Shown: positions 1 to 64,000 of the stretch, in pieces
Layout: every line of letters begins with the position of its first letter
How positions within the stretch are numbered: position 1 is the first letter of the stretch
NCBI GenBank assembly: GCA_948567375.1
Contig: OX419757.1
Coordinates: 24,918,732-24,982,731, forward strand
Direction of reading: 5' to 3'
DNA: 64,000 bases
Origin: Lunularia cruciata
Taxonomy: Eukaryota > Streptophyta > Marchantiopsida > Lunulariales > Lunulariaceae
The notes under the pieces: generated by a model
The model's database searches: none
The model's input: the letters and a program-made list of their open reading frames with translations, nothing else
What the model was told of the DNA's origin: nothing
Position numbers and translations under genes: made by a program

Positions 1-1183
1 ATTCTCTACTTTGCTTTTGCAATCAAACAAAGATGGAGGCGAACCTTGAGAAGTCTAAGGTGATTGTGGTGGGTCTAAAGGTGTCACACCTTTCTTTTTG
101 ATGGACAGCAATTGGAGCAGGTTTCTTCTTATAAGTACTTGGGCCTTGAATTTTCTCATGACTATAGTTGGTCTACTTGTATGAAAATGAGAATCAATGC
201 AGGGTTTAGAGCTTTGTATTCACTCATGAATCGCTCTAGACTTGCTCATCTTACAACATGGGAGTTGAAGAAGGTGTTGTTCAGATCTCTTGTGCAGCCG
301 GTGGTTCTCTATGGTACTCAGATTTGGGGTCCACGTACTAAGAAGACATGGTGGCAAAAGGTGGAGAAAATTCAAAAACTGTTTTTGTGTGATGAACTTG
401 GACTGAGGACTCAAACTCCTTATGTATTGTTGCTTGCTGAAACTGGGTTTTTGCCTCTTGAGGCTGAAGCTTTGTTTTTAGCTATCACATATGCCACTAA
501 GGTGAGGTCCATGGAGCATGAGAGACTTCCCTACCAAGCTTTTTGTGCCACTCTATCTGTTGGTTGGTATATAGTTCTGATTGCATAGGCCACAAGGTGG
601 AATGTTTGTGAGCAACATTGGAGATTGGAGCCTATTGCACTTTGAGAGGTGATCAAGGAGTAGTTCTTACTACGCTTATGGCAGCGACCTGGTACCAAGA
701 TGGTGTTCTATCAGCAGTTTGTAAATCCTATGTTGGTGTATTGTGAGCAAGATTATCTCCTGGCTAGGATTTCTACTTCTCTTAGACATGTGATTGCTAA
801 ATATAGAACTAGTTCCCATAGACTAGAAGTAGAACAAGGGCGTTGGCAGCAGATAGAGCACTCCATGCGGCTTTGCAAATTGTGTACTATGAGCAAAGTT
901 GATGATGAGCACCATGTGTTTGTTGATTGCCCTTGTTACACACGGATCAGAAATAGACATCAGATTATTTGTATTGATTTCTCAACTCTCTTACAGGTTG
1001 AAGCTTTAGCATTAGGGAAGTATATGACAGAGATTAGTTTACATTGGACCAATTTGTTATAGATTGGTCAGATGCCCTAGGCTTTGGCCTAGGCTCACAT
1101 TTCATGTGTTTTGTATTGTGTTTCCAGCCTTTTGACTCTTTGGGTCTTCTGGGCTTTATATTTCATTGTTTCATTGTTTCATA
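1..1183 (+). mobile_element. LINE copy 1: 3' part of ORF2 plus 3' UTR
   Basis: This is a 5'-truncated (or window-truncated) non-LTR retrotransposon fragment. It carries the region downstream of the RT catalytic core, then a 3' UTR from about 1063 with the palindromic motif CTAGGCTTTGGCCTAG, and ends at about 1158-1182 in repeats of TTTCATTG instead of poly(A). The same 3' end recurs inverted at 3484-4514 and direct at 5755-6657, so three copies of one LINE family lie within 6.7 kb. Confidence 0.8.
112..1062 (+). pseudogene. LINE ORF2 C-terminal region, broken
   Basis: The frame reads from the end of the RT domain (YKYLGLEF, the usual YLG motif) through a basic thumb-like region to a C-terminal zinc-knuckle-like motif, CKLC...HHVFVDCPCY, seen at the end of many plant LINE ORF2 proteins. 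The single frame is broken by stops near 586, 643 and 661. The inverted copy at 3.8-4.5 kb reads open at these last positions, so the stops are point mutations. The RT catalytic motifs lie outside this fragment. It cannot encode an active RT. Confidence 0.75.
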
Positions 1184-1383
1184 CCAATGTCTTGCTAAAG
1201 TTTTGTACTCTAGTAAAGCCTTACTTTGGAAGTGTGCTCAAACCATCTTTTTAAATAACAAAAGCAAATTGACGGTGTATTTGGAACATTTGTTGTGATA
1301 AAAAAAGAGGCATTGGATTGCTAGCAAAAGCACAAAAGATGGAAATATGGACAAGGGAGAACTAAGTGAGAATGTAGCAAAAT

Positions 1384-1552
1384 TGTAGGAAAACCCACTT
1401 GGCTAACTCTTACCAACATGGAGAAAGTCTCCCTCAGCAGAACCCACTCGGTTGGGCAAACCCCTAACATATTAGCAGCAAACCTGCTCAATTAGTGCAA
1501 TCCTCTAATGTACCTATATTGAAACCCACTTGACCAAGGAAAACTCCTAACA
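1384..1552. repeat. Diverged minisatellite, AAACCCACTTG type
   Basis: Loosely repeated units of about 30-60 bp follow the pattern AACCCACTTGR...GGCAAACYCCTAACATA. A related block lies at 6658-6870, on the other side of the large LINE. The two blocks look like halves of one repeat tract split by the LINE insertion. No coding potential is seen in 1184-1556. Confidence 0.5.
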
Positions 1553-1556
1553 TATA

Positions 1557-1557
1557 C

Positions 1558-1594
<37 letters not shown>
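1557..1594. repeat. (CAA)n microsatellite
   Basis: About 12 perfect CAA/ACA trinucleotide units. It sits at the junction between the AAACCCACTTG repeat and the presumed 5' end of the large LINE copy. Confidence 0.9.
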
Positions 1595-2678
1595 GGGTAT
1601 TTTGAGTTTGAGTGGAGTTTCGAAAGTTTGAGAGGAGAGGAGTCCTGAAAGTTTGAGAAGCCATATCTCACTACTTACATGTCCAAAAGTTGCAATTCTA
1701 GACTCGTTCAAAGCACCTTGCCAAGGGCTTTCCATAGCCACCAAGATTGCATCATGCTGAGCTTTGTGCAAAACGTTATGAGTGATTGAAATTTCTGAGA
1801 GAGGATCCAGATTTGAGAGTTTGAATCTTCATCATATGGTGTCCAAATGGAGTGATTTTAGAGGCATTAGAAGTGCCTTGAGAAGCTGTTTTGATTGATA
1901 ACACGCACACTTTCAGAACATATACAAACAGAAAGTTATAAAGATTCAAATTCTGCCATCTCTCAGAGATTTTAGGGTTTGAGCTCAATTTTCAACACCT
2001 TGTAACTTTTTGTCCATTGTCCATTGTCCAACTTTTTGTCCATGTCCAAGTCATTCAATCTTGGCGTCATTGGCAACACCTATGAAGGGGCTTTCTTTTG
2101 AGTACCTGCTTGCTGAAGTAGGAGTTGTGTGGAACAAGTTTTGAATTTCAACAATCTATGATCTTGTGCGGTTGGTGGTGCTCACATCTGCAACTTTCAG
2201 AGGCGTGAACTTTGGACTCACATCTTCAAATAAGGTGATATTGGTCTCATTAGAAGCATCTTTTCAAGAGCTATTGATTGGAGTTGTTTTCAAAGAATTT
2301 GAAGGTTTTTTCTTGAAGTTATAAGTATTTGAATTTTGTAACTCAATGAGGTGTAGAAGTTTACCATAGAAAACTCTAGAGGCCATAACTCCATGTCTTT
2401 TGGCTCAAATGAGTTCATTTTTGGTTCATTTGAAAGAAGTACTCAAGAGCTTTTTATTGGGTTATCACTTGTAGATTTTTAAGTACTGTAGCCAAGGTTG
2501 TGAACTTTCAAAATCTGTAGGAAAGTTTCAAATTCAAAAGTTTGTAACTTTTGATTTTCAAGTCCAAAAGAGTAGATTTTTGGTTCATGAGAAAAAGTAT
2601 TTGTAGAGCTAATCGTGTTCAGAGAGCCTGTGTGAACCAGATAATACATTCTCATAGTATCTGTTTAGAGATTTTAGA

Positions 2679-3493
2679 ATGGAAGCTTCCAAGATGATGC
2701 AAGACATTGTTGAGATAACTTCAAAACAACAACAACTTGCTGAAATGTATAGAAAAGCAAATGATTTCCACAAGGAACTCAAGAGCTTTTTTGCCCCCAT
2801 GTCTCAATGCATGAACACTATTATGGCAGATTTGCAAACCATAAGAGCTGATATCTTGAGTGTGAAAGAATCTATGAATTCGACACCGTAGATATCCAAG
2901 AACTCAAGAAGAGTAGCAATTTGATGTTAGACTCCACAAAGGGTATGGTGGATGCTACTGAGAAGGTTGCTTCCTTGGGAGCACAAGCCACTAACATTGC
3001 TTCACAAAATGGAGGGCTCCAAGAGATGGTTGACACATTAGAGATCAAGATGAAGTCATATGCTGAAGCTACTAAGGTGGCTCAAATCTCTTACTTGCAA
3101 GAGCATGAGGTTGAAAAGGAGAACCAATTAGTCAAAATGAAGAACTTGAGGATTTCAGGTTTGCCAAAGAGTGAGTAGAAAGACACCAAGGCCATAGTGT
3201 ATGAGTTTATTGCTGATTCTTTGAGAGTCCATGATCCTCAGATTTTGCAAGCATATAGATTGGGACAACAAGGTGCACAACCAAGAAGCATTTTGGTGAG
3301 GTTAGGCTCAAAAACTCAAAGGAATGCAGTGATGGATAACAAGGCTATACTAAAGAAGCATCGTATCTGGTTGGACCCTGATCTCACACCTCTCCAATGG
3401 CAAGCAAAGAAGGGAGAATTAGCAAAAGTGAAGGAGGCTCAACAAGCAAGTTTTGTTGCATTCTTGAGAGATAATAGAGTTGTGAAACAATGA
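2679..3493 (+). pseudogene. LINE ORF1-like nucleic-acid-binding protein, broken
   Basis: Three open segments encode a coiled-coil-rich N-terminus (2679-2889, and 2921-3176 in another frame) followed by an RRM-like region with the ORF1 signatures LRISGLPKSE, AYRLGQQG, PRSILVRLGSKTQRN and RIWLDPDLTPLQ. In active LINEs, ORF1 coats the RNA and acts as a chaperone. Here stops at 2889 and 3176 and a frameshift near 2890-2920 break the frame. The apparent C-terminus (GTGAAACAATGA) is created by the tail of the inverted LINE inserted there. The original C-terminus may resume at about 4515 (reading toward a TAG near 4552), which is inference. Confidence 0.65.
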
Positions 3494-4514
3494 AACAATG
3501 AAATATAAAGCCCGAAAGACCCAAAGAGTCAAAAAGCTAGAAACACAATACAAACCACATGAAATGTGAGCCTAGGCAAGGGCCTCAGACATCTGACCAA
3601 TCTGTAACAAATTGGTCCAATGTAAACTAACCTCTGTCATGTACTTCCCTAACGCTAAAGCTTCAACCTATAAGAGAGTTGAGAAATCACTACAAGTAAT
3701 CTGATGTCTACTTCTAATCTGCATGTAACGAGGGCAATCAACAAACACATGATGCTCATCCTCAACTTTGCTCATAGTACACAATTTGCAAAGTCGCATG
3801 GAGTGCTCTATCTACTACCAACGTCCTTGTTCTACTTCTATTCTATGAGAACTAGTTCTATATTGAGAGATAACATGTCTAAGTGAAGTAGAAATCCTAG
3901 CCAAGAGATAATCTTGCTCACAATACACCAACATAGGATTTACAAACTGCTGATAAAATACCATCTTGGTACCGGGTTGCTGCCATAAGCGTAGTAAGAA
4001 CTGCTCCTTGATCACTTCTTGAAGTGCAATAGGCTCCAATCTCCAATGTCGCTCAGAAACATTCTACCTTGTGGCCCATGTAATCAGATCTGTATACCAA
4101 CCAATAGATAGAGTGGCACAAAAAGCTTGGTAGGGAAGTCTCTCATGCTCCATGGACCTCACCTTAGTGGCATATGTGAGAGCCAAGAACAAAGCTTCAA
4201 CCTCAAGAGGCAAAAACCCAGTTTCAGCAAGAAGCAATACATAAGGAGTTTGAGTCCTCACTCCAAGTTCATCACACAAAAAGAGTTTTTGAATTTTCTC
4301 CACCTTTTGCCACCATGTCTTCTTAGTACCTGGACCCCAAATCTGAGTACCATAGAGAACCACTTGCTGCACAAGAGATCTGAAAAACACCTTCTTCATC
4401 TCCCATGTGGTAAGATGAGCAAGTCTAGAGCAATTCATGAGTGAATACAAAGCTCTAAACCCAACATTGGTTCTCATCTTCACACAAGTAGACCAACTAT
4501 AGTCATGAGAAAAG
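3484..4514 (-). mobile_element. LINE copy 2: inverted, 5'-truncated insertion
   Basis: On the minus strand this matches copy 1 from about position 155 to its 3' end. Open segments run 4528-4064 and 4039-3815 in one frame, separated by one stop. The tail units (TTTCATTG on the minus strand) begin exactly at the ORF1 end, where the target already reads GAAACAATG, so the tail seems to have annealed to matching target sequence. Similarity to copy 1 stops after CTATAGTCATGAGAAAA near 4514. It is less decayed than copy 1 (one stop against three). Confidence 0.8.
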
Positions 4515-4570
4515 ATGTGATTACTCAAAAGAAATTGTCAGCTACTGCATAGCAATTCCAGACCCTTAGA

Positions 4571-5724
4571 GTGTTATTTTGGAATGTTCATGGGCTCACA
4601 CATACCAAGTACTCCAGTGCTAAGCCTTTGTGGGATGATGTTGATCTGATCAATCTTGTGGAGACATGGGAACATGAAGGAAACACCATTCAAGATATTG
4701 AAGGATTCACTCTTGTTGGTTCAACCTGGAACAAGCAAAGGCAACACAGAGGAAGGGGCTTTGGAAGTATTGCTACTTACGTCAGATTTGGCTTTGAGAA
4801 ATCAGTCTCTTTGATAGGTCAAGATTCAAGTGGACAATACCAATGGCTGAGGATTGGAGGAGTTGCCACACCTTGCTTCATTGCTGTTTTTTACTTTGCC
4901 CCATTGATAGCACCAATCTATTCAAGTGGAGTTCTCAACACCATGCAGCCTTTCCACTCCTTGACAAAGGATGTGTTAGAGTTTCAAAGTAAAGGTGCAG
5001 AACATGTTCTTGGTGATTTCAATGCTAGGATCCAAACCTCTCAGATCCCTGAGTTGAGTGACCTTGAGAATGATCCTTCCCACAGCTTGATAGACCATTC
5101 TAGTGCATGGTCACGCTCTTGCAAAGATCCTATGTCCAACCCCATGAGTAAACACTTTTTGATCTTTGGTGCCAATTGTAGCTTGAAGATCTTGAATGGC
5201 CTTTCTCAATTTCCAGAAACTTGTAAAAGCACATGCTTTGCCTCAAGTGGATCAAGCACCATAGATTATATGCTCACTTCAGAAAATGATATCCATCTTG
5301 TCTCAGATTTTGTTGTTTTAGATCCTCAACCAGAATCAGACCATGCACCTCTATCTTGTACATCCTTCTCCCTTGCCTCAATAGAACCACATTACCTATT
5401 GACCATACCTTTAGAGGCAAACTTTGTCTAGATTTTCACAAGAGAGACTTGTACCAACAAGCTACCCAAGAGAAATTGAGTTCTATGGAGTGGAGTTTTG
5501 ATTTTCAACAACATAGTGATCAATTGGTTGAACTTCTTCAATCCACATCTACTTCTTTGTTTCCAAGAGGCTCTCACATGAAGAGACTTGGTCTCCCTTG
5601 CAATAGGTGGTATGATGCTAATTGCAAAATGGCAAGGATCAAAGCTATGGATAGGTCTCTTGATCAGATTGCACAAAATCAGGCCTTTGTTTCATACAGA
5701 AAGTTGGTGAAGTGCAAAAAGTGA
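4571..5724 (+). pseudogene. LINE ORF2 apurinic-type endonuclease domain, broken
   Basis: The frame begins in the endonuclease with FWNVHG and continues with ETWE, FYFAP, GDFNAR, STIDYML and SDHAPLS, the ordered motifs of the exonuclease-endonuclease-phosphatase fold used by LINE ORF2 to nick target DNA. A one-base frameshift between about 5390 and 5430 moves the frame (the second part ends at 5724). The following linker should lead into RT motifs, but these are absent because the sequence jumps to the ORF2 C-terminus at about 5755. Confidence 0.8.
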
Positions 5725-5754
5725 GCATTTTATAGACTCAAGGGGGTTGAGTTG

Positions 5755-6531
5755 AGCACTGAAGCCAGTGGTTCTCTATGGTTCTCAGATTTGGGGTCCA
5801 GGTACTAAGAAGACATGGTGGCAAAAGGTGGAGAAAAATTCAGAAACTGTTTTTGTGTGATGAACTTAGACTGAGGACTCAAACTCCTTATGTTTTGTTG
5901 CTCGCTGAAATAGGGTTTTTGCCTCTTGATGCTGAAGCTTTGTTCTTGGCTCTCACATATGCCACTAAGGTGAGGTCCATGGAGCATGAGAGACCCCTAC
6001 CAAGCTTTTTGTGCCACTGTATCTATTGGTTGGTATACAGATCTGATTGAATGGGCAACAAGGTGGAATGTTTCTGAGCGACATTGGAGATTGGAGCCTA
6101 TTGCACTTCGAGAGGTGATCAAGGAGCAATTCTTATTACGCTTATGGCAGCAACCCGGTACCAGGATGGTGTTCTATCAGCAGTTTGTAAATCCTATGTT
6201 GGTGTATTGTGAGCAAGATTATCTCTTGGCTAGGATTTCTACTTCACTTAGACATGTTATTGCTCAATATAGAACTAGTTCTCATAGACTAGAAGTAGAA
6301 CAAGGGCATTGGCAGCAGATAGAGCACTCCATACGACTTTGCAAATTGTGTGTACTATGATGAGCAAAGTTGAGAATGAGCACCATGTGTTTGTTGATTG
6401 CCCTTGTTACACACAGATCAGAGTTAGACATCAGATTACTTGTAGTGATTTTTCAACTCTCCTACAGGTTGAAGCTTTGGCATGAGGGAAGTATATGATA
6501 GAGATTAGTTGACATCAAACCAATTTGTTAT
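5755..6531 (+). pseudogene. LINE ORF2 C-terminal region, second direct copy, broken
   Basis: Homologous to 290-1062: QIWGPGTKK, the LLAEIGFLPL block, FYQQFVNPMLVYCEQDYLLA, and the zinc-knuckle-like C-terminus from about 6340. There are several frame changes (near 5835, 5990 and 6350) and stops. The junction with the endonuclease part at GCCRGTGGTTCTC marks an internal deletion of the RT catalytic domain. Confidence 0.7.
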
Positions 6532-6657
6532 AGATTGGTCAGATGCCCTAGGCTTTGGCCTAGGCTCACATTTCATGTGTTTTGTATTGTGTTTCCAGCC
6601 TTTTGACTCTTTGGGTCTTCCGGGCTTTATATTTCATTGTTCATTGTTCAGTGTTCA

Positions 6658-6870
6658 ACAAAACCTACTTGGTTGGCCAAACCCCTAACATACTCGTAGC
6701 AAAACCAACTCGACCAAGGCAAACCTCTAATGTACCTATATCAAACCCACTTGATCCATAATGTAAATGCAAGCAAACCCCTTTTATACCCACAGAAAAA
6801 CCCACGTGAGTAGGGCAAACTCCTAACATACACATAACAAAACCCACTTGATTAGGGCAAAGAAGAAACC
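6658..6870. repeat. AAACCCACTTG minisatellite, second block
   Basis: Repeats of the type AAACCCACTTGATYAGGGCAAA and CCTAACATAC resemble the 1384-1552 block. The block directly follows the LINE 3' tail and is the likely right half of the repeat array that the LINE entered. From 6871 to 6998 I see only unique non-coding sequence before the gypsy element. Confidence 0.5.
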
Positions 6871-6998
6871 TAAATCTTCTTGCCAATTCCATGATTAAAG
6901 CAAATCCTACTCTTTGAAAACTTGGAACTTATTTGTAAACTTAGGACAAGTTTGAACACCAAAAGATCCAAAGAAAGTATTTCTTACACATTCAACAT

Positions 6999-7447
6999 TG
7001 TCACGCCATTTGTAGTTCCGCATCTAGATGCTCGGACATTGGAGTTCTAGTGATGGTAGTTAGAGTTATTCTAGTTGTTTCTCAGGGACTACTTTCTGAC
7101 GGTTAGATTTTGTGTTTGGGGTACTGACTTCACGGTGGGGCCCACCATCACTTTGCACCGTTTGCACCGTCGGGTGTGCCGTCAGCGGGATCATTAGGGT
7201 TTCAGGGCTAGCTCGAGTCCAGGGGGTATAGTTTTGAAGTGAGCTCCAGAGAGCTCACTTCTCTGATGTTGAGCCTTCGAGTTCCTGGCTATGGTGGACA
7301 GAGGCCGGCGAGCGTCACCTGGATTCTCTATGCTTGAGTGGGTGTGGCTTGACTGTAATCAGTGCCCAGTTGTTGGCAGTTTATAGAGTGACAGATCAAG
7401 TACTGATCTGAGTTGAGTTGAGTTGAGAGTGTTAAGCAATCTGATTA
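6999..7447 (+). repeat. 5' partial LTR (segment Y only)
   Basis: 449 bp, collinear with 16374-16822 without indels. It runs from TGTCACGCC to AATCTGATTA. The 105-bp segment X that precedes Y in the 3' LTR is missing here, so this copy starts in the middle of the LTR. It contains GGGGCCCACC and the inverted repeat GAGCTCCAGAGAGCTC near 7242-7257. Confidence 0.9.
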
Positions 7448-7465
7448 CATCAGAGAAGTGAAGTC
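7448..7465 (+). promoter_or_regulatory. Candidate primer-binding site
   Basis: Directly after the LTR end (GATTACA) the sequence reads ATCAGAGAAGTG. The ATCAGAG core is shared with the initiator-methionine tRNA binding site commonly used by plant gypsy elements (TATCAGAGC core), but the match is short. The position supports it; the tRNA identity is unproven. Confidence 0.35.
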
Positions 7466-8990
7466 AGGGGGAAATCGGGTGCAGAAACGTTGAGTGTTGG
7501 TGGTATCTCCAAGCTCGGTGGATCGTGGTAGCTCGATTCAGGTTCTATGTTTCCCTAGTGTGCACAAGCTCGTGTAGTTGATGCAAATTTGGCAGTTAGG
7601 CGGACGGTGTGCGGAAGCGCTGGCCAAATTTTGAGCAAAGAAGGAGCAATTTTCGAGCAGTGTTGTGATTTTGAGCTCAGGATTGTGAAGGCAGGACCAA
7701 TTTGCTGCGAGTTGGGCTCAGAAAGTGAAATTGAAGGTGGAGTTGGAAAGCTTTTCTCATGAAATTGTGATTTGGAAAAACCCGTTTTGTCAATTTGGCT
7801 TGAGTGGAAAGTTAGCGGGGGATTTGGCGGACATCCATCTTTAGGGTTTACGTCAGATTTTACATCAGATTTACGTCAGATTTTGGGCCAGAATTGGAGG
7901 AGTTTCGCTGTTTGGCCAGATTTGGAGAAGTTTCGCTAGTTTGGAGGAGTTTTGCAGATTTGGAGAAGTTTCGCCAATTTTGGAGGAGGTTCGAAGTGGC
8001 AACAAGAAAGGCCTCATTTGGCTGAATTTTGGCGTTTCGAGGCTTCGAGGCATAGGGCTGTGGGCTATGAGAGGCTACGAAGGCCTAGAAGGGCCAGCAA
8101 GCCAGCTTGCTGGCGTGAGGCTAGCTAGTTTAGTGTAGATCTTGGTCATTGGTTGGCAAAATCTGCCTTTCTTGCTAGATTGTGCGCAACAGGGTTTGAC
8201 CCCTAGATCTCTTGTTCCTAGACTGGTGCCCTAGCCAACTGGTCCACCCTCACTTGTTGTCATAGTGACTGTGCCACTGTTATCTATACACATGTAGCTT
8301 TGGCTAGGAGAGGCAGTTTAATCCCATTCTTGGTGATCCTGGTAGCTTAGGACTTAGATACGAACTACTCTTATGTCAAATGCCAAATGGTGGCAGAGTC
8401 AGTCCCGTGTTGTGTTATGAGATGGAGGGTTTTTGTTTAGATTTCTTGTGATTGGATCCCCTCCATTCTTTGCTTCTTGTTTGTGCACCACGTTTGTGTG
8501 AGGTGCCTTGACTTTTGAGCGTTGGTGCTCTGGTGTGCTCTCGGTGGTGAGGCTGGAGTGATGACCAGTCAGACTACCTTTGTTTCTCTCCGGTGAGGCA
8601 GGAAGTGATGACCTGCAGACCGTGAGAGTGTGTGTTATGATGGCAGGTTACAGGTTGCCCTTCCCCTAGTGTAGTTATCTCGGTTAGAGTTACATTAGTG
8701 GGTGGTGTCTAGTTGGTGTTGGCACTTGGTGGGGCACTTGCAGTTGCGACTTGCGGTTGCAGTTGGTGGTTCGGGTTTGCTGTTGCAGTTACGTGGTCAC
8801 GACGGAGTTCTTTGGAGATTCCAGAGGAGTTAGCCCTGCAGTACGTAGTGGGTTTACTCGGAGTGGTACTCGGTATCAGCCTGTATCTCAGGTCCCAGTG
8901 AGGGAGGAGATTGACTCTGAGTTGGAGTTCGACACAAGAGCTGATTCAGTTGAGAGTGCACTTGGTGTGTCCGCACCGTTGTTGTGGGAC
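7466..8990 (+). other. Long untranslated leader of the gypsy element
   Basis: About 1.5 kb lies between the 5' LTR and the first in-frame ATG. It contains short tandem repeats: ACRTCAGATTT units at about 7849-7880 and four near-repeats of TTTGGAGAAGTTTCGC at about 7895-7990. An antisense tRNA-like stretch sits at 8185-8255. The reading frame of the polyprotein is open from 8688 (after a TAG at 8685), without an ATG until 8991. Confidence 0.6.
8185..8255 (-). other. tRNA-like sequence, antisense in the gypsy leader
   Basis: Read on the minus strand it has a D-arm-like GGACCAGTTGGCTAGGGC, an anticodon-arm-like CTAGGAACAAGAGATC and a T-arm-like GGGGTCAAACCC, in tRNA order and spacing. The B box is imperfect (GGTCAAACC against GGTTCGAATCC) and the acceptor stem does not clearly pair, so a working tRNA is unlikely. 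It resembles the tRNA-derived heads of plant SINEs. Confidence 0.35.
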
Positions 8991-10260
8991 ATGGACAAGA
9001 TTTATGGGGCCTCCAAAGGCCCTAGGCGTTACTCTGGTATAGTGGGTACTATTGAGTTGGATGATTTCATCCAGGAGTTCGATAGTTGGTGTGATCTGCA
9101 GCAGATGCGGAACCCGACTTTGTTCACACCCTTCATGGCATGGAAGGGGTTGTTTCAGCACTTGGAGGGTCCACCGATGGACGACTACCATGAGTTCAGG
9201 AGAGCTCATTTGGAGGAGATTGAGTTATGGAGACAATATTGGTCTCCTCACTATGTCTCCATCACTTCAGGCTCGGTGGCCAGGAGTAGATCGGCTGTAC
9301 CTACGAGTTCTAGCTCGAGTAGTGTGGGTGGAGCTAGTGGAGGTGCACTAGCTGGAGATAGTGCTACTACGAGTGGAGGTACCGCTGCAGGAGGTGGTGT
9401 GGTACCGGGGTTTAACCCCATGGTTGAGTTCTTCCTATGTTTGAGGCAGAACTACCAGGGACTGCGGACTGACAAGCTGAGGAGCTTGCAGGAGTTCCAA
9501 CGGAAGGCTGGAGAGAGCCTACGCGAGGCATACACTCACATGAGGCAGCTGATCAGTTTCACTCAGGGAGTTACTGAGGCCCAGGCAGTCCAGTTTTGGT
9601 ATGGGATATTGGACAGGGAGTTGCGACGTAGAGTTCGTGATGCTACGTTGTTGCAGGCTACTTCGCCCACTTTGGCAGTAGTCTTTGGTTTGGCTGAGCG
9701 TATTGAGCTTAACATGGTGGAGGAGAGAGTGGTGACATCTGGATTTGGTAGGGAGACCTCATCCACGGTTGTGACTTCTTCTAGAGTGCAGCAGAGTGCA
9801 CCACGCCCAGTTGGTTTTCGAGGACAGGGTGAACAGCCCAGATCCTATGGAGCGAGTGGAGGGCCTAGTGGAGTTAGACCCTTACCCTCATTTTCGGGTC
9901 AGCAGCAGCCAGTGAGTGGTGGTGTTGCTTGTTGGACTTGTGGTGGACCTCACCATAGGAGAGAGTGTACTCAGGGCAGCGGACCTGATACCTCTGGTGC
10001 ATCACAGCCAGCACAGAGGCAGTGTGAGCATTGCCACAGATTTGGTCACACTAGTGACCGGTGTTTTGACCTACACCCGGAGTTACGGAGTGGTAGAGCT
10101 GCTATGGCAGGTAGTAGAGGAGCTCCAGTTCATGGAGGACGAGGTGGTAGAGGTGGTGGTAGAGGATCTACACCTAGTAGGGGTGCAGTACCTGCCCTTA
10201 CTTCTGACACAGCTATGGCTACTTGGATTGAGCAGTTGGAGCAGAGATTGGCTAGTATGG
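8991..10260 (+). other. Gag region with two CCHC knuckles and an RGG-type tract
   Basis: The N-terminal part is Gag-like: an EFDSWCDL helix region, a Ser/Gly-rich linker at about 9280-9400, then the retrotransposon-Gag core with LQEFQRKAGESLREAY and WYGILDRELRRRV. Zinc knuckles follow at 9930-9968 (C-X2-C-X3-H-X4-C, slightly short) and 10023-10064 (canonical C-X2-C-X4-H-X4-C). A Gly/Arg tract (GGRGGRGGGRG) follows at about 10135-10170, an RNA-binding type sequence. After it, about 270 residues up to the protease have no domain I recognise. Confidence 0.85.
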
Positions 10261-10899
10261 CTATTGCTCATAGGAGATCAGATTCAGGTGCTAAGGCTTC
10301 CACCTCATATGCTGGTGATAGAGATGCTTTGGACTTCATGTGCGGAGCAGCACAGGTGGATGTATCTGCAGCAATGACTAGGAGTGCAGTACGTGCTCCA
10401 GAGCCTAGAGGAGCATTAGTGGAGTTGGACCCACAAAGAGGAGAGGTTGGGAGACAGGTCAGACTTCCCCAATCTTTCACGCTATCTGAGGCATTGCAGA
10501 CGACATCCATGGTTCCTAGACGTCCCAGTGCAGGTGTGGTAGGTGGTGATGGAGTACTTGATGGAGTACCTGCTAGTCAACCACCTGCTACTACACAGAC
10601 TGAGTCTAGCATGATGTTGGGGGCGGCTCAGCTGATTATGCGGCATCCTTTATTTTCAGCCAGTGACATGTTTACATTGGGAGTGGACCCAGCCCCAGTG
10701 TTCCAGTTGGCTGCCACGTTGTGTGAGAGTAGGGATGGTGCAGTTCCTACTACTAGAGCAGAGGTGGTTGGTAGTGGAGCTGACTTGGTTGAGGAGCATG
10801 GGATCCGTTCAGCGACCAGTGGTTTATGGCAGGCAGCAGCGGCTAGACTGGAGGAGTTGCCAGCTAGACCGGCCTTTGAGAGAGCGCGGTTTACACCTG

Positions 10900-11270
10900 G
10901 TGTTGTCCTATTGGATAACCAGAGGGGGATCTTTCGTTTGGTGGGACCTTCAGGGAAGGTCTATACACCACAGAGAGTCTTGTTAGACTCTGGTGCGCAG
11001 CCCTTTATGTTGGGGAAGGCTGCAGTTGTTGGTCTGGAGTTACGGAAGACCGATGTGGAGAGGTGTCCATTTCAGATCCAGACATCTCTAGGTGGTGGTT
11101 CGACACAGTACATCACATGTGGGGAGCTTGTTGTCCAGGTTCAGCCTGGTCATCCGACTGATAGCTCAGTGGTGAGAGCTCAGGCTATTGCGACGATAGC
11201 TGAGTCATATGATGTGCTAGTTGGGGGAGCAGTGTTATACCCTATGGGTTTCAATATTGACTATTGGGAG
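10900..11270 (+). other. Aspartic protease domain
   Basis: VLLDSGAQPFMLGKAAVVGLEL carries the retropepsin active-site triad D-S-G; the catalytic Asp codon is 10986-10988. A downstream hydrophobic block, YDVLVGGAVLYPMGF, matches the usual ILG-type motif that closes the retropepsin fold in gypsy elements. It matures the polyprotein. No stop lies in this domain. Confidence 0.8.
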
Positions 11271-11689
11271 GAGACAGCCTCTTATAGACCTGGTTGGCAG
11301 TCTGGTGAGGGACGGGTATGTCGCCTACCAGTACGCTTTAGTAGTGGCAGTCTTGGCTCACTACAGTCCGGGACCATGGCAGCATCAGTTTTGGCTTTCA
11401 GCGGTGCAGTTACTTGGCCTGGTGACTTGTTGGAGGGGAACGCCCATGCAGAGGATACTCCAGTACCAGAGGAGATCACTCGGCTATGGAGTACGAGTGG
11501 GATTGTTCCATCCACCTTGGATGTTCCATTGTGGAGTTTAGAGGAGGCATTGCAGCAGCATGCAGATCAGTTGGTGCAGCAGGCTTGGAGTGGAGCCTTT
11601 GTACCATCAAGGGATGAGTGTGAGGATGAGCCTCCAAAGGCGATTGCTTTGACACCTCTGGATACCACACTCATTGCTTGGCAGTATCT

Positions 11690-12670
11690 AGTAGAGGGGA
11701 TATGTCTATTAGAGTTGTTTGGTGGGATCAGCACCGGACTAGCTGCGGTGTTACAGGCGGGTATCCGAGTACAGAGGTACTTGTATGTAGAGAAAGATGA
11801 GACTGCTAGGCGAGTCTCTCTACATCATGTGGCACACTTGGCCTATCGGTATCCGGAGTTATTACTGATGTCAGCAGTCAGAGGTTACCAAAAGGCCTTA
11901 CCAGGAGACATTTCCTTATTGGGGGCGCATGACCTAGAGAGACATGGGCCTATTCACTTGGTGATTTCTGGATGGCCATGTCAGGGACATACACGTGCGA
12001 GCCGCGGTTTGGGTCTTCAGGATCCTCGTTCTGGTGTGTTTTGGGAGATGTTACGGATACTACGACATCTCCAGGTTCATCAGTCTGTTTCTCCAGCTTA
12101 CCTTTTGGAGAACGTTCCATTGATGGGTGATTCTCGCACTAGAGTGGTGGCGAGTACACATCAGGTCCATTCTTGGATGGGACCTGCTGTATTGTTAGAT
12201 GCAGCCAGAGTGGGATCACGGGCTCATCGTCTTCGTCTTTGGTGGACGAACCTTTTACCCAGAGAGGTTCTACAGCGTAGTTATGATGGGATTCAGCGAC
12301 TAGACCACATTCTTGTTGATGATATCTTGGATGCTGGACGTCAGTCTCAGACAGTGGTAGTGGCTGATAGGTCACCTATGGCAGTGGTGAACCTAGTTGG
12401 ACAGCCTAGAGCTGCATTTCCCACACTCATGAGTTTCCCAGGCTCTCATGCTTTTCGAGAGGGAGGACCTGGACTTGTTTGGGACTCACAGTTACAGCAG
12501 TTGGTGGAGCCCAATGCTGATGAGAGAGAGCAAGCGATGGGTTTTTGCACCGGTATTACCGCTGTTCCAGCAATGTCAGAGGCATCCAGGCGTCAGGTGT
12601 TAGGTCAGGCTATGGACCTGAACTGTTTGACCTGGATTGTGAGCCTTGGTTTGGCAGAGCAGCGTAGGAT
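11690..12670 (+). other. C5-cytosine DNA methyltransferase domain inside Pol
   Basis: About 325 residues hold the ordered C5-MTase motifs. Motif I is LLELFGGISTG (11706 on; SAM binding). Motif IV is SGWPCQGHTRASRG, with the catalytic Cys codon at 11979-11981. Motif VI is LLENVP, with the Glu codon at 12108-12110. Motif VIII is HRLRLWWTNL (R-x-R, 12228-12236). Motifs IX-X are EREQAMGF ... SRRQVLGQAMDLNCL (to about 12640). All catalytic residues are present and no stop falls inside. The ERxxGF-SxxxRxxLGxxxxxxxL ending and the short target region recall DNMT3/DRM-type rather than MET1/CMT-type enzymes. It lies between PR and RT in the same frame. DNMTs in retrotransposons are known from charophyte algae and dinoflagellates (de Mendoza and colleagues, 2018). 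A role in methylating the element's own cDNA is inference. Confidence 0.9.
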
Positions 12671-13129
12671 GCGCTTGATAGGCATCACCACTCGGACACT
12701 TGTGAGCCCTGTGCCTATCGAGACGATTCAGGCACATGCTGGGGGCGATGGACCGAGTGGACATGGTATTCTTGGGACACATCCAATAGCTACTAGGGAA
12801 AGTGGTCTACTTGGAGTCCATCCAGGTGAGCGTGGGCTACTTGGATTACACCCTTGGTCCACATGGGATGCAGCCAGAGGACGTATGGAGCTTGCAGCCA
12901 AAGTGGAGGGAGTTTTTCACACAGAGGTTGGGACCTCTAGTGGTCGGGAGCATGACACCATTGCTCCCAAGGGCCCAGTATAGCAGCCAGTCAGTACGTC
13001 TTCCACTCCTACTACAGTTACAGAGGATACTTGGGAGCCAGATCTTGGACCCAAGCTTACTAGAGAGGAAAGACGGAGGGTTTGGAGGTTCTTGAGGAGT
13101 CACACGAGTTGTTTTGCCTTCAGTATGAA

Positions 13130-14099
13130 GGATTTGGGTGCTCTGAAGGGACCTGGTATACGGATTGAGCTGACTAGCGACACATCTGTTTTCCGACGTC
13201 CTTATCGATATAGTGAGATGGAGAGGACATTGATTCAGAGCCGGAGTAGTGACCTTTTTGAGGCTGGTTTGGTGGAGATTTCACATGGAGAGTATGCATC
13301 AGCAACAGTGATGCCAGCCAAGAAGGATATGCATGGCAACTATACAGATAGGCGGATGTGTGGAGATTACCGTCCTATCAACCGACAGACCAGGGCTGAT
13401 CGGTATGCCATGCCTACACCGGAGGAGATTTTTGATGCGATTGGGCATGCAAAGGTCTTCAGTACTTTGGATCTTCGAGCGGGATATCATCAGTTGCCGA
13501 TCAGGGAGGAAGATAAGTCCAAGATAGCATTTTGGGCTATTGATCCTCACGGCAAGGATGTGTTATATCAGTGGAGATTCTTACCATTTGGGTTGAAGAA
13601 TGCTCCTGCTGAGTTCCAGAGGGTCATGGATAGGATCCTAGCTGGACTGGATTTTGCTCGGTGCTATATTGATGACATTTTGGTGTATAGCACTACTGTG
13701 GAGGAGCATGAGAGACAGTTGTTGGAGGTGTTTGAGAGGTTGAGATCTCATGGACTCAAATTACATCCTGGGAAGTGTAGGTTCTTCCACAAGCAGGTTG
13801 AGTATTTGGGTCACACTATCTACCCCGGAGGACTTGGTGTTCAGCAGACCAAGGTGGAGGCTATTGCACGTATTCCTCGGCCTACGGATGTGAGCAGAGT
13901 GCGAGCATTCCTTGGGTTGGCGAACTTCTATCGCCGCTATGTTAGAGGATTTAGTGCCATTGCCAAGGCCTTGACGAAGCTGACCAAGCTTACACAGGAG
14001 TGGTGTTGGGGAGATGAGCAGGAGAGAGCTTTTGTAGAGCTCAAGGAGAGGTTGACATCTGCTCCTATTTTGAGGAGACCGATCAAGGGACGACCATTT
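13130..14099 (+). other. Reverse transcriptase domain
   Basis: Typical Ty3/gypsy RT: YRYSEMERTLIQ, CGDYRPINRQT, FSTLDLRAGYHQLPI (motif A, catalytic Asp), FLPFGLKNAPAEFQRVMD, CYIDDILVYS (motif C, YIDD at about 13664-13675), HPGKCRFF and VEYLGHTI, followed by the connection region FLGLANFYRRYV. It is complete and uninterrupted from 12984 to 14099. The TAG at 12981 precedes it and the TAG at 14100 separates it from RNase H. Confidence 0.93.
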
Positions 14100-14102
14100 T
14101 AG

Positions 14103-14470
14103 GTTCACACTGATTGGAGTATGTTGGGGCTTGGAGCAGTGCTCACCCAGCATGATGATGAGGAGAAGGAGTTTGTGGTGGTCTATGCTAGTCGCTCCAA
14201 CAATTCAGCGGAGGTGAAGTATAGTTCATATGAGGGAGAGTGCTTGGCAGCAGTTTGGGCACTAGCACATTTCCGATGTTACCTATTTGGTAACCCCTTC
14301 ACTCTCATCACTGATCATCAGCCGCTGAAGTGGTTGATGGAGTGCGACAAGCTTTCAGGGAAGCTTGCACGATGGGCTCTGATTTTGCAGGAGTATGATT
14401 TCACGGTTGTTCACAGACCTGGAGTGGTGAACCGTGATGCAGATGGGTTGAGTAGAAACCCATGTCCCAG
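14103..14470 (+). other. RNase H domain
   Basis: VHTDWSMLGLGAVL (catalytic Asp), YSSYEGECLAAVWAL (Glu), FTLITDHQPLKWL (Asp) and VVNRDADGLSR (Asp) are the four carboxylate motifs of gypsy RNase H. The domain is intact but follows the TAG at 14100-14102, where homologues have a Gln-type residue. Confidence 0.88.
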
Positions 14471-14675
14471 CCAGCAGGATCAGACCGGAGCATGTTGGCA
14501 TGGTGAGACAGATGAGGAGATGGTGCCAGGTTGGCATGCATCGGCCTTTTTGTGTATATTTGCAGAGACTTTGGTGGTATCTCTCTCAGTGCATACATGA
14601 GGAGTTATTGAGGTCACAGATCCAGAGAGTGAAGATATTGGTATAGTTCAGCGAGACATTCATGATGATATCTTA

Positions 14676-15900
14676 GTGATGGACTATCTTTGCACTGGTG
14701 TTGTGGGTGGCACAGTTGGGGCCAAGGAGAGAGACCGTGTTCTTCAGCAAGCCAGACGGTTCAGATTGGAGGGTAGACACCTTTTGCATGTATGGGAGGA
14801 TGGTAGAGTGCGAGTAGTACCACTTCCATCACAGAGACCACAATTGGTCCGTCATGCTCATGAGGAGCTAGGACATTTTGGAGTAAAGCGTACATATAGC
14901 TTACTCCAGAGTCATTATTGGTGGCGCGGTATGCAGACCGAGGTATAGCAGTTCGTTGCCAGATGTGTGGTTTGTGACCGAGTTAGAGCATCATTCAATG
15001 CTCCTACGCCACAGTTACACCCATTACCTATCATGGGATTGGGTTACCGTTGGAGTTTGGACTTCGCCGGACCTTTACCGCTGACTGTGAGACATCATCG
15101 GTATGTTTTGGTGATGGTGGAGCACTTCTCCAAGTGGATTGAGTTGGTGGCACTTCCTGACAAGTCTAGTGAAGGGACAGCTTACTCGTTCCTGGATCGA
15201 GTTCTTAGTCATTTTGGTGCACCAGCTGAGGTTTTGACTGATCAGGGTACAGAGTTCTTGGGAGAGTTTCAGGTCTTGTGTGACAAGGCTTTGATTGATC
15301 ATCGTACTACATCCCGAGATCACCCTGAGGCAGATGGCTTAGCAGAGAGAGTGGTTCAGACGGTGAAGAGAGGATTGCGAAAGTATGGTTTGCAGAGAGG
15401 CCACTTGGGAGATTGGGATCTCCAGTTACCTTGGTTGGCCATGGGCTATCGGTTCAGCCGGCAAGCCTCCTTAGCATCCTTCTCTCCATACTTTCTACTC
15501 TATGGACGAGATCCAGATTTACCTGCAGCCATTCGTCGAGATGCTACTGTAGTTTTGGACTTGGATGACCCTGATGTATGGATGAGCGCATGTTCACAGC
15601 GGGTAGAGATCTTTCGGAGAGTGATGCCGATGGCCTTCGAGAACTTGGCGATTGCTCAGCATAGAGATACTTTACGCTATGCTACCATTCGAGGAGGAGG
15701 TTATAGACCCTCGATCTGTCGATTTCATCCAGGCGACTATGTATATCTACAGCAGACAGCACCGACGACACTTGATGTTTCTATAGGCCGCACTATCTTG
15801 AGAGTGCGCAAGGTTTTGCCATCTGGAGTCCTTGTGTTAGAAGGACGTGATGGTGTTGTTTGGAAGGATCATGTGCGCAATTGTGCGCCATGCCACCTCC
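14676..15900 (+). other. Integrase: HHCC zinc finger, DDE core, C-terminal domain
   Basis: The zinc finger reads HAHEELGHFGVKRTY ... CVVC (14840-14990), split by the TAG at 14946. The catalytic core has Asp at 15060-15062 (SLDFAGP), Asp at 15240-15242 (LTDQGTEF) and Glu at 15345-15347 (ADGLAER), a D-D-34-E spacing. The C-terminal part contains FHPGDYVYLQQ and LRVRKVLPSGVLVLEGRDG, the GPY/F-like small-barrel region. No chromodomain follows; a PHD finger does. Confidence 0.88.
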
Positions 15901-15950
15901 CAAACATTGATGGTACTATGGACCCAAGCTTGGCACTTGTACGTGCAGGC

Positions 15951-16097
15951 TTGAGGTGTATGTTATGTGGCTCTTCTGGTGGAGCTGCTACTATGTTAGT
16001 GTGTGATAGCTGTTCGAGAGGATGGCATATGGCATGTATGACTCCTCCCCTCACGGTGGTTCCTCAAGGACAGTGGTTATGTCCTAGATGTACTTGA
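15951..16097 (+). other. PHD finger at the integrase C-terminus
   Basis: The last 48 residues fit a C4HC3 PHD finger: CMLC, CDSC, GWHMAC and WLCPRC, with the conserved Trp before the last Cys pair. PHD fingers read histone H3 tails. It sits where chromoviral integrases carry a chromodomain, so a role in choosing insertion sites is a reasonable inference. The natural stop TGA follows directly. The zinc ligands are all present. Confidence 0.88.
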
Positions 16098-16255
16098 CCT
16101 ATAGCTAGTTCATTCTTTATATGGTATAGATTGCAGACAGGCGACTAACGATGGGGCTCCATAGCACCCGGCCTCCTGATCTTTGCCCATTAGAGGGTAT
16201 ACCATATACTTAGAGTAGATGGCTATCTGGAGTTAGAGGGACCTAACCGCTAGCT

Positions 16256-16262
16256 AGGGGGG
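16256..16262 (+). promoter_or_regulatory. Polypurine tract
   Basis: AGGGGGG lies four bases before TGTGGCAC, the start of LTR segment X. Plus-strand priming here places the U3 start at X, which shows that the functional LTR is X followed by Y. Confidence 0.7.
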
Positions 16263-16266
16263 CGAT

Positions 16267-16823
16267 TGTGGCACTTTAGAGTCTATGTATGACTTATGTG
16301 TGAGTTGTGCTTTTATAGTGTATGATGTTGACAGCGATGTATGTTGTGTAGCGATGTATATACGCACGACAGCTGTCACGCCATTTGTAGTTCCGCATCT
16401 AGATGCTCGGACATTGGAGTTCCAATGATGGTAGTTAGAGTTATTCTAGTTGTTTCTCAGGGACTACTTTCCGACGGTTAGATTTTGTGTTCGGGGTACT
16501 GACTTCATGGTGGGGCCCACCGTCACTTTGCACCGTTTGCACCGTCGGGTGTGCCGTCAGCGGGATCGTTAGGGTTTCAGGGCTAGCTCAAGTCCAGGGG
16601 GTATAGTTTCAAAGTGAGCTCCAGAGAGCTCACTTCTTTGATGTTGAGCCTTCGAGTTCCTGGCTATGGTGGACAGAGGCCGGCGAGCGTCACCTGGATT
16701 CTCTATGCTTGAGTGGGTGTGGCTTGACTGTAATCAGTGCCCAGTTGTTGGCAGTTTATAGAGTGATAGATCAAGTACTGATCTGAGTTGAGTTGAGTTG
16801 AGAGTGTTAAGCAATCTGATTAT
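16267..16823 (+). repeat. 3' LTR (X + Y), complete
   Basis: It starts TGTGGCAC directly after the polypurine tract. X is 16267-16371, GC is at 16372-16373, and Y is 16374-16822. In the 5' copy Y ends GATTACA before the primer-binding site, so the intact LTR reads TGT...ACA, about 557 bp. At the X|Y border lies the palindrome GACAGCTGTC, which looks like two LTR ends (CA, GC, TG) facing each other. Confidence 0.85.
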
Positions 16824-16928
16824 TGTGGCACTTTAGAGTCTATGTATGACTTATGTGTGAGTTGTGCTTTTATAGTGTATGATGTTGACAGCGATGTATG
16901 TTGTGTAGCGATGTATATACGCATGACA
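16824..16928 (+). repeat. Extra LTR segment X after the 3' LTR
   Basis: 105 bp, identical to 16267-16371 except one transition (ACGCATGACA against ACGCACGACA). It is joined directly to the end of Y (GATTA|TTGTGGCAC), which is what an LTR-LTR junction with small end loss would look like. It ends at TGACA, followed by the target sequence ACATAC. Confidence 0.88.
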
Positions 16929-19900
16929 ACATACATGATATAGTTAGAACCCAAAAGATACAAATCTATTTTTATTTAATACATGTTCAAGTAAACAGAT
17001 TCTGGAATCTGTAGATCTGACATAAATGGATGGGAGAGTTGCATTATCCTTCTTGTATAGAATATACAAGTACCTCAAAAAGAGGTATATATTTCAAGAA
17101 GATATTTAGAAAACTACAAAGTGAACAAAGCAGAGGTGAAACGTCAACATACTCCACTTCCATGCTATTTGAACAACTCTCAACAACACTTGCCATTGCT
17201 TGGATGCTTGCACTATCCACTTTCAGTATGGAATTTGATCTACCCCAATTCTCATTTGAACTAACTAAGTGACCAATGAATAATACTTGGATTTCTCCTT
17301 TTCACTTAAAAATTATCACTACTCACTTGAACTTGAACTTAAACTTAAACTTGGAACAACACATTAGAGAACTAGACATTTTGGATCATTGCTATAGATC
17401 TCAACAAGTGTCCTATCTCCAAAGTAGCATTTCATATACTCATAATAATTTTAATCTTCTAAGGTTTTCTAGTCTTGGTTAACTCCAAAATCATAAAATG
17501 AACTAGTTTAGATTTTTCACTTCTCTCTTGATTCTCTTCTTTTCTACTTTCAAATTTAGTATATCTTTTTCTAATTTTTTTCATCAAATCTTTCTACCTT
17601 TGTGACCCTATATGCTTCATTTTGACCAAGCTATATCTCTCCCTTGATTCCATTGATTTGCTTGTTAGTTTCAAAATATTAGAAAGATCTTGAGTAAAGG
17701 CAGCCGTGGTAGCCAAAGAGTGTGCCTTGCACTGAGAAACTTTCCTATTTTTTGTGATTCATTTTCCTTTTTCCTTCCTTGTCACTCTCTTGCTCTCCTC
17801 TTAGCTCTCAATCTCTTTCTCAAGCTTGAGGTTCTTCTTCTCTACCTTCTTCTTGTGCCCAAGGTTCTTTTTTGCCAAGTGTACTTGGTTAATGTGGTGA
17901 TGGGATTCAAATCTCCTCATGCATTGGCATAGTGTACTCATGGTCTTGCAAGAAATTGGGACAAGAAGAAATGACTCTTGGGGCTTTGAACAAAAGGAAA
18001 TGACTCTTGGGTACCAAGAACACTATACCTTGGTCTAGTACATGCTTGTGTGTATAAAGTTCCTTGCTCAAAGAAATCATCATCCATTGCTTGTTCACAT
18101 GGTTGCTCACATGAAACTAGCAAACCATCTTCTTCATCTATTACCATATCTAAAATTCATTTTCTACACTTAAACTCACCACGGAAGGTAGAGAAATATT
18201 AGCACAGGTTCAGAGAGAAAATCCATGCTTGCAAATATGGACATATATGATTCAACTTATCCTTGTTTCAGCTCCTTCTTTGTGAGTCCTTCTCCTGTGC
18301 ACTTGTCCTTTTATGTGCAAGCTTGTCTATAGGAGGCCATGAAACGAGCCCATTTTTGTATAGCCTCTTCTCAGTCATGGACTCAAGATAACTCTTTCCA
18401 AATTTGATAAGGTAAGTAGCCATGTAACTAAAAGCGGTACTCTTTTGAACTGGTTTCTTGCAACTACTCCCATGTATTTGATTGAAATATTAAAGGTCTT
18501 CAAGATAGTCCAACAACTGAACATAATGGTGAATGACCATTCTAAATTGCTTGTCATCCTCCTCTTTTGGTTTTGAGCTTGTATATGAAAGCTCCATTGA
18601 CTGTCCCGATCATTGCTCCACTTGTTCCACTCCTTTTGGTTTTGAGCTTATAGATGAAAGCCCCATCAACTATCCCGATGAATGTTCCATTGTCCGCCCA
18701 TATACACCGTGTTTAACAAATCCTGGAATTTATCAAGAAATGGAGGTGGAATAGATTCACTATATATTATAACCAAATCTTGCAGGAGAGGGTGGAATTG
18801 CTTCTACACTATTTGGCTCCAAAGGAGGTGGAATAGATTCACAAGAGTTTGAAACCTAATCTTGTGCAAGGGATTGAATTGCTTCTACACTATTTGAATC
18901 TAACTTACAAGGATTGACACTTCCTTCCAGAGAAGGAAGTACTGACTTGTGAGGAAAGGTGCACTCCATATTTACAGCTCTTTGAATTTTCTTGCACAGC
19001 AAAGTTAGTGCAGTTATGATCTCCTCCTTCCCCTTCACAATACCTCCTCCATTCCCCAAAATGCTGGTGCAATGAAATTTTGAATACCGCTACGTTACGG
19101 ATGTTTGAAAGAGTTCTATCAAGGTCAAGACTTAGTACCCAATTGGAAGTTTTTCTGAGCGCACAACTTGGCGCCAAAAAACATCATATGTAATCTAAAG
19201 CGGACTCTCTTATTCCTCATTTATTCACTCAGGAGGATGAGCTTGAGTAAAATTATAAAACATCAAGGAATCCAAATTACAATTTAGTCTTCTTCATTTT
19301 CATAAATCTCTGATTCAAATCGTTTGCTCAGGTGCTATTGTACGGATGGCTCAAAGATTTAACTCGTTTGCTCAAGCGGTGCTAGCCGATGATTTAAATC
19401 GTTTGTGCGCCAAACCAGGAAGGATTTCCTCTTACAATGCCATGTAATCACTACTTTGTTTACCATTAATTATATAAGATTTGGTCATTATTATTAGCTA
19501 TAACCTTGTACCGATTTTGCCCTTGATGTTATAGTTCTGTTGTTCTGCCGGGATAGTGTGGAAATGGAACCATATAAAGTTGGTAAACACTCATAATTTT
19601 GTTGAAGGCTTGTCCTTTTCTCTACACATGTTTTTTAGAGGGTGTGTCCAAACTTCGTGTAGGTATCCTTCGGAGGCCGTAAATTTCCCCAAAAAGCTAT
19701 CATTGAAACGCTCTATTGTTATAGACGTGAGAGAAACCTCGTTGAATTATACATGAGCACCTTATGTAACTCTCTAATAATTAAAGAGTCATGATTTTCA
19801 GAACCCATAAGCTTTTACGGGTCTAAGGGAGGTCCCATAGACCATAAGCCTCGACAAGTTGACCAGAAATTTGCATCTAACAGTGAAATAATCTAATTCC

Positions 19901-22423
19901 TAAATAATTACGGCACTGTTCATAAATGGACTAAAATCTCTTTACAGTACCCTGTGAAATTATTTATAGGAGATTTATGGGAAGTTGCCCTCTCCCTCAA
20001 ATTTCGAAACTGAAACCCCTATTGCTTCAGAGTTTTGGAGGCCCGATGTAAAACACAAACAAAAGCAAAGTTTAACTTTCATAATGGGGTTTTACCGGTA
20101 CCATAAAATTCCCTAAAATCTTTTGCTGAAAATCTGTAAAATTTTTAGGAATTATGTAAGGCAAGGCATCTGAATTTTACAGTAAATGTTCGTAGCTATA
20201 TAGATTTTGCATGTCATGGCAAGTGTAACTTGGAATATTTTACAACAGTCCGTAGAATTTAATGAGTAAAAAATTTCAAGCAAATTTTTGCCCATAAAAA
20301 GTTTCAAAGTTTTATGGCAACGTTCATATATGAACTCGAACTTCTTTTATCCTATCCCAGTACCCGCAAATTTTATGGGGATTCGACGGAAAGTATCCGG
20401 AATTTGAGGGGTACCCGTAAAAAATCCTTAAAATATGCATTTCAAACACCCCACAGTACGATGTCAACCCCAATTTATTGTATTGTAGGCCCGCCTCAGA
20501 ACTACTCCAGGGACTCAACAGATTTCAGGATAATAATTTGTCCTCTAGACGTCGTCCGTGCGACATTTTGGGAGTTGTAGTTGGGGGCTTACGATCTGCA
20601 TTGGAGCAGTAACAATGGCAGGACATGGATAGGACATTTTTATATCTCTCTTCTGCACGCTACCTACGTAGCCAGAGGTGACTCCATGGTTCGCTATTGC
20701 GCTAAAAACTGAAGCTTACAATATTCCCTTCATGAGCCATGTATAGTGATGCTCAACTTCCTCGCCCGAATCATGGAAGGCAAGGTGTTCAACTCGTATT
20801 GGAGGCACTTGCTGACTTGTGACACTCTACATCTAAGCTTGCATCTAAAATCTTAGCCTAGTTGTCAAGAAGGCTACATTAAACAAATCTTTGTTTCTAT
20901 TTGGGTTCAGTGGGGGTTTCAGATTTAGCTGTTATGGGTACCGTAAATATCCGCGCGCGGAGTATCCGAGGTAAAGGAGTCACTAGTTCCTGGTGCATTG
21001 GTAGAGTCAAGGTCGCTGCCGTGGGGTGTTTTGAAACTACGGTAGGCATGATGAACAAGCCGGCCTTGAAGTGGACAACGAAGAGAAGTACTTTGACTTT
21101 CTCCTTTCCGCGAACATGCAGAAGTTTGGATGTTCGGGACCTTGGGAGCTTAGAGGTATAACTATGGTTACTAAATTTCAGGACGATTTCAACGTTCACT
21201 TCGCCTTTCAACGATTTCTGGAAGTCAACCAACCACTCGTGTCGTTAGTGTATAAGATAAGGGTTTCCTCTAGATCCGTAAGGGATATGTAACTCGTCGA
21301 TTTGGTGCGCCTGTTTGGTGGAAATGAGTGGAAGTGTAGACGGAACAAACACGAGAAGGATATATTCTATGCTACGGAGGCCGTTCATTCCACTTTCTCA
21401 ATTCTACATCATGCCGACAATACCATTGATGCGAATATTTGGAGCTTGAGAGAGATGTTGAAAACAACAGCCACTTGCTGGCTGTCTGGACATTGGGTAA
21501 TTGCATCTCGAAAGGAGAGGGGATGACTACAGGCATGGCAGAGAGCAATTGGTGTCAGTGGCAAGTGAAGGGAGCAATGCGCTTGGTATTCAAATTTCTT
21601 CGTTTCCTTCTTTTGACACGAACTGTTGCTGGAGTAAATGAAGAACTACGATGTACGGTTTCATTTGTTCACTAATTGGTAAAGATTTGTAATGTATGGT
21701 AGTTCTTCCTTGTCGCTTCCTTCTCTTTCTTATGGAAAATTCCAAAGTTTTTGAGTGTCATATTAGCTGAATTATTAATCATTCCACGAACTTTATAGTA
21801 TCTGACAGCCCTCACCTCTTCGCCTGCTCAACCCTATGCAAGTTTTCTCTCTACAAAAGCCCATTTCAATTCCGTCATTCAAAGAGTACCTGATGATGAA
21901 CCAATTAGTCATTGAGCGCCTGCTGAAGATAGAATCTAACTTATTCAAATCCCTTCTCAAGGGCCTTCCGAAATCTTGTGTGAGAATTCTACACGTTGTG
22001 GTGCATGTTGGTCGGTGGTCTAACCCCCATGCCTCCATGAAACTCCGGCTCTCTTCACCCTCACTGCGAGGCCAGTTTGCTCTTAACGAGCAGGTCAGAG
22101 AGGTTAGAATGACAGCACTCCTAACTTCGCTTATGAAACAAAAACATCTCCTTACTTGAATTTATCACCACTCCAACAGCAACATAATTTTCTGTTGGAT
22201 CGAAATTCGAACTCTACAATTGCCAGAGATATACAGAAAAATCAGAAACCAGGTGATTTATCAATGTCAAGACGTAGCAGCTGACCGGCCATCTGAACCC
22301 CTGCGTATGCAATCCAATTGATGCACCAATAAAGACACCAGTTAAACAGACGAACGACCAAGCACTTGCACCACACAGGGCTCAAAGCAAGCAGACAGCA
22401 GCTGCCATTTTCCCACAATTTAG
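16929..22423. other. 5.5 kb without a recognisable gene
   Basis: Mostly AT-rich sequence with many stops in all frames. It contains the tandem duplication at 18551-18690 and repeated phrases at 18740-18900 (GGTGGAATAGATTCAC; GAATTGCTTCTACACTATTTG). The 19320-19410 stretch repeats ATCGTTTG. Short open stretches at 20.9-21.7 kb and 21.8-22.2 kb show no domain I recognise. It may be old transposon debris. Confidence 0.5.
18551..18690 (+). repeat. Tandem duplication encoding a repeated peptide-like unit
   Basis: Two about 66-69-bp units, each starting CTTTTGGTTTTGAGCTT. In one open frame (18533-18754, no ATG-supported gene) they read FGFELVYESSIDCPDHCS and FGFELIDESPINYPDECS. Changes between the units keep the frame and several residues, but the frame is only 73 codons long and no family is recognised. 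Confidence 0.4.
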
Positions 22424-22435
22424 AGATGTGTATAT

Positions 22436-22486
22436 TGGTATACGAGAACAGAAGCCGTTCTGGGAACGGGTTATCCAGAACTCATC
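22436..22486 (-). mobile_element. 51-bp 3'-end insertion of the Penelope-like family with 12-bp target duplication
   Basis: The direct repeat AGATGTGTATAT occurs at 22424-22435 and 22487-22498 and encloses 51 bp. On the minus strand the insert reads GATGAGTTCTGG ... CGTATACCA, including the hairpin core CCGTTCCCAGAACGG. The same sequence ends the 3' regions of the Penelope-like copies at 39.2, 40.4 and 43.7 kb. It is therefore a minimal, almost fully 5'-truncated retro-insertion. It lies about 330 bp downstream of the EF-hand stop codon, in the same orientation, probably in or near its 3' UTR. Confidence 0.8.
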
Positions 22487-22815
22487 AGATGTGTATATCT
22501 ACAACTTACATACAAGGTGGGATACAGTCCTTTCATGAACCATTAAGAGAGCAAGCACAGAGAGTCGTAAGCCAGACCAACCGCCTAGGTATCTCCGGAC
22601 CCATCAAATCCGAGCTACGGAGATAGGTCTAAGCTATGAGCCACTGCTCCAGGTCATAAAGATATAACAGCTTTGAAATTGAAGATCTAGAAACCCTGTT
22701 GACAACTGAGAACATATTATCGATAGGTCATACGCGAATCACATCGAAATCAAAACGGATGAAGCTATTTCTCAACAATAATGGCAGCTGTCCCAGTGAA
22801 GGCCTCGATTTACAA

Positions 22816-23235
22816 CTACGCTTGAGCAAGTGTAGGGTGCTGTTCACGCTCCACAGCTTTAGCTAGAAGACTCTCATCGTCAACAACCATGTTGAGAGGA
22901 GAATCACCCAACCCATCAGCTACAGCCAGCAAAATCTGCTTGATCTGCTCACGGAACTCGGAGTGATCCACAGTCTCGTTGTGGTCCGTGTCGAACTTCT
23001 CAAAAACGCTATCGTACAGAGCCTTGAGCTCGTCCGGCGTTTTCTTGTCGGGTACTCCAAAATGAGTCTCGATCAGATTCAACCTCTCGAAAGCCGGCCG
23101 CAACTCAGAGCGTGACAAAACTCCATCGCTGTTAACATCCAGCTCCTTAAACAGAGGATCTACCGCTTGGTTGAATGCAGTCTCGTCTGCAACAAAATCT
23201 CGCACTGTGCTGCCATCAATAAACACCACCCCCAT
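22816..23235 (-). CDS. Plant EF-hand calcium-binding protein, intronless
   Basis: 139 residues starting MGVVFIDGSTVRDF, the N-terminus typical of a small plant EF-hand family; an in-frame ATG 36 bp upstream (23271) is less likely as start. EF-hand 1 is DVNSDGVLSRSE (ligands D, N, D, S, E) and EF-hand 2 is DTDHNETVDHSEF (D, D, N, T, E), separated by the THFGVPDKKTP linker and the FEKFDTDHN helix. The family binds Ca2+ in the cytosol and is thought to act as a sensor; partners are unknown to me. The C-terminus (DGLGDSPLNMVVDDESLLAKAV) is conserved in family members I know. Absence of introns also fits this family. A TATA-like box lies about 195 bp upstream. Confidence 0.88.
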   Translation of the reverse strand: MGVVFIDGSTVRDFVADETAFNQAVDPLFKELDVNSDGVLSRSELRPAFERLNLIETHFGVPDKKTPDELKALYDSVFEKFDTDHNETVDHSEFREQIKQILLAVADGLGDSPLNMVVDDESLLAKAVEREQHPTLAQA

Positions 23236-23426
23236 GGCACAAAAAAGTTTGACTGATTGGTGAAATGGCACGAAATAGGTGATACCTCACTTCTCCACGT
23301 CGCGGTCAAGGCCAAACAGATGGAGTGAGGGGGAGTAGAAGGTCAATCCTGATGCTATCTCTCTGACACAAAGAGGTGCTCAACTCTATTGAACAATCGT
23401 GATTTCACAACCTGTGGCAGTCACCG

Positions 23427-23433
23427 TTTTATA
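23427..23433 (-). promoter_or_regulatory. TATA-like box of the EF-hand gene
   Basis: TATAAAA on the minus strand, about 195 bp before the ATG at 23235. The spacing suits a 5' UTR of about 160 bases. Confidence 0.45.
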
Positions 23434-24734
23434 ACCATCTATAGACTTTCAACGTCAGCCTAAGGTCTAGGGTCTTCCTGGAAAAAGAACACTGCAAAGT
23501 AAAACTTTCACTTACGCTCTGCATTACAGAGCTATACCGGTAGTTGCAGTCGAGGCAACTCTCATGTCAACGCCACCACCTGTGGTAACAACAAGGTGGA
23601 CGAAGGAGAAGGAGGCTATTTCCTCTGGCACTTTCAAGAAGGTATAATTCCTCTCTGTCCGTACCAATGGGACAAGCAAAGCCTGTGGCAGAAATAATTT
23701 AAATAACTATGGATACTCTCTGTGGCGAAGCGGTTGAAACCCAAAGGCGCACAAACAAGCGGGCTGAGTATTGTACACAGCTGTTTGTTCTTACATGTTG
23801 GTCAATTCACTGCGCTGCTTAGTAAGGGCAGGCAACGCGGAGTGCTGGGAAGCCAGAAGTGTAACTAAACTCCCGAGCCTGATGCGTTCGGTGGGTGTTT
23901 GGTGTGGTGGACAATTAAACAGTCGCAGAGAACAGAATAGTGGATACCGTATGGGCCAAAAGCCTTGCTAAGTTGAAGACGAAGAAGGGGCCAGAGATCA
24001 GGCTGGTGAAATAAACAAGGACAGAGGATATCCGAGGTTGATACTTTCGACTGGCGAAGAGACTGGGAACTGAATGCTTTGACTCGGTAAAGACGAGAAT
24101 GGATCATAAGCTGTACAAGCTCTAGTGCTTCGGTGGTCCGCACAATTCTCTCAACGTAGCCGGTACATTAAAGTCACCAAAACTGTCTTCCATTCATTGT
24201 TCTCTTCAGGACCTCCAGAACGTCCATCCGTGCCTCCTAAGCCATTGATGACCGCGCCGCCACGCGAGAAGAAGAAACAGTAGCAGCACTGTATTCTTGG
24301 TTAGGCAAGTCCCAACTCTTTGAGAAAGCGTAGACGCGTGGTAGACGGTACCAAACCCAGTTGTATTCGAGTATTCTTCTAGCACTTTTGGCTTTGGCTT
24401 GCTTTGGTTCTTCATCTTCTCCTTCTTCTCCGCCTTCTCGCACTGAAGGGAAGAAGTGTGGCTTGCTTGCTCCCTCCCAGTTTTATATTTACCCGTTTGT
24501 TTAAAATCTGTCTGAGAAGTTTAAAAGGTTTGGAGATGCCATTACCATTAGACTACAGATCCAACCCCCAATTTATTTTCTGCATTTCACATTCGTGATT
24601 GTGTTAGTGTGTCTGTGTGTGTGTCTGTGTTTAGAGACGTTTCTAGCACCCGTTGTCCCACATCTCTTCTTGTTTAGACTGGGAACTCGGTGTAGGTGTA
24701 GATCTCATTAATCGGTGGACCACATCCGATTGTT
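23434..24734. other. Divergent intergenic region, EF-hand gene / PFK gene
   Basis: No gene seen. It should hold the promoters of both divergently transcribed neighbours. A GTGTGTCTGTGTGTGTGTCT microsatellite lies at about 24605-24630 in the PFK 5' UTR region, and a TATATTTA sequence at about 24486 is a possible PFK core-promoter element. Confidence 0.5.
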
Positions 24735-27700
24735 ATGGCTTCGTTGAGCTCCGCCATGGCCTCATCCCTGGATCTTAGTCGGTTTCCAAAGTCGAAGGAC
24801 AGGGAGGGGTCTGCTGCTGCACAGCAGCGCAGGTGTGAGCGGGAGCAGCTACCCTTGTCACAGACATCGAATGGGTTCAATTCTGTGGTTGGTTTCTCTA
24901 AAGGAAGCCCGAAGAACAGAGCGCCGCAGCAACACGGGGTTTCTCTGGGGTCCGGTTGTGGCGAATTTCTGGGTAACTTTGTGGGGTTTCGGGCACGGAG
25001 AATTTCGCTGAAGAGCCGCAGTAGCGATCGAGGATTCGGGTGCAGGGCCGAGCTTAAGATTACAGAGGAGGCTATTTTGGAAGATGTTCCCCATATGACC
25101 GATTGGCTTCCTGATTTAATTGTGAGTAAAATTGCTGTGCAGGAACTGGTTAGATTCCAGCAAATGCGAATAACGCGAATTTGATTTCCTGGATTTACTT
25201 TGGGATGGCAGTGCTCCCAGATTGACCTTAGGTGGATAAATGCTGACGTAGTTTGGTGAAAGGTCATTATCCAGGACTGATCGCACGCGCAGTGCTTCTC
25301 GATCTCTGGCGTCAAGGCTGAGTGAGACTGAGGCTCAATTTTTTGACAATTCATGAATCTGCATGTCTTAATTAGAGGAGACCTAAAGGCATGGGACCTA
25401 GTTTTGATCATTATTTCTGTCGTTCTTTTGTGCAGAGCTATCCTAATCCATTGCAGGACAATCCGGCTTACACAGCTGTGAAGTAAGCGATTTTTTTAGC
25501 CCAATGCTGTTATGATTGTAAACAGGTTTAACTGGTGAAACTGCCTTGCATGTGAAACTTTGCTCTAGTAACTCCAGATTGCACGGTCAGGCAGATTAGT
25601 AGTCGTGGGTTCTATATCTTGATCTTATTCATTTTCTGAAGGCTACGTTTCTTTTGGATGCAGGCAGTATTTTGTTGAGGAAGATGATGTTGTGGCGAAG
25701 AATGTAAGTTGTTGGGCCAGTCAAACCAGATGTCCAATTATTGGTCCTGTGAAAGTTGTTCCCCTGTGATACTAAAGTTTTACCCAAAGTTTCACTGTAG
25801 ATTGGTGTCTCACCACCTAGTTTATCCAAACACTGGGGCGGGCAGATACTAAATTTTGCAGTCTCTGAGTCCTACAGGTTTTCTATCTTTGCAGGTAGTG
25901 GTTAAACTCAGAACACCAGGTGAAGGCACTCATTTCCGCAGAGCAGGTCCGCGCCAAAAGGTACACTAATAGGGGATTGTTCTCCAGTTAGGTTTGCTGA
26001 CTTCATTAGGGTGAGAGTTCGTATATCCAGCAACGTTACGCCTCCTCCCAAGCATTTAAGTACTGGCATTCTCATCTGACATTGTCTTCTCGGTTCATCT
26101 GAGCTTCGACCCTGAAATTGGTCTTGCTTCTCTTTGCACCAGATCTATTTCAAACCAGATGAAGTGCGTGCATGTATCGTGACATGTGGAGGATTGTGTC
26201 CTGGATTAAACACTGTGATTCGTGAGATCGTGTGTGGTCTATGGACCCAGTACGGAGTTCGAGACATTCTTGGCATTGACGTAAGTTCATAGTGATGTGC
26301 CTGCTCTTCGTCTCATAACCAAGGCAGTATCCTTAGGTATTAGGTTTGAGTAAGTTTAGCTCTCTGATCACTGAATATAATGAATGAACACTTGATGGCA
26401 CGAAGGATAATATGGTTTCAGTAGAAAGTGCAGATAATAATCTTATTTCGATATTGTTGTCCGAACATAGGGTGGTTATGCCGGTTTCTATTCAAACAAC
26501 ACCATCCAGCTGACCCCAAAATTAGTGAACGACATTCACAAAAGGGGTGGAACTATTCTCGGTACGTCACGTGGAGGACATGACAAGACGAAAATTGTTG
26601 CAGCAATACAAGACCGTGGCATCAATCAGGTACCTCGCCTGCAAATAGTGACAATCAGGGCAGAAGCCAGAGTCCGTTATTATATGCGATATGATCGCTA
26701 TTAGATACTTCGTGAGCTTTTGCTCCTTGAGGCTGTGCAACTCGAGAAGCTACGTGGCTTCCTATCTCTCAGATTAAACTCGTATAACCTTGGCCAATGC
26801 TTTGGATTGAAGTTGAATTTTTTTCAATTGGTCTGTGGTAAGGTTTACATTATTGGAGGCGATGGAACTCAACGAGGTGCGGCTGTCATTTATGAGGTAT
26901 GTTATGGTTCATTTCCCACAGATGGAATCTGAATCTATTTTCAATAAAGTAGGGTTAAATTCTTTTTGGCAATCTTTGTAATCTCAACGGGCTGTCTTAG
27001 AGACCGCAGTCGCATCTCTGTTGTAAGAGAGGACCCAGGGTCCTCACAATCCTATCATCAAACTCATCTGCAAACTTCCTGCTTGTCCAAGATTGTTCTT
27101 CTGCTAAGATTGCTCGCGATCGACATTCAGGAACTGAAAAAGCGGGGAGTGAAGGTGGTGGTTGCTGGTATTCCAAAAACAATCGACAATGATATCGCTG
27201 TATGTACTCTTAGACCCTTCCTTGTAGGACCATGCGTCTTGTCGCCTTTAAACATAAGTACTGCATAATTCTATGCCAGTGATTTGTGCTAAGGCACAGA
27301 TTATGCCTATGATTTTCTCTTCGTCTTTTTGTGACTTGTAAGTCACAAACGCTGAAGACATCGAGATAGTTAAGATTCCTTCCTCTGTTATTCACTTCAG
27401 CCCTAGTTAGCAGTCTCACCACGGTACTTGTTACTGGTGACAGATAATCGATAAATCTTTTGGTTTTGATACGGCTGTGGAGGAGGCTCAAAGGGCAATT
27501 AATGCAGCCCATGTAGAAGCCGAGAGTGTCAGAAATGGCGTGGGTCTTGTCAAGCTAATGGGTCGGTATAGTGGTAAGTGACTATCGTAGCCTGACGAAA
27601 GTCCATTGCCTTCTTTCGCTTTGTTACCTGGTGTAAGACCTTTCGGTGTTGTGAAGTTCTCTCAGCTAGTGGCAGGTTACTAACAGGATTATCTGGAATT

Positions 27701-29136
27701 TTTCTCAGGTTACATTGCCATGTACGCAACTCTCGCCAGTCGCGATGTGGTAAGTATTACTATGTGATATGGACTCAAGTGCATTTTGACAGTTGGGTAT
27801 ATTACTGGCAGGCTAGGTGACAATATTGATGTAACATTGTTCTGTGAGACAATGTAGTTTACCTCGAGAGTTCAGAAATATCACTAACCACTTTGGCCTG
27901 GCCCTTATTCTATTAGGACTGCTGCTTGATTCCGGAAGTGCCGTTCTATCTAGAAGGGCCAGGAGGACTTTACGAGTTTGTGCGCAAGCGGCTGAGAGAG
28001 AATGGCCACATGGTCCTTGTGGTCGCTGAAGGTGCTGGACAGGAACTTATTGCAGAGAGTACTTTAGTGACCAAGAGTGATGCATCTGGAAATCGCCTCC
28101 TCCTCGACGTCGGGCTCTGGTTATGTCAGAGTTTGAAGGTATGACAAGTTACCCAATACTAGTGTCGGACTTATGCGCAATCACGTGTCTTGTCCAAGTT
28201 CGGAACTTCTTCAAACATCTTGCTTACTTCTCATCACTTGCTCCCATTTTACAGGAATATTTTGCTTCAGCAAATGAACCTCTGACATTGAAATACATTG
28301 GTACTTCCACATGCCTTTTGCCATATTTGACATCTAAAATACGTTGCAAACAAACAAGAGGGCGAGGGCATTTTATCTGCAGTAATATCTGGTCGATTCC
28401 ATAAGTCTCTAATTTTTTCGTTCCAGTTTGTCTGTGGAAGATTTGTGCGGAAAAGCAACTTCTAGTATGCATGCCGAGATGTTGAAGCCTTCGCATGATG
28501 TGTGCAAGATTTAAGTGGAGATGGTTAAAGCTGATGCTTGTGCATGTCTATGATCTACCAGATCCTACATACATGATTCGAGCCATTCCTAGCAATGCCT
28601 CCGACAATGTGTACTGCACTCTCTTGGCACACAGTGCGATCCATGGAGCTATGGCAGGATACACTGGGTTCACCGTGGGTCCTGTCAACGGTAGACACGC
28701 ATACATCCCTATTCTGGTAAGATTTTACACACTGCCCACGATCTTCGTCACCCGATGATATGCAAGCTATAACTGCAGCTCTCTCAGAGAGCTTTAACCT
28801 AGGGGTTTCCAAATATTAATTGCCTGACCTTTCAACTCTGTTCATTCCTCCGTTGTGTTGCAGAGAGCAACAGAAACTCAAAATCGTGTCAATGTCAATG
28901 ATCGGATGTGGGCACGTCTTCTTTCATCCACAAATCAGCCAGACTTCTTGAGCTATGAGCGTGTGCTCGAGAGTAAGAAGGCTGCAAATGCTGCGGCAAG
29001 TGTTCACAAGTTTGCAAAGGTAACAAGCAACGGGATGCTACCTCAGGAGGAGAAGAGAACAAATGGTGGCGCCCGGGACGGAATCTCTGTACAAAGTGGC
29101 GATGAAAAGACCAAGAACTCGAAGGAATCTAAGTAA
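24735..29136 (+). CDS. PFK5: Plastid-type ATP-dependent 6-phosphofructokinase (PFK5-like), 14 exons
   Basis: Exons: 24735-25121, 25436-25482, 25664-25703, 25895-25960, 26143-26280, 26471-26629, 26843-26896, 27131-27199, 27444-27573, 27709-27749, 27917-28138, 28255-28300, 28562-28716, 28864-29136. All have GT-AG borders and consistent phase, giving 608 residues. The product phosphorylates fructose 6-phosphate to fructose 1,6-bisphosphate. Motifs: [11 protein letters not shown] and [10 protein letters not shown] (ATP binding), [10 protein letters not shown] (catalytic Asp), [16 protein letters not shown], and [13 protein letters not shown]. The Ser/Arg-rich first ~85 residues ([11 protein letters not shown]...) look like a chloroplast transit peptide, and the ...HMTDWLPDL entry with PxxYFVEEDD fits plant PFK5. 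The C-terminal tail ([10 protein letters not shown]...SKESK) is charged and longer than in family members I know. Confidence 0.93.
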
Positions 29137-32100
29137 GTACACCAGGAAATGCGTAGGCAAAACCTCTAGTAGTGATAGCTGTAGTACGGGGAGTCAGTGG
29201 AGGTCGTGGAACCAGCGGGCCAAAAGAATGATGCGTCCTTTATAATCCATGCGGCTAGTCAAATTGTGGGCCTGTCCATTGGACTCTTTATTTAACATCT
29301 ACTAGCCATATCATCCCAGCAGAGATCCTCTTTGAGGAAATCCATGGGACAGCACCCAACAGAAATTCCCCACAAGCATGCTTCAAGTTGTAAGCCTTTT
29401 TGAACGGGAAAAGGGGGATGCTAGCATTATTAGCTCGCATCATTTGCCAGCCACTGATGTCAGCAGATTCTGGTGGGCAGGTCTGATGCTCTGATATGCC
29501 CGAATTTCTGTCAAGCATTTCTGCTTGAAGCTTCTTTCTTTCACTCTCTGGACCAGGATACCCGAACCTAGATGAAGTAAATTTCCAGCCCCACTTAGTA
29601 TTCACTGGACGTGGAGAGAGCTGGAATCCGTCGGAGCTACACAGTCTACGTTGATAGGGGACCACGATAAAGAGAGAAGAAGTGAGAGTCAGGTGTCTTA
29701 TTTTTGTTCTGTGAGCAGATTTCTCGTATATCCACAGATCACCTTTAGGGAGTAGGTTAATGAATCGGGGTAAGATACTTTCTTTCCGGCCATATCCATT
29801 GTAATTTATGATGTTGACTTTCGTTTGTGGAACATTAAGCGTATTGGCAAAGGCAGTGGTTGACTGCATTGGCTGAATAAAAGTGAATGTGCGTATGCTG
29901 TCCCTCTAAATGTGACCACAGCCCATTCATATTACCCGGAGCAAATGAGTATTCCACGTGCCAAACCTTCAGTGAGCAAACGAGCGATTGAAGGGTTATA
30001 GTTTACAGCAACTACAAAAGCTGTGTTTTTATCTAGTTGTACTAGACTGTCACACATTGCCTCTCGTCTCAACTCGATCTGGACCACTTCTCAGACCTGA
30101 AAGGTAGTTCTTGGTACCACCTAGTTCACCAGTACTCAAGTTAGTCGTATCAAATTCTCGCACGAGACTCTAAACTCTGTCCAGTCTTCATTTTATCTCA
30201 TCTATAGCCTACTCAAACATCGATTGAAGTCCCGATGCACTTAGCGAATCTTGAATTCAATTCCGGGAATCCTTGATAGCATCAATCTTCACACCGAAGG
30301 AAGTTGGAGGAACTCAGAAGCATCTCGCAGGGTGCAGATGAACTAGCCTGCACTTCCGGGAAGCATCTCGTGCCTCATATCTATGTGGAAGTCTTACACC
30401 TACTTCAGTTCTACATGGATCCCAGACTTCGGGTGAAAGTGAACTGTATTACTGGTACTGCAGAAAGCATCAAATTACCTACAATTGTCCAGTCCACGTG
30501 CCGGGAATTACGCACCAATGTAAGTGCTGTCACCAGATAATACCTCATGGTCACTCTCTGCACGCGTTCAATGTGAAGTTTTCGCGATTTGTGGGCAGGG
30601 AAGAGATATGCTCCCGGTATGTCCTGGAGTCCAGGCGGCAGGGAAGTGTTCCTCTTCAACCTTTCAGTGGGGTCATCAAATATTCGCACAGGAGGGTCAT
30701 CAAATATTCGCCCCTGTGCGAATATTTGATGGAGTACGATGATGCCATCATCAAGGAGTAGCAGCCCGTTGCTGTTATCCGTCAGTCCGGCTATAGCATA
30801 TGTCTGCTGTCCTGGCAAGTTTCTGTCCAACTGGACCCCGTGACGGGTGCCTACTTGTGACGGGTGGAGCTCAAAAGGTGGGGAGGGGAATCCCTGGCTT
30901 GGACCCAGGAGGCATCGTATTGCGTCCTCGATAAATTGAAATATGAAATGTATAGGGAATTACGTTAATCTAATCTGTGGTGCAAGATAACTGATCTGTA
31001 CCTGCACTATTATGTAAGTATCTTCTTGTTAATTTAACCAGTGGAGAAAATCTGGTTATGTGCGGCCGTCATAAGAAGTGAAATAATAGAAGAAGATGCG
31101 TGCAAGGAGGTCGTAACGTAACTGAGTTGAAACAATCTGCGAATTCCAAGGTTAGTAAATTTGTAGAATGAATATACCATTTCTTCTTGTGGCAATCTTA
31201 CTATAAATTGTTAACCTTCTTTAAGTTCAAAATTTTCAATTTCCTTGTAAAGTCAAGTTTTCCTGTCGAGGAAGGCCACCCAATTTGACTCTATGTTGTA
31301 AGATTACAATATGGAAACAAATATCATTTGTTGGTTCTGTAAATATACATGCATACCAAAAAGTAGAGGAGTGCTTAGTTTAATTATAAATTTTTATAGG
31401 GGTGACTAATCAATCTGGATATTATAAGAGATATTATTATATGCACTATAGGGAGATCATTATTAGGATTTTTTCGATGGCGATGTATAAAGTATGTTTT
31501 TTTTTCGAATATCAACTCGGTAATCACCAAAATTTCTCTTAGCCCATTCGACAATGTTAAATGGCTTAGTGCGAAGTTTTATTTAAAGTCTATCACCCAC
31601 CCAATTTCTAATAAAAAAGACCTAGCTTTGTGAAATAGATATTCCAGTATTAAAAAGAAGTGAATATCTACTGAAACCCGTGGTGCCGTTGAGTAGCTTG
31701 TACAGTCGCCCCCACCAAGACTGTTACTTACCGGTCACCGGACAGGTACGGTGAGTTCTCGTCGACAAAGATTGCCCTTGAGCGGTCCTTTACAAACAAG
31801 GCTCGACTCGCGGCAGCCACTTGAAACCCGATAGACTAGTCGAGCACGACGTACCATGCAGTCGCAAAATATTGCCGAGACCAACAAACCGTGAGGGGAA
31901 AGTGAGTCTGACTTGGACGTGGGCATCCATTCACACGGAGTCGGAAATCAGTAGAAATCACGTGGAGAAAACGAGAGGTACACAGACAACGAGTGAAAAG
32001 GGTACTCTCCTCGCGCTAAGAGAAAACTGTTCCATTAAGCGAGCCATCGACACACAAGAGTGCGGACGGACCCAGTTCGAGTCTGAACATTACGGTTGTG

Positions 32101-32154
32101 TCGAATCACAATTTTGTGAAGAATTTGGCAAGAAAGAAGTGGGAGAAGGCAGGG
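29137..32154. other. Intergenic region between PFK and DHQS genes
   Basis: No supported gene. It holds the PFK 3' UTR, a 582-bp minus-strand open frame (29288-29869) without a recognisable domain, a perfect hairpin at 30674-30731, and an AT-rich stretch at 31160-31640. The last ~200 bp should be the 5' UTR and promoter of the DHQS gene. Confidence 0.5.
30674..30731. repeat. Perfect 19-bp inverted repeat with repeated arm in the loop
   Basis: Arm 1 (30674-30692, CATCAAATATTCGCACAGG) pairs perfectly with arm 2 (30713-30731). The 20-nt spacer contains a second, direct copy of the first 15 bases of arm 1. The triple arrangement suggests local template switching, or a small fold-back. Confidence 0.7.
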
Positions 32155-35100
32155 ATGGAGGCGGTCGCTGCTTCTGTTAGCTGTCGGTCTTTTCCGCCAA
32201 TTTTTTCGCCCGGAAATGTGGATGGCGGGCTGCATTCTTGCGGGAGCAAAGCTTTTTATGCACCCAAGGCGTTTGGGGCACTGAAGTCGCAATCTTCGGG
32301 GTTCCTGAGGGGTAAGGACATTATTGTGGGTGGTAGCCTGGTAGGAAAGAGAGGGATGCAGATTCGAGCGAATGCAGCACAGGTTCTGGACGATGTTGTT
32401 GCTCCTTCCAAGGACGAGACCACTGTTGTGGATGTGGATTTGGGAGACCGTAGTTATCCTATCTACATCGGTAAAGGGCTTTTAAATCAACCTGAATTAC
32501 TTCAAAGGTATACTACGGTTTCAATTGAGCTAATATAGTGCATTTTAGAATCATATGTTATGTCATTCTATCATCGATCTCATGAACCTTCAAACACTTC
32601 GCTGCTTTTGCTGAAGCACTGTCGCACTTGGTGTTTACAATACTTGTATCCTTCCTTTCTGAGATTCTGTCCTGCTCTTGACAGGCATATCCATGGAAAG
32701 AAAGTGCTCATTGTGACCAATACGACAGTAGCTCCACTCTACTTAAAAGCAGTTGTTGCTGCACTGAAGCACGGAGGGATGAATGTGGAAGTTGAAAGCG
32801 TAATTCTGCCTGATGGGGAGCAGCACAAGAACATGGTGAGTATTCTGGAAAGGATGTCGGGACAATTTCGTGCCTTGTGGTATCAGCTCGAAGGTGGAAT
32901 GTGTGAAATATTGCATGTGGCTAAACATGTGAGTCATCTGAAAATATGGGAAAACCAAAGAGTAAACGTTACTTAACTGTTGTCTGCAATTTATTTTACC
33001 TTTACATTTGATCCATTTGAAAAGAAGGCTCCGTATGGAGTAGTTGAAAGCTGTTATGGAGCCAAGTAACATTTGAAAATCCAGTGCTAATTATAATCAA
33101 CGGACCAAAAGTGACATATAGAGAACGATCAGCGAATAACTATCTCTAGTCAGACTTTATCAATGAATTACATTGCAGCTCTGCAAGCAATAGTGCTTCA
33201 CATTCCAGTAGATGTATCGCATTCTCACTGTGCCCGCCCTTCCACCAGGATTTCTTTATGTACCTCTCAGATTTGTTTCAATTGAAAGACTTTCGAGGAC
33301 GAATATAACATATCCAGTGAACTGAAGTTGCTCTGTGGAGAGGTCCTGATCGGGGCATGCCCAGTACTATGTTCTAGGAAATCGATGTTGATGCAAGTTT
33401 TCAGCTATCAACTAGCTGACACGTTACACATTAATGCCCGTGAATTTGTTGGCAGGAAGTTCTAATGAAGGTTTATGACAAGGCAATAGTGACTAGGATG
33501 GACAGACGATGTACATTCATTGCTCTGGGTGGTGGAGTCATCGGGGACATGTGCGGATATGCTGCCGCTTCATACTTGCGTGGTGTTAACTTTATTCAGA
33601 TCCCTACAACTCTGATGGCTCAGGTCTAATAGTTTTTACTCTTCTCGTCATACCCCAAGTCAGCACTCCCATATGATGGGATGGTGGTTGAGTGTTTTAT
33701 GTCATGTTCTCTAGTTTTAGTCAACTTCGATTGGTGAGTTTTAGATGTTTGGTCATCGCATGTAACAACACTGCATTGAGTTGCTACAGGCAATCTTGGC
33801 TTGTAGACTACTGGTGAGCTGCAAGAAATGCGAATGTGCTGTAGCTATGTTTTCAAGTGGAGATAGTTGCGTTGGACTTATTGCTTTTGGTGTATGCAGG
33901 TGGACTCATCCGTTGGGGGGAAGACAGGAGTAAATCATCCCTTAGGAAAGAACATGATCGGAGCTTTTTATCAGCCACAATGTGTCTTGGTGGACACTGA
34001 CACGTTGAACACGTTACCTGATCGAGAACTTGCATCAGGAGCTGCTGAAGTTATCAAGTATGGTCTGATCAGGGATGCTGAGTTCTTTAAGTGGCAGGAG
34101 GAGAATATGGAAAGAATCCTGGCCAGGTATCGTTCCACTTGCCTTTCCTTACTTGCATGTTTACATGGAATTCTAGCGAGTTAGACATGGGCTTCTTCTG
34201 CTCAGTGTTTTCTGGAAACTACCAAATTGACCATGTCTGATTATCACTAAAGAAAGTGTAACAGAGAGGTCTTTACATCCCACATCTACTGAACGGGTCA
34301 CATACAGTGCCCAGAATCTTTCTGCTTAGTTGTCTGGTCTTCTTCTGTGAGGTAAATATCTCTCATAGTGATTACCTCGAATTTAGGTTTCCCTGATATT
34401 GCTTTGGATTTGTGTTTAATTGGAAAATTGGATACGCACTACTCAATTGAAACAAGTAATATGCAAGATAAAGTGTCCGTGGAAGTTATGTGGTAGTTAA
34501 TTGTATTATTTCTGCTGGCAGGGAAACGAGTGCTCTTATCTATGCCGTGAAGAGGTCATGTGAAAACAAAGCAGATGTTGTAGCCGCTGATGAGAGGGAA
34601 GGAGGCTTAAGAGCAACACTAAATTTGGGCCACACCTTCGGACACGTAATTTTCTCACACTTTTTGTTGATCAAGACGTGACTGTGTCAAGTAGGACCGC
34701 ACGTCAGAATGCTCGAAGCAGCGGATTGCCATACTTTTGTTATCTTTTTGGCTTCTCGAAGAACTAATCATGCAATTCATCTGGGAATTAGGCACCGTAA
34801 GGCAACATTTTAGTCATCATCAGTTTTTGCTCTTTAGTGCTAATTGTCCTAGTTGATGTATGCAGGCAATAGAGACTGGAACAGGATATGGAACTTGGCT
34901 CCATGGAGAAGCTGTAGCTGCAGGCACGGTATGTCGTTACTGACTACGAGTTGCATTTACGTCTGCTTCTTGATGGACTGTACCATGTGCTTTATAGAGT
35001 ATGCATGGAAGCGCAATGTTCAGAACTTCTGGGATCTAGCATATTACTAACGATTTTGTACTTTTATCAGCCGAGTAATGTAGCATTGATAACTAATAAG

Positions 35101-35727
35101 CTGGTCTTTTAAAGCCGTGAACGTGGTCGAATATCAGGTGGACGACCTGACAGCTACCTCATTGTTATAATTTACTTGTACTTACACCTTTAATCGGACA
35201 GATTATGTCTGCGCATATGTCCCTCAAGATGGGATGGATCGACGAGGATTTGTTCAACCGAGTTATGAACATCACCAAGAGGGCAAGGTTACCAGTCTCG
35301 CCACCCGGTTCAATGGACGTGCAGTTGTTCAAAGATATTATGGCGGTAAGTTCTTCACCTCCTTTGTTGCCTCTAGTATGCTGCATATCATGTTTTGATA
35401 CTGAGTTCGAATAAAAGTGGAGGAGATAATACGGTTGATAGTCCAGGACTCAATTCTACCAAGAGCTAGTTTTGGGGCACATTTGATATCAAAGTTACCT
35501 ATTCCTTTTAGGAAGCGATTGGACCCCTCTGCGGGATAATTCTAGCTGTTGATGGTAATCAGTTGTCTAAGGCAGTGGGAATCGCGAGTTTGCAGGTGGA
35601 TAAGAAAGTAGCAGATGGTCTTCTGCGTTTGATTCTTCTGAAGGGTCCTCTTGGCAGCTGTGTCTTCACTGGAGACTACGAGGAATCAGCTATGGACGAG
35701 ACTCTCCGCGCATTCTGCAGAGCGTGA
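32155..35727 (+). CDS. DHQS: 3-dehydroquinate synthase, plastid, 8 exons
   Basis: Exons: 32155-32507, 32685-32835, 33456-33623, 33900-34126, 34522-34645, 34866-34928, 35202-35345, 35596-35727. All have GT-AG borders and phases that close, giving 453 residues. It catalyses step 2 of the shikimate pathway (DAHP to 3-dehydroquinate; NAD+ and a divalent metal). Motifs: [24 protein letters not shown] (NAD binding), [31 protein letters not shown] (metal Glu), [12 protein letters not shown] (metal His) and [10 protein letters not shown] (metal His). The first ~75 residues, before NAAQVLDD, form a Ser/Gly-rich transit peptide. The start ATG at 32155 was chosen because it opens this peptide; the frame is open without a needed ATG to 32098. 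Confidence 0.95.
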
Positions 35728-37359
35728 TCAGTCCTAATTGAAAATTTCTCACGTTTGTGTGAGCATTATTGAACTATAACTCTAGACTATACTTGGTGCT
35801 GAATTCAGCTGAACTTGTATGTGTATACTTGTTCCATATTGCTCTGGAAACCACTTCCGTACGGAAACCTGTGGCATAGACTGGGATTAGCCTTTGCATC
35901 AGGTCTTCATTTATTTTTGACCAGTAAGACTGTCATCTCTTAGGTAGTATAGGTTGTTGTGAGACTTGTCAACTCAGATCTCAAGCGATTATTATACGAG
36001 ATTAATCAATTAGTCAATAGTTTGTGACCAAGAAGTATATAATCTTCTTTTGAGTTTTAGAAGTTATTCTCTTAGTCTGATTGGGTCCCACTTAAGTGTC
36101 GTAAATGAGGGGATCCAGTTCTCTCTATATATCGCCAAGTGACACGCTACTGCTTTTTTGTGATCTATACTGCGGCTATTGGTCACAGAACAGCGCAGAA
36201 ACGCCACCTTCTCTTCAGAGGTCCATCGAGATTCAATATCCCCAGAAAAATTGCAAAGCAGTATCGGTCTCTCAGCCTCTCTACTGAGACCTAATTTTCT
36301 CTCCATCTCGTACCGGACTTGATGTCTAAATCCGAGATGGTTCAAACCTCATGCCATTTACGTGAGCACGAGTTTTGAGGATCAAGAAAACTTTTATCTC
36401 ATCCACTTCAATCAAATACATCAGTTTGAGAAAGCGGCTTTGCAAACCGGAGGTAAAATTGTAGACATTGGAGACTACGCAATCTTCCCCGTCCTCACCA
36501 GCCTAACAAGTAAACGAAACACAGTGAGGAGAACGAGGCGAGGAGGAAACAGATAGCAAGCAATAAATAAAGACCTGAGACGTAGTACGCGGTAATGAAA
36601 ACTACTTACTGGACAATAACACGGTGGTAAGTATCCCAGTTCTGGCGATGTACTAATCATCACTGTACCAAGGAATTACACGCATGCCTCAGAGCATTCC
36701 ACAAGGCACACCTCGCATATCCTAGCCGCTGCAGTTGAACTTCCTTTTGTCAAAATCAAAACCAGTAATCCGGGATTCTCTGTAATGCTTCAGTGAGATC
36801 TGTAAAAGGCCCACGGATTTCAACAACGACAGCCTTTGGGACCCACGATAAAAAGCAGTTCTCGTCAACCCCGTGTGATCAAAAGAACACGTGTCCTCCT
36901 GACTCATTGAAGTGGATCTTGTTTGTAACATGGGTCAAGCACAGCAGTCGTCAGTTAAAGACGCACCAATAGTGCACAACTGCATTAGAGTTAGACGGAT
37001 CAGAGACGGAACTCAGGTTCTGTCTGCTCATCAACGGATGGTAGATGGATGAAAATATAAGTTCCTTTTACATACGGACAAGCCCCTCCCCTCGCAAACA
37101 AACGCGCAAGAAGCAGAAGGCGAGAAAGAGGAGCAGGAGAAGGAGAAAGCGAGAGACAGAAGAGCACATGAGACCAGCGATGAAGAGCAAAGGAGGAAGT
37201 GATTTTTCCATCGCCAATTAGAGTGATTTGAAGCAATCTCTGCTGGTTTATGCCCACAAGAAGAAAGCATCTTTTACTGCTTCATTTAGGCGGGAAAAAA
37301 GAAAGGAGGGGAACGATCCCGGACAGGAAGGTTTAGAAATTGATTCTTCGGTAAAAGGA
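35728..37359. other. Intergenic region with a GA-rich promoter-type tract
   Basis: No gene seen. A purine-rich stretch on the plus strand (about 37105-37172, GAGAAAGAGGAGCAGGAGAA type) precedes the small gene at 37360. Such GA tracts are common in plant 5' UTRs and core promoters (GAGA-binding BPC proteins). A TATAAG sequence lies at about 37055. Confidence 0.4.
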
Positions 37360-37719
37360 ATGGTGGAATGGTGGTGGGGAGTTGTAGGAGCTGTGGTGCC
37401 AGCCCTGGTGGTGCGGCAGGTGGCGAGGACGAGAGGGAGGTCGGAGGAGGAGCAATTGCGAGGGCGTGACAGCAAAAGCTCCACAGATTCATTTGTTTGC
37501 GAGAGAGTGTGTACTTCCAAGCGAATGCTGAATCGTGTGGGAGCTTTCTCGAAAGACCCGACCCCGGATACTTGTGTTACAGTTTGTGGAGTTTCGGAAG
37601 TGGATGCCTGTGCCGATGCGTGCGGGAGGTCTGTCTGTGCCAACGCTCACCATGTTCCCAACTGGAACGACATCTGCATGCGGCGCTGCCAAAGCCAGTG
37701 CTTGAAGGCACGCTCCTGA
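37360..37719 (+). CDS. Small plant-conserved cysteine-rich protein with N-terminal membrane segment
   Basis: 119 residues from ATG 37360 (MVEWWWGVVGAVVPALVV). The first ~20 residues form one hydrophobic segment (signal anchor), followed by a basic, hydrophilic linker. The C-terminal half has 11 cysteines in patterned pairs: CERVC, CVTVC, CADAC, RSVC, CMRRC and QSQC. It resembles an uncharacterised single-copy plant protein (ERVCTSKRML, FSKDPTPDTCVTVCG, VPNWNDIC). The frame is open upstream to 37228, but the WWW-containing ATG is the family-like start. Function unknown; disulfide or metal binding is a guess. A possible 3' UTR intron ends at TTGCAG near 37772. Confidence 0.75.
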   Translation: MVEWWWGVVGAVVPALVVRQVARTRGRSEEEQLRGRDSKSSTDSFVCERVCTSKRMLNRVGAFSKDPTPDTCVTVCGVSEVDACADACGRSVCANAHHVPNWNDICMRRCQSQCLKARS

Positions 37720-38539
37720 CTCACTCGCTTGTGCCCCGAGGTATAATGTTGTTTGTTTGTTTCTCGTTGCAGATTGTGTCGAATTGACACTGGAAGCAAG
37801 ATTTGATGGCTATGGCTATTCTGTAAACTTCCCTGAGACAGATTATTTAGTCCAATCCACACCAATTCCTCACAGAAATGCCTGGTTCAAGGCATGTTCG
37901 GAGGTAATTTCTTGCGGGTTCATTTCTTAAAACTTTTCCTAGAATTTTCACATGAATTTGGTTGGGTGGAACTTGTTGATTTACCTTCACGCTGTGAGGA
38001 ATTTCTTACTACTCTTCATATCAAGGGTATCCAGGAACCCTAGCTCGGTTGTGGCACCTGTCGAAATCTAAAGGCTCCCCTGAAATTGAAAAAGTGAAGG
38101 AAGCGTGTAAGCTTCTGGTTTTCTAGATCTTTTGTCTTGTTCAACTGTAGCTCCTCAGTTCTTCAGTTCGCATTAGTAAGCTTATCCGAGTGCACATGTC
38201 ATGCTCACTTTTTATTTTTTCCTTTCCGTTGGTGTAATTTGATGATTTTAGTGTTTAAACTCTCCCAAGTTCTATCTGCCAGTGATTGCTGAATTTGTGT
38301 AGATTGCGATGCTTTCATGGTCGACTGAGGAACGCTGTGGCAAACTTGACACGACAGACAAAATCTCATAGCATCTGATTGGTTCGAAGCACGTCTCATA
38401 CATAGTCTTTTACTCGAAATCAAGAAAACCTAGCTAGGGATTGCATGCGAGCATGTGGACATGGCGAGGCGATTTTCATTTTACTGAGACAGGGGGTAGG
38501 CCTCAGAACAGCAGTAATACACATATATATTAACTGTTT
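37720..38539. other. Non-coding region between the small gene and the Penelope-like array
   Basis: No gene seen. At about 38504-38530 a short phrase (CAGAACAGCAGTAATACACATATATATTAACTG, split here as CAGAACAGCAG and ATATATATTAACTG) resembles the end motif of the Penelope-like copies, so a further old copy end may lie here. Confidence 0.4.
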
Positions 38540-39300
38540 AGCGTATCCGGACTCCAGTGTCCATAGCGCTGGGAGTGATATACTTTATCCTGTCATCTTA
38601 CGCTACGCCATAGTTACACTCTTACATTTCTACCCGTTTCTGCAGCCATATCCTTCGCGAAATGCCTGCCACATCCACACATTCCCGTACTCTTTCACTC
38701 CCCAGTCTGTTCCCTTCGCTCTCTGACTGCTTCCTGCCTCGCTCTCTACTGTTTCCTGTGTTCCTCCCCCACTCCATCCCACGTTCTTCATCTTCATCTG
38801 CGCACTGTATCCAGGTGGGCTCTTATAGCAAGTTTCCTATTCCTCTCGCTTCATCCACGCGCTGCATCCTGGCGGGCTCTTACAGCACATAGCACGTTTC
38901 CTATGCCTCTCGCTTTCGGTTGCATTGCTGCTCTCGACTTCATTATTTTTTACTGGTGAACTCTTACATCAAGCTTTCTAACCCACGCTCACGTTGGCCT
39001 TGCTGCTCTCGATTTCAAGTTCATTATTGTCCATTGGCAGTACGGTATTCTCAATTTCTTGCACTTATGCCTTTGCTACAGGTTACTTTTTTGCACTTAT
39101 ACTTTTGCTGCAGGTTATTTTCGATGCATTTTACACTAAAGCTTTCATACTACACAAGCACTGTAATTCAAGTACATGTTGTTTATCGAATATGTGCACT
39201 TGTGCACTTCATGAGTTCTGGATAACCCGTTCCCAGAACGGCTTCTGCTCTCATTTACCAATATATATTAACTGCTCTCTACACATATATATTTCCCGGA
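38540..39300 (+). repeat. Penelope-like 3' region, copy A
   Basis: It begins near GGACTCCAGTGTCCATAGCGC and runs through CTGCAGGTTATTTTCGATGCATTT to the end motif GTTCTGGATAACC...ACGG at 39215-39241. It lacks the 5' hairpin block present in B and C, so it is shorter at its left end. Confidence 0.7.
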
Positions 39301-40470
39301 GGCCTGTATACCATACTGTTGTTTGGGAGTCCTTCTTGAGTTCTGAATTCATATATATACTGTATACTTCACCTTCACCTTCATTCACTTCACCTCTGCT
39401 TTTCCCGCTTCAGTTGACTCATCCCCTTCCCGTGCAGCACTGAAGTTTCCTTGCTCCACTCTCGTATCACTAAGCGAACCTCTGCTTGACTCTTTCTCAT
39501 TATTGTGTCCTGGACTTTCTCTCTACTAATGACTGTTTGTGATTCAGGGATCCATCAGGTATGTCTCGATTTCTTCCCTTATCTTACTCATGTGGATTCT
39601 TTTCTTTCTGGACTGATCCTCATTATACGGCTAAGACTCCATCGCTTAAGCGTGCCTGCACTTTTGCTTGCCCTTGCTTTCCACACTTCCACCTCTGTTC
39701 CTTTTGACATTCCCATTACTTTTGAGTGGCACTTTAGGGGAGCAACCGAGTTTGCCTTGGCACTCATGAGTTTTCGAGTAGAAACTCGGTATGAGGGGTA
39801 CTGACAATTGCTCAGCTACTTCGGCACTGCGTGAGGCACTGATGAAGTCGCAGGTGTTTTCGAGAAGTTTTACTATGGCCGCCTTCTGCTTCCCCTTTGA
39901 TGTTTAGCGTCTCAGGACTCAAGCGTCCATAGTGCTTGTTGTGATATACTTTACATCCTGTCCTTTTTCGCTTTGCTCTCGTTACCCTGTTACACTTAGA
40001 CAGGTTTCTGCAGCCACACCATCCTATAGCTCTCGAATTGTTCCACTCCTCCATTCCCCAGCTAATTCCCTCCCTATTATTTGTCCTTCGCTCTTTGCCT
40101 GATTCATGGGACCTCTTGTGTATACAGTGTTCCTACCCGACACCAGCCCAAGTTTTTTATTTTTATCGTTCATGCACTGCTTACTGGCAGTCTTTTACAT
40201 AGCGTTACCTATTTCTCACAGTTGTTTGCATAGAGTTCTCAATTTCATGGTGGTTTACTAGTCTGTTAGGCATATGTTATTCTCAACTTGTTTCAATTAT
40301 GGCTTTGCTTCAAGTTACATTCGATGCATTCTACCTTATGGATTTCTCACTATTCTAGCATTGTCAATTTTGTACATTTTGCTTATCCATCATGTGCACC
40401 TCATGAGTTCTGGATAACCCGTTCCCAGAACGGCATCTGTTCTCGTATACCTATATATTAACTGCTCTCA
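39285..40470 (+). repeat. Penelope-like 3' region, copy B
   Basis: It contains the block from 39728 (AGCAACCGAGTTT...AAACTCGG hairpin, CTGACAATTGCTCAGCTACTT, GGCACTGATGAAG), the CCATAGTGCTTG segment and the end motif at 40415-40470. The part 39300-39728 resembles the post-RT region of copy C near 41810 and 42880. Confidence 0.65.
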
Positions 40471-41785
40471 TGGATTTTGCACTTCCAAGGATTCCGAGAA
40501 ACTCCCTTACTTCTGCTGTGCGTGGAAAATTCCATAAGTCTCCTGTTGTTCCTAGGTTCATTGCTGCAGGCTACTCTGCTTCCTTATCTTAACTTTCTCG
40601 CTGGTTAAGCTCATTCTTCAAAGCACTGCTACCTTCTGCAAACGACCTCTGGAGGTATGAATTCTTACGTGTGGGGCTGATGGTCGACTCTAGCTGGATC
40701 TTGTACGACTCTTCTGGTGTTCCTGTTTTACTTGAGCAGGTGCAAAGACTGCGCAAGATAAGATCCTCTTCTCCCACAGACTCTGGTTCGCAGCAACCTC
40801 CTGCCACCCTGGAAAAAATTCTTTTTCAAAGTTTTGATTTCACCACCCTTTATACAAAGATCCACCTTCATGATCTCAAAACAAGGTTGTCTACTTTCAT
40901 CAGATCTATCTTCCATCATAGGTTCACTATGAATAGGGAAACTATGTTACTGGTAGAGACCTCTACACTTGACTTCAAGTATAGATGGCTTAAAAGCAGA
41001 AACAATATCTCTCAATCGGCAAAACACCTCAATTTCATGGCTGTTGATGAGTAATTCTCATCTGTTGGATGCTATTTCTTTTTGATAACCTCTATATCAC
41101 TTTCGGGAATCAGCTCTTCTGTCAAGAGATTGGGATTCCTGTGGGGACACCTTGTGCTGTCTTCCTGGCTAACCTATACCTCTGCACCTATGAACTTGAT
41201 TTCATCCGTAGACTACTGGATGCCAATGATGTTGCACTGTTGCACGACCTGTCCCAAGTTCGAAGATATGTTGATGATCTTCTGGTGGTTGGCTCGGGAC
41301 TTGATCATTTCAAGGATTTCATATATATGGAGGATGCTGCTAGAGGAGGGATCTATCCCAGACTTTCCTGTGAGCTAGTTCGAACTCATTTTGGCATTCA
41401 CTGTGATTATCTAGACTGTCGCATTACCCAGGACGACTTCAATATCTTTGTCTCTATCTATGATAAGAAAGAGCTGCCTCACTTTGCTCACATCAAGACA
41501 ATCTCGCTCCCTCACCTTTCAGACATTTCCTCTAAATGTGAATTAGGGGTTATAAAATTGGAGTGTGTTAGACATAGACGGATATGTAATTCCAAAAAGT
41601 CATTCCTTTCAGCTTGTAGGAAACTTATAAATAGCTTTATCTCTGAACATTACCCTCTTCATATGATCCAGAAAATTTCGCTGTCTTATAAATCGAAAAA
41701 GATATCCATGGCTTTCATGGGCTTAGTATCTTTAGAGATTTTTGAACATCCGTTCTTTCTGCCAGGTGGGGGAGCTCTAGTTTGA
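40470..41785 (+). pseudogene. Reverse transcriptase of a Penelope-like element, truncated and broken
   Basis: The frame opens at the junction with copy B (ALPRIPRN...GKFHKSPVVPRFIAAGY, an early RT motif). A stop follows near 40590, then motif A, SFDFTTLYTKI (40.83 kb), a frameshift near 41050-41070, QEIGIPVGTPCAVFLANLYL (motif B-like), RRYVDDLLVVG (motif C, about 41265) and YLDCRIT. The rest (to LEIFEHPFF) is the thumb. No GIY-YIG nuclease follows the RT; an N-terminal one cannot be excluded because the 5' part is missing. The IGIPxGTxCAxxLANLYL signature favours Penelope-like over LINE or LTR RTs. Confidence 0.65.
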
Positions 41786-42934
41786 GCCCACCATTAGTTT
41801 TTACTGTAGGCTTGTTTACCATACCGGTGAGCAGGACTTATTCTTGACTTTTTATTTAGTCACTGGTCAGAACAGCTTCTGTTCTCATATACATATATAC
41901 ATGTCTCATGTTTGATGCATCGCTCATTCTCAGATCTGTGACTATCCACTCTCTTCCCCTTCGCCCCAACTCACATCTGTTGTTTTGCTTCATGGTTCCT
42001 TGTATGTGTTCTGAATAGTCTGTCATTTTCAGTTCCCCCATAATGGTTTATTTTTTATTTGTAGGTCTTCAATTACAGCTTGTTTATTACACTCCTTACA
42101 TTACTTCGCGTTCCGGTATATCTGTTCCTCCTGTTGATCAGGATACATTGATATTACAAGTAGAGTAATAAGTAGCATAGCTACTGTGATATGTAGCGGT
42201 ATACTCTATCTAGTCTACTGAGTTATAGTGCATCCCTCCTGGAGTTAAGTCTCCACAACATCTCTGTTTCAAGCCTTTCAACTGCTCACACAAACTGAAT
42301 ACCCCTTCTGTTGATTGGCTGACATGTGGCACCATCTCACATGGGGTACCATCTCGCCCTATAGCTCTCCCTTCCTTCACAGTTCTCGAGGCCTCTCTGA
42401 GCACCGGAGGCCATCCTTCTCTCGGAAACCCTCTCCCCTCTCTTTTGCTTTCTGCTCGTTTAGGTCATCGTTCTTGCTTAGCTTATAGTGTGTTCTCACT
42501 CGGTAGTTCCACCTTTGGGTGTCTGTCCGTTCTGCCCTATTCTCTGCTCTCTAGCTCTCTGTTTAACACTCAACTAACTTTGCTCATTCCTTTGTTTTCC
42601 TACTAACTCCTCCTGGGTTCTTCGCGGTTCGCTCTCTGGTTTTACTTGCTGCTGACACTAATAGACGATGTCCTTGCAGGCATTTTCTAGGGATGTCTTG
42701 AATCACTCACAGTCTCCTGCTTTTGATCTGCTTTTGCTCCTGCTTTTCTTCTTTCTCTTGTTCACTATTTCGTTCATGGCTACATTCTGCGGTTTCCGAT
42801 TTCTGTTCTTTTGGGACCTTAAGCTCCATTTGTTCATTTCTGTAGCCTTCCATTTCTGTAACCTTCCGCTGGCGGTTTACTTTTTTGTGTGGCACTGCTG
42901 AAAGGTGGCTGTTTATTATTTCGACCGGCTCTGC

Positions 42935-43770
42935 TGGAAGCAACCAAGTTTGCCTTGGCACTCATGAGTTTTTGAGCAGAAACTTGGGACAAGGAGTACT
43001 GACAATTGCTCAGCTACTTTGGCACTGCATGAGGCACTGATGAAGGCGTTGGTGTTATCATGGAGGTTTACTATGGCTGCCTTCTGCTTCCTTAAGATGT
43101 TTAGTGTCTCCGTGACTCCAGTGTCCATAGCGCTGGGTGTGATATACTTTATATATCCTGTCCTCTTATGCTTAGCTCTGGTTACCCTCTTACATTTTGA
43201 CCCGTTTCTGCAGCCACATCCTCCGGGCATTCTTGTTTTGTTCCACTCCTCCATTCCCCTACTATTTCACTCCCTAGTCTTTTCCCTTCGATCTTTGACT
43301 GCTTCCTCCCTTGACCTCTCGTGTTTACAGTGTTCCTACCCAACTCCAGCCCACGTTTTTCATCTTCATCCACGCATGGCATCCTGGTGTGCTCTTACAG
43401 CACGTTTCCTATTCCTCTCGCTATTCATTTGCATTGCTGCTCTCAATTTCACTTTCTTTACTGGCGGACTCTTACATCAAGCTTTCCATTCCTCGCTAAC
43501 GGTGGCATTGCTGCTCTCGATTTCACGTTCTTGACTGTCCATTGGCAATCCAATATTCTCAATTTGTTGCACTTATGCCTTTGCTGCAGGTTATTTTCGA
43601 TGCATTTTACATTAAAACTTTAATACTACTCTAGCATTGTGATTCAAGTACATCTTGTTTATCGGATATGTGCACTTCATGTGTTCTGGATAACCCATTC
43701 TGGGAACGGGCTTCTACTCTCATATACCAATATATAGTAACTGCTCTCATGTCTGAATATATATTAATTG
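42935..43770 (+). repeat. Penelope-like 3' region, copy C
   Basis: It matches copy B from AGCAACCAAGTTTGCC (42940) to the end motif at 43683-43760, where the hairpin core is slightly changed (CCCATTCTGGGAACGG). The stem CCAAGTTT/AAACTTGG replaces CCGAGTTT/AAACTCGG of copy B. Confidence 0.7.
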
Positions 43771-45349
43771 TTGTTTCCTTCACGTCATATTTGCCTCAGA
43801 GTTTTTGATAATTGCTTGCAGTAGCACTTTTATTCGTGCCAAATTTTGCCTCTATTTGGTTCCTGTTGCGCACCTTGGTTTCATTCCGGGCTGAAATTTT
43901 GTTCAAGAACAAGTTGCCTTACCGGATTCGTCGTACCCCTCATTAAGCACTCTGTATGTGATTATCATCATGAACTAACCGTTGAAGAAGATATCCTTAC
44001 TTTCTTAACATCCTCTTTCTCACCCAGCACAAATATAGATCGATCTAAACCTCCCGAAAGAGAAACATTAGACTAGATTAGCTCAGATGCATCAAAGAAA
44101 CATATAACTATGATGCTTTGTAGTGTTGAGCGTCCCCTGACGGACCCACCACTATCCAGCCTTGTACACGTTTCTGAAGGGTTTTCCTTTTCCTCAAATA
44201 TACAGTTATACGCAGCAGGCGGTTCTGATGTGCGATTCACATGAGTTCCTATGTTCAGTTCTTATCAAGCTTAACCTATCTCTTCAAGTTTCGTTCAAGA
44301 ACTTGTGTCTATTTCCTACTCTAAGCTGCTTTTCTGCTTCCCATTTGTCATGTTGCCATCTATAAGTGGGCAGAACTTTCACTACAGCGCAAGTTCCTGT
44401 GGCTCACAATTTTTCAGAGCTCGAAGTCCTCAACCTGATATTTAGTTGTATACTGTTTTTGGGCTATTCGCCTCTCAAAAATTGTGCCCAGTCATGTATT
44501 GAGCTTGTAATAAGTTGCCTCGTCTCCTATCTGACCGTTTCGAGAACCCTTTTGCAGGCTATTCGACCCGACTCTGTCTAGATACTGACTTGGCACCATG
44601 GAAGGCTTGCCTTGGGCGTTTGTGAATTGTTATGAAGGGCATGGTGCAGCTGCAATTTGCTGCTTTATGTTGATCCAAAGCAGGAAGTCTAATCCCTGTC
44701 CCTTCGGCGAGTTACCAGTCACTCAGAAGCCCCGATCAGGATTGTCCGCCCAATGTTTTATATTGGTCTTGGGTGTTCAAAGTCACTATCTAGGATCTTC
44801 TCCTTTGCGGATGAAGTTCTCTACCCTCTGATCCCAGCTTCTGAAAGGCTCCCGGTAGTTGTCAAAAGTTAGGACCAAGATGTTACTGGAACAGTTTACA
44901 ATGGAAGTTTACTAAATGAATTTTTACAAAACCATTTCATTTGGTCAGGTCCTGTTGTATTACGAAGGCTTGCTGCATTCTGATGACTTAGAGTTGCCGT
45001 CAAGCTCTCCTTTATTGCGAATGGTACATATGTTTCATAGAAAATATGTAGACGATGCTTGAATGCCACAAGTGGTTGCCACAAATCTTCAAACAAATCT
45101 ACTTCAATGGTTGCTTGTATTCATTTCCACCACTGTTTCGAATGTATGCCAACCTACGTCAAAGCAAACTGAGGAAGCGGATCTCCACGCAAGTAACAAA
45201 AGTCTCCACGTCTCAGATGTAAATGGATTCCACTGGCCTATTAGATGCAGCTTCATCACCCAGAAACAATGCTCTCTTCTTTCACCCGTGTCATGCAAAT
45301 CTAAATATACATCGGTAGGTTTCTATTGCTCCCTGTACCATTGAAGGTC
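43771..45349. other. Non-coding region downstream of the Penelope-like array
   Basis: No gene supported. Short open frames (for example 44598-44831) have no recognisable domain. The part next to 45350 is the presumed 3' UTR of the minus-strand SMP-C2 gene. Confidence 0.5.
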
Positions 45350-47410
45350 TCACCCACGAAGCAAACTGACGGCGGTGTGGAACGACCCAACTTCTTCAGG
45401 TGCTCCCAAAACCTCCTCCAGTTTCTTCTCGCTTATCATTGCAGCTTCTTGCTCCTCTTTGGTGTATACATGGTACCTGAGTTCCACACTCAAAGTACCT
45501 GCTTTGCCTTTGGAATCGCGCTTCAATGAGTGGACTGGTAGTTGAAGTTCGGAGTCCTTATCGGGTTCCAGCTTCGCCAGCGGGTATGTCACAACTCCAA
45601 TAAGCTGATCATTTCCCTTGTTCTCATTCATAACTTGCATCACCAGACATTGTGACGCCTGGTCCTCTGCATCTAGAACAAATTCCTCGTTCCACTCAGG
45701 ATCATGAGTGTTCTCAATTGATTTGGTCCTGACCTTGTACTTCACCCGAATATACAGTAACACATACGGGTAGAGATTCACCAGGTTCTCACCCTTCAAA
45801 ATTGCCAATGATAGCTGGCCATGAAGCTTTTTCTGCAGACTGTCAACCTCGACAGTTGGTTTTGCAGCCCAAGTGGGAAGCACCACCAGGCGATTAGGCC
45901 AGTGCAGGGAGTCATAAATGCTGTTATCTATCAGCTCCTTCAGTCTGTTAAGTACCACAGGTTGAAGATGCTCAAGGACATCCTCATCAGGAGTGAGCTT
46001 GTATTGGATAAAAGGTTTGAGATTGTTGGGAGTGAAGAGAACGAGTATGGATACAAATGGTGCCTCTTCCGCAATGTATATATGCGTTCTGACTGTGACA
46101 ATTATTCTCAGCTTTTCCATTAGCACTCTGAGAATGCCATCAGAAGTTCCAACCCCCAAGGTAATCGTCTGTGCTTCTGTCTCCCATCGAAGACGCATGT
46201 CCATTACCATCTTGTTGTCTTTCAGGTCCCGGAGCTTCACTCCTCCGATCTGCGGAGCAGCTGTTCCTAAATCCAGGTCGTTCAGGTACAGCGCTTTGAG
46301 GTCTTCACCCCCAGGAATATATCTCTCCACCTTGTGGTCGACTTCATTCTCCCCAATCACTTGGAACACTTGCAATCGATAGTTCTCCATGAAGTCCTCA
46401 AGGAAGTCCCTCAGCTGTGGCCGGTGGTTTTCAACCACAGCTGTGAATGAAGGCCACACTTTTCTTACCATCTTATTAAGCCAATCCACTCTCTCCATAC
46501 CCTCAAACAACGCTCCAGGTGGTTTATCTTCTCCAAAGACTTTCTTCAGCTCTTCTTGAGGTGATGCATCCAGAACGTTTGCATCAGCAGTCAATTTTGA
46601 CCTCTGTTTCTGTCTTCTCACCATCATCCATGCCCAAATTTTGATCATTCCAAGTCCGTTCATTAACCCAAATAAGAACCCGGACACCATGCCCTCATTC
46701 TCGCTCATCACGAGAAAAAACCAAACCACGAAAACAAACGCACAGTATGATGAGAACAGAACTTTATGATTCGCTTCAGCGATTTTCTCAAGCAGGGGCT
46801 GCATGTCCCCAGCCACCTTCTCAGCTACTCCTCGCCCTTGCTCAATAACGGGAAAGATTTTACCCTTCACAGAGTCCAAAACTTCGTGCAATTTAAGATG
46901 CTTGTCGATGTGCCTCCACAGTTCCACCAACTGTGGTACCACATACGTATCAGTGGACTCCCACAAGGCTTCAACAGTAATAATTGCATAAGTTGTGACC
47001 TCCTCTGACGTTTTAACTATGAAATGCCCCAGGGCTGCGAGCTTTACAAATGTGTACTCAAACATCTCTCTCGAAATTACAGTGAGAGCTTCCAGTGTGA
47101 CCTCGAGAGATTCCACCATATCGTCCCACCAGTTGATGATCAATTCTCCAGTCGCTGCAGCTATACGGAAAATGAGAGTCACACAGTCCAAGATCAAGGC
47201 ATGAATATCAGCCCCCTTTTCGTCGATCAAGTTTCTCAGTGCCGCGATCGCCCAGATACTCAAAGAAATGCAGTTGGCTGTGAAGGCCAAAACAGCTGAT
47301 AAAAATGCCCATAGAGCTACTCCGAATTCCCAAAAAACTTCAGTCGCGAAAGCTCCCCATTCCAATACCCCCTCACACCAGCTCACAAATCCAGTGTGCA
47401 GCTTTCCCAT
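45350..47410 (-). CDS. Membrane-anchored SMP and C2 domain protein (plant synaptotagmin-like), intronless
   Basis: 686 residues. Residues ~20-60 are hydrophobic and ~60-215 helical. Two close membrane segments (about 218-235 and 243-265) could form an ER hairpin anchor. Residues ~302-515 form an SMP-type lipid-binding region (WLNKMVRKVWPSF, FMENYRLQVFQ, LRDLKDNKMVMDMRLRWE, LPTWA). A single C2 domain follows (~528-655: LSLAILKGENLVNLYPYVLLYIRV, DPEWNEEFVLDA). Such proteins tether the ER to the plasma membrane and move lipids. The Ca2+-binding Asp positions of the first C2 loop are absent (NLYPYV instead of xSDPYV) and the second loop is NENKGND, so Ca2+-independent binding is likely. No introns, unlike angiosperm SYTs; orthology to one SYT is unsure. 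Confidence 0.85.
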   Translation of the reverse strand: MGKLHTGFVSWCEGVLEWGAFATEVFWEFGVALWAFLSAVLAFTANCISLSIWAIAALRNLIDEKGADIHALILDCVTLIFRIAAATGELIINWWDDMVESLEVTLEALTVISREMFEYTFVKLAALGHFIVKTSEEVTTYAIITVEALWESTDTYVVPQLVELWRHIDKHLKLHEVLDSVKGKIFPVIEQGRGVAEKVAGDMQPLLEKIAEANHKVLFSSYCAFVFVVWFFLVMSENEGMVSGFLFGLMNGLGMIKIWAWMMVRRQKQRSKLTADANVLDASPQEELKKVFGEDKPPGALFEGMERVDWLNKMVRKVWPSFTAVVENHRPQLRDFLEDFMENYRLQVFQVIGENEVDHKVERYIPGGEDLKALYLNDLDLGTAAPQIGGVKLRDLKDNKMVMDMRLRWETEAQTITLGVGTSDGILRVLMEKLRIIVTVRTHIYIAEEAPFVSILVLFTPNNLKPFIQYKLTPDEDVLEHLQPVVLNRLKELIDNSIYDSLHWPNRLVVLPTWAAKPTVEVDSLQKKLHGQLSLAILKGENLVNLYPYVLLYIRVKYKVRTKSIENTHDPEWNEEFVLDAEDQASQCLVMQVMNENKGNDQLIGVVTYPLAKLEPDKDSELQLPVHSLKRDSKGKAGTLSVELRYHVYTKEEQEAAMISEKKLEEVLGAPEEVGSFHTAVSLLRG

Positions 47411-47725
47411 CGTCAGTTCCTCTCAGAGACGAGCAAATCAGAAAAATCAAAGCTTTCCACTGAGCACTCTGAGATCACAGCTCATCAGTCCCAAAACCTC
47501 TCTCGGAAATTCCCGTTTCAAAATCTCTTGTGAAGCTGGTCAGAGTTGGAAGCTTAAACTGCCGCCCCAGCTAGTAGGGTCATGAGAGTTGTAACTCTTA
47601 GCCTTCAGTCCTGCGATCAGTGCTATGAAAGGTAGCGCAACTTTGAAACACCCGGAAACGAAAAGCTTGAAAGCTCCGTCGAAATGTGCGAAGGAAGTTA
47701 AAGGATGGGTGCTAACTGCCAGATC

Positions 47726-47732
47726 TTATATA
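47726..47732 (-). promoter_or_regulatory. TATA-like box of the SMP-C2 gene
   Basis: TATATAA on the minus strand, about 316 bp before the ATG at 47410, implying a 5' UTR of about 280 bases. Confidence 0.4.
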
Positions 47733-49922
47733 TCGCCACCTAAATCTTCTCAGTAGACTTTCTCTCCAGTCTTCACTTTCCCAACTACTACTCCTGTCTC
47801 ACTCACTTGAGGTTCCACACAGTAAGCAAGAAAAGTCTTTGAGGGGCGAATCTCAAACTTTCGTATCTAGATGATTGTGAGGATGATGCTGGTGGTGTTC
47901 GGGAGAGATAGGGTCCGACCGACTCTTAGTCGTCCTTCTGAGCAGGTGAGTTCTTCGTCCTGTGAAGAGAGATGATAACGTGTCCCTCAATGACATCACC
48001 ATAGCTGCCTTCGAGCTCGCAACGACCTGCTCCATCAGCTCCCGTATGTAACACATTCAACTGCTCCGATGCAGCAGCTGCATGGGATTTCTAGTACATT
48101 TTGTCCAAAGGTTGGACCACCTGGCTTTCCTTTGACTTTCCGGCGACTTTCTCGGAATTTTACCATAGTTTCAGATATCTGATTTTGTGTCCATTTGTCT
48201 TCGGAAGGAGATGAAGGTAACTGAAATGTCGCTCCTGGATGGGACCACCCGATATCGTCATCGGTACGAGATCTGTGAAGTAGGAAAGAGATATGAGAAA
48301 TTTAAAAGTCCCAGAAAAATGGAAAGAGGCCATGTAATTACCACGACGACAAGATCATCGATCATCGCTGGTCCACAGTGATCACAGGCTCACGAGTTGA
48401 AGTAGAAACCGGTATTGTAGTTGTCTGCACTAGCGAACATTGACCAGCCTCTATGAAATACTTACAAAGACTAGCTAATGTTGAATGCCTGACGGGCTTT
48501 TACGTCAGGTTACTGGTAATGTGGTCCTTCGATTTTGAACAGAAAGTTAACTCTCTTGATCACATTATTGTGGACACACATCAATGTAAATATATGGTAT
48601 TCTCTGGGAGTGCTATATTACAAACAACTTCTTTCATGAACGAGAAAGCTTTCTTATTCTAATTTCTCGTTGCAATCTTTATGTATCCTAATCACTGGAA
48701 GACCTTATCAAGCCGTACAAGGATAAAACCTATCTGGTAAAATTGGGTAAGCCCAATAACATCGGAATGAGTTTATATATTCTTAATGTATTCAAGCGTC
48801 ACCTGACAGAATCCGGAAGAGAAAGAAAAAGACTCTGGTGGGACCCTTTGCCTCTCGTGTCTATCAAACCAGATAAGAAGAAACATTTCAAAGTTAAATC
48901 TGCGCAACTTTTCTGGTACGAGTCAAGTTTCCATGGCTGTGCGCGTTGTCTTCGGCCCAGTAATATTCTTCAGAGTTGGGGGTGGGCGTCTCTAACTGTC
49001 AGGTGCTTATCTTGGAGTGGCGGCGAATTTTGTACTGTGATTCCAAAAGAAGTTTGTTTGTTATGCTGATGTTTCAATTGTTTCAAACTAATTTGAAGCT
49101 TTATGTGGAGAGTACTTTAATTTCTACCTGTGTGCGCGAAATTTTAATGGCCCAGAAAGAGTTTGTTTGCTGCTAAGAACCGAGGCAATCACAAACGTCT
49201 GGTTGATGGTTGGTAAAACGGCCAATGTGCTAAAGTCGCATAATCATGTGCGTAAAGCTTGGTTGTGGCGACCATCTCACGTGTAACCTCCACTCATTCA
49301 ATACATATCTAGCGTATGATCCCATAACCTCCGAGACGGATCGGCTTAGTTTTCTCTTAGAGAAAAAGAATCGCTTACTTATCTACACATGTTTAGAGTT
49401 TAGAAGTCGTACAACTATTTTTGAATTATGACTACGATCCAAAATATGATCAGGCTGGTGACTCAAAAGGATTTGACAGCCTTGCCTTTGTGGGCAAACA
49501 TGGCTCAGTACCGTGGTAAGATATTTAAATCTTTGAATCATACACATGATTATTCTAGCCATTCATTAATCGTGAGTCTTTGATTATGATCTGTTACCAT
49601 CACTTTGCCGTAGGCGGAGTCGTATATATACTCTACATATAACCCGTTAAAAAAGTGCTGGCAATGTCAGAAAGTAACGTTCATAATTCATAAAACTTAC
49701 AAACGGTTTTGCTTAACCTTTTTGTAGCCTTCATCACTCCAACCAGATAACGCATTGTGTGTTCAACTTTGATACAGCAGTCCCTGGATAATGTACACGA
49801 CGCTCTATTGTAAAACCCTCAACCGACAACCCGTCCTTCCAAAGCCTGGGGGAGCTGCTCCTCTAGTTTTCAAGTGTTGGCGGTCTTCGCAAGCCTGGAC
49901 AGTATAGACGACACTAAAGGTT
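47733..49922. other. Intergenic region between the SMP-C2 gene and the EGY3 3' end
   Basis: No supported gene. A 67-codon minus-strand open frame at 47853-48056 has no recognisable domain. The last part is the EGY3 3' UTR. Confidence 0.5.
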
Positions 49923-52900
49923 CTACAATTCGTTTCTGAAGAAAGGAGGAGTGTACAACGGGCTTGGGAACGTACCAGCAGTGTTGGGAAGAAGCGTCAG
50001 GCAACAGATAAGTGCAAGAGCGAATGCCCAAACATAACGGTTCTGATCAATAGGGGTGATCTCATCTTGAGCAGGAAGTTCCTCTCCCCCACGGAAGAAC
50101 GTGACAAAGAACGCCCACAGTAGGCACAAAACACTTCCTGATAGTCCTCCAACTCCCAAAGCCAAGGAGGAAAAAAATGAAAGGACCTTGGCCTGTCTCC
50201 TTCCGAATAGTGCTTGCGTGATCCGTCCACCCTCCAGTTTTCCGCAAGGAAGCATATTCAAAGATGTAACTACCACACCTGCCAGTTATAAAGAATATGG
50301 CACATTAAAATCTGGTAGTAAGACCATGCTTTGAAAATATCTGTATGCACGAAGGAACGAGAATTACCGAGTAGTCCAGCGAAGGCGAGGGGGTCGACTG
50401 GCACTCCAACACCTGGCACGGCTTGGGGTAGAACATTGCCAAGCTCATCACTATATGGCCCGATGACGTACTGTACGAAAGAAAGGAGGGGGTTGTTGAA
50501 GAAAAACTGTGGACGGATAATTCTGCATCATACAGATCAACAAAAGTTTTGACTCAGAAACACTTTATGAAGAATGTCAATATTTCCTTTCTAATTTAAA
50601 TGACTTTGAGGAATACAAGGCCCTACAGGCTACAGATAAAAACATGGATAGGTAGCACTTACAAAGCATTATCACCGCCATTCAAGCTACCATCAATGGC
50701 GAAAGCTGTTAGAGCAAGTGCAATGGACGTAAGGTATGCACTGGTTATCCTGGCTGCCGGGATGTCGAAGAGTGCTTTCTTGCTCGGTAACAATGACTCG
50801 AAGTTGGTTTGGACACCTAAACATCCTGTCCAGGTCGAAGGGATCAGGAATGATGGACTGAGCTTCACTCCGTATTTTGAAGCTATTAATCTCGTGGAAA
50901 TCTGAATTCATCACAAAAGCTTCCATCAGACATTGTTAGTGAAAACCAAGGAACAACAAGGAACCTAGAAAAAATGACTAATGAGAGCAAAATTTCATTC
51001 GTAGAACCGGGGATCCACGGATCCACGCCTAACTAGGACAGAGCCGACGCAAACTGTCACAGAATCTATATTCACGTCCCTACAACAAATTGTAACCAAA
51101 GAAAGCTGGATCAGTTTGAGCATTTACTTCGGAGACGGTGAAAATTGAGATGAAGCCACCAAAGAGAGGTAAAACCCGAGATACATAATCATCGAAGGTT
51201 GCATATGCTGGCAAAAAGAACCCGCTCATGATGGCAACGGTGCCGAGTGTTGTGACTCCGAGTAAAATCGAGGCGATATACCCAGAAGGGGTGCTGAGAG
51301 TCTCGGCACTCAACTGCATATCTATTTCCACTTTCGGCTGGACAACGCATATCTGTAGGCATCGACAGTGACAGAATTTAGAAATTTGGCAAAACTACGC
51401 ATCTATAAGAGTAAATCCTAGTGGAAGTGCTCGATTTGACTGTTCCTCCATTTTAACACGAGCTTCAGTGTTTTGATATACCTGCTTGGTAAGACCAGGT
51501 TCCGGGCTTTCCTCCATAAACCAGAGATCCACCTCCCTCCCAGCTGCCTCCAAAATTTTCGACTCGAGCCTGGATTTAACCTCTTCCAATGGCCTTCTCA
51601 TATTTCCAATGAATATGGCTCCGTCTCCGAAGCGTCTCATATCGTTTGCGTAAAATGTGTCATATCCGAAGCAGCTTTTCACCTGGATACGTGGAAGGAA
51701 ATTCCGTCAAAGTTAGCATTGAGTAGGCCAGACTCAAGTCTCGAGTCAAAAGGCATTTCTAGCTCAAGACATCAAGATTGACTACTGTGCCAGGTGTTAG
51801 AGATTTATAAACAAAGGATCATTCCACACTAGTCTTGTTCCAGAGGATGATTACTATTAAGACATTTCTCCCTGACTTCGTTTTATTCCTAAAACAATAT
51901 CAGTCCTTAGGCTGCACGTTGATAAAAGGCTACCTAAAGGAGTAAAACAGTAAAAGGAGTAGAACAGTCGGCCACTATGCAATTTTAAAACATGTACTGA
52001 TACTTGTAACTAATGCTACGAGAGAACGAGTGCGCTTGGGATCTTACCTTCGCCAAATCCAAAGCTTTGAAAGTCTCTTGAGCCTTTAAAAGCCTTTCCT
52101 GCTCCCGACGGAGATTACTTTTTGTCAAATTCTTGAAGAAGTCGGTGAAAAAATTTCCCTGGTCTTGTAAACTCTCCAGTTCTTTAAGCCTCTGCTCAGT
52201 TCGGTTCGATTCCACTTTCAGCAATGTCTCTATAGATGGATTGGACAAGAACTTCTTCATATTTTCGTCCTTCTTCCAATCCACTTTCTCACTCGGATCC
52301 TCTTTCTGGGGAGTACCATCAACCTTCGTTTCTTCCTCCATCAAAGCACTCGATGATTTAGATGCACTCTTCTCCTCGTCCTCTTTGGCAGCAACAGTGA
52401 GTTGCCACATGTTTCTTCTCTTCAATTTTAAACTTGCTTGAGCATCGCCTCTCACCCTAGAGCCCCATATCTAAAATACCACACATATGTACGTCACAAC
52501 GAGTAGTTGCACTCTTGAAAATGTCTTTATTCAGCGTCAAAGCTGAAGATTACAATATAATGCAATTTTCAAGCGAGAGGAAGCTGCTGATGTTCTGCAG
52601 AGATTTGTCAGAAGAGATTAACGGGAAATGGATACCATCAACACAAATACAGTTACAAGTATTTTGTAAATTGGAGGAGATATTTGTTGATAACTGGTCT
52701 TGAGCATGAATCAAGGACACCAAAAAGTGTGCCTTCTGTTAGGGACACGAATTCTCGGGTGCATTCATTTCCACGTGATACCGACCTTCGACTGTAGACC
52801 AGCAAATGGTCTCCTCTGAGAGTGTAGGGATAAACCCGCCACGCCACAGGCATGCTGCTTCAACACATTAGAAGTGGTCGGACTTGCTGAGGTAGGAGTA

Positions 52901-52938
52901 AGTTCTGCAATCAAACGAATCGGAGATGCCAATGCCAT
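49923..52938 (-). CDS. EGY3: EGY3-type plastid S2P-like membrane pseudoprotease, 7 exons
   Basis: Exons on the minus strand: 52938-52786, 52470-52048, 51682-51482, 51352-51097, 50882-50663, 50522-50368, 50278-49923. Phases close, giving 587 residues. Exon 1 (MALASPIRLIAELTPTSASP...) looks like a transit peptide; its donor GTCGGT is weak, so this border is least sure. Exon 2 is a charged coiled-coil region. Then come CFGYDTFYANDMRRFGDG, GREVDLWFMEE, CVVQPKVEIDMQL, STWTGCLGV, SLNGGDNAL, VDPLAFAGLLG, LNMLPCGKLEGGRITQ and several membrane segments, all in the order of plant EGY3. The S2P zinc motif HExxH is absent where EGY1/2 have it, as known for EGY3, so no proteolysis is expected. EGY3 acts in chloroplast stress responses. 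Confidence 0.92.
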
Positions 52939-55812
52939 CCTGCTCAACGACTACCCACCAAGAAAACTGTCAAAACCTGAAAGTCTGTATATTGATGAGG
53001 AAAGTACCAAAAGCGAAAGCGGAGACGTTTAGTTCCGAAATTTCATGAGTCTTGAACAAACAGGCATCTCTCAGGTCAGCCTTTCACTTCATCTCACTGC
53101 TATGATGTGACGATGTCAATGTAAACTCTCTGTCTGACACTGCAATTTGAGGTGAAATATCACAATAATAACAGAGTTCACATCCCGAGCTCTCTATTGT
53201 CGTCTGCTAATGCTAATTCAACTTTATGGTAACTGTCCCTGAGAAGTAAATCCCGTGTTCACGTTCATAGTCCTGCTTTGCTCGCTATGTCCCGCCAACG
53301 AATATTAGATTTTAAGCTCATTCAAATTGAACTGTCTATGGCAACTATAATTGTCAAATGCCAATTGGTACTGTAATGTTGTTGACATTCTGGGCAAGAA
53401 CATCAGGACTCTGGATTGATTATACCATTACTGCAGTGAGTGTTTATGCTTTTAGAAGCCTCAGGTCTGGCATGCACTCTGTGATATGGTGGAAAGCTTT
53501 AAACATTACATTACCTATTGACTATCGGAATTAAGATTGTGAAACAGAAAAAGCGGATGACAGCAATAAAATTTAACCTCGCTACGTGAGGTTAAATTTA
53601 ACCTCAAAGGGAAACGCCAGCAGTACCTGAATCCTCCTCTTTGTGAATATAATGGTGAAGCACGTAGTGAAGGCAACTCCTTTTCCTCGAAGATTGAACC
53701 TTCCTCTCTTCACTCCAACGTCTACAGAGTCAAAACAGTCATGAACGATACAACGTTTCTAGTAATTTCAAGCCGTCTTGATTGAATGGAGAAAGGACTT
53801 CGAAATGTTCCGAATGTTCATTGCAGGTCGACTCCCTTCTGGAACGAGTAGAGCAGATGGTCCAACTAGTTCATAGACTTCATTTTCTAGTCCAGTGTGA
53901 TCTCTGAACGAGGCCCCATGCAAGCAAGCGCCCCCCATTACGGTTACTCCGGACGGGCTTCCAGTTGTCTGGCTCCACTTCTGCGCTTTCACCTTCAAGT
54001 CGCCAAGTGTTTCCTGAGGTTTGAAAGCGATAGCACTTGGGACGCTTGGGGCGGGAGTTCTGGGTCCCTCAAGCGCTTCGCTTGAGAGTCTATCTTCATG
54101 AGTGGGAACTTTAGAAACCTTACATGCTTACTAGGTCGGCTCACGAAATGAAATGTGAAGAGGAAGTTCTCTCCCATTTGCAATTCGTTCTCATAATCTA
54201 GGTTCATTTTCAGACCTGAATCAAGTAAATCAATCTAGACTAGGAGAACGAATTGCAAATGGGAGAGAACTTAATCTTGTTTTCTAGCATTGTTACAGAA
54301 CATATTTGTCCAGTTGTACTTTTTGCTGCAAACATCCGCTGCGAAAGTGAGGAAAACACGCCTACTCCGAACCCACAAAGAGTTGCTTGATTGAGTTCAA
54401 AGGAAGCAAGCCGCAGCATACAGTAGACACTGGGGTATCTTTATTCATACAATATTGTGAGGAGTGAAGCAAACAAACAACAGCCATGATTGTGACTAAT
54501 TGCTCATGAATAGTTCGATTAACGCTCTTGTTGAGCATGCTTTAATCTATTAAACAAAATAACATGAAAAGGCTGTTGAAACTCGACATAATTTTCCATT
54601 CAACTCTGGTGTTAATAGACATTTAGAAGCTGACGAGTTGATTCTTGTGGTGTTTCGAGATCCTTGTCCTCTTCGTGATGCAAACCTTTTCTTTGTACTG
54701 TGGATCAATCATCGTTTCAAAATACTTATTGCCTTAGAGGCCATTGGAATCCCGAGCACAAGCCCACAGGTCTCATTAACAAAATATATCTGAAATATCC
54801 CATTCTATCAATGAGTATAATGTTATCTCGCTTACCAGATCGTAAAACAATCATCAGACTAGGTAGCAGAATCAACTATCAACGATGTAAGCATGTCGAT
54901 GTTAGATGTGTAGATGGAAAGGACTTCCAGATCTGGTCGGGAGTGAGAAGGCCAGTAAACGAGCTTGCATGGAGGCGAGGTTGCAGCGGAGGTTAACCAA
55001 GTGTAAAGTATCGCGACCATGAGTAATTTGAATGGGCCGTGTGTCATGATGAACGTGGGCTTACCAGAACACGGTGCCAGCAAGTGCCGCGTCGTGATCG
55101 TTAGGTGGATGTTTCAGAGATGGCCAAGTATTATATTTTACGGCCGTTCCTGATATTGATATTTCTTTGAGAACAAGAATAAGAAATTTTATTAATATTA
55201 TAAATAATATGAATATTACATTTAAATGTTATCATATTGCTTAAATTTTTTATCTCAAACATTATAGGTATATTTGGTGAGTACGTAGATATTGTCAAGT
55301 TGTCTTGAGCTTTTCCTTTTGGCTGTGGCATGATGTACTTAACAATATCATCTTTTTGCTAAATTTCAATTATATCTTTTATGATGAATTTTATTATTAA
55401 AGAGGGTTATGTATAAACAGAGGATAGGATAGACACGTCAAACCTTTGAGAATAAAAGAATCAACTTGAGGATGAATTTTGTATTGGGCAATCTTTCCTA
55501 ATATGCTCTAATAAAAAGCTTATATAGGTAGTTAAACTTATCCATTATAGATTATATTAAAAAAATTTAACTAGTTTTAGTATTATTTTAGTACATTTCA
55601 TTTAAAAAAAATTTCAAAAGTGAAATTATTCACAGTTTGATATAGTATAAAATACTAATTTATTCGGTGTCTTCCGAACACAACGAAAAGAAAACATAAG
55701 ACTTCGAAACCCCGGCCCTAAGAGCCTGATTTTCATCCAACTTGCACGCTACATCACCCATAAATGTCATTAGGAACTTTGTCATTATATGCCATAATGA
55801 CAAAGCTCCTGT
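52939..55812. other. Gene-free region upstream of EGY3
   Basis: No gene recognised. It contains a short inverted repeat at 53569-53599 (AAATTTAACCTC, 7-nt loop, followed by a further AACCTC) and the large perfect hairpin at 54166-54270. From 55120 on the DNA becomes strongly AT-rich. Confidence 0.5.
54166..54270. repeat. Perfect 27-bp inverted repeat with ~51-nt loop
   Basis: Arm 54166-54192 (starts GTTCTCTCCCATTTGC, ends TTCGTTCTC) is the exact reverse complement of 54244-54270. No target duplication or transposon end is evident. The size would suit a small-RNA hairpin, but pairing stops abruptly at the arm ends. Confidence 0.8.
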
Positions 55813-55814
55813 TA

Positions 55815-57980
55815 CAGAGTTATCCCTCGATATTCTGACACCTAGATGACACCTCGTCATCTAGGTGTCACTATAACAAGTACGATTTTGTGACATAGTT
55901 TGTGATATTCTCTGTGAGGGAAAACTACTGTTGGCCTGTTACGAGGGAACCCCAAGAGAATATCCATTTAATAAAGCATTGCGCTCCTATAGTAGAATTG
56001 AAATCGATGCATCCAGTAAGAACAGTGAAAGACAGTGAGGATGAGTCTAAGTTAGAAGCTGAATGTGATTAACTTCATCAAAGCTGGGAAGTCCCAGGTC
56101 GAAGCTGCTCTTCACTTCAGAGTGTCACGGCCTATGGTGAACAGCATCATGAAAAGATCTGAACTAATCAAGTTCGAGATCAAGAAGTTTGCAATCAGCA
56201 GATCCAAAAAGAGCCTAAGGACATTTGGCTCAGAAACTCTCGAAAATATGTTGCATCAGTGGCATGTTCAAGTTGAGATTGAAGCACCAGATCTCAACGT
56301 CACTGGAGAGGCCAAGGCTCTAGAATTTTTAGGCCAAGTCTCTAGAATTTCTTATGCTTAAGGAGTATTTGGTCTCCTTCAAGGCGTCAAATGGATGGCT
56401 TCAAAACTTTCTTGCTCGTAAAGGGACTACCAGCAGGTGACATTGCGGTGAGCATAATTTGACAAACACAACAACAATTGACAAGTAGCTTGCCGATATT
56501 TGCCAGCGTTTGGAAAATATACCATTGAAGGATATTTGGAATATTGACAAAACCACTCTCGAGCATCACACTACGTCTTCACGAACATATGTGACCATTA
56601 ACAATGATGGTCGAGGAGTAAGCAATGCAAAGATTGCATTATGGTCACCCCGATCGTAAGTGCAATATGTGAAAGACTAACCATTCAGGTGATTGGGAAG
56701 TCAAAACAGACTCATGCTCTTAAAGGGTAAACATCAATGGAACATTCAATGATGTTTATGACAATCAGGCCAAGGCGTGGAAAGATGGATCTTCCATGTT
56801 GTGCCTCTTCCATAGAATCGATCAGGAAGCATTAAGAAGGTGAACACATTTCTACATTTTACTTGACAATTGTAGCTCACACATTTTTGCTACAAAAGTG
56901 TTTGACACAACATGTTCCATGTAGACATCATTCACCTTCGAAGTGATGATGATCATATTTTTCCCATCAAACTTGATGAGCAATTGCTAACCACTAGATC
57001 AGGAGATCATTTGCTCACTAAAGGTAAGGTATTGCAAGACGATGCTTTGCTCACTACTCACTGAATACGAGTTGTGGCAGTGCTCACGTGATGAGACGCC
57101 AATGAATCATTTTCCAATTCACCAACACATACATATGCAAAATGTTCTTCATTGGCTTAAGGAGGCACACTATAACATTCCTGAAAATAGCATCCAATGA
57201 TGCTTCTTAAAGGCAAATGTCCTATCGTTGGACAGTGCTACAAATTCCAACAATGATATTGACTTCCTTGCTCCAACCTTCAGCAAAGACAACAATGTTG
57301 TTGTCGATCTAGTTAATATGATGCCATTTGTTCAAATGCATGATGTCTTGGCAGACTTGCTTGGTATTATGGGAGACGTGTTGGAATTGATTGACTTCAA
57401 CAAGGATAAACCCAAAGGCAGTTCAAAAATTGATGAGATTGAGATCATCAAGAGTGTTTTGATCTTGTCTAGCGACCTGATACCGTCTGCTGATTCTGAT
57501 GATGATGATGACATTGCAGATCTTGTGTCAATTGAGATTGCTCTCACAAGAGTCGAAGCCATGTAAAATTATCTATCCTATTGGGCGCCTTCATCATCAT
57601 ACTCATCAAAATTTGTTGCCAATAATGATGTGCATCAGGCTCTTTACCAACTCCAAAAATGTCTTGCAAAGGACCAAAGCATTACCAAGTTGGAGAGTCT
57701 AAAGCAAGCTTCTATCAAGTCCTTTTTCCAGCTTTAGAAATGATCATTTTTAATAAAGTTTGAATGCAAACTTCTTCGCCCATGATTTTTGTGCACTATG
57801 AAGACACTTCCTTGCTTTAATGACATTGCACTGGAGTGGCCATCATCTATCATAGTGTCAATGTTTACCAATAGTGACACCCTATCACTATTTGCTATCG
57901 TCTCCCATATAAATTACAATTGTTCACTATATCAAAGAAGTCACTATAACAAGGTATTACTATATCAAGGGATAACTCTA
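55815..57980 (+). mobile_element. Tigger/pogo-type DNA transposon, non-autonomous relic with TIRs
   Basis: The left end, CAGAGTTATCCCTCGATAT (55815), is inverted at the right end (TAGAGTTATCCCTTGATAT read on the minus strand from 57980). Each end is flanked by TA (55813-55814 and 57981-57982), the mariner-superfamily target duplication. Just inside the left end lies a 15-bp perfect hairpin (TGACACCTAGATGAC, 5-nt loop, 55836-55870). The element is 2.17 kb and carries a decayed transposase. Confidence 0.8.
56062..57566 (+). pseudogene. Tigger/CENP-B-like transposase, decayed
   Basis: The N-terminal helix-turn-helix reads VINFIKAGKSQVEAALHFRVSRPMV (56.06-56.2 kb), followed by the CENP-B-type second HTH region ENMLHQWHVQ...EKALEFL-like. 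Further on, in shifting frames, lie DIWNIDKTTLE (first catalytic Asp region, 56.53 kb) and FYILLDNCSSHIF (second Asp region, about 56.86 kb). The C-terminal stretch 57228-57566 ends with an acidic DSDDDDDIADL tail. Multiple stops and frameshifts make it non-functional. Confidence 0.7.
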
Positions 57981-59920
57981 TACCACATAGGACAAATGGA
58001 TTCCTCCTACGCTAAGAACAAAACTATCCAAAACCCCAAAGGGACTAAGTTCAAAACCAAATCTTCATATTTCTAGACCATAAAATATTTCACATATTTA
58101 ATTCATATACTTCTTTACAATTTTAGATGAGTTTATTAAAATCAATGTCAATAAACCCAAAGATGTGAGAGAGATTGCTATCTTGGTAAGTCTTGCCACA
58201 TACCCATGAAATTGGCTTAATCGCCAGTCTTAATTAATTCTATCTAATTATATTACACCTCCTCTACGGATCCCTTGCATAGTACATGTCCCTATTCTGG
58301 TCTTGCTTCCATTTATTTTTTTTTATTTTTTTTTAAAGCATCCAGTTTGCATCACTTTGAATCTTTTGACCAAAGTTATTATTATAAACCCATGTACAAT
58401 GTATTAAGAACATTCTTTACTCTTCTATTATTTTAAAGATGAAGAAAGTTCTAAACATCTTTGATATATTGATAATTTTGTAAAAATGATTACTAAATAT
58501 TATTTCTCTCATGAAAGAAACATTTAAAATAGAGAACGATACAACCCTTTATCATTTTGGACACTTGTTTGGTCTCCACCAATGTTCTATTGACAAGTTC
58601 TCTAGAGAAAACTAATACATAAGTTATTGAGAATCTAAAAGTTTTATACAAATTATCTAATGAGCGACCTTGTGATTATGTTCTATTGTCCTTTTTCTAT
58701 AATATTCTTTATGTCATAGATGGCGAGCAATTAATTGTATTACTACTTGTGTGGTGTAGGATTAGAACAATACATTGGCCTCAAGCGTTAAGAAAACTGC
58801 AACAATACCACTATGTTCATTGCTATTGCTACCAATAATGCAAGACCAATTGAGTTGGTAATGTATTTGACTAAAACCAAAACCAAACCAAATGGCTAGA
58901 GAAAGTGATTCCAAACTGCATCAACACCAATATATTCACCAAAATCAAAATAAAATCAAAACTTAACTAAATGGCATGAGAAACTAGTTCAAAATTGCAA
59001 AGACACCACTATGTTCAAAACAAAATAATGCAAGACCAATCTACTTGATCAAAAGAAAAATAGAATTTATGCAATAGTAGAATCTAATGGGGCTAGACTT
59101 TCGATTCTCTAACTCCTCTCTTCCATTCTCCTAAGTTAGCCATGTCATCCTATTCAATCCATTGAAATTTAAGCGGTGAACAACTAAATATACGAACTCA
59201 TTAGCAATAGCTTGACATGATAGTATGGAGGAAATTTTAAATGAAAAAATAAATTCATTTGTTTTATTGAGCTACACATGAGTACTTCCATGAATCATTT
59301 GAACAACAAAGAATTATAGACCACGTTACCTAACCAACCACCCTGATATTGCACTCTTTAACTCCTTGAATCTTGAGGGCTTTGTTAATACCACTCCAAT
59401 TGTTAACTTCTTCTTGTTACCCTACAAGAAGTAGGGTAACAAGAAGATTTACCAAGTCCTAACTCAGGATAAACCCCACGTCACGCTCTTCACTTCACAT
59501 AGTGTTCAGAATGATAGTTTGTATTATATCCTTTGATGCAAAATTACTAAAGAACCTTGGATAATAATAGATATGTATTGATTCATCAATCTTGACATGC
59601 ATTTACCATGCTTATCCAATATACAATACACTATAGAATATGCAATATTATAGTTTAAGGTAGTATTGGACTGATGTAACAACACTTGCTCAAGAGCTAA
59701 AATCCTTCAAATTTCAAACATCCCAAATATGGGATGTTTAAAGTTTGAAAGCCACCCAACTTTCATTACTATTATGTGAAGTAGATTGCAGCAAGGAGCA
59801 CTAAGAAATTTCTGTGCTTATTACGGACAAGTTATGAATTCTAAAGATATGAAATATTATTATGGAATATTACTAGTAAAGATATGACATATTACTAGTA
59901 TTAATATGAGATTCTAGAAA
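57981..59920. other. AT-rich gene-free DNA
   Basis: No gene seen. It has a T-rich run at about 58315-58335, a perfect 16-bp inverted repeat at 59410-59446 (CTTCTTGTTACCCTAC, 5-nt loop) and a 10-bp one at about 59716-59739 (AAACATCCCA, 4-nt loop). Confidence 0.5.
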
Positions 59921-60875
59921 CTGCACTGCTGCAAGGATCAGTTGACATGATTTGGAAATAAATTCAAAAGTGTGGGGAGATTTCTATCTCGGAAAGTCCT
60001 GCATGGTTGGAGAAGACGTGGTGTTCTATTGCAAAGTAAGAACTAAAAGCAAAAAAAAAAGCTTTGAGTGAACATGGAAAGTGAATTTGAGTTGTGATCT
60101 TTGTGTTGCGGATGGTTCCTTGGTCCCTTGTCTAACACAAAGGACCATAGCATGAGGCCAAATCAAACATGGTAAAGACTTCACACATTGAATATCAGTG
60201 AACGAGTAAAGAAAAGAGTGAATATGAGACCACCAATTACTGCACTGCTGCAAGGATCAACTGACATGATTTGGAAATAAATCCAAAAGTGTGGGGAGAT
60301 TGCTATAGTCCTGCATGGTTGGAGAAAATGTGGAACAAATCTATTGCAAATCAAGGCTGAAAGCAAAAGACAAAGCTTTGAGTGAACATGGGAAATTGAA
60401 TTTGAGTTTTTATTTTTGTTATTGCTGATGGTCCCTTGGTCCCTTGTCTAACGCAAAGCACCATATCATGAGGCCACATCAAACATGATAAAGACACATA
60501 TTGAACATCATTGAACCAATAGGGGAAAGAGTGAATATGAGACCTCCATTTTCTGCATTGCTGCAAGGATCAATTGACATGCTTTGGAAATAAATCCAAA
60601 AGTTTGGGGGAATTGCTATCTTAGAAAGTCATCCATGGTTGGAAAAGATGTGGAACAATCTATTTCAAATCAAGATTGAAAGCAAAAGACAAAGCTTTGA
60701 GTGAACATAGGAAAGTGAATTTGAGTTCTAATATTTGCTATTGATGGTGCCTCAGTCCCTTGTCTAACACAAAGCTCCATAGAATGCGGCCACATCAAAC
60801 ATAGCAAGACTTCACACATTGAACATCATTGAACAAGTAAAGAAAGGAATGAATATGAGACCACCATTTACTTTC
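59921..60875. repeat. Tandem repeat, three copies of about 313-319 bp
   Basis: Units start at 59921, 60240 and 60553 with CTGCAYTGCTGCAAGGATCA and share AAGCTTTGAGTGAACATGG, CCCTTGTCTAACRCAAAG and GAATATGAGACC segments throughout. The copies are diverged by many substitutions and small indels. No open frame is conserved among them. Confidence 0.85.
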
Positions 60876-61849
60876 TTGAGTGGTTGGCTTAATACTTAGT
60901 TCTATCTGATTATATTACACCTCCTTTGTGTATCACTTGCATGGTAAGAAATAAAGAGAGCTTCTACAAAGTTTAAGTGAAACATTTAGTTGCATTGTAA
61001 GCATGTAATACGCTATGATATAATCTAATCTAATCTAAAAGGCAACATGCTAGCTATGGAAAGCTAATAGGTAAAGTGCATTCTTATGGGGGCCAAATTC
61101 TGATCCTGTAATTCCTCTCTTACATTCTCCTAAGTTAGCCATGTTCTCCAAGTAGATTCATTCAAATTCAAGTTGTGTACAACCAAATGTAATGTACTAA
61201 TTAGTAATGACTTTGACATGAAAATATGTAAAATACTCAACACAAAATTCAGTTGTTTCTCTGTTCTACACTTGACTACTTCCATTAATCATTCAAACAA
61301 CAAAAAAATGCAAACCATGTTACTTGACCAACCACCACCATATCACACTCTTTGAATCCTTGAGTCTTGAGGGCTTTGTTGACACCATTGGAAACCAAGA
61401 CATGCTAAAATCTCTTAACAACTTCAAAATACCTATAAGAAACTCCAACTGTTAGCTTTCTTCATGGTTGCATGTTGAGTGCAACATATACAAAAGATTT
61501 AGACTATAATACTTATTCATCCTCATTAATCCTTAGATTTAATCAGGCAATAAATATCTTGGAAATCTCGTAAAATTTGAACAACAAAGCCCAAAAGTAA
61601 TAAAAAACTTTAATACTTGTATTTCTTAATATGGAAAGGTCCAAATGTGATTTATAGAATACTTACTTCAAATTAGTCATCTGAGTAAAGTCCTTCAAAC
61701 ATACCCAATTAACTTACCTCGTGTGCTTGTCTACAACTATAGTGGATTCTTCAATTGGAGCACTTTTTTGCTTTCATACCATATCTATGACTTCTGTAGT
61801 TTTCTCTTCCTTTGTAAATAAAGAAGCTCTAATTAGTTTTGATTCTAGT
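60876..61849. other. AT-rich gene-free DNA
   Basis: I see no gene, RNA gene or clear repeat here. Phrases such as CTCCTAAGTTAGCCATGT and TCTGATTATATTACACCTCC also occur at 59.1 and 58.2 kb, so parts are low-copy repeats of the preceding DNA. Confidence 0.4.
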
Positions 61850-63120
61850 ATCCTTTCAAGCATAAACCTGATCAAATCATCAAGTAGAGTCAAACAAACA
61901 TACTCTCAAGTAAGAAATCTTGATATTATTCTCATTACTGCCATTACATCCCATTACATTACATCAACAAGCATCCCTAAGAATTGTATTAAATACCTTG
62001 ATCATCTCCCAACTTCAAAGAAGAAATAAATTGTGGAAAATTTTGATGTAGGTGGATTAAATAGCTTGATCTCCTTTGCAATTTCATGAGAGAAGTGCTA
62101 ATGGTCCACATCTTTTTTAAGGTTATAAACCTTTATTTCAGATAACTATCCTTCATCAATGTCATGCACTCTTATGACTCATAATTTTCCATCCAAAACT
62201 CCACATCCAAATTCATAACAAGTTGTATACATGCTTGCGTCTTTCATCTACTTGTGCAACAAGAAAATTCCAGTTAATATCCTTTCAAGCACAAACTTTA
62301 TCAAATCATCAAGTGGAGGCATACCAACATACTCTTAAGTAAGCAGTCTCGATAGTTTTCCCATTACTTAACAAAAAAAAATTTAACACCACCCCAAATA
62401 ATTTTATTAAATACCTCTATTAGCTCCCCTCCAAAGGAGGACTTCAAAGAAGAAAAAAATTGTGGGTGATTTGGATATAGGTGGATTACATGGCTTGATT
62501 TCCTCAACACTTTCATGAGAGGTAAGTATTGTTTGTCCACTCATCATTTTTAGGGTCATAAACCTCCATGCTAGATAAGTATCCTTTATCAATATTTCAC
62601 CTCCTATGATACATAATTTCCCATCCAAACTTATAGCAAGATGTATACATGTTGTGGCTTTCATCCACCTATGCAGCAATAAATTTCATTTAGTATCCTC
62701 CCAAGCATAAACCTGGTCAAATCATCAAGCAAAGGCATACCATCATACTTCCTAGTAAGTCTTGATAGATTTTCCATTACTTAACAAACATGAGGTAAGA
62801 ACCATCCCTAAGAATTGTACTAAATACATCAATCAACTCCCCACTTCAAAGAAGAAACAAATTGTGGCAAATTTGAATTTAGGTGGATTAAATGGCTCAC
62901 TCTCCTTAGCACTTTCATGAGAGAAGTGATGATGGTCCACTCATCTTTTTTAAGATCATAAAATTCCATTCTAGATAAGCATTTTTCATCAATGTCCCAT
63001 GCACTCTTATGACACATAATTTTCCATCCAAAACTCCATATCCAAACTCATAGCAAGTTTTTTACATGCTACGGCTTTGATCCACCTATGCATTGACAAA
63101 ATTTTAGTAAGCCACCACCT
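61850..63120 (-). pseudogene. Kelch-type gene relic in three tandem degenerate copies
   Basis: Direct repeat units of about 414-430 bp start near 61850, 62280 and 62695. On the minus strand they carry kelch-like phrases: HRWMKATTCIHLAISLDGKLCIIGGE (middle copy) and MEFYDLKKDEWTIITSL (right copy), the usual LDGKLYVIGG...VYDPxxxxW pattern of plant kelch proteins. Frames are broken in all copies. The unit is larger than one kelch repeat (about 50 residues), so the duplication covers an exon plus intron-like sequence. Confidence 0.55.
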
Positions 63121-64000
63121 TCTTACTTGTAACATATTTATGTGAGGGAAAGTGGAGTTCAAATTGCATGGCTTTAAATACCCATAAATAGTTCTCTTCA
63201 TGAAAACATCCACCTTTTTTGCAAAAATGAGTCCATCAAGAGTATATGTACCCAAGAAAAATTATATTTTTTTATTGATACATCAAAAAATCATAAGTAA
63301 GAAAGCATTACCTATCAAGCACCAAATTGTAGATCATAATCACGCCAAGGCAAATAACTCACTTGTTCAGCACATACTAACCCACTAATGACAAAAAAAA
63401 CTTCTTGTTTAGCACTAGTATGCCAATGTGGTCCTTCATGAATTCAAGCATTAGAGGTAAAGCTTTCAAACCTTTTACTCTAACCTTATAACCTGAAAAC
63501 TAGCATTTGAATAACACATGCAACTACATTGCAAAATGACTATCCATCAATTACAAAAGTAATCCAACTGCCACTAAGGACCAAAAAAGAGGTGAAAATT
63601 GACTTGGTAATATGTGGAAGGATCTTAGGTATGATGGGCTAGGTAGATCAGATAGATGTGTTGCAAAAAGAGCACTTCTACTAATAGAGCAAGAGCCAAA
63701 AATAACTTGAAAATGTAATACCAATAGCTAGACATATGATCTAGAGGTAAAAATTAGATTGGTAACATATGGGAGGATGTTATAGATAATGGAACAAGTA
63801 GATCAAATAGAGGTATCACCAAGAGATTACTTCTATTAATAGTGCAAGAGCCGAGAATAGCCTAAAAACTTCAAAGTCAATTTCAGAGGCCTAAACGGAT
63901 GGATTAGATCTAAAAGATGTGCATACAATGCTCCCAAATGGAATAAAGTTTGGACTTCCATCCCTCCAAGTTTGTCTCATCAAGAAATTTCCAATGGTAC
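63121..64000. other. AT-rich end of window, no gene
   Basis: No coding sequence recognised. The segments at about 63600-63690 and 63740-63830 resemble each other (GAGGTRAAAATT...TTGGTAAYATRTGG...GTAGATCAAATAGA...ACTTCTA...TTAATAG...GCAAGAGCC), a diverged tandem duplication of about 140 bp. Confidence 0.45.

Follow-up and report, generated by a model that had tools for sequence, protein, structure and literature searches.

Organization of the Element

The window, that is, the whole 64,000-nucleotide stretch of Lunularia cruciata DNA analyzed here, contains a retroelement whose parts are listed in Table 1. Its coding order is Gag, protease (PR), and methyltransferase (MT), and behind one stop, in the same frame, follow reverse transcriptase (RT), RNase H (RH), integrase (IN), and a PHD finger. 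The Ty3/gypsy domain order PR-RT-RH-IN, with an rve integrase, is present. A related element is encoded by a 9285-base contig (CADCWO010000201.1, hereafter L031).

Table 1. Parts of the element, with their positions in the window and supporting details
Feature	Position	Strand	Details
Target-site duplication (TSD) ACAT, left copy	6995-6998	+	Right copy 16929-16932; 4 bp only, weak alone
Terminal repeat A1, 449 nt, element start TGTCACG	6999-7447	+	437/449 identical to A2
Gag region (approximate), from ATG 8991	8991-10979	+	Within ORF 8688-12983
Two CCHC knuckles of Gag	9930-9968 and 10023-10064	+	
Aspartic protease region (approximate)	10890-11339	+	LLDSGAQPFMLG at 10980-11015; 68/147 aa identical to L031
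DNMT3-type C5-cytosine MT domain	11673-12707	+	Fold spans about 11688-12665
C-terminal tail of Gag-PR-MT polyprotein, poorly conserved	12708-12980	+	23/91 residues align to L031
TAG stop, then CAGCCA, between MT and RT	12981-12983	+	UAG-CAR-YYA leaky-stop motif
Reverse transcriptase, closed by in-frame TAG 14100-14102	12984-14102	+	PF00078, 111 bits
RNase H, closed by in-frame TGA 14598-14600	14103-14600	+	PF17917, 117 bits
Integrase H2C2 zinc-binding region, closed by in-frame TAG 14946-14948	14601-14948	+	PF17921, 48 bits
DDE integrase core and C-terminal region	14949-15956	+	PF00665, 50 bits; 225/312 aa identical to L031
PHD finger ending the integrase, stop TGA 16095-16097	15957-16091	+	PF00628, 42.6 bits; L031 has one too
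Polypurine-tract-like AGGGGGG, two bases 5' of B1	16256-16262	+	G-run at comparable place in L031
Repeat B1, 107 nt	16265-16371	+	106/107 identical to B2
16-nt junction CACGACA-GC-TGTCACG between B1 and A2	16365-16380	.	Identical in L031 at 7048
Repeat A2, 449 nt	16374-16822	+	
Repeat B2, 107 nt, element end ...GCATGACA	16822-16928	+	Followed by TSD copy 16929-16932

The Gag region is 49-65% identical to those Marchantia rows that have a Gag match. For the protease, the window ORF gives no Pfam match at E 0.001, and L031 gives one that is sub-threshold. Within 6900-17000, Rfam reported nothing at its gathering threshold. A noncoding block resembling GACTAACGATGGGGCTC.CAT.GCACCCGGCC is kept directly behind the PHD ORF in both elements (window ~16143-16175, L031 ~6755-6785), and folding revealed no clear structure.

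ORF1 is intact in the window copy, and ORF2 is interrupted by stops at 14100, 14598, and 14946, so a full RT-IN product from this copy is unlikely. By our own count, 6 of the 12 differences between A1 and A2 are CG against TG/CA, as is the single difference between B1 and B2 (CG against TG), and CpG observed/expected is 0.48 within the element. These differences, together with the low CpG value, suggest methylation of the locus in the host. The element locus has thus probably been CG-methylated there.

The neighboring sequence at 1-6641 holds an inverted pair of 1031-nt arms, and this stretch recurs there in several shorter copies, some direct and some inverted. An endonuclease-domain ORF lies at 4553-5431, and this part probably consists of nested non-LTR retrotransposons. 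On the other side of the element, a 690-aa C2-domain protein is encoded on the minus strand (45350-47422). It has four matches at our chosen cut of E <= 1e-50, all from liverworts: Marchantia paleacea (61% identity), M. polymorpha (53% and, in a match that covers 65% of the query, 65%), and Riccia fluitans (53%). On these matches alone, the window would most likely be read as liverwort DNA.

Class and Conservation of the Methyltransferase Domain

The MT domain is complete, with motifs I, IV (PC), VI (ENV), VIII (RxR), IX, and X in order and a Rossmann-type fold. The initial annotation had described a complete C5-MTase domain between protease and RT of a gypsy element, and the ordered motifs, the common frame, and the profile matches bear this out. 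The MT-family profile scores DNMT3A at 91.8 bits. PDB rows that bear the name DRM2 reach 37.2, and 4onj, which is labelled only "DNA methyltransferase" in its PDB row and which we take to be tobacco DRM, reaches 47.2. This class comparison considered 60 of 66 PDB rows, none of the 60 being named CMT or DNMT5. When DNMT3 is set against DRM, DNMT1, DNMT2, and the bacterial enzymes, the window MT lies nearest to DNMT3, and on these scores it is a DNMT3-type enzyme set apart from those four classes. DRM enzymes have a circularly permuted motif order. A DRM origin, and with it the DRM-like ending suggested earlier for the domain, is rejected because the order I-IV-VI-VIII-IX/X is unrearranged and DNMT3A outscores the DRM rows.

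The best match by both sequence and structure is the catalytic domain of DNMT3A/DNMT3B, which has the same fold and motif order. Enzymes of this kind establish new methylation in animals. Motif IV of the window MT is PCQ, however, and not PCN as in these enzymes, and the residue that the profile alignment sets against DNMT3A R836 is hydrophobic (V). Asn occupies the position equivalent to DNMT3A N838 in 8 of 8 rows of the MT alignment. R836 and N838 are taken here as the CpG-reading residues of DNMT3A. Pfam reported no PWWP or ADD domain in ORF1, and no other ORF1 domain at E 0.001.

Among 90 related MT domains, 86 retain the catalytic Cys, three have a gap at its place, and one has Tyr; the 90 are those of 166 matching proteins with at least 250 profile positions and a span under 420 aa. 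The other motif residues that were counted are likewise kept in most relatives. Between the window and L031, pN/pS is 0.35/0.75 for MT, 0.28/0.77 for RT, 0.23/0.80 for IN, and 0.44/0.83 for PR, and since synonymous change is saturated, these values are not dN/dS. The MT pN falls within the range of the other enzyme domains, between those of RT and PR.

Relatives and Evolution of the Domain

A search with the domain region returned 44 long related proteins, the top one, from Marchantia polymorpha, being 71% identical over 98% of the query; Sphagnum fallax is also among the 44. A profile search of shorter proteins gave 221 matches, and the 120 of them listed include Marchantia polymorpha, M. paleacea, Riccia sorocarpa, Calypogeia fissa, Sphagnum troendelagicum, and a row Chrzof1, taken here for the green alga Chromochloris zofingiensis. 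Among these 120, none was recognized as a host plant DNMT3. Given the 44 and 221 related proteins, we reject a one-off insertion of the domain into a single copy, a possibility that the initial annotation had raised. The matches suggest that DNMT3-carrying retroelements are widespread in the green lineage, with relatives in mosses and green algae. A scan of viral contigs gave 30 loci, with a highest segment identity of 47% over 38 residues.

L031 is 51% identical to the window element in MT, 62% in RT, 72% in integrase, 64% in the PHD finger, and 33% in the aligning part of Gag. Its two ends have 127 identical bases in common, so that the contig can be closed into a circle, which probably reflects how repeats were assembled. 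L031 is filed under a cyanobacterial metagenome bin though it is a eukaryotic-type retroelement, and P0051, named from a Candidatus Obscuribacterales bin, belongs to the same DNMT3-retroelement family; both bin placements are probably contamination.

By architecture, 8 of the 44 long proteins have the MT before RT, 10 have it behind RNase H, and 26 have no RT match. P0011, which belongs to the last set, has RNase H and IN behind the MT. In nine of the ten proteins with the MT behind RNase H, an integrase follows the MT (P0036 shows none), and the precomputed Pfam list gives a PHD finger for all but one of the ten. The arrangement with the MT behind RNase H and before the integrase (RH-MT-IN) characterizes a branch of P0033-P0041 and P0043, together with the Chromochloris-labelled P0071. 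Motif IV is ECQ rather than PCQ in P0033, P0036, P0039, and P0043 of this group, and Glu stands at the place of the motif IV Pro in 12 of the 90 aligned MT domains. P0033 also has a long extra C-terminal region after its PHD finger, which by eye has a second methyltransferase-like look.

MT and RT trees were compared for 16 elements with both domains (16 of the 17 rows given an RT; P0012, not among the 90 domains, was left out). Each tree splits the two architectures by a 100/99 branch, and both give the same order of window, Marchantia, and L031; P0036, P0041, and P0042 are placed differently or weakly between the two. Because the trees agree on the main groups, the MT domain has largely descended with its elements. 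In a 39-row MT tree (38 of the 90 domains plus human DNMT3A as outgroup), the window groups with Marchantia, Calypogeia, Sphagnum, and metagenome rows (100/99) and then with L031-type rows, and the Chromochloris row joins the RH-MT-IN group (100/99). The root on human DNMT3A falls among the MT-before-RT rows; since the outgroup branch is very long (4.05), the direction of the MT move is unsure.

Given the distant outgroup, the simplest account of these trees would be one capture and one later move of the MT. The initial annotation had also considered a separate capture, and a tree without host plant DNMT3 does not fix the number of capture events. Nevertheless, a capture in liverworts separate from that in algae is very unlikely, as the MT and RT trees concur in how they divide the two architectures and in their order of window, Marchantia, and L031, and the window MT nests inside the liverwort/moss clade, with the L031-type rows next.

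The Stop between Methyltransferase and Reverse Transcriptase

In the window copy, Gag-PR-MT is one intact ORF (8688-12983), which the MT ends before the TAG. This stop, with the same in L031, leads us to reject an MT fused inside an uninterrupted Pol for the window copy. The earlier placement of the domain inside Pol thus holds by domain order but not by translation, as the domain ends the Gag-PR ORF. The TAG is followed by CAGCCA in the window and by CAATCA in L031 (at 3489), and both fit UAG-CAR-YYA, described as the Type I readthrough motif (PMC11166343). A CAR-YYA context follows both MT/RT boundary stops (2 of 2), and none of the three further internal stops in the window has it; the DNA comparison of the boundary covers two sequences, the window and L031. 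If all bases were used equally, a TAG in this context would by our arithmetic make up roughly one in 1500 stops. Predicted RNA structure 3' of the stop is inconsistent, with z of -0.34 in the window versus -3.36 in L031. In L031, ORF1 (Gag-PR-MT) enters from the contig start and runs to 3491, ORF2 (RT-RH-IN-PHD) occupies 3492-6635 in the same frame, and the stretch between bases 3 and 6635 is free of further stops.

Motif X could be placed by pattern in 25 of the 44 long proteins. Sixteen of the 25 end 28-141 aa beyond it, 15 of these at 86-141 aa, and P0014, P0015, P0017, and P0018 share nearly the same last residues as L031 ORF1. The other nine continue past motif X, six into RT (P0004, P0006, P0009, P0031, P0032, and P0042), and the remaining three belong to the RH-MT-IN class (P0034, P0035, and P0041). 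MT and RT are found in one predicted protein in 8 of the 44, namely in P0004, P0006, P0009, P0012, and P0031, which are Marchantia/Sphagnum gene models, and in the metagenomic P0029, P0032, and P0042. Therefore, either some members do without the leaky stop or it is passed over in gene models; as judged from the predicted proteins, the boundary stop is a feature of part of the family.

The stop at 12981 could also be an inactivating mutation or a simple ORF boundary, with the MT a part of Pol and RT-IN obtained by reinitiation, splicing, or frameshifting, or in fused form. Such a reading would agree with the decay evident from the three other stops of the window copy, and with the eight relatives, both gene models of Marchantia and Sphagnum and metagenome proteins, that read from MT into RT. 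We nevertheless consider it unlikely, given that the otherwise stop-free L031 has a TAG with CAR-YYA at the same boundary and that P0014, P0015, P0017, and P0018 terminate nearly as L031 ORF1 does. The UAG-CAR-YYA fit in both the window and L031 points instead to a leaky stop by which the MT is probably made in Gag amounts.

Split Repeats and Integration

The element is bounded by A1 (6999-7447) on the left and by B1-GC-A2-B2 (16265-16928) on the right, which gives the arrangement A-body-B-A-B. Two matching full-length LTRs were not found at its ends, A1 standing on the left and B1-A2-B2 on the right, and plain LTRs are rejected because of this repeat pattern. The element starts with TGTCA, ends with TGACA, and has ACAT on both flanks. 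A1 and A2 align without gaps, and 12 of their 12 differences are transitions. The 3' noncoding stretches of the window (16098-16950) and L031 (6636-7500) have no longer word in common than the B|GC|A junction, CACGACAGCTGTCACG, which occurs once on the plus strand in each of the two sequences. Local alignment of the 3' noncoding stretches gave a score of 40, and the highest score among 500 single-base shuffles was 27. A G-rich tract immediately precedes B in both elements.

The split direct repeats are those of DIRS/PAT elements, but the tyrosine recombinase of that class was not found in the coding frame: PF00589 is absent at E 0.001 from its five ORF pieces, which have an rve integrase instead. 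PAT/Ngaro elements are described with the same A1-B1-A2-B2 repeat logic and with a tyrosine recombinase (PMC4157794), whereas the coding frame in the window has the rve integrase only.

We propose that reverse transcription would yield a molecule with long repeats B-GC-A and that its closure into a circle would join A directly to B. The integrase would then open the circle at the conserved CA-GC-TG junction, giving the permuted A-body-B-A-B form with TG...CA ends and a 4-bp duplication. With five approximate probes, a good tRNA primer site was not found (best 8/12 in the window; 9/12 or 10/13 in a longer stretch of L031), and the want of a convincing primer-binding site weakens this circle and junction model.

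Comparison with Known Systems

The closest known system is KnitGypsy-Dnmt3 of Klebsormidium nitens (de Mendoza et al. 2018; PMC5890265). As described there, it resembles the window element in its gypsy-type Pol and in an intronless, unrearranged Dnmt3-type domain with conserved key residues, and the legend of Fig. 4 gives its repeats, accompanied by gypsy domains, as "the same as that of a DIRS retrotransposon" (PMC5890265). The window element has this combination of gypsy Pol, Dnmt3 domain, and DIRS-like repeats, and is matched to it by description, not by sequence. The expectation that a DNMT-bearing retrotransposon of this charophyte kind exists in another plant group is thus supported. The host is a liverwort instead of a charophyte alga, and the algal domain is described within the Pol ORF (PMC5890265), whereas the window MT ends the Gag-PR ORF. 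SymbioDIRS-Dnmt3 of dinoflagellates likewise combines a Dnmt3-type domain with A-body-B-A-B repeats, but has a tyrosine recombinase where the window element has a DDE integrase and gypsy RT, and is distantly related to gypsy elements according to its authors (PMC5890265).

The initial annotation had credited retrotransposon-borne DNMTs with de novo CG methylation. This applies to SymbioDIRS-Dnmt3, for which CG methylation is reported as demonstrated in yeast, but not to the Klebsormidium gypsy domain, which gave none there (PMC5890265). Human DNMT3B gave none either, and the K. nitens result was therefore not decisive for its authors (PMC5890265). The inactivity of that domain would suit an MT kept for a non-methylating role, whether nucleic-acid binding, a scaffold, or RNA methylation, the last of which the same authors raised for the LINE type (PMC5890265). 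Such a role is most improbable, since most relatives keep the catalytic Cys along with the other motif residues counted, and a scaffold could do without these.

A retroelement-borne DNMT is thus already known as a kind, and cDNA methylation has already been proposed by de Mendoza et al. for DIRS-type elements of such sort (PMC5890265). The words "Marchantia" and "liverwort" are absent from the main text of that article, and its text yielded no Gag-PR-MT ending with a leaky-stop context, second MT placement, or conserved junction (PMC5890265). Among the titles and abstract beginnings surveyed, none named a liverwort or moss retro-DNMT. What appears to be added here is the liverwort host, the Gag-PR-MT ending with its leaky-stop context, the other position of the MT that algal-type elements show, and the junction kept between the window and L031.

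Proposed Mechanism

We propose a green-lineage family of Ty3/gypsy-type elements with a DNMT3 in which the MT, dosed like Gag by means of readthrough, marks the particle cDNA and the integrase opens the circle junction; we give this proposal an even chance of being right. Gag-level dosage, particle entry, and cDNA methylation by the MT are what we infer. Gag-PR-MT would be the main product, and RT-IN would come from occasional readthrough. At Gag dosage, the MT would enter the particle and there methylate the new double-stranded cDNA, for which a CG context is plausible, and the element copy would reach the nucleus already marked. Such pre-marking could protect the copy in a host that senses or edits DNA lacking methylation or, alternatively, could delay its expression until establishment.

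Host chromatin, rather than particle cDNA, might instead be the main target of the MT, which would act at insertion sites or close to them, or would compete with host methylation. PHD fingers are typical histone-tail readers, and the element contains one, although it sits on the integrase and is not joined to the MT in the main product; a targeting domain is likewise not seen in ORF1 by Pfam at E 0.001. The CG-to-TG/CA differences between repeats, which indicate a probably CG-methylated locus, would fit this alternative, but as deamination traces they are silent on which enzyme methylated. The ability of dinoflagellate retro-DNMT domains to methylate CG de novo in yeast (PMC5890265) also speaks for it. 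On balance, we regard action mainly on host chromatin as rather improbable.

The preferred reading, of a Gag-dosed MT marking particle cDNA, can be carried further. An ancient family reaching from green algae to liverworts might use an MT that a leaky stop doses like a capsid protein to pre-mark its cDNA and a retroviral-type integrase to insert the closed circle through a two-base-spaced junction, a version that we put forward as doubtful. Bacterial insertion-sequence minicircles show a comparable circle opening at a spaced junction. If the ancient-family version were true, the place of the MT, and not its presence, would have changed in the RH-MT-IN branch.

Implications

Elements that methylate DNA challenge the idea of methylation as solely a host weapon. 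With the Lunularia element, a phenomenon described in a charophyte alga reaches bryophytes, which are open to culture and transformation, and Marchantia carries close relatives. One old green-lineage family is suggested, and both the scheme of leaky stop and Gag dosage and the integration junction are testable.
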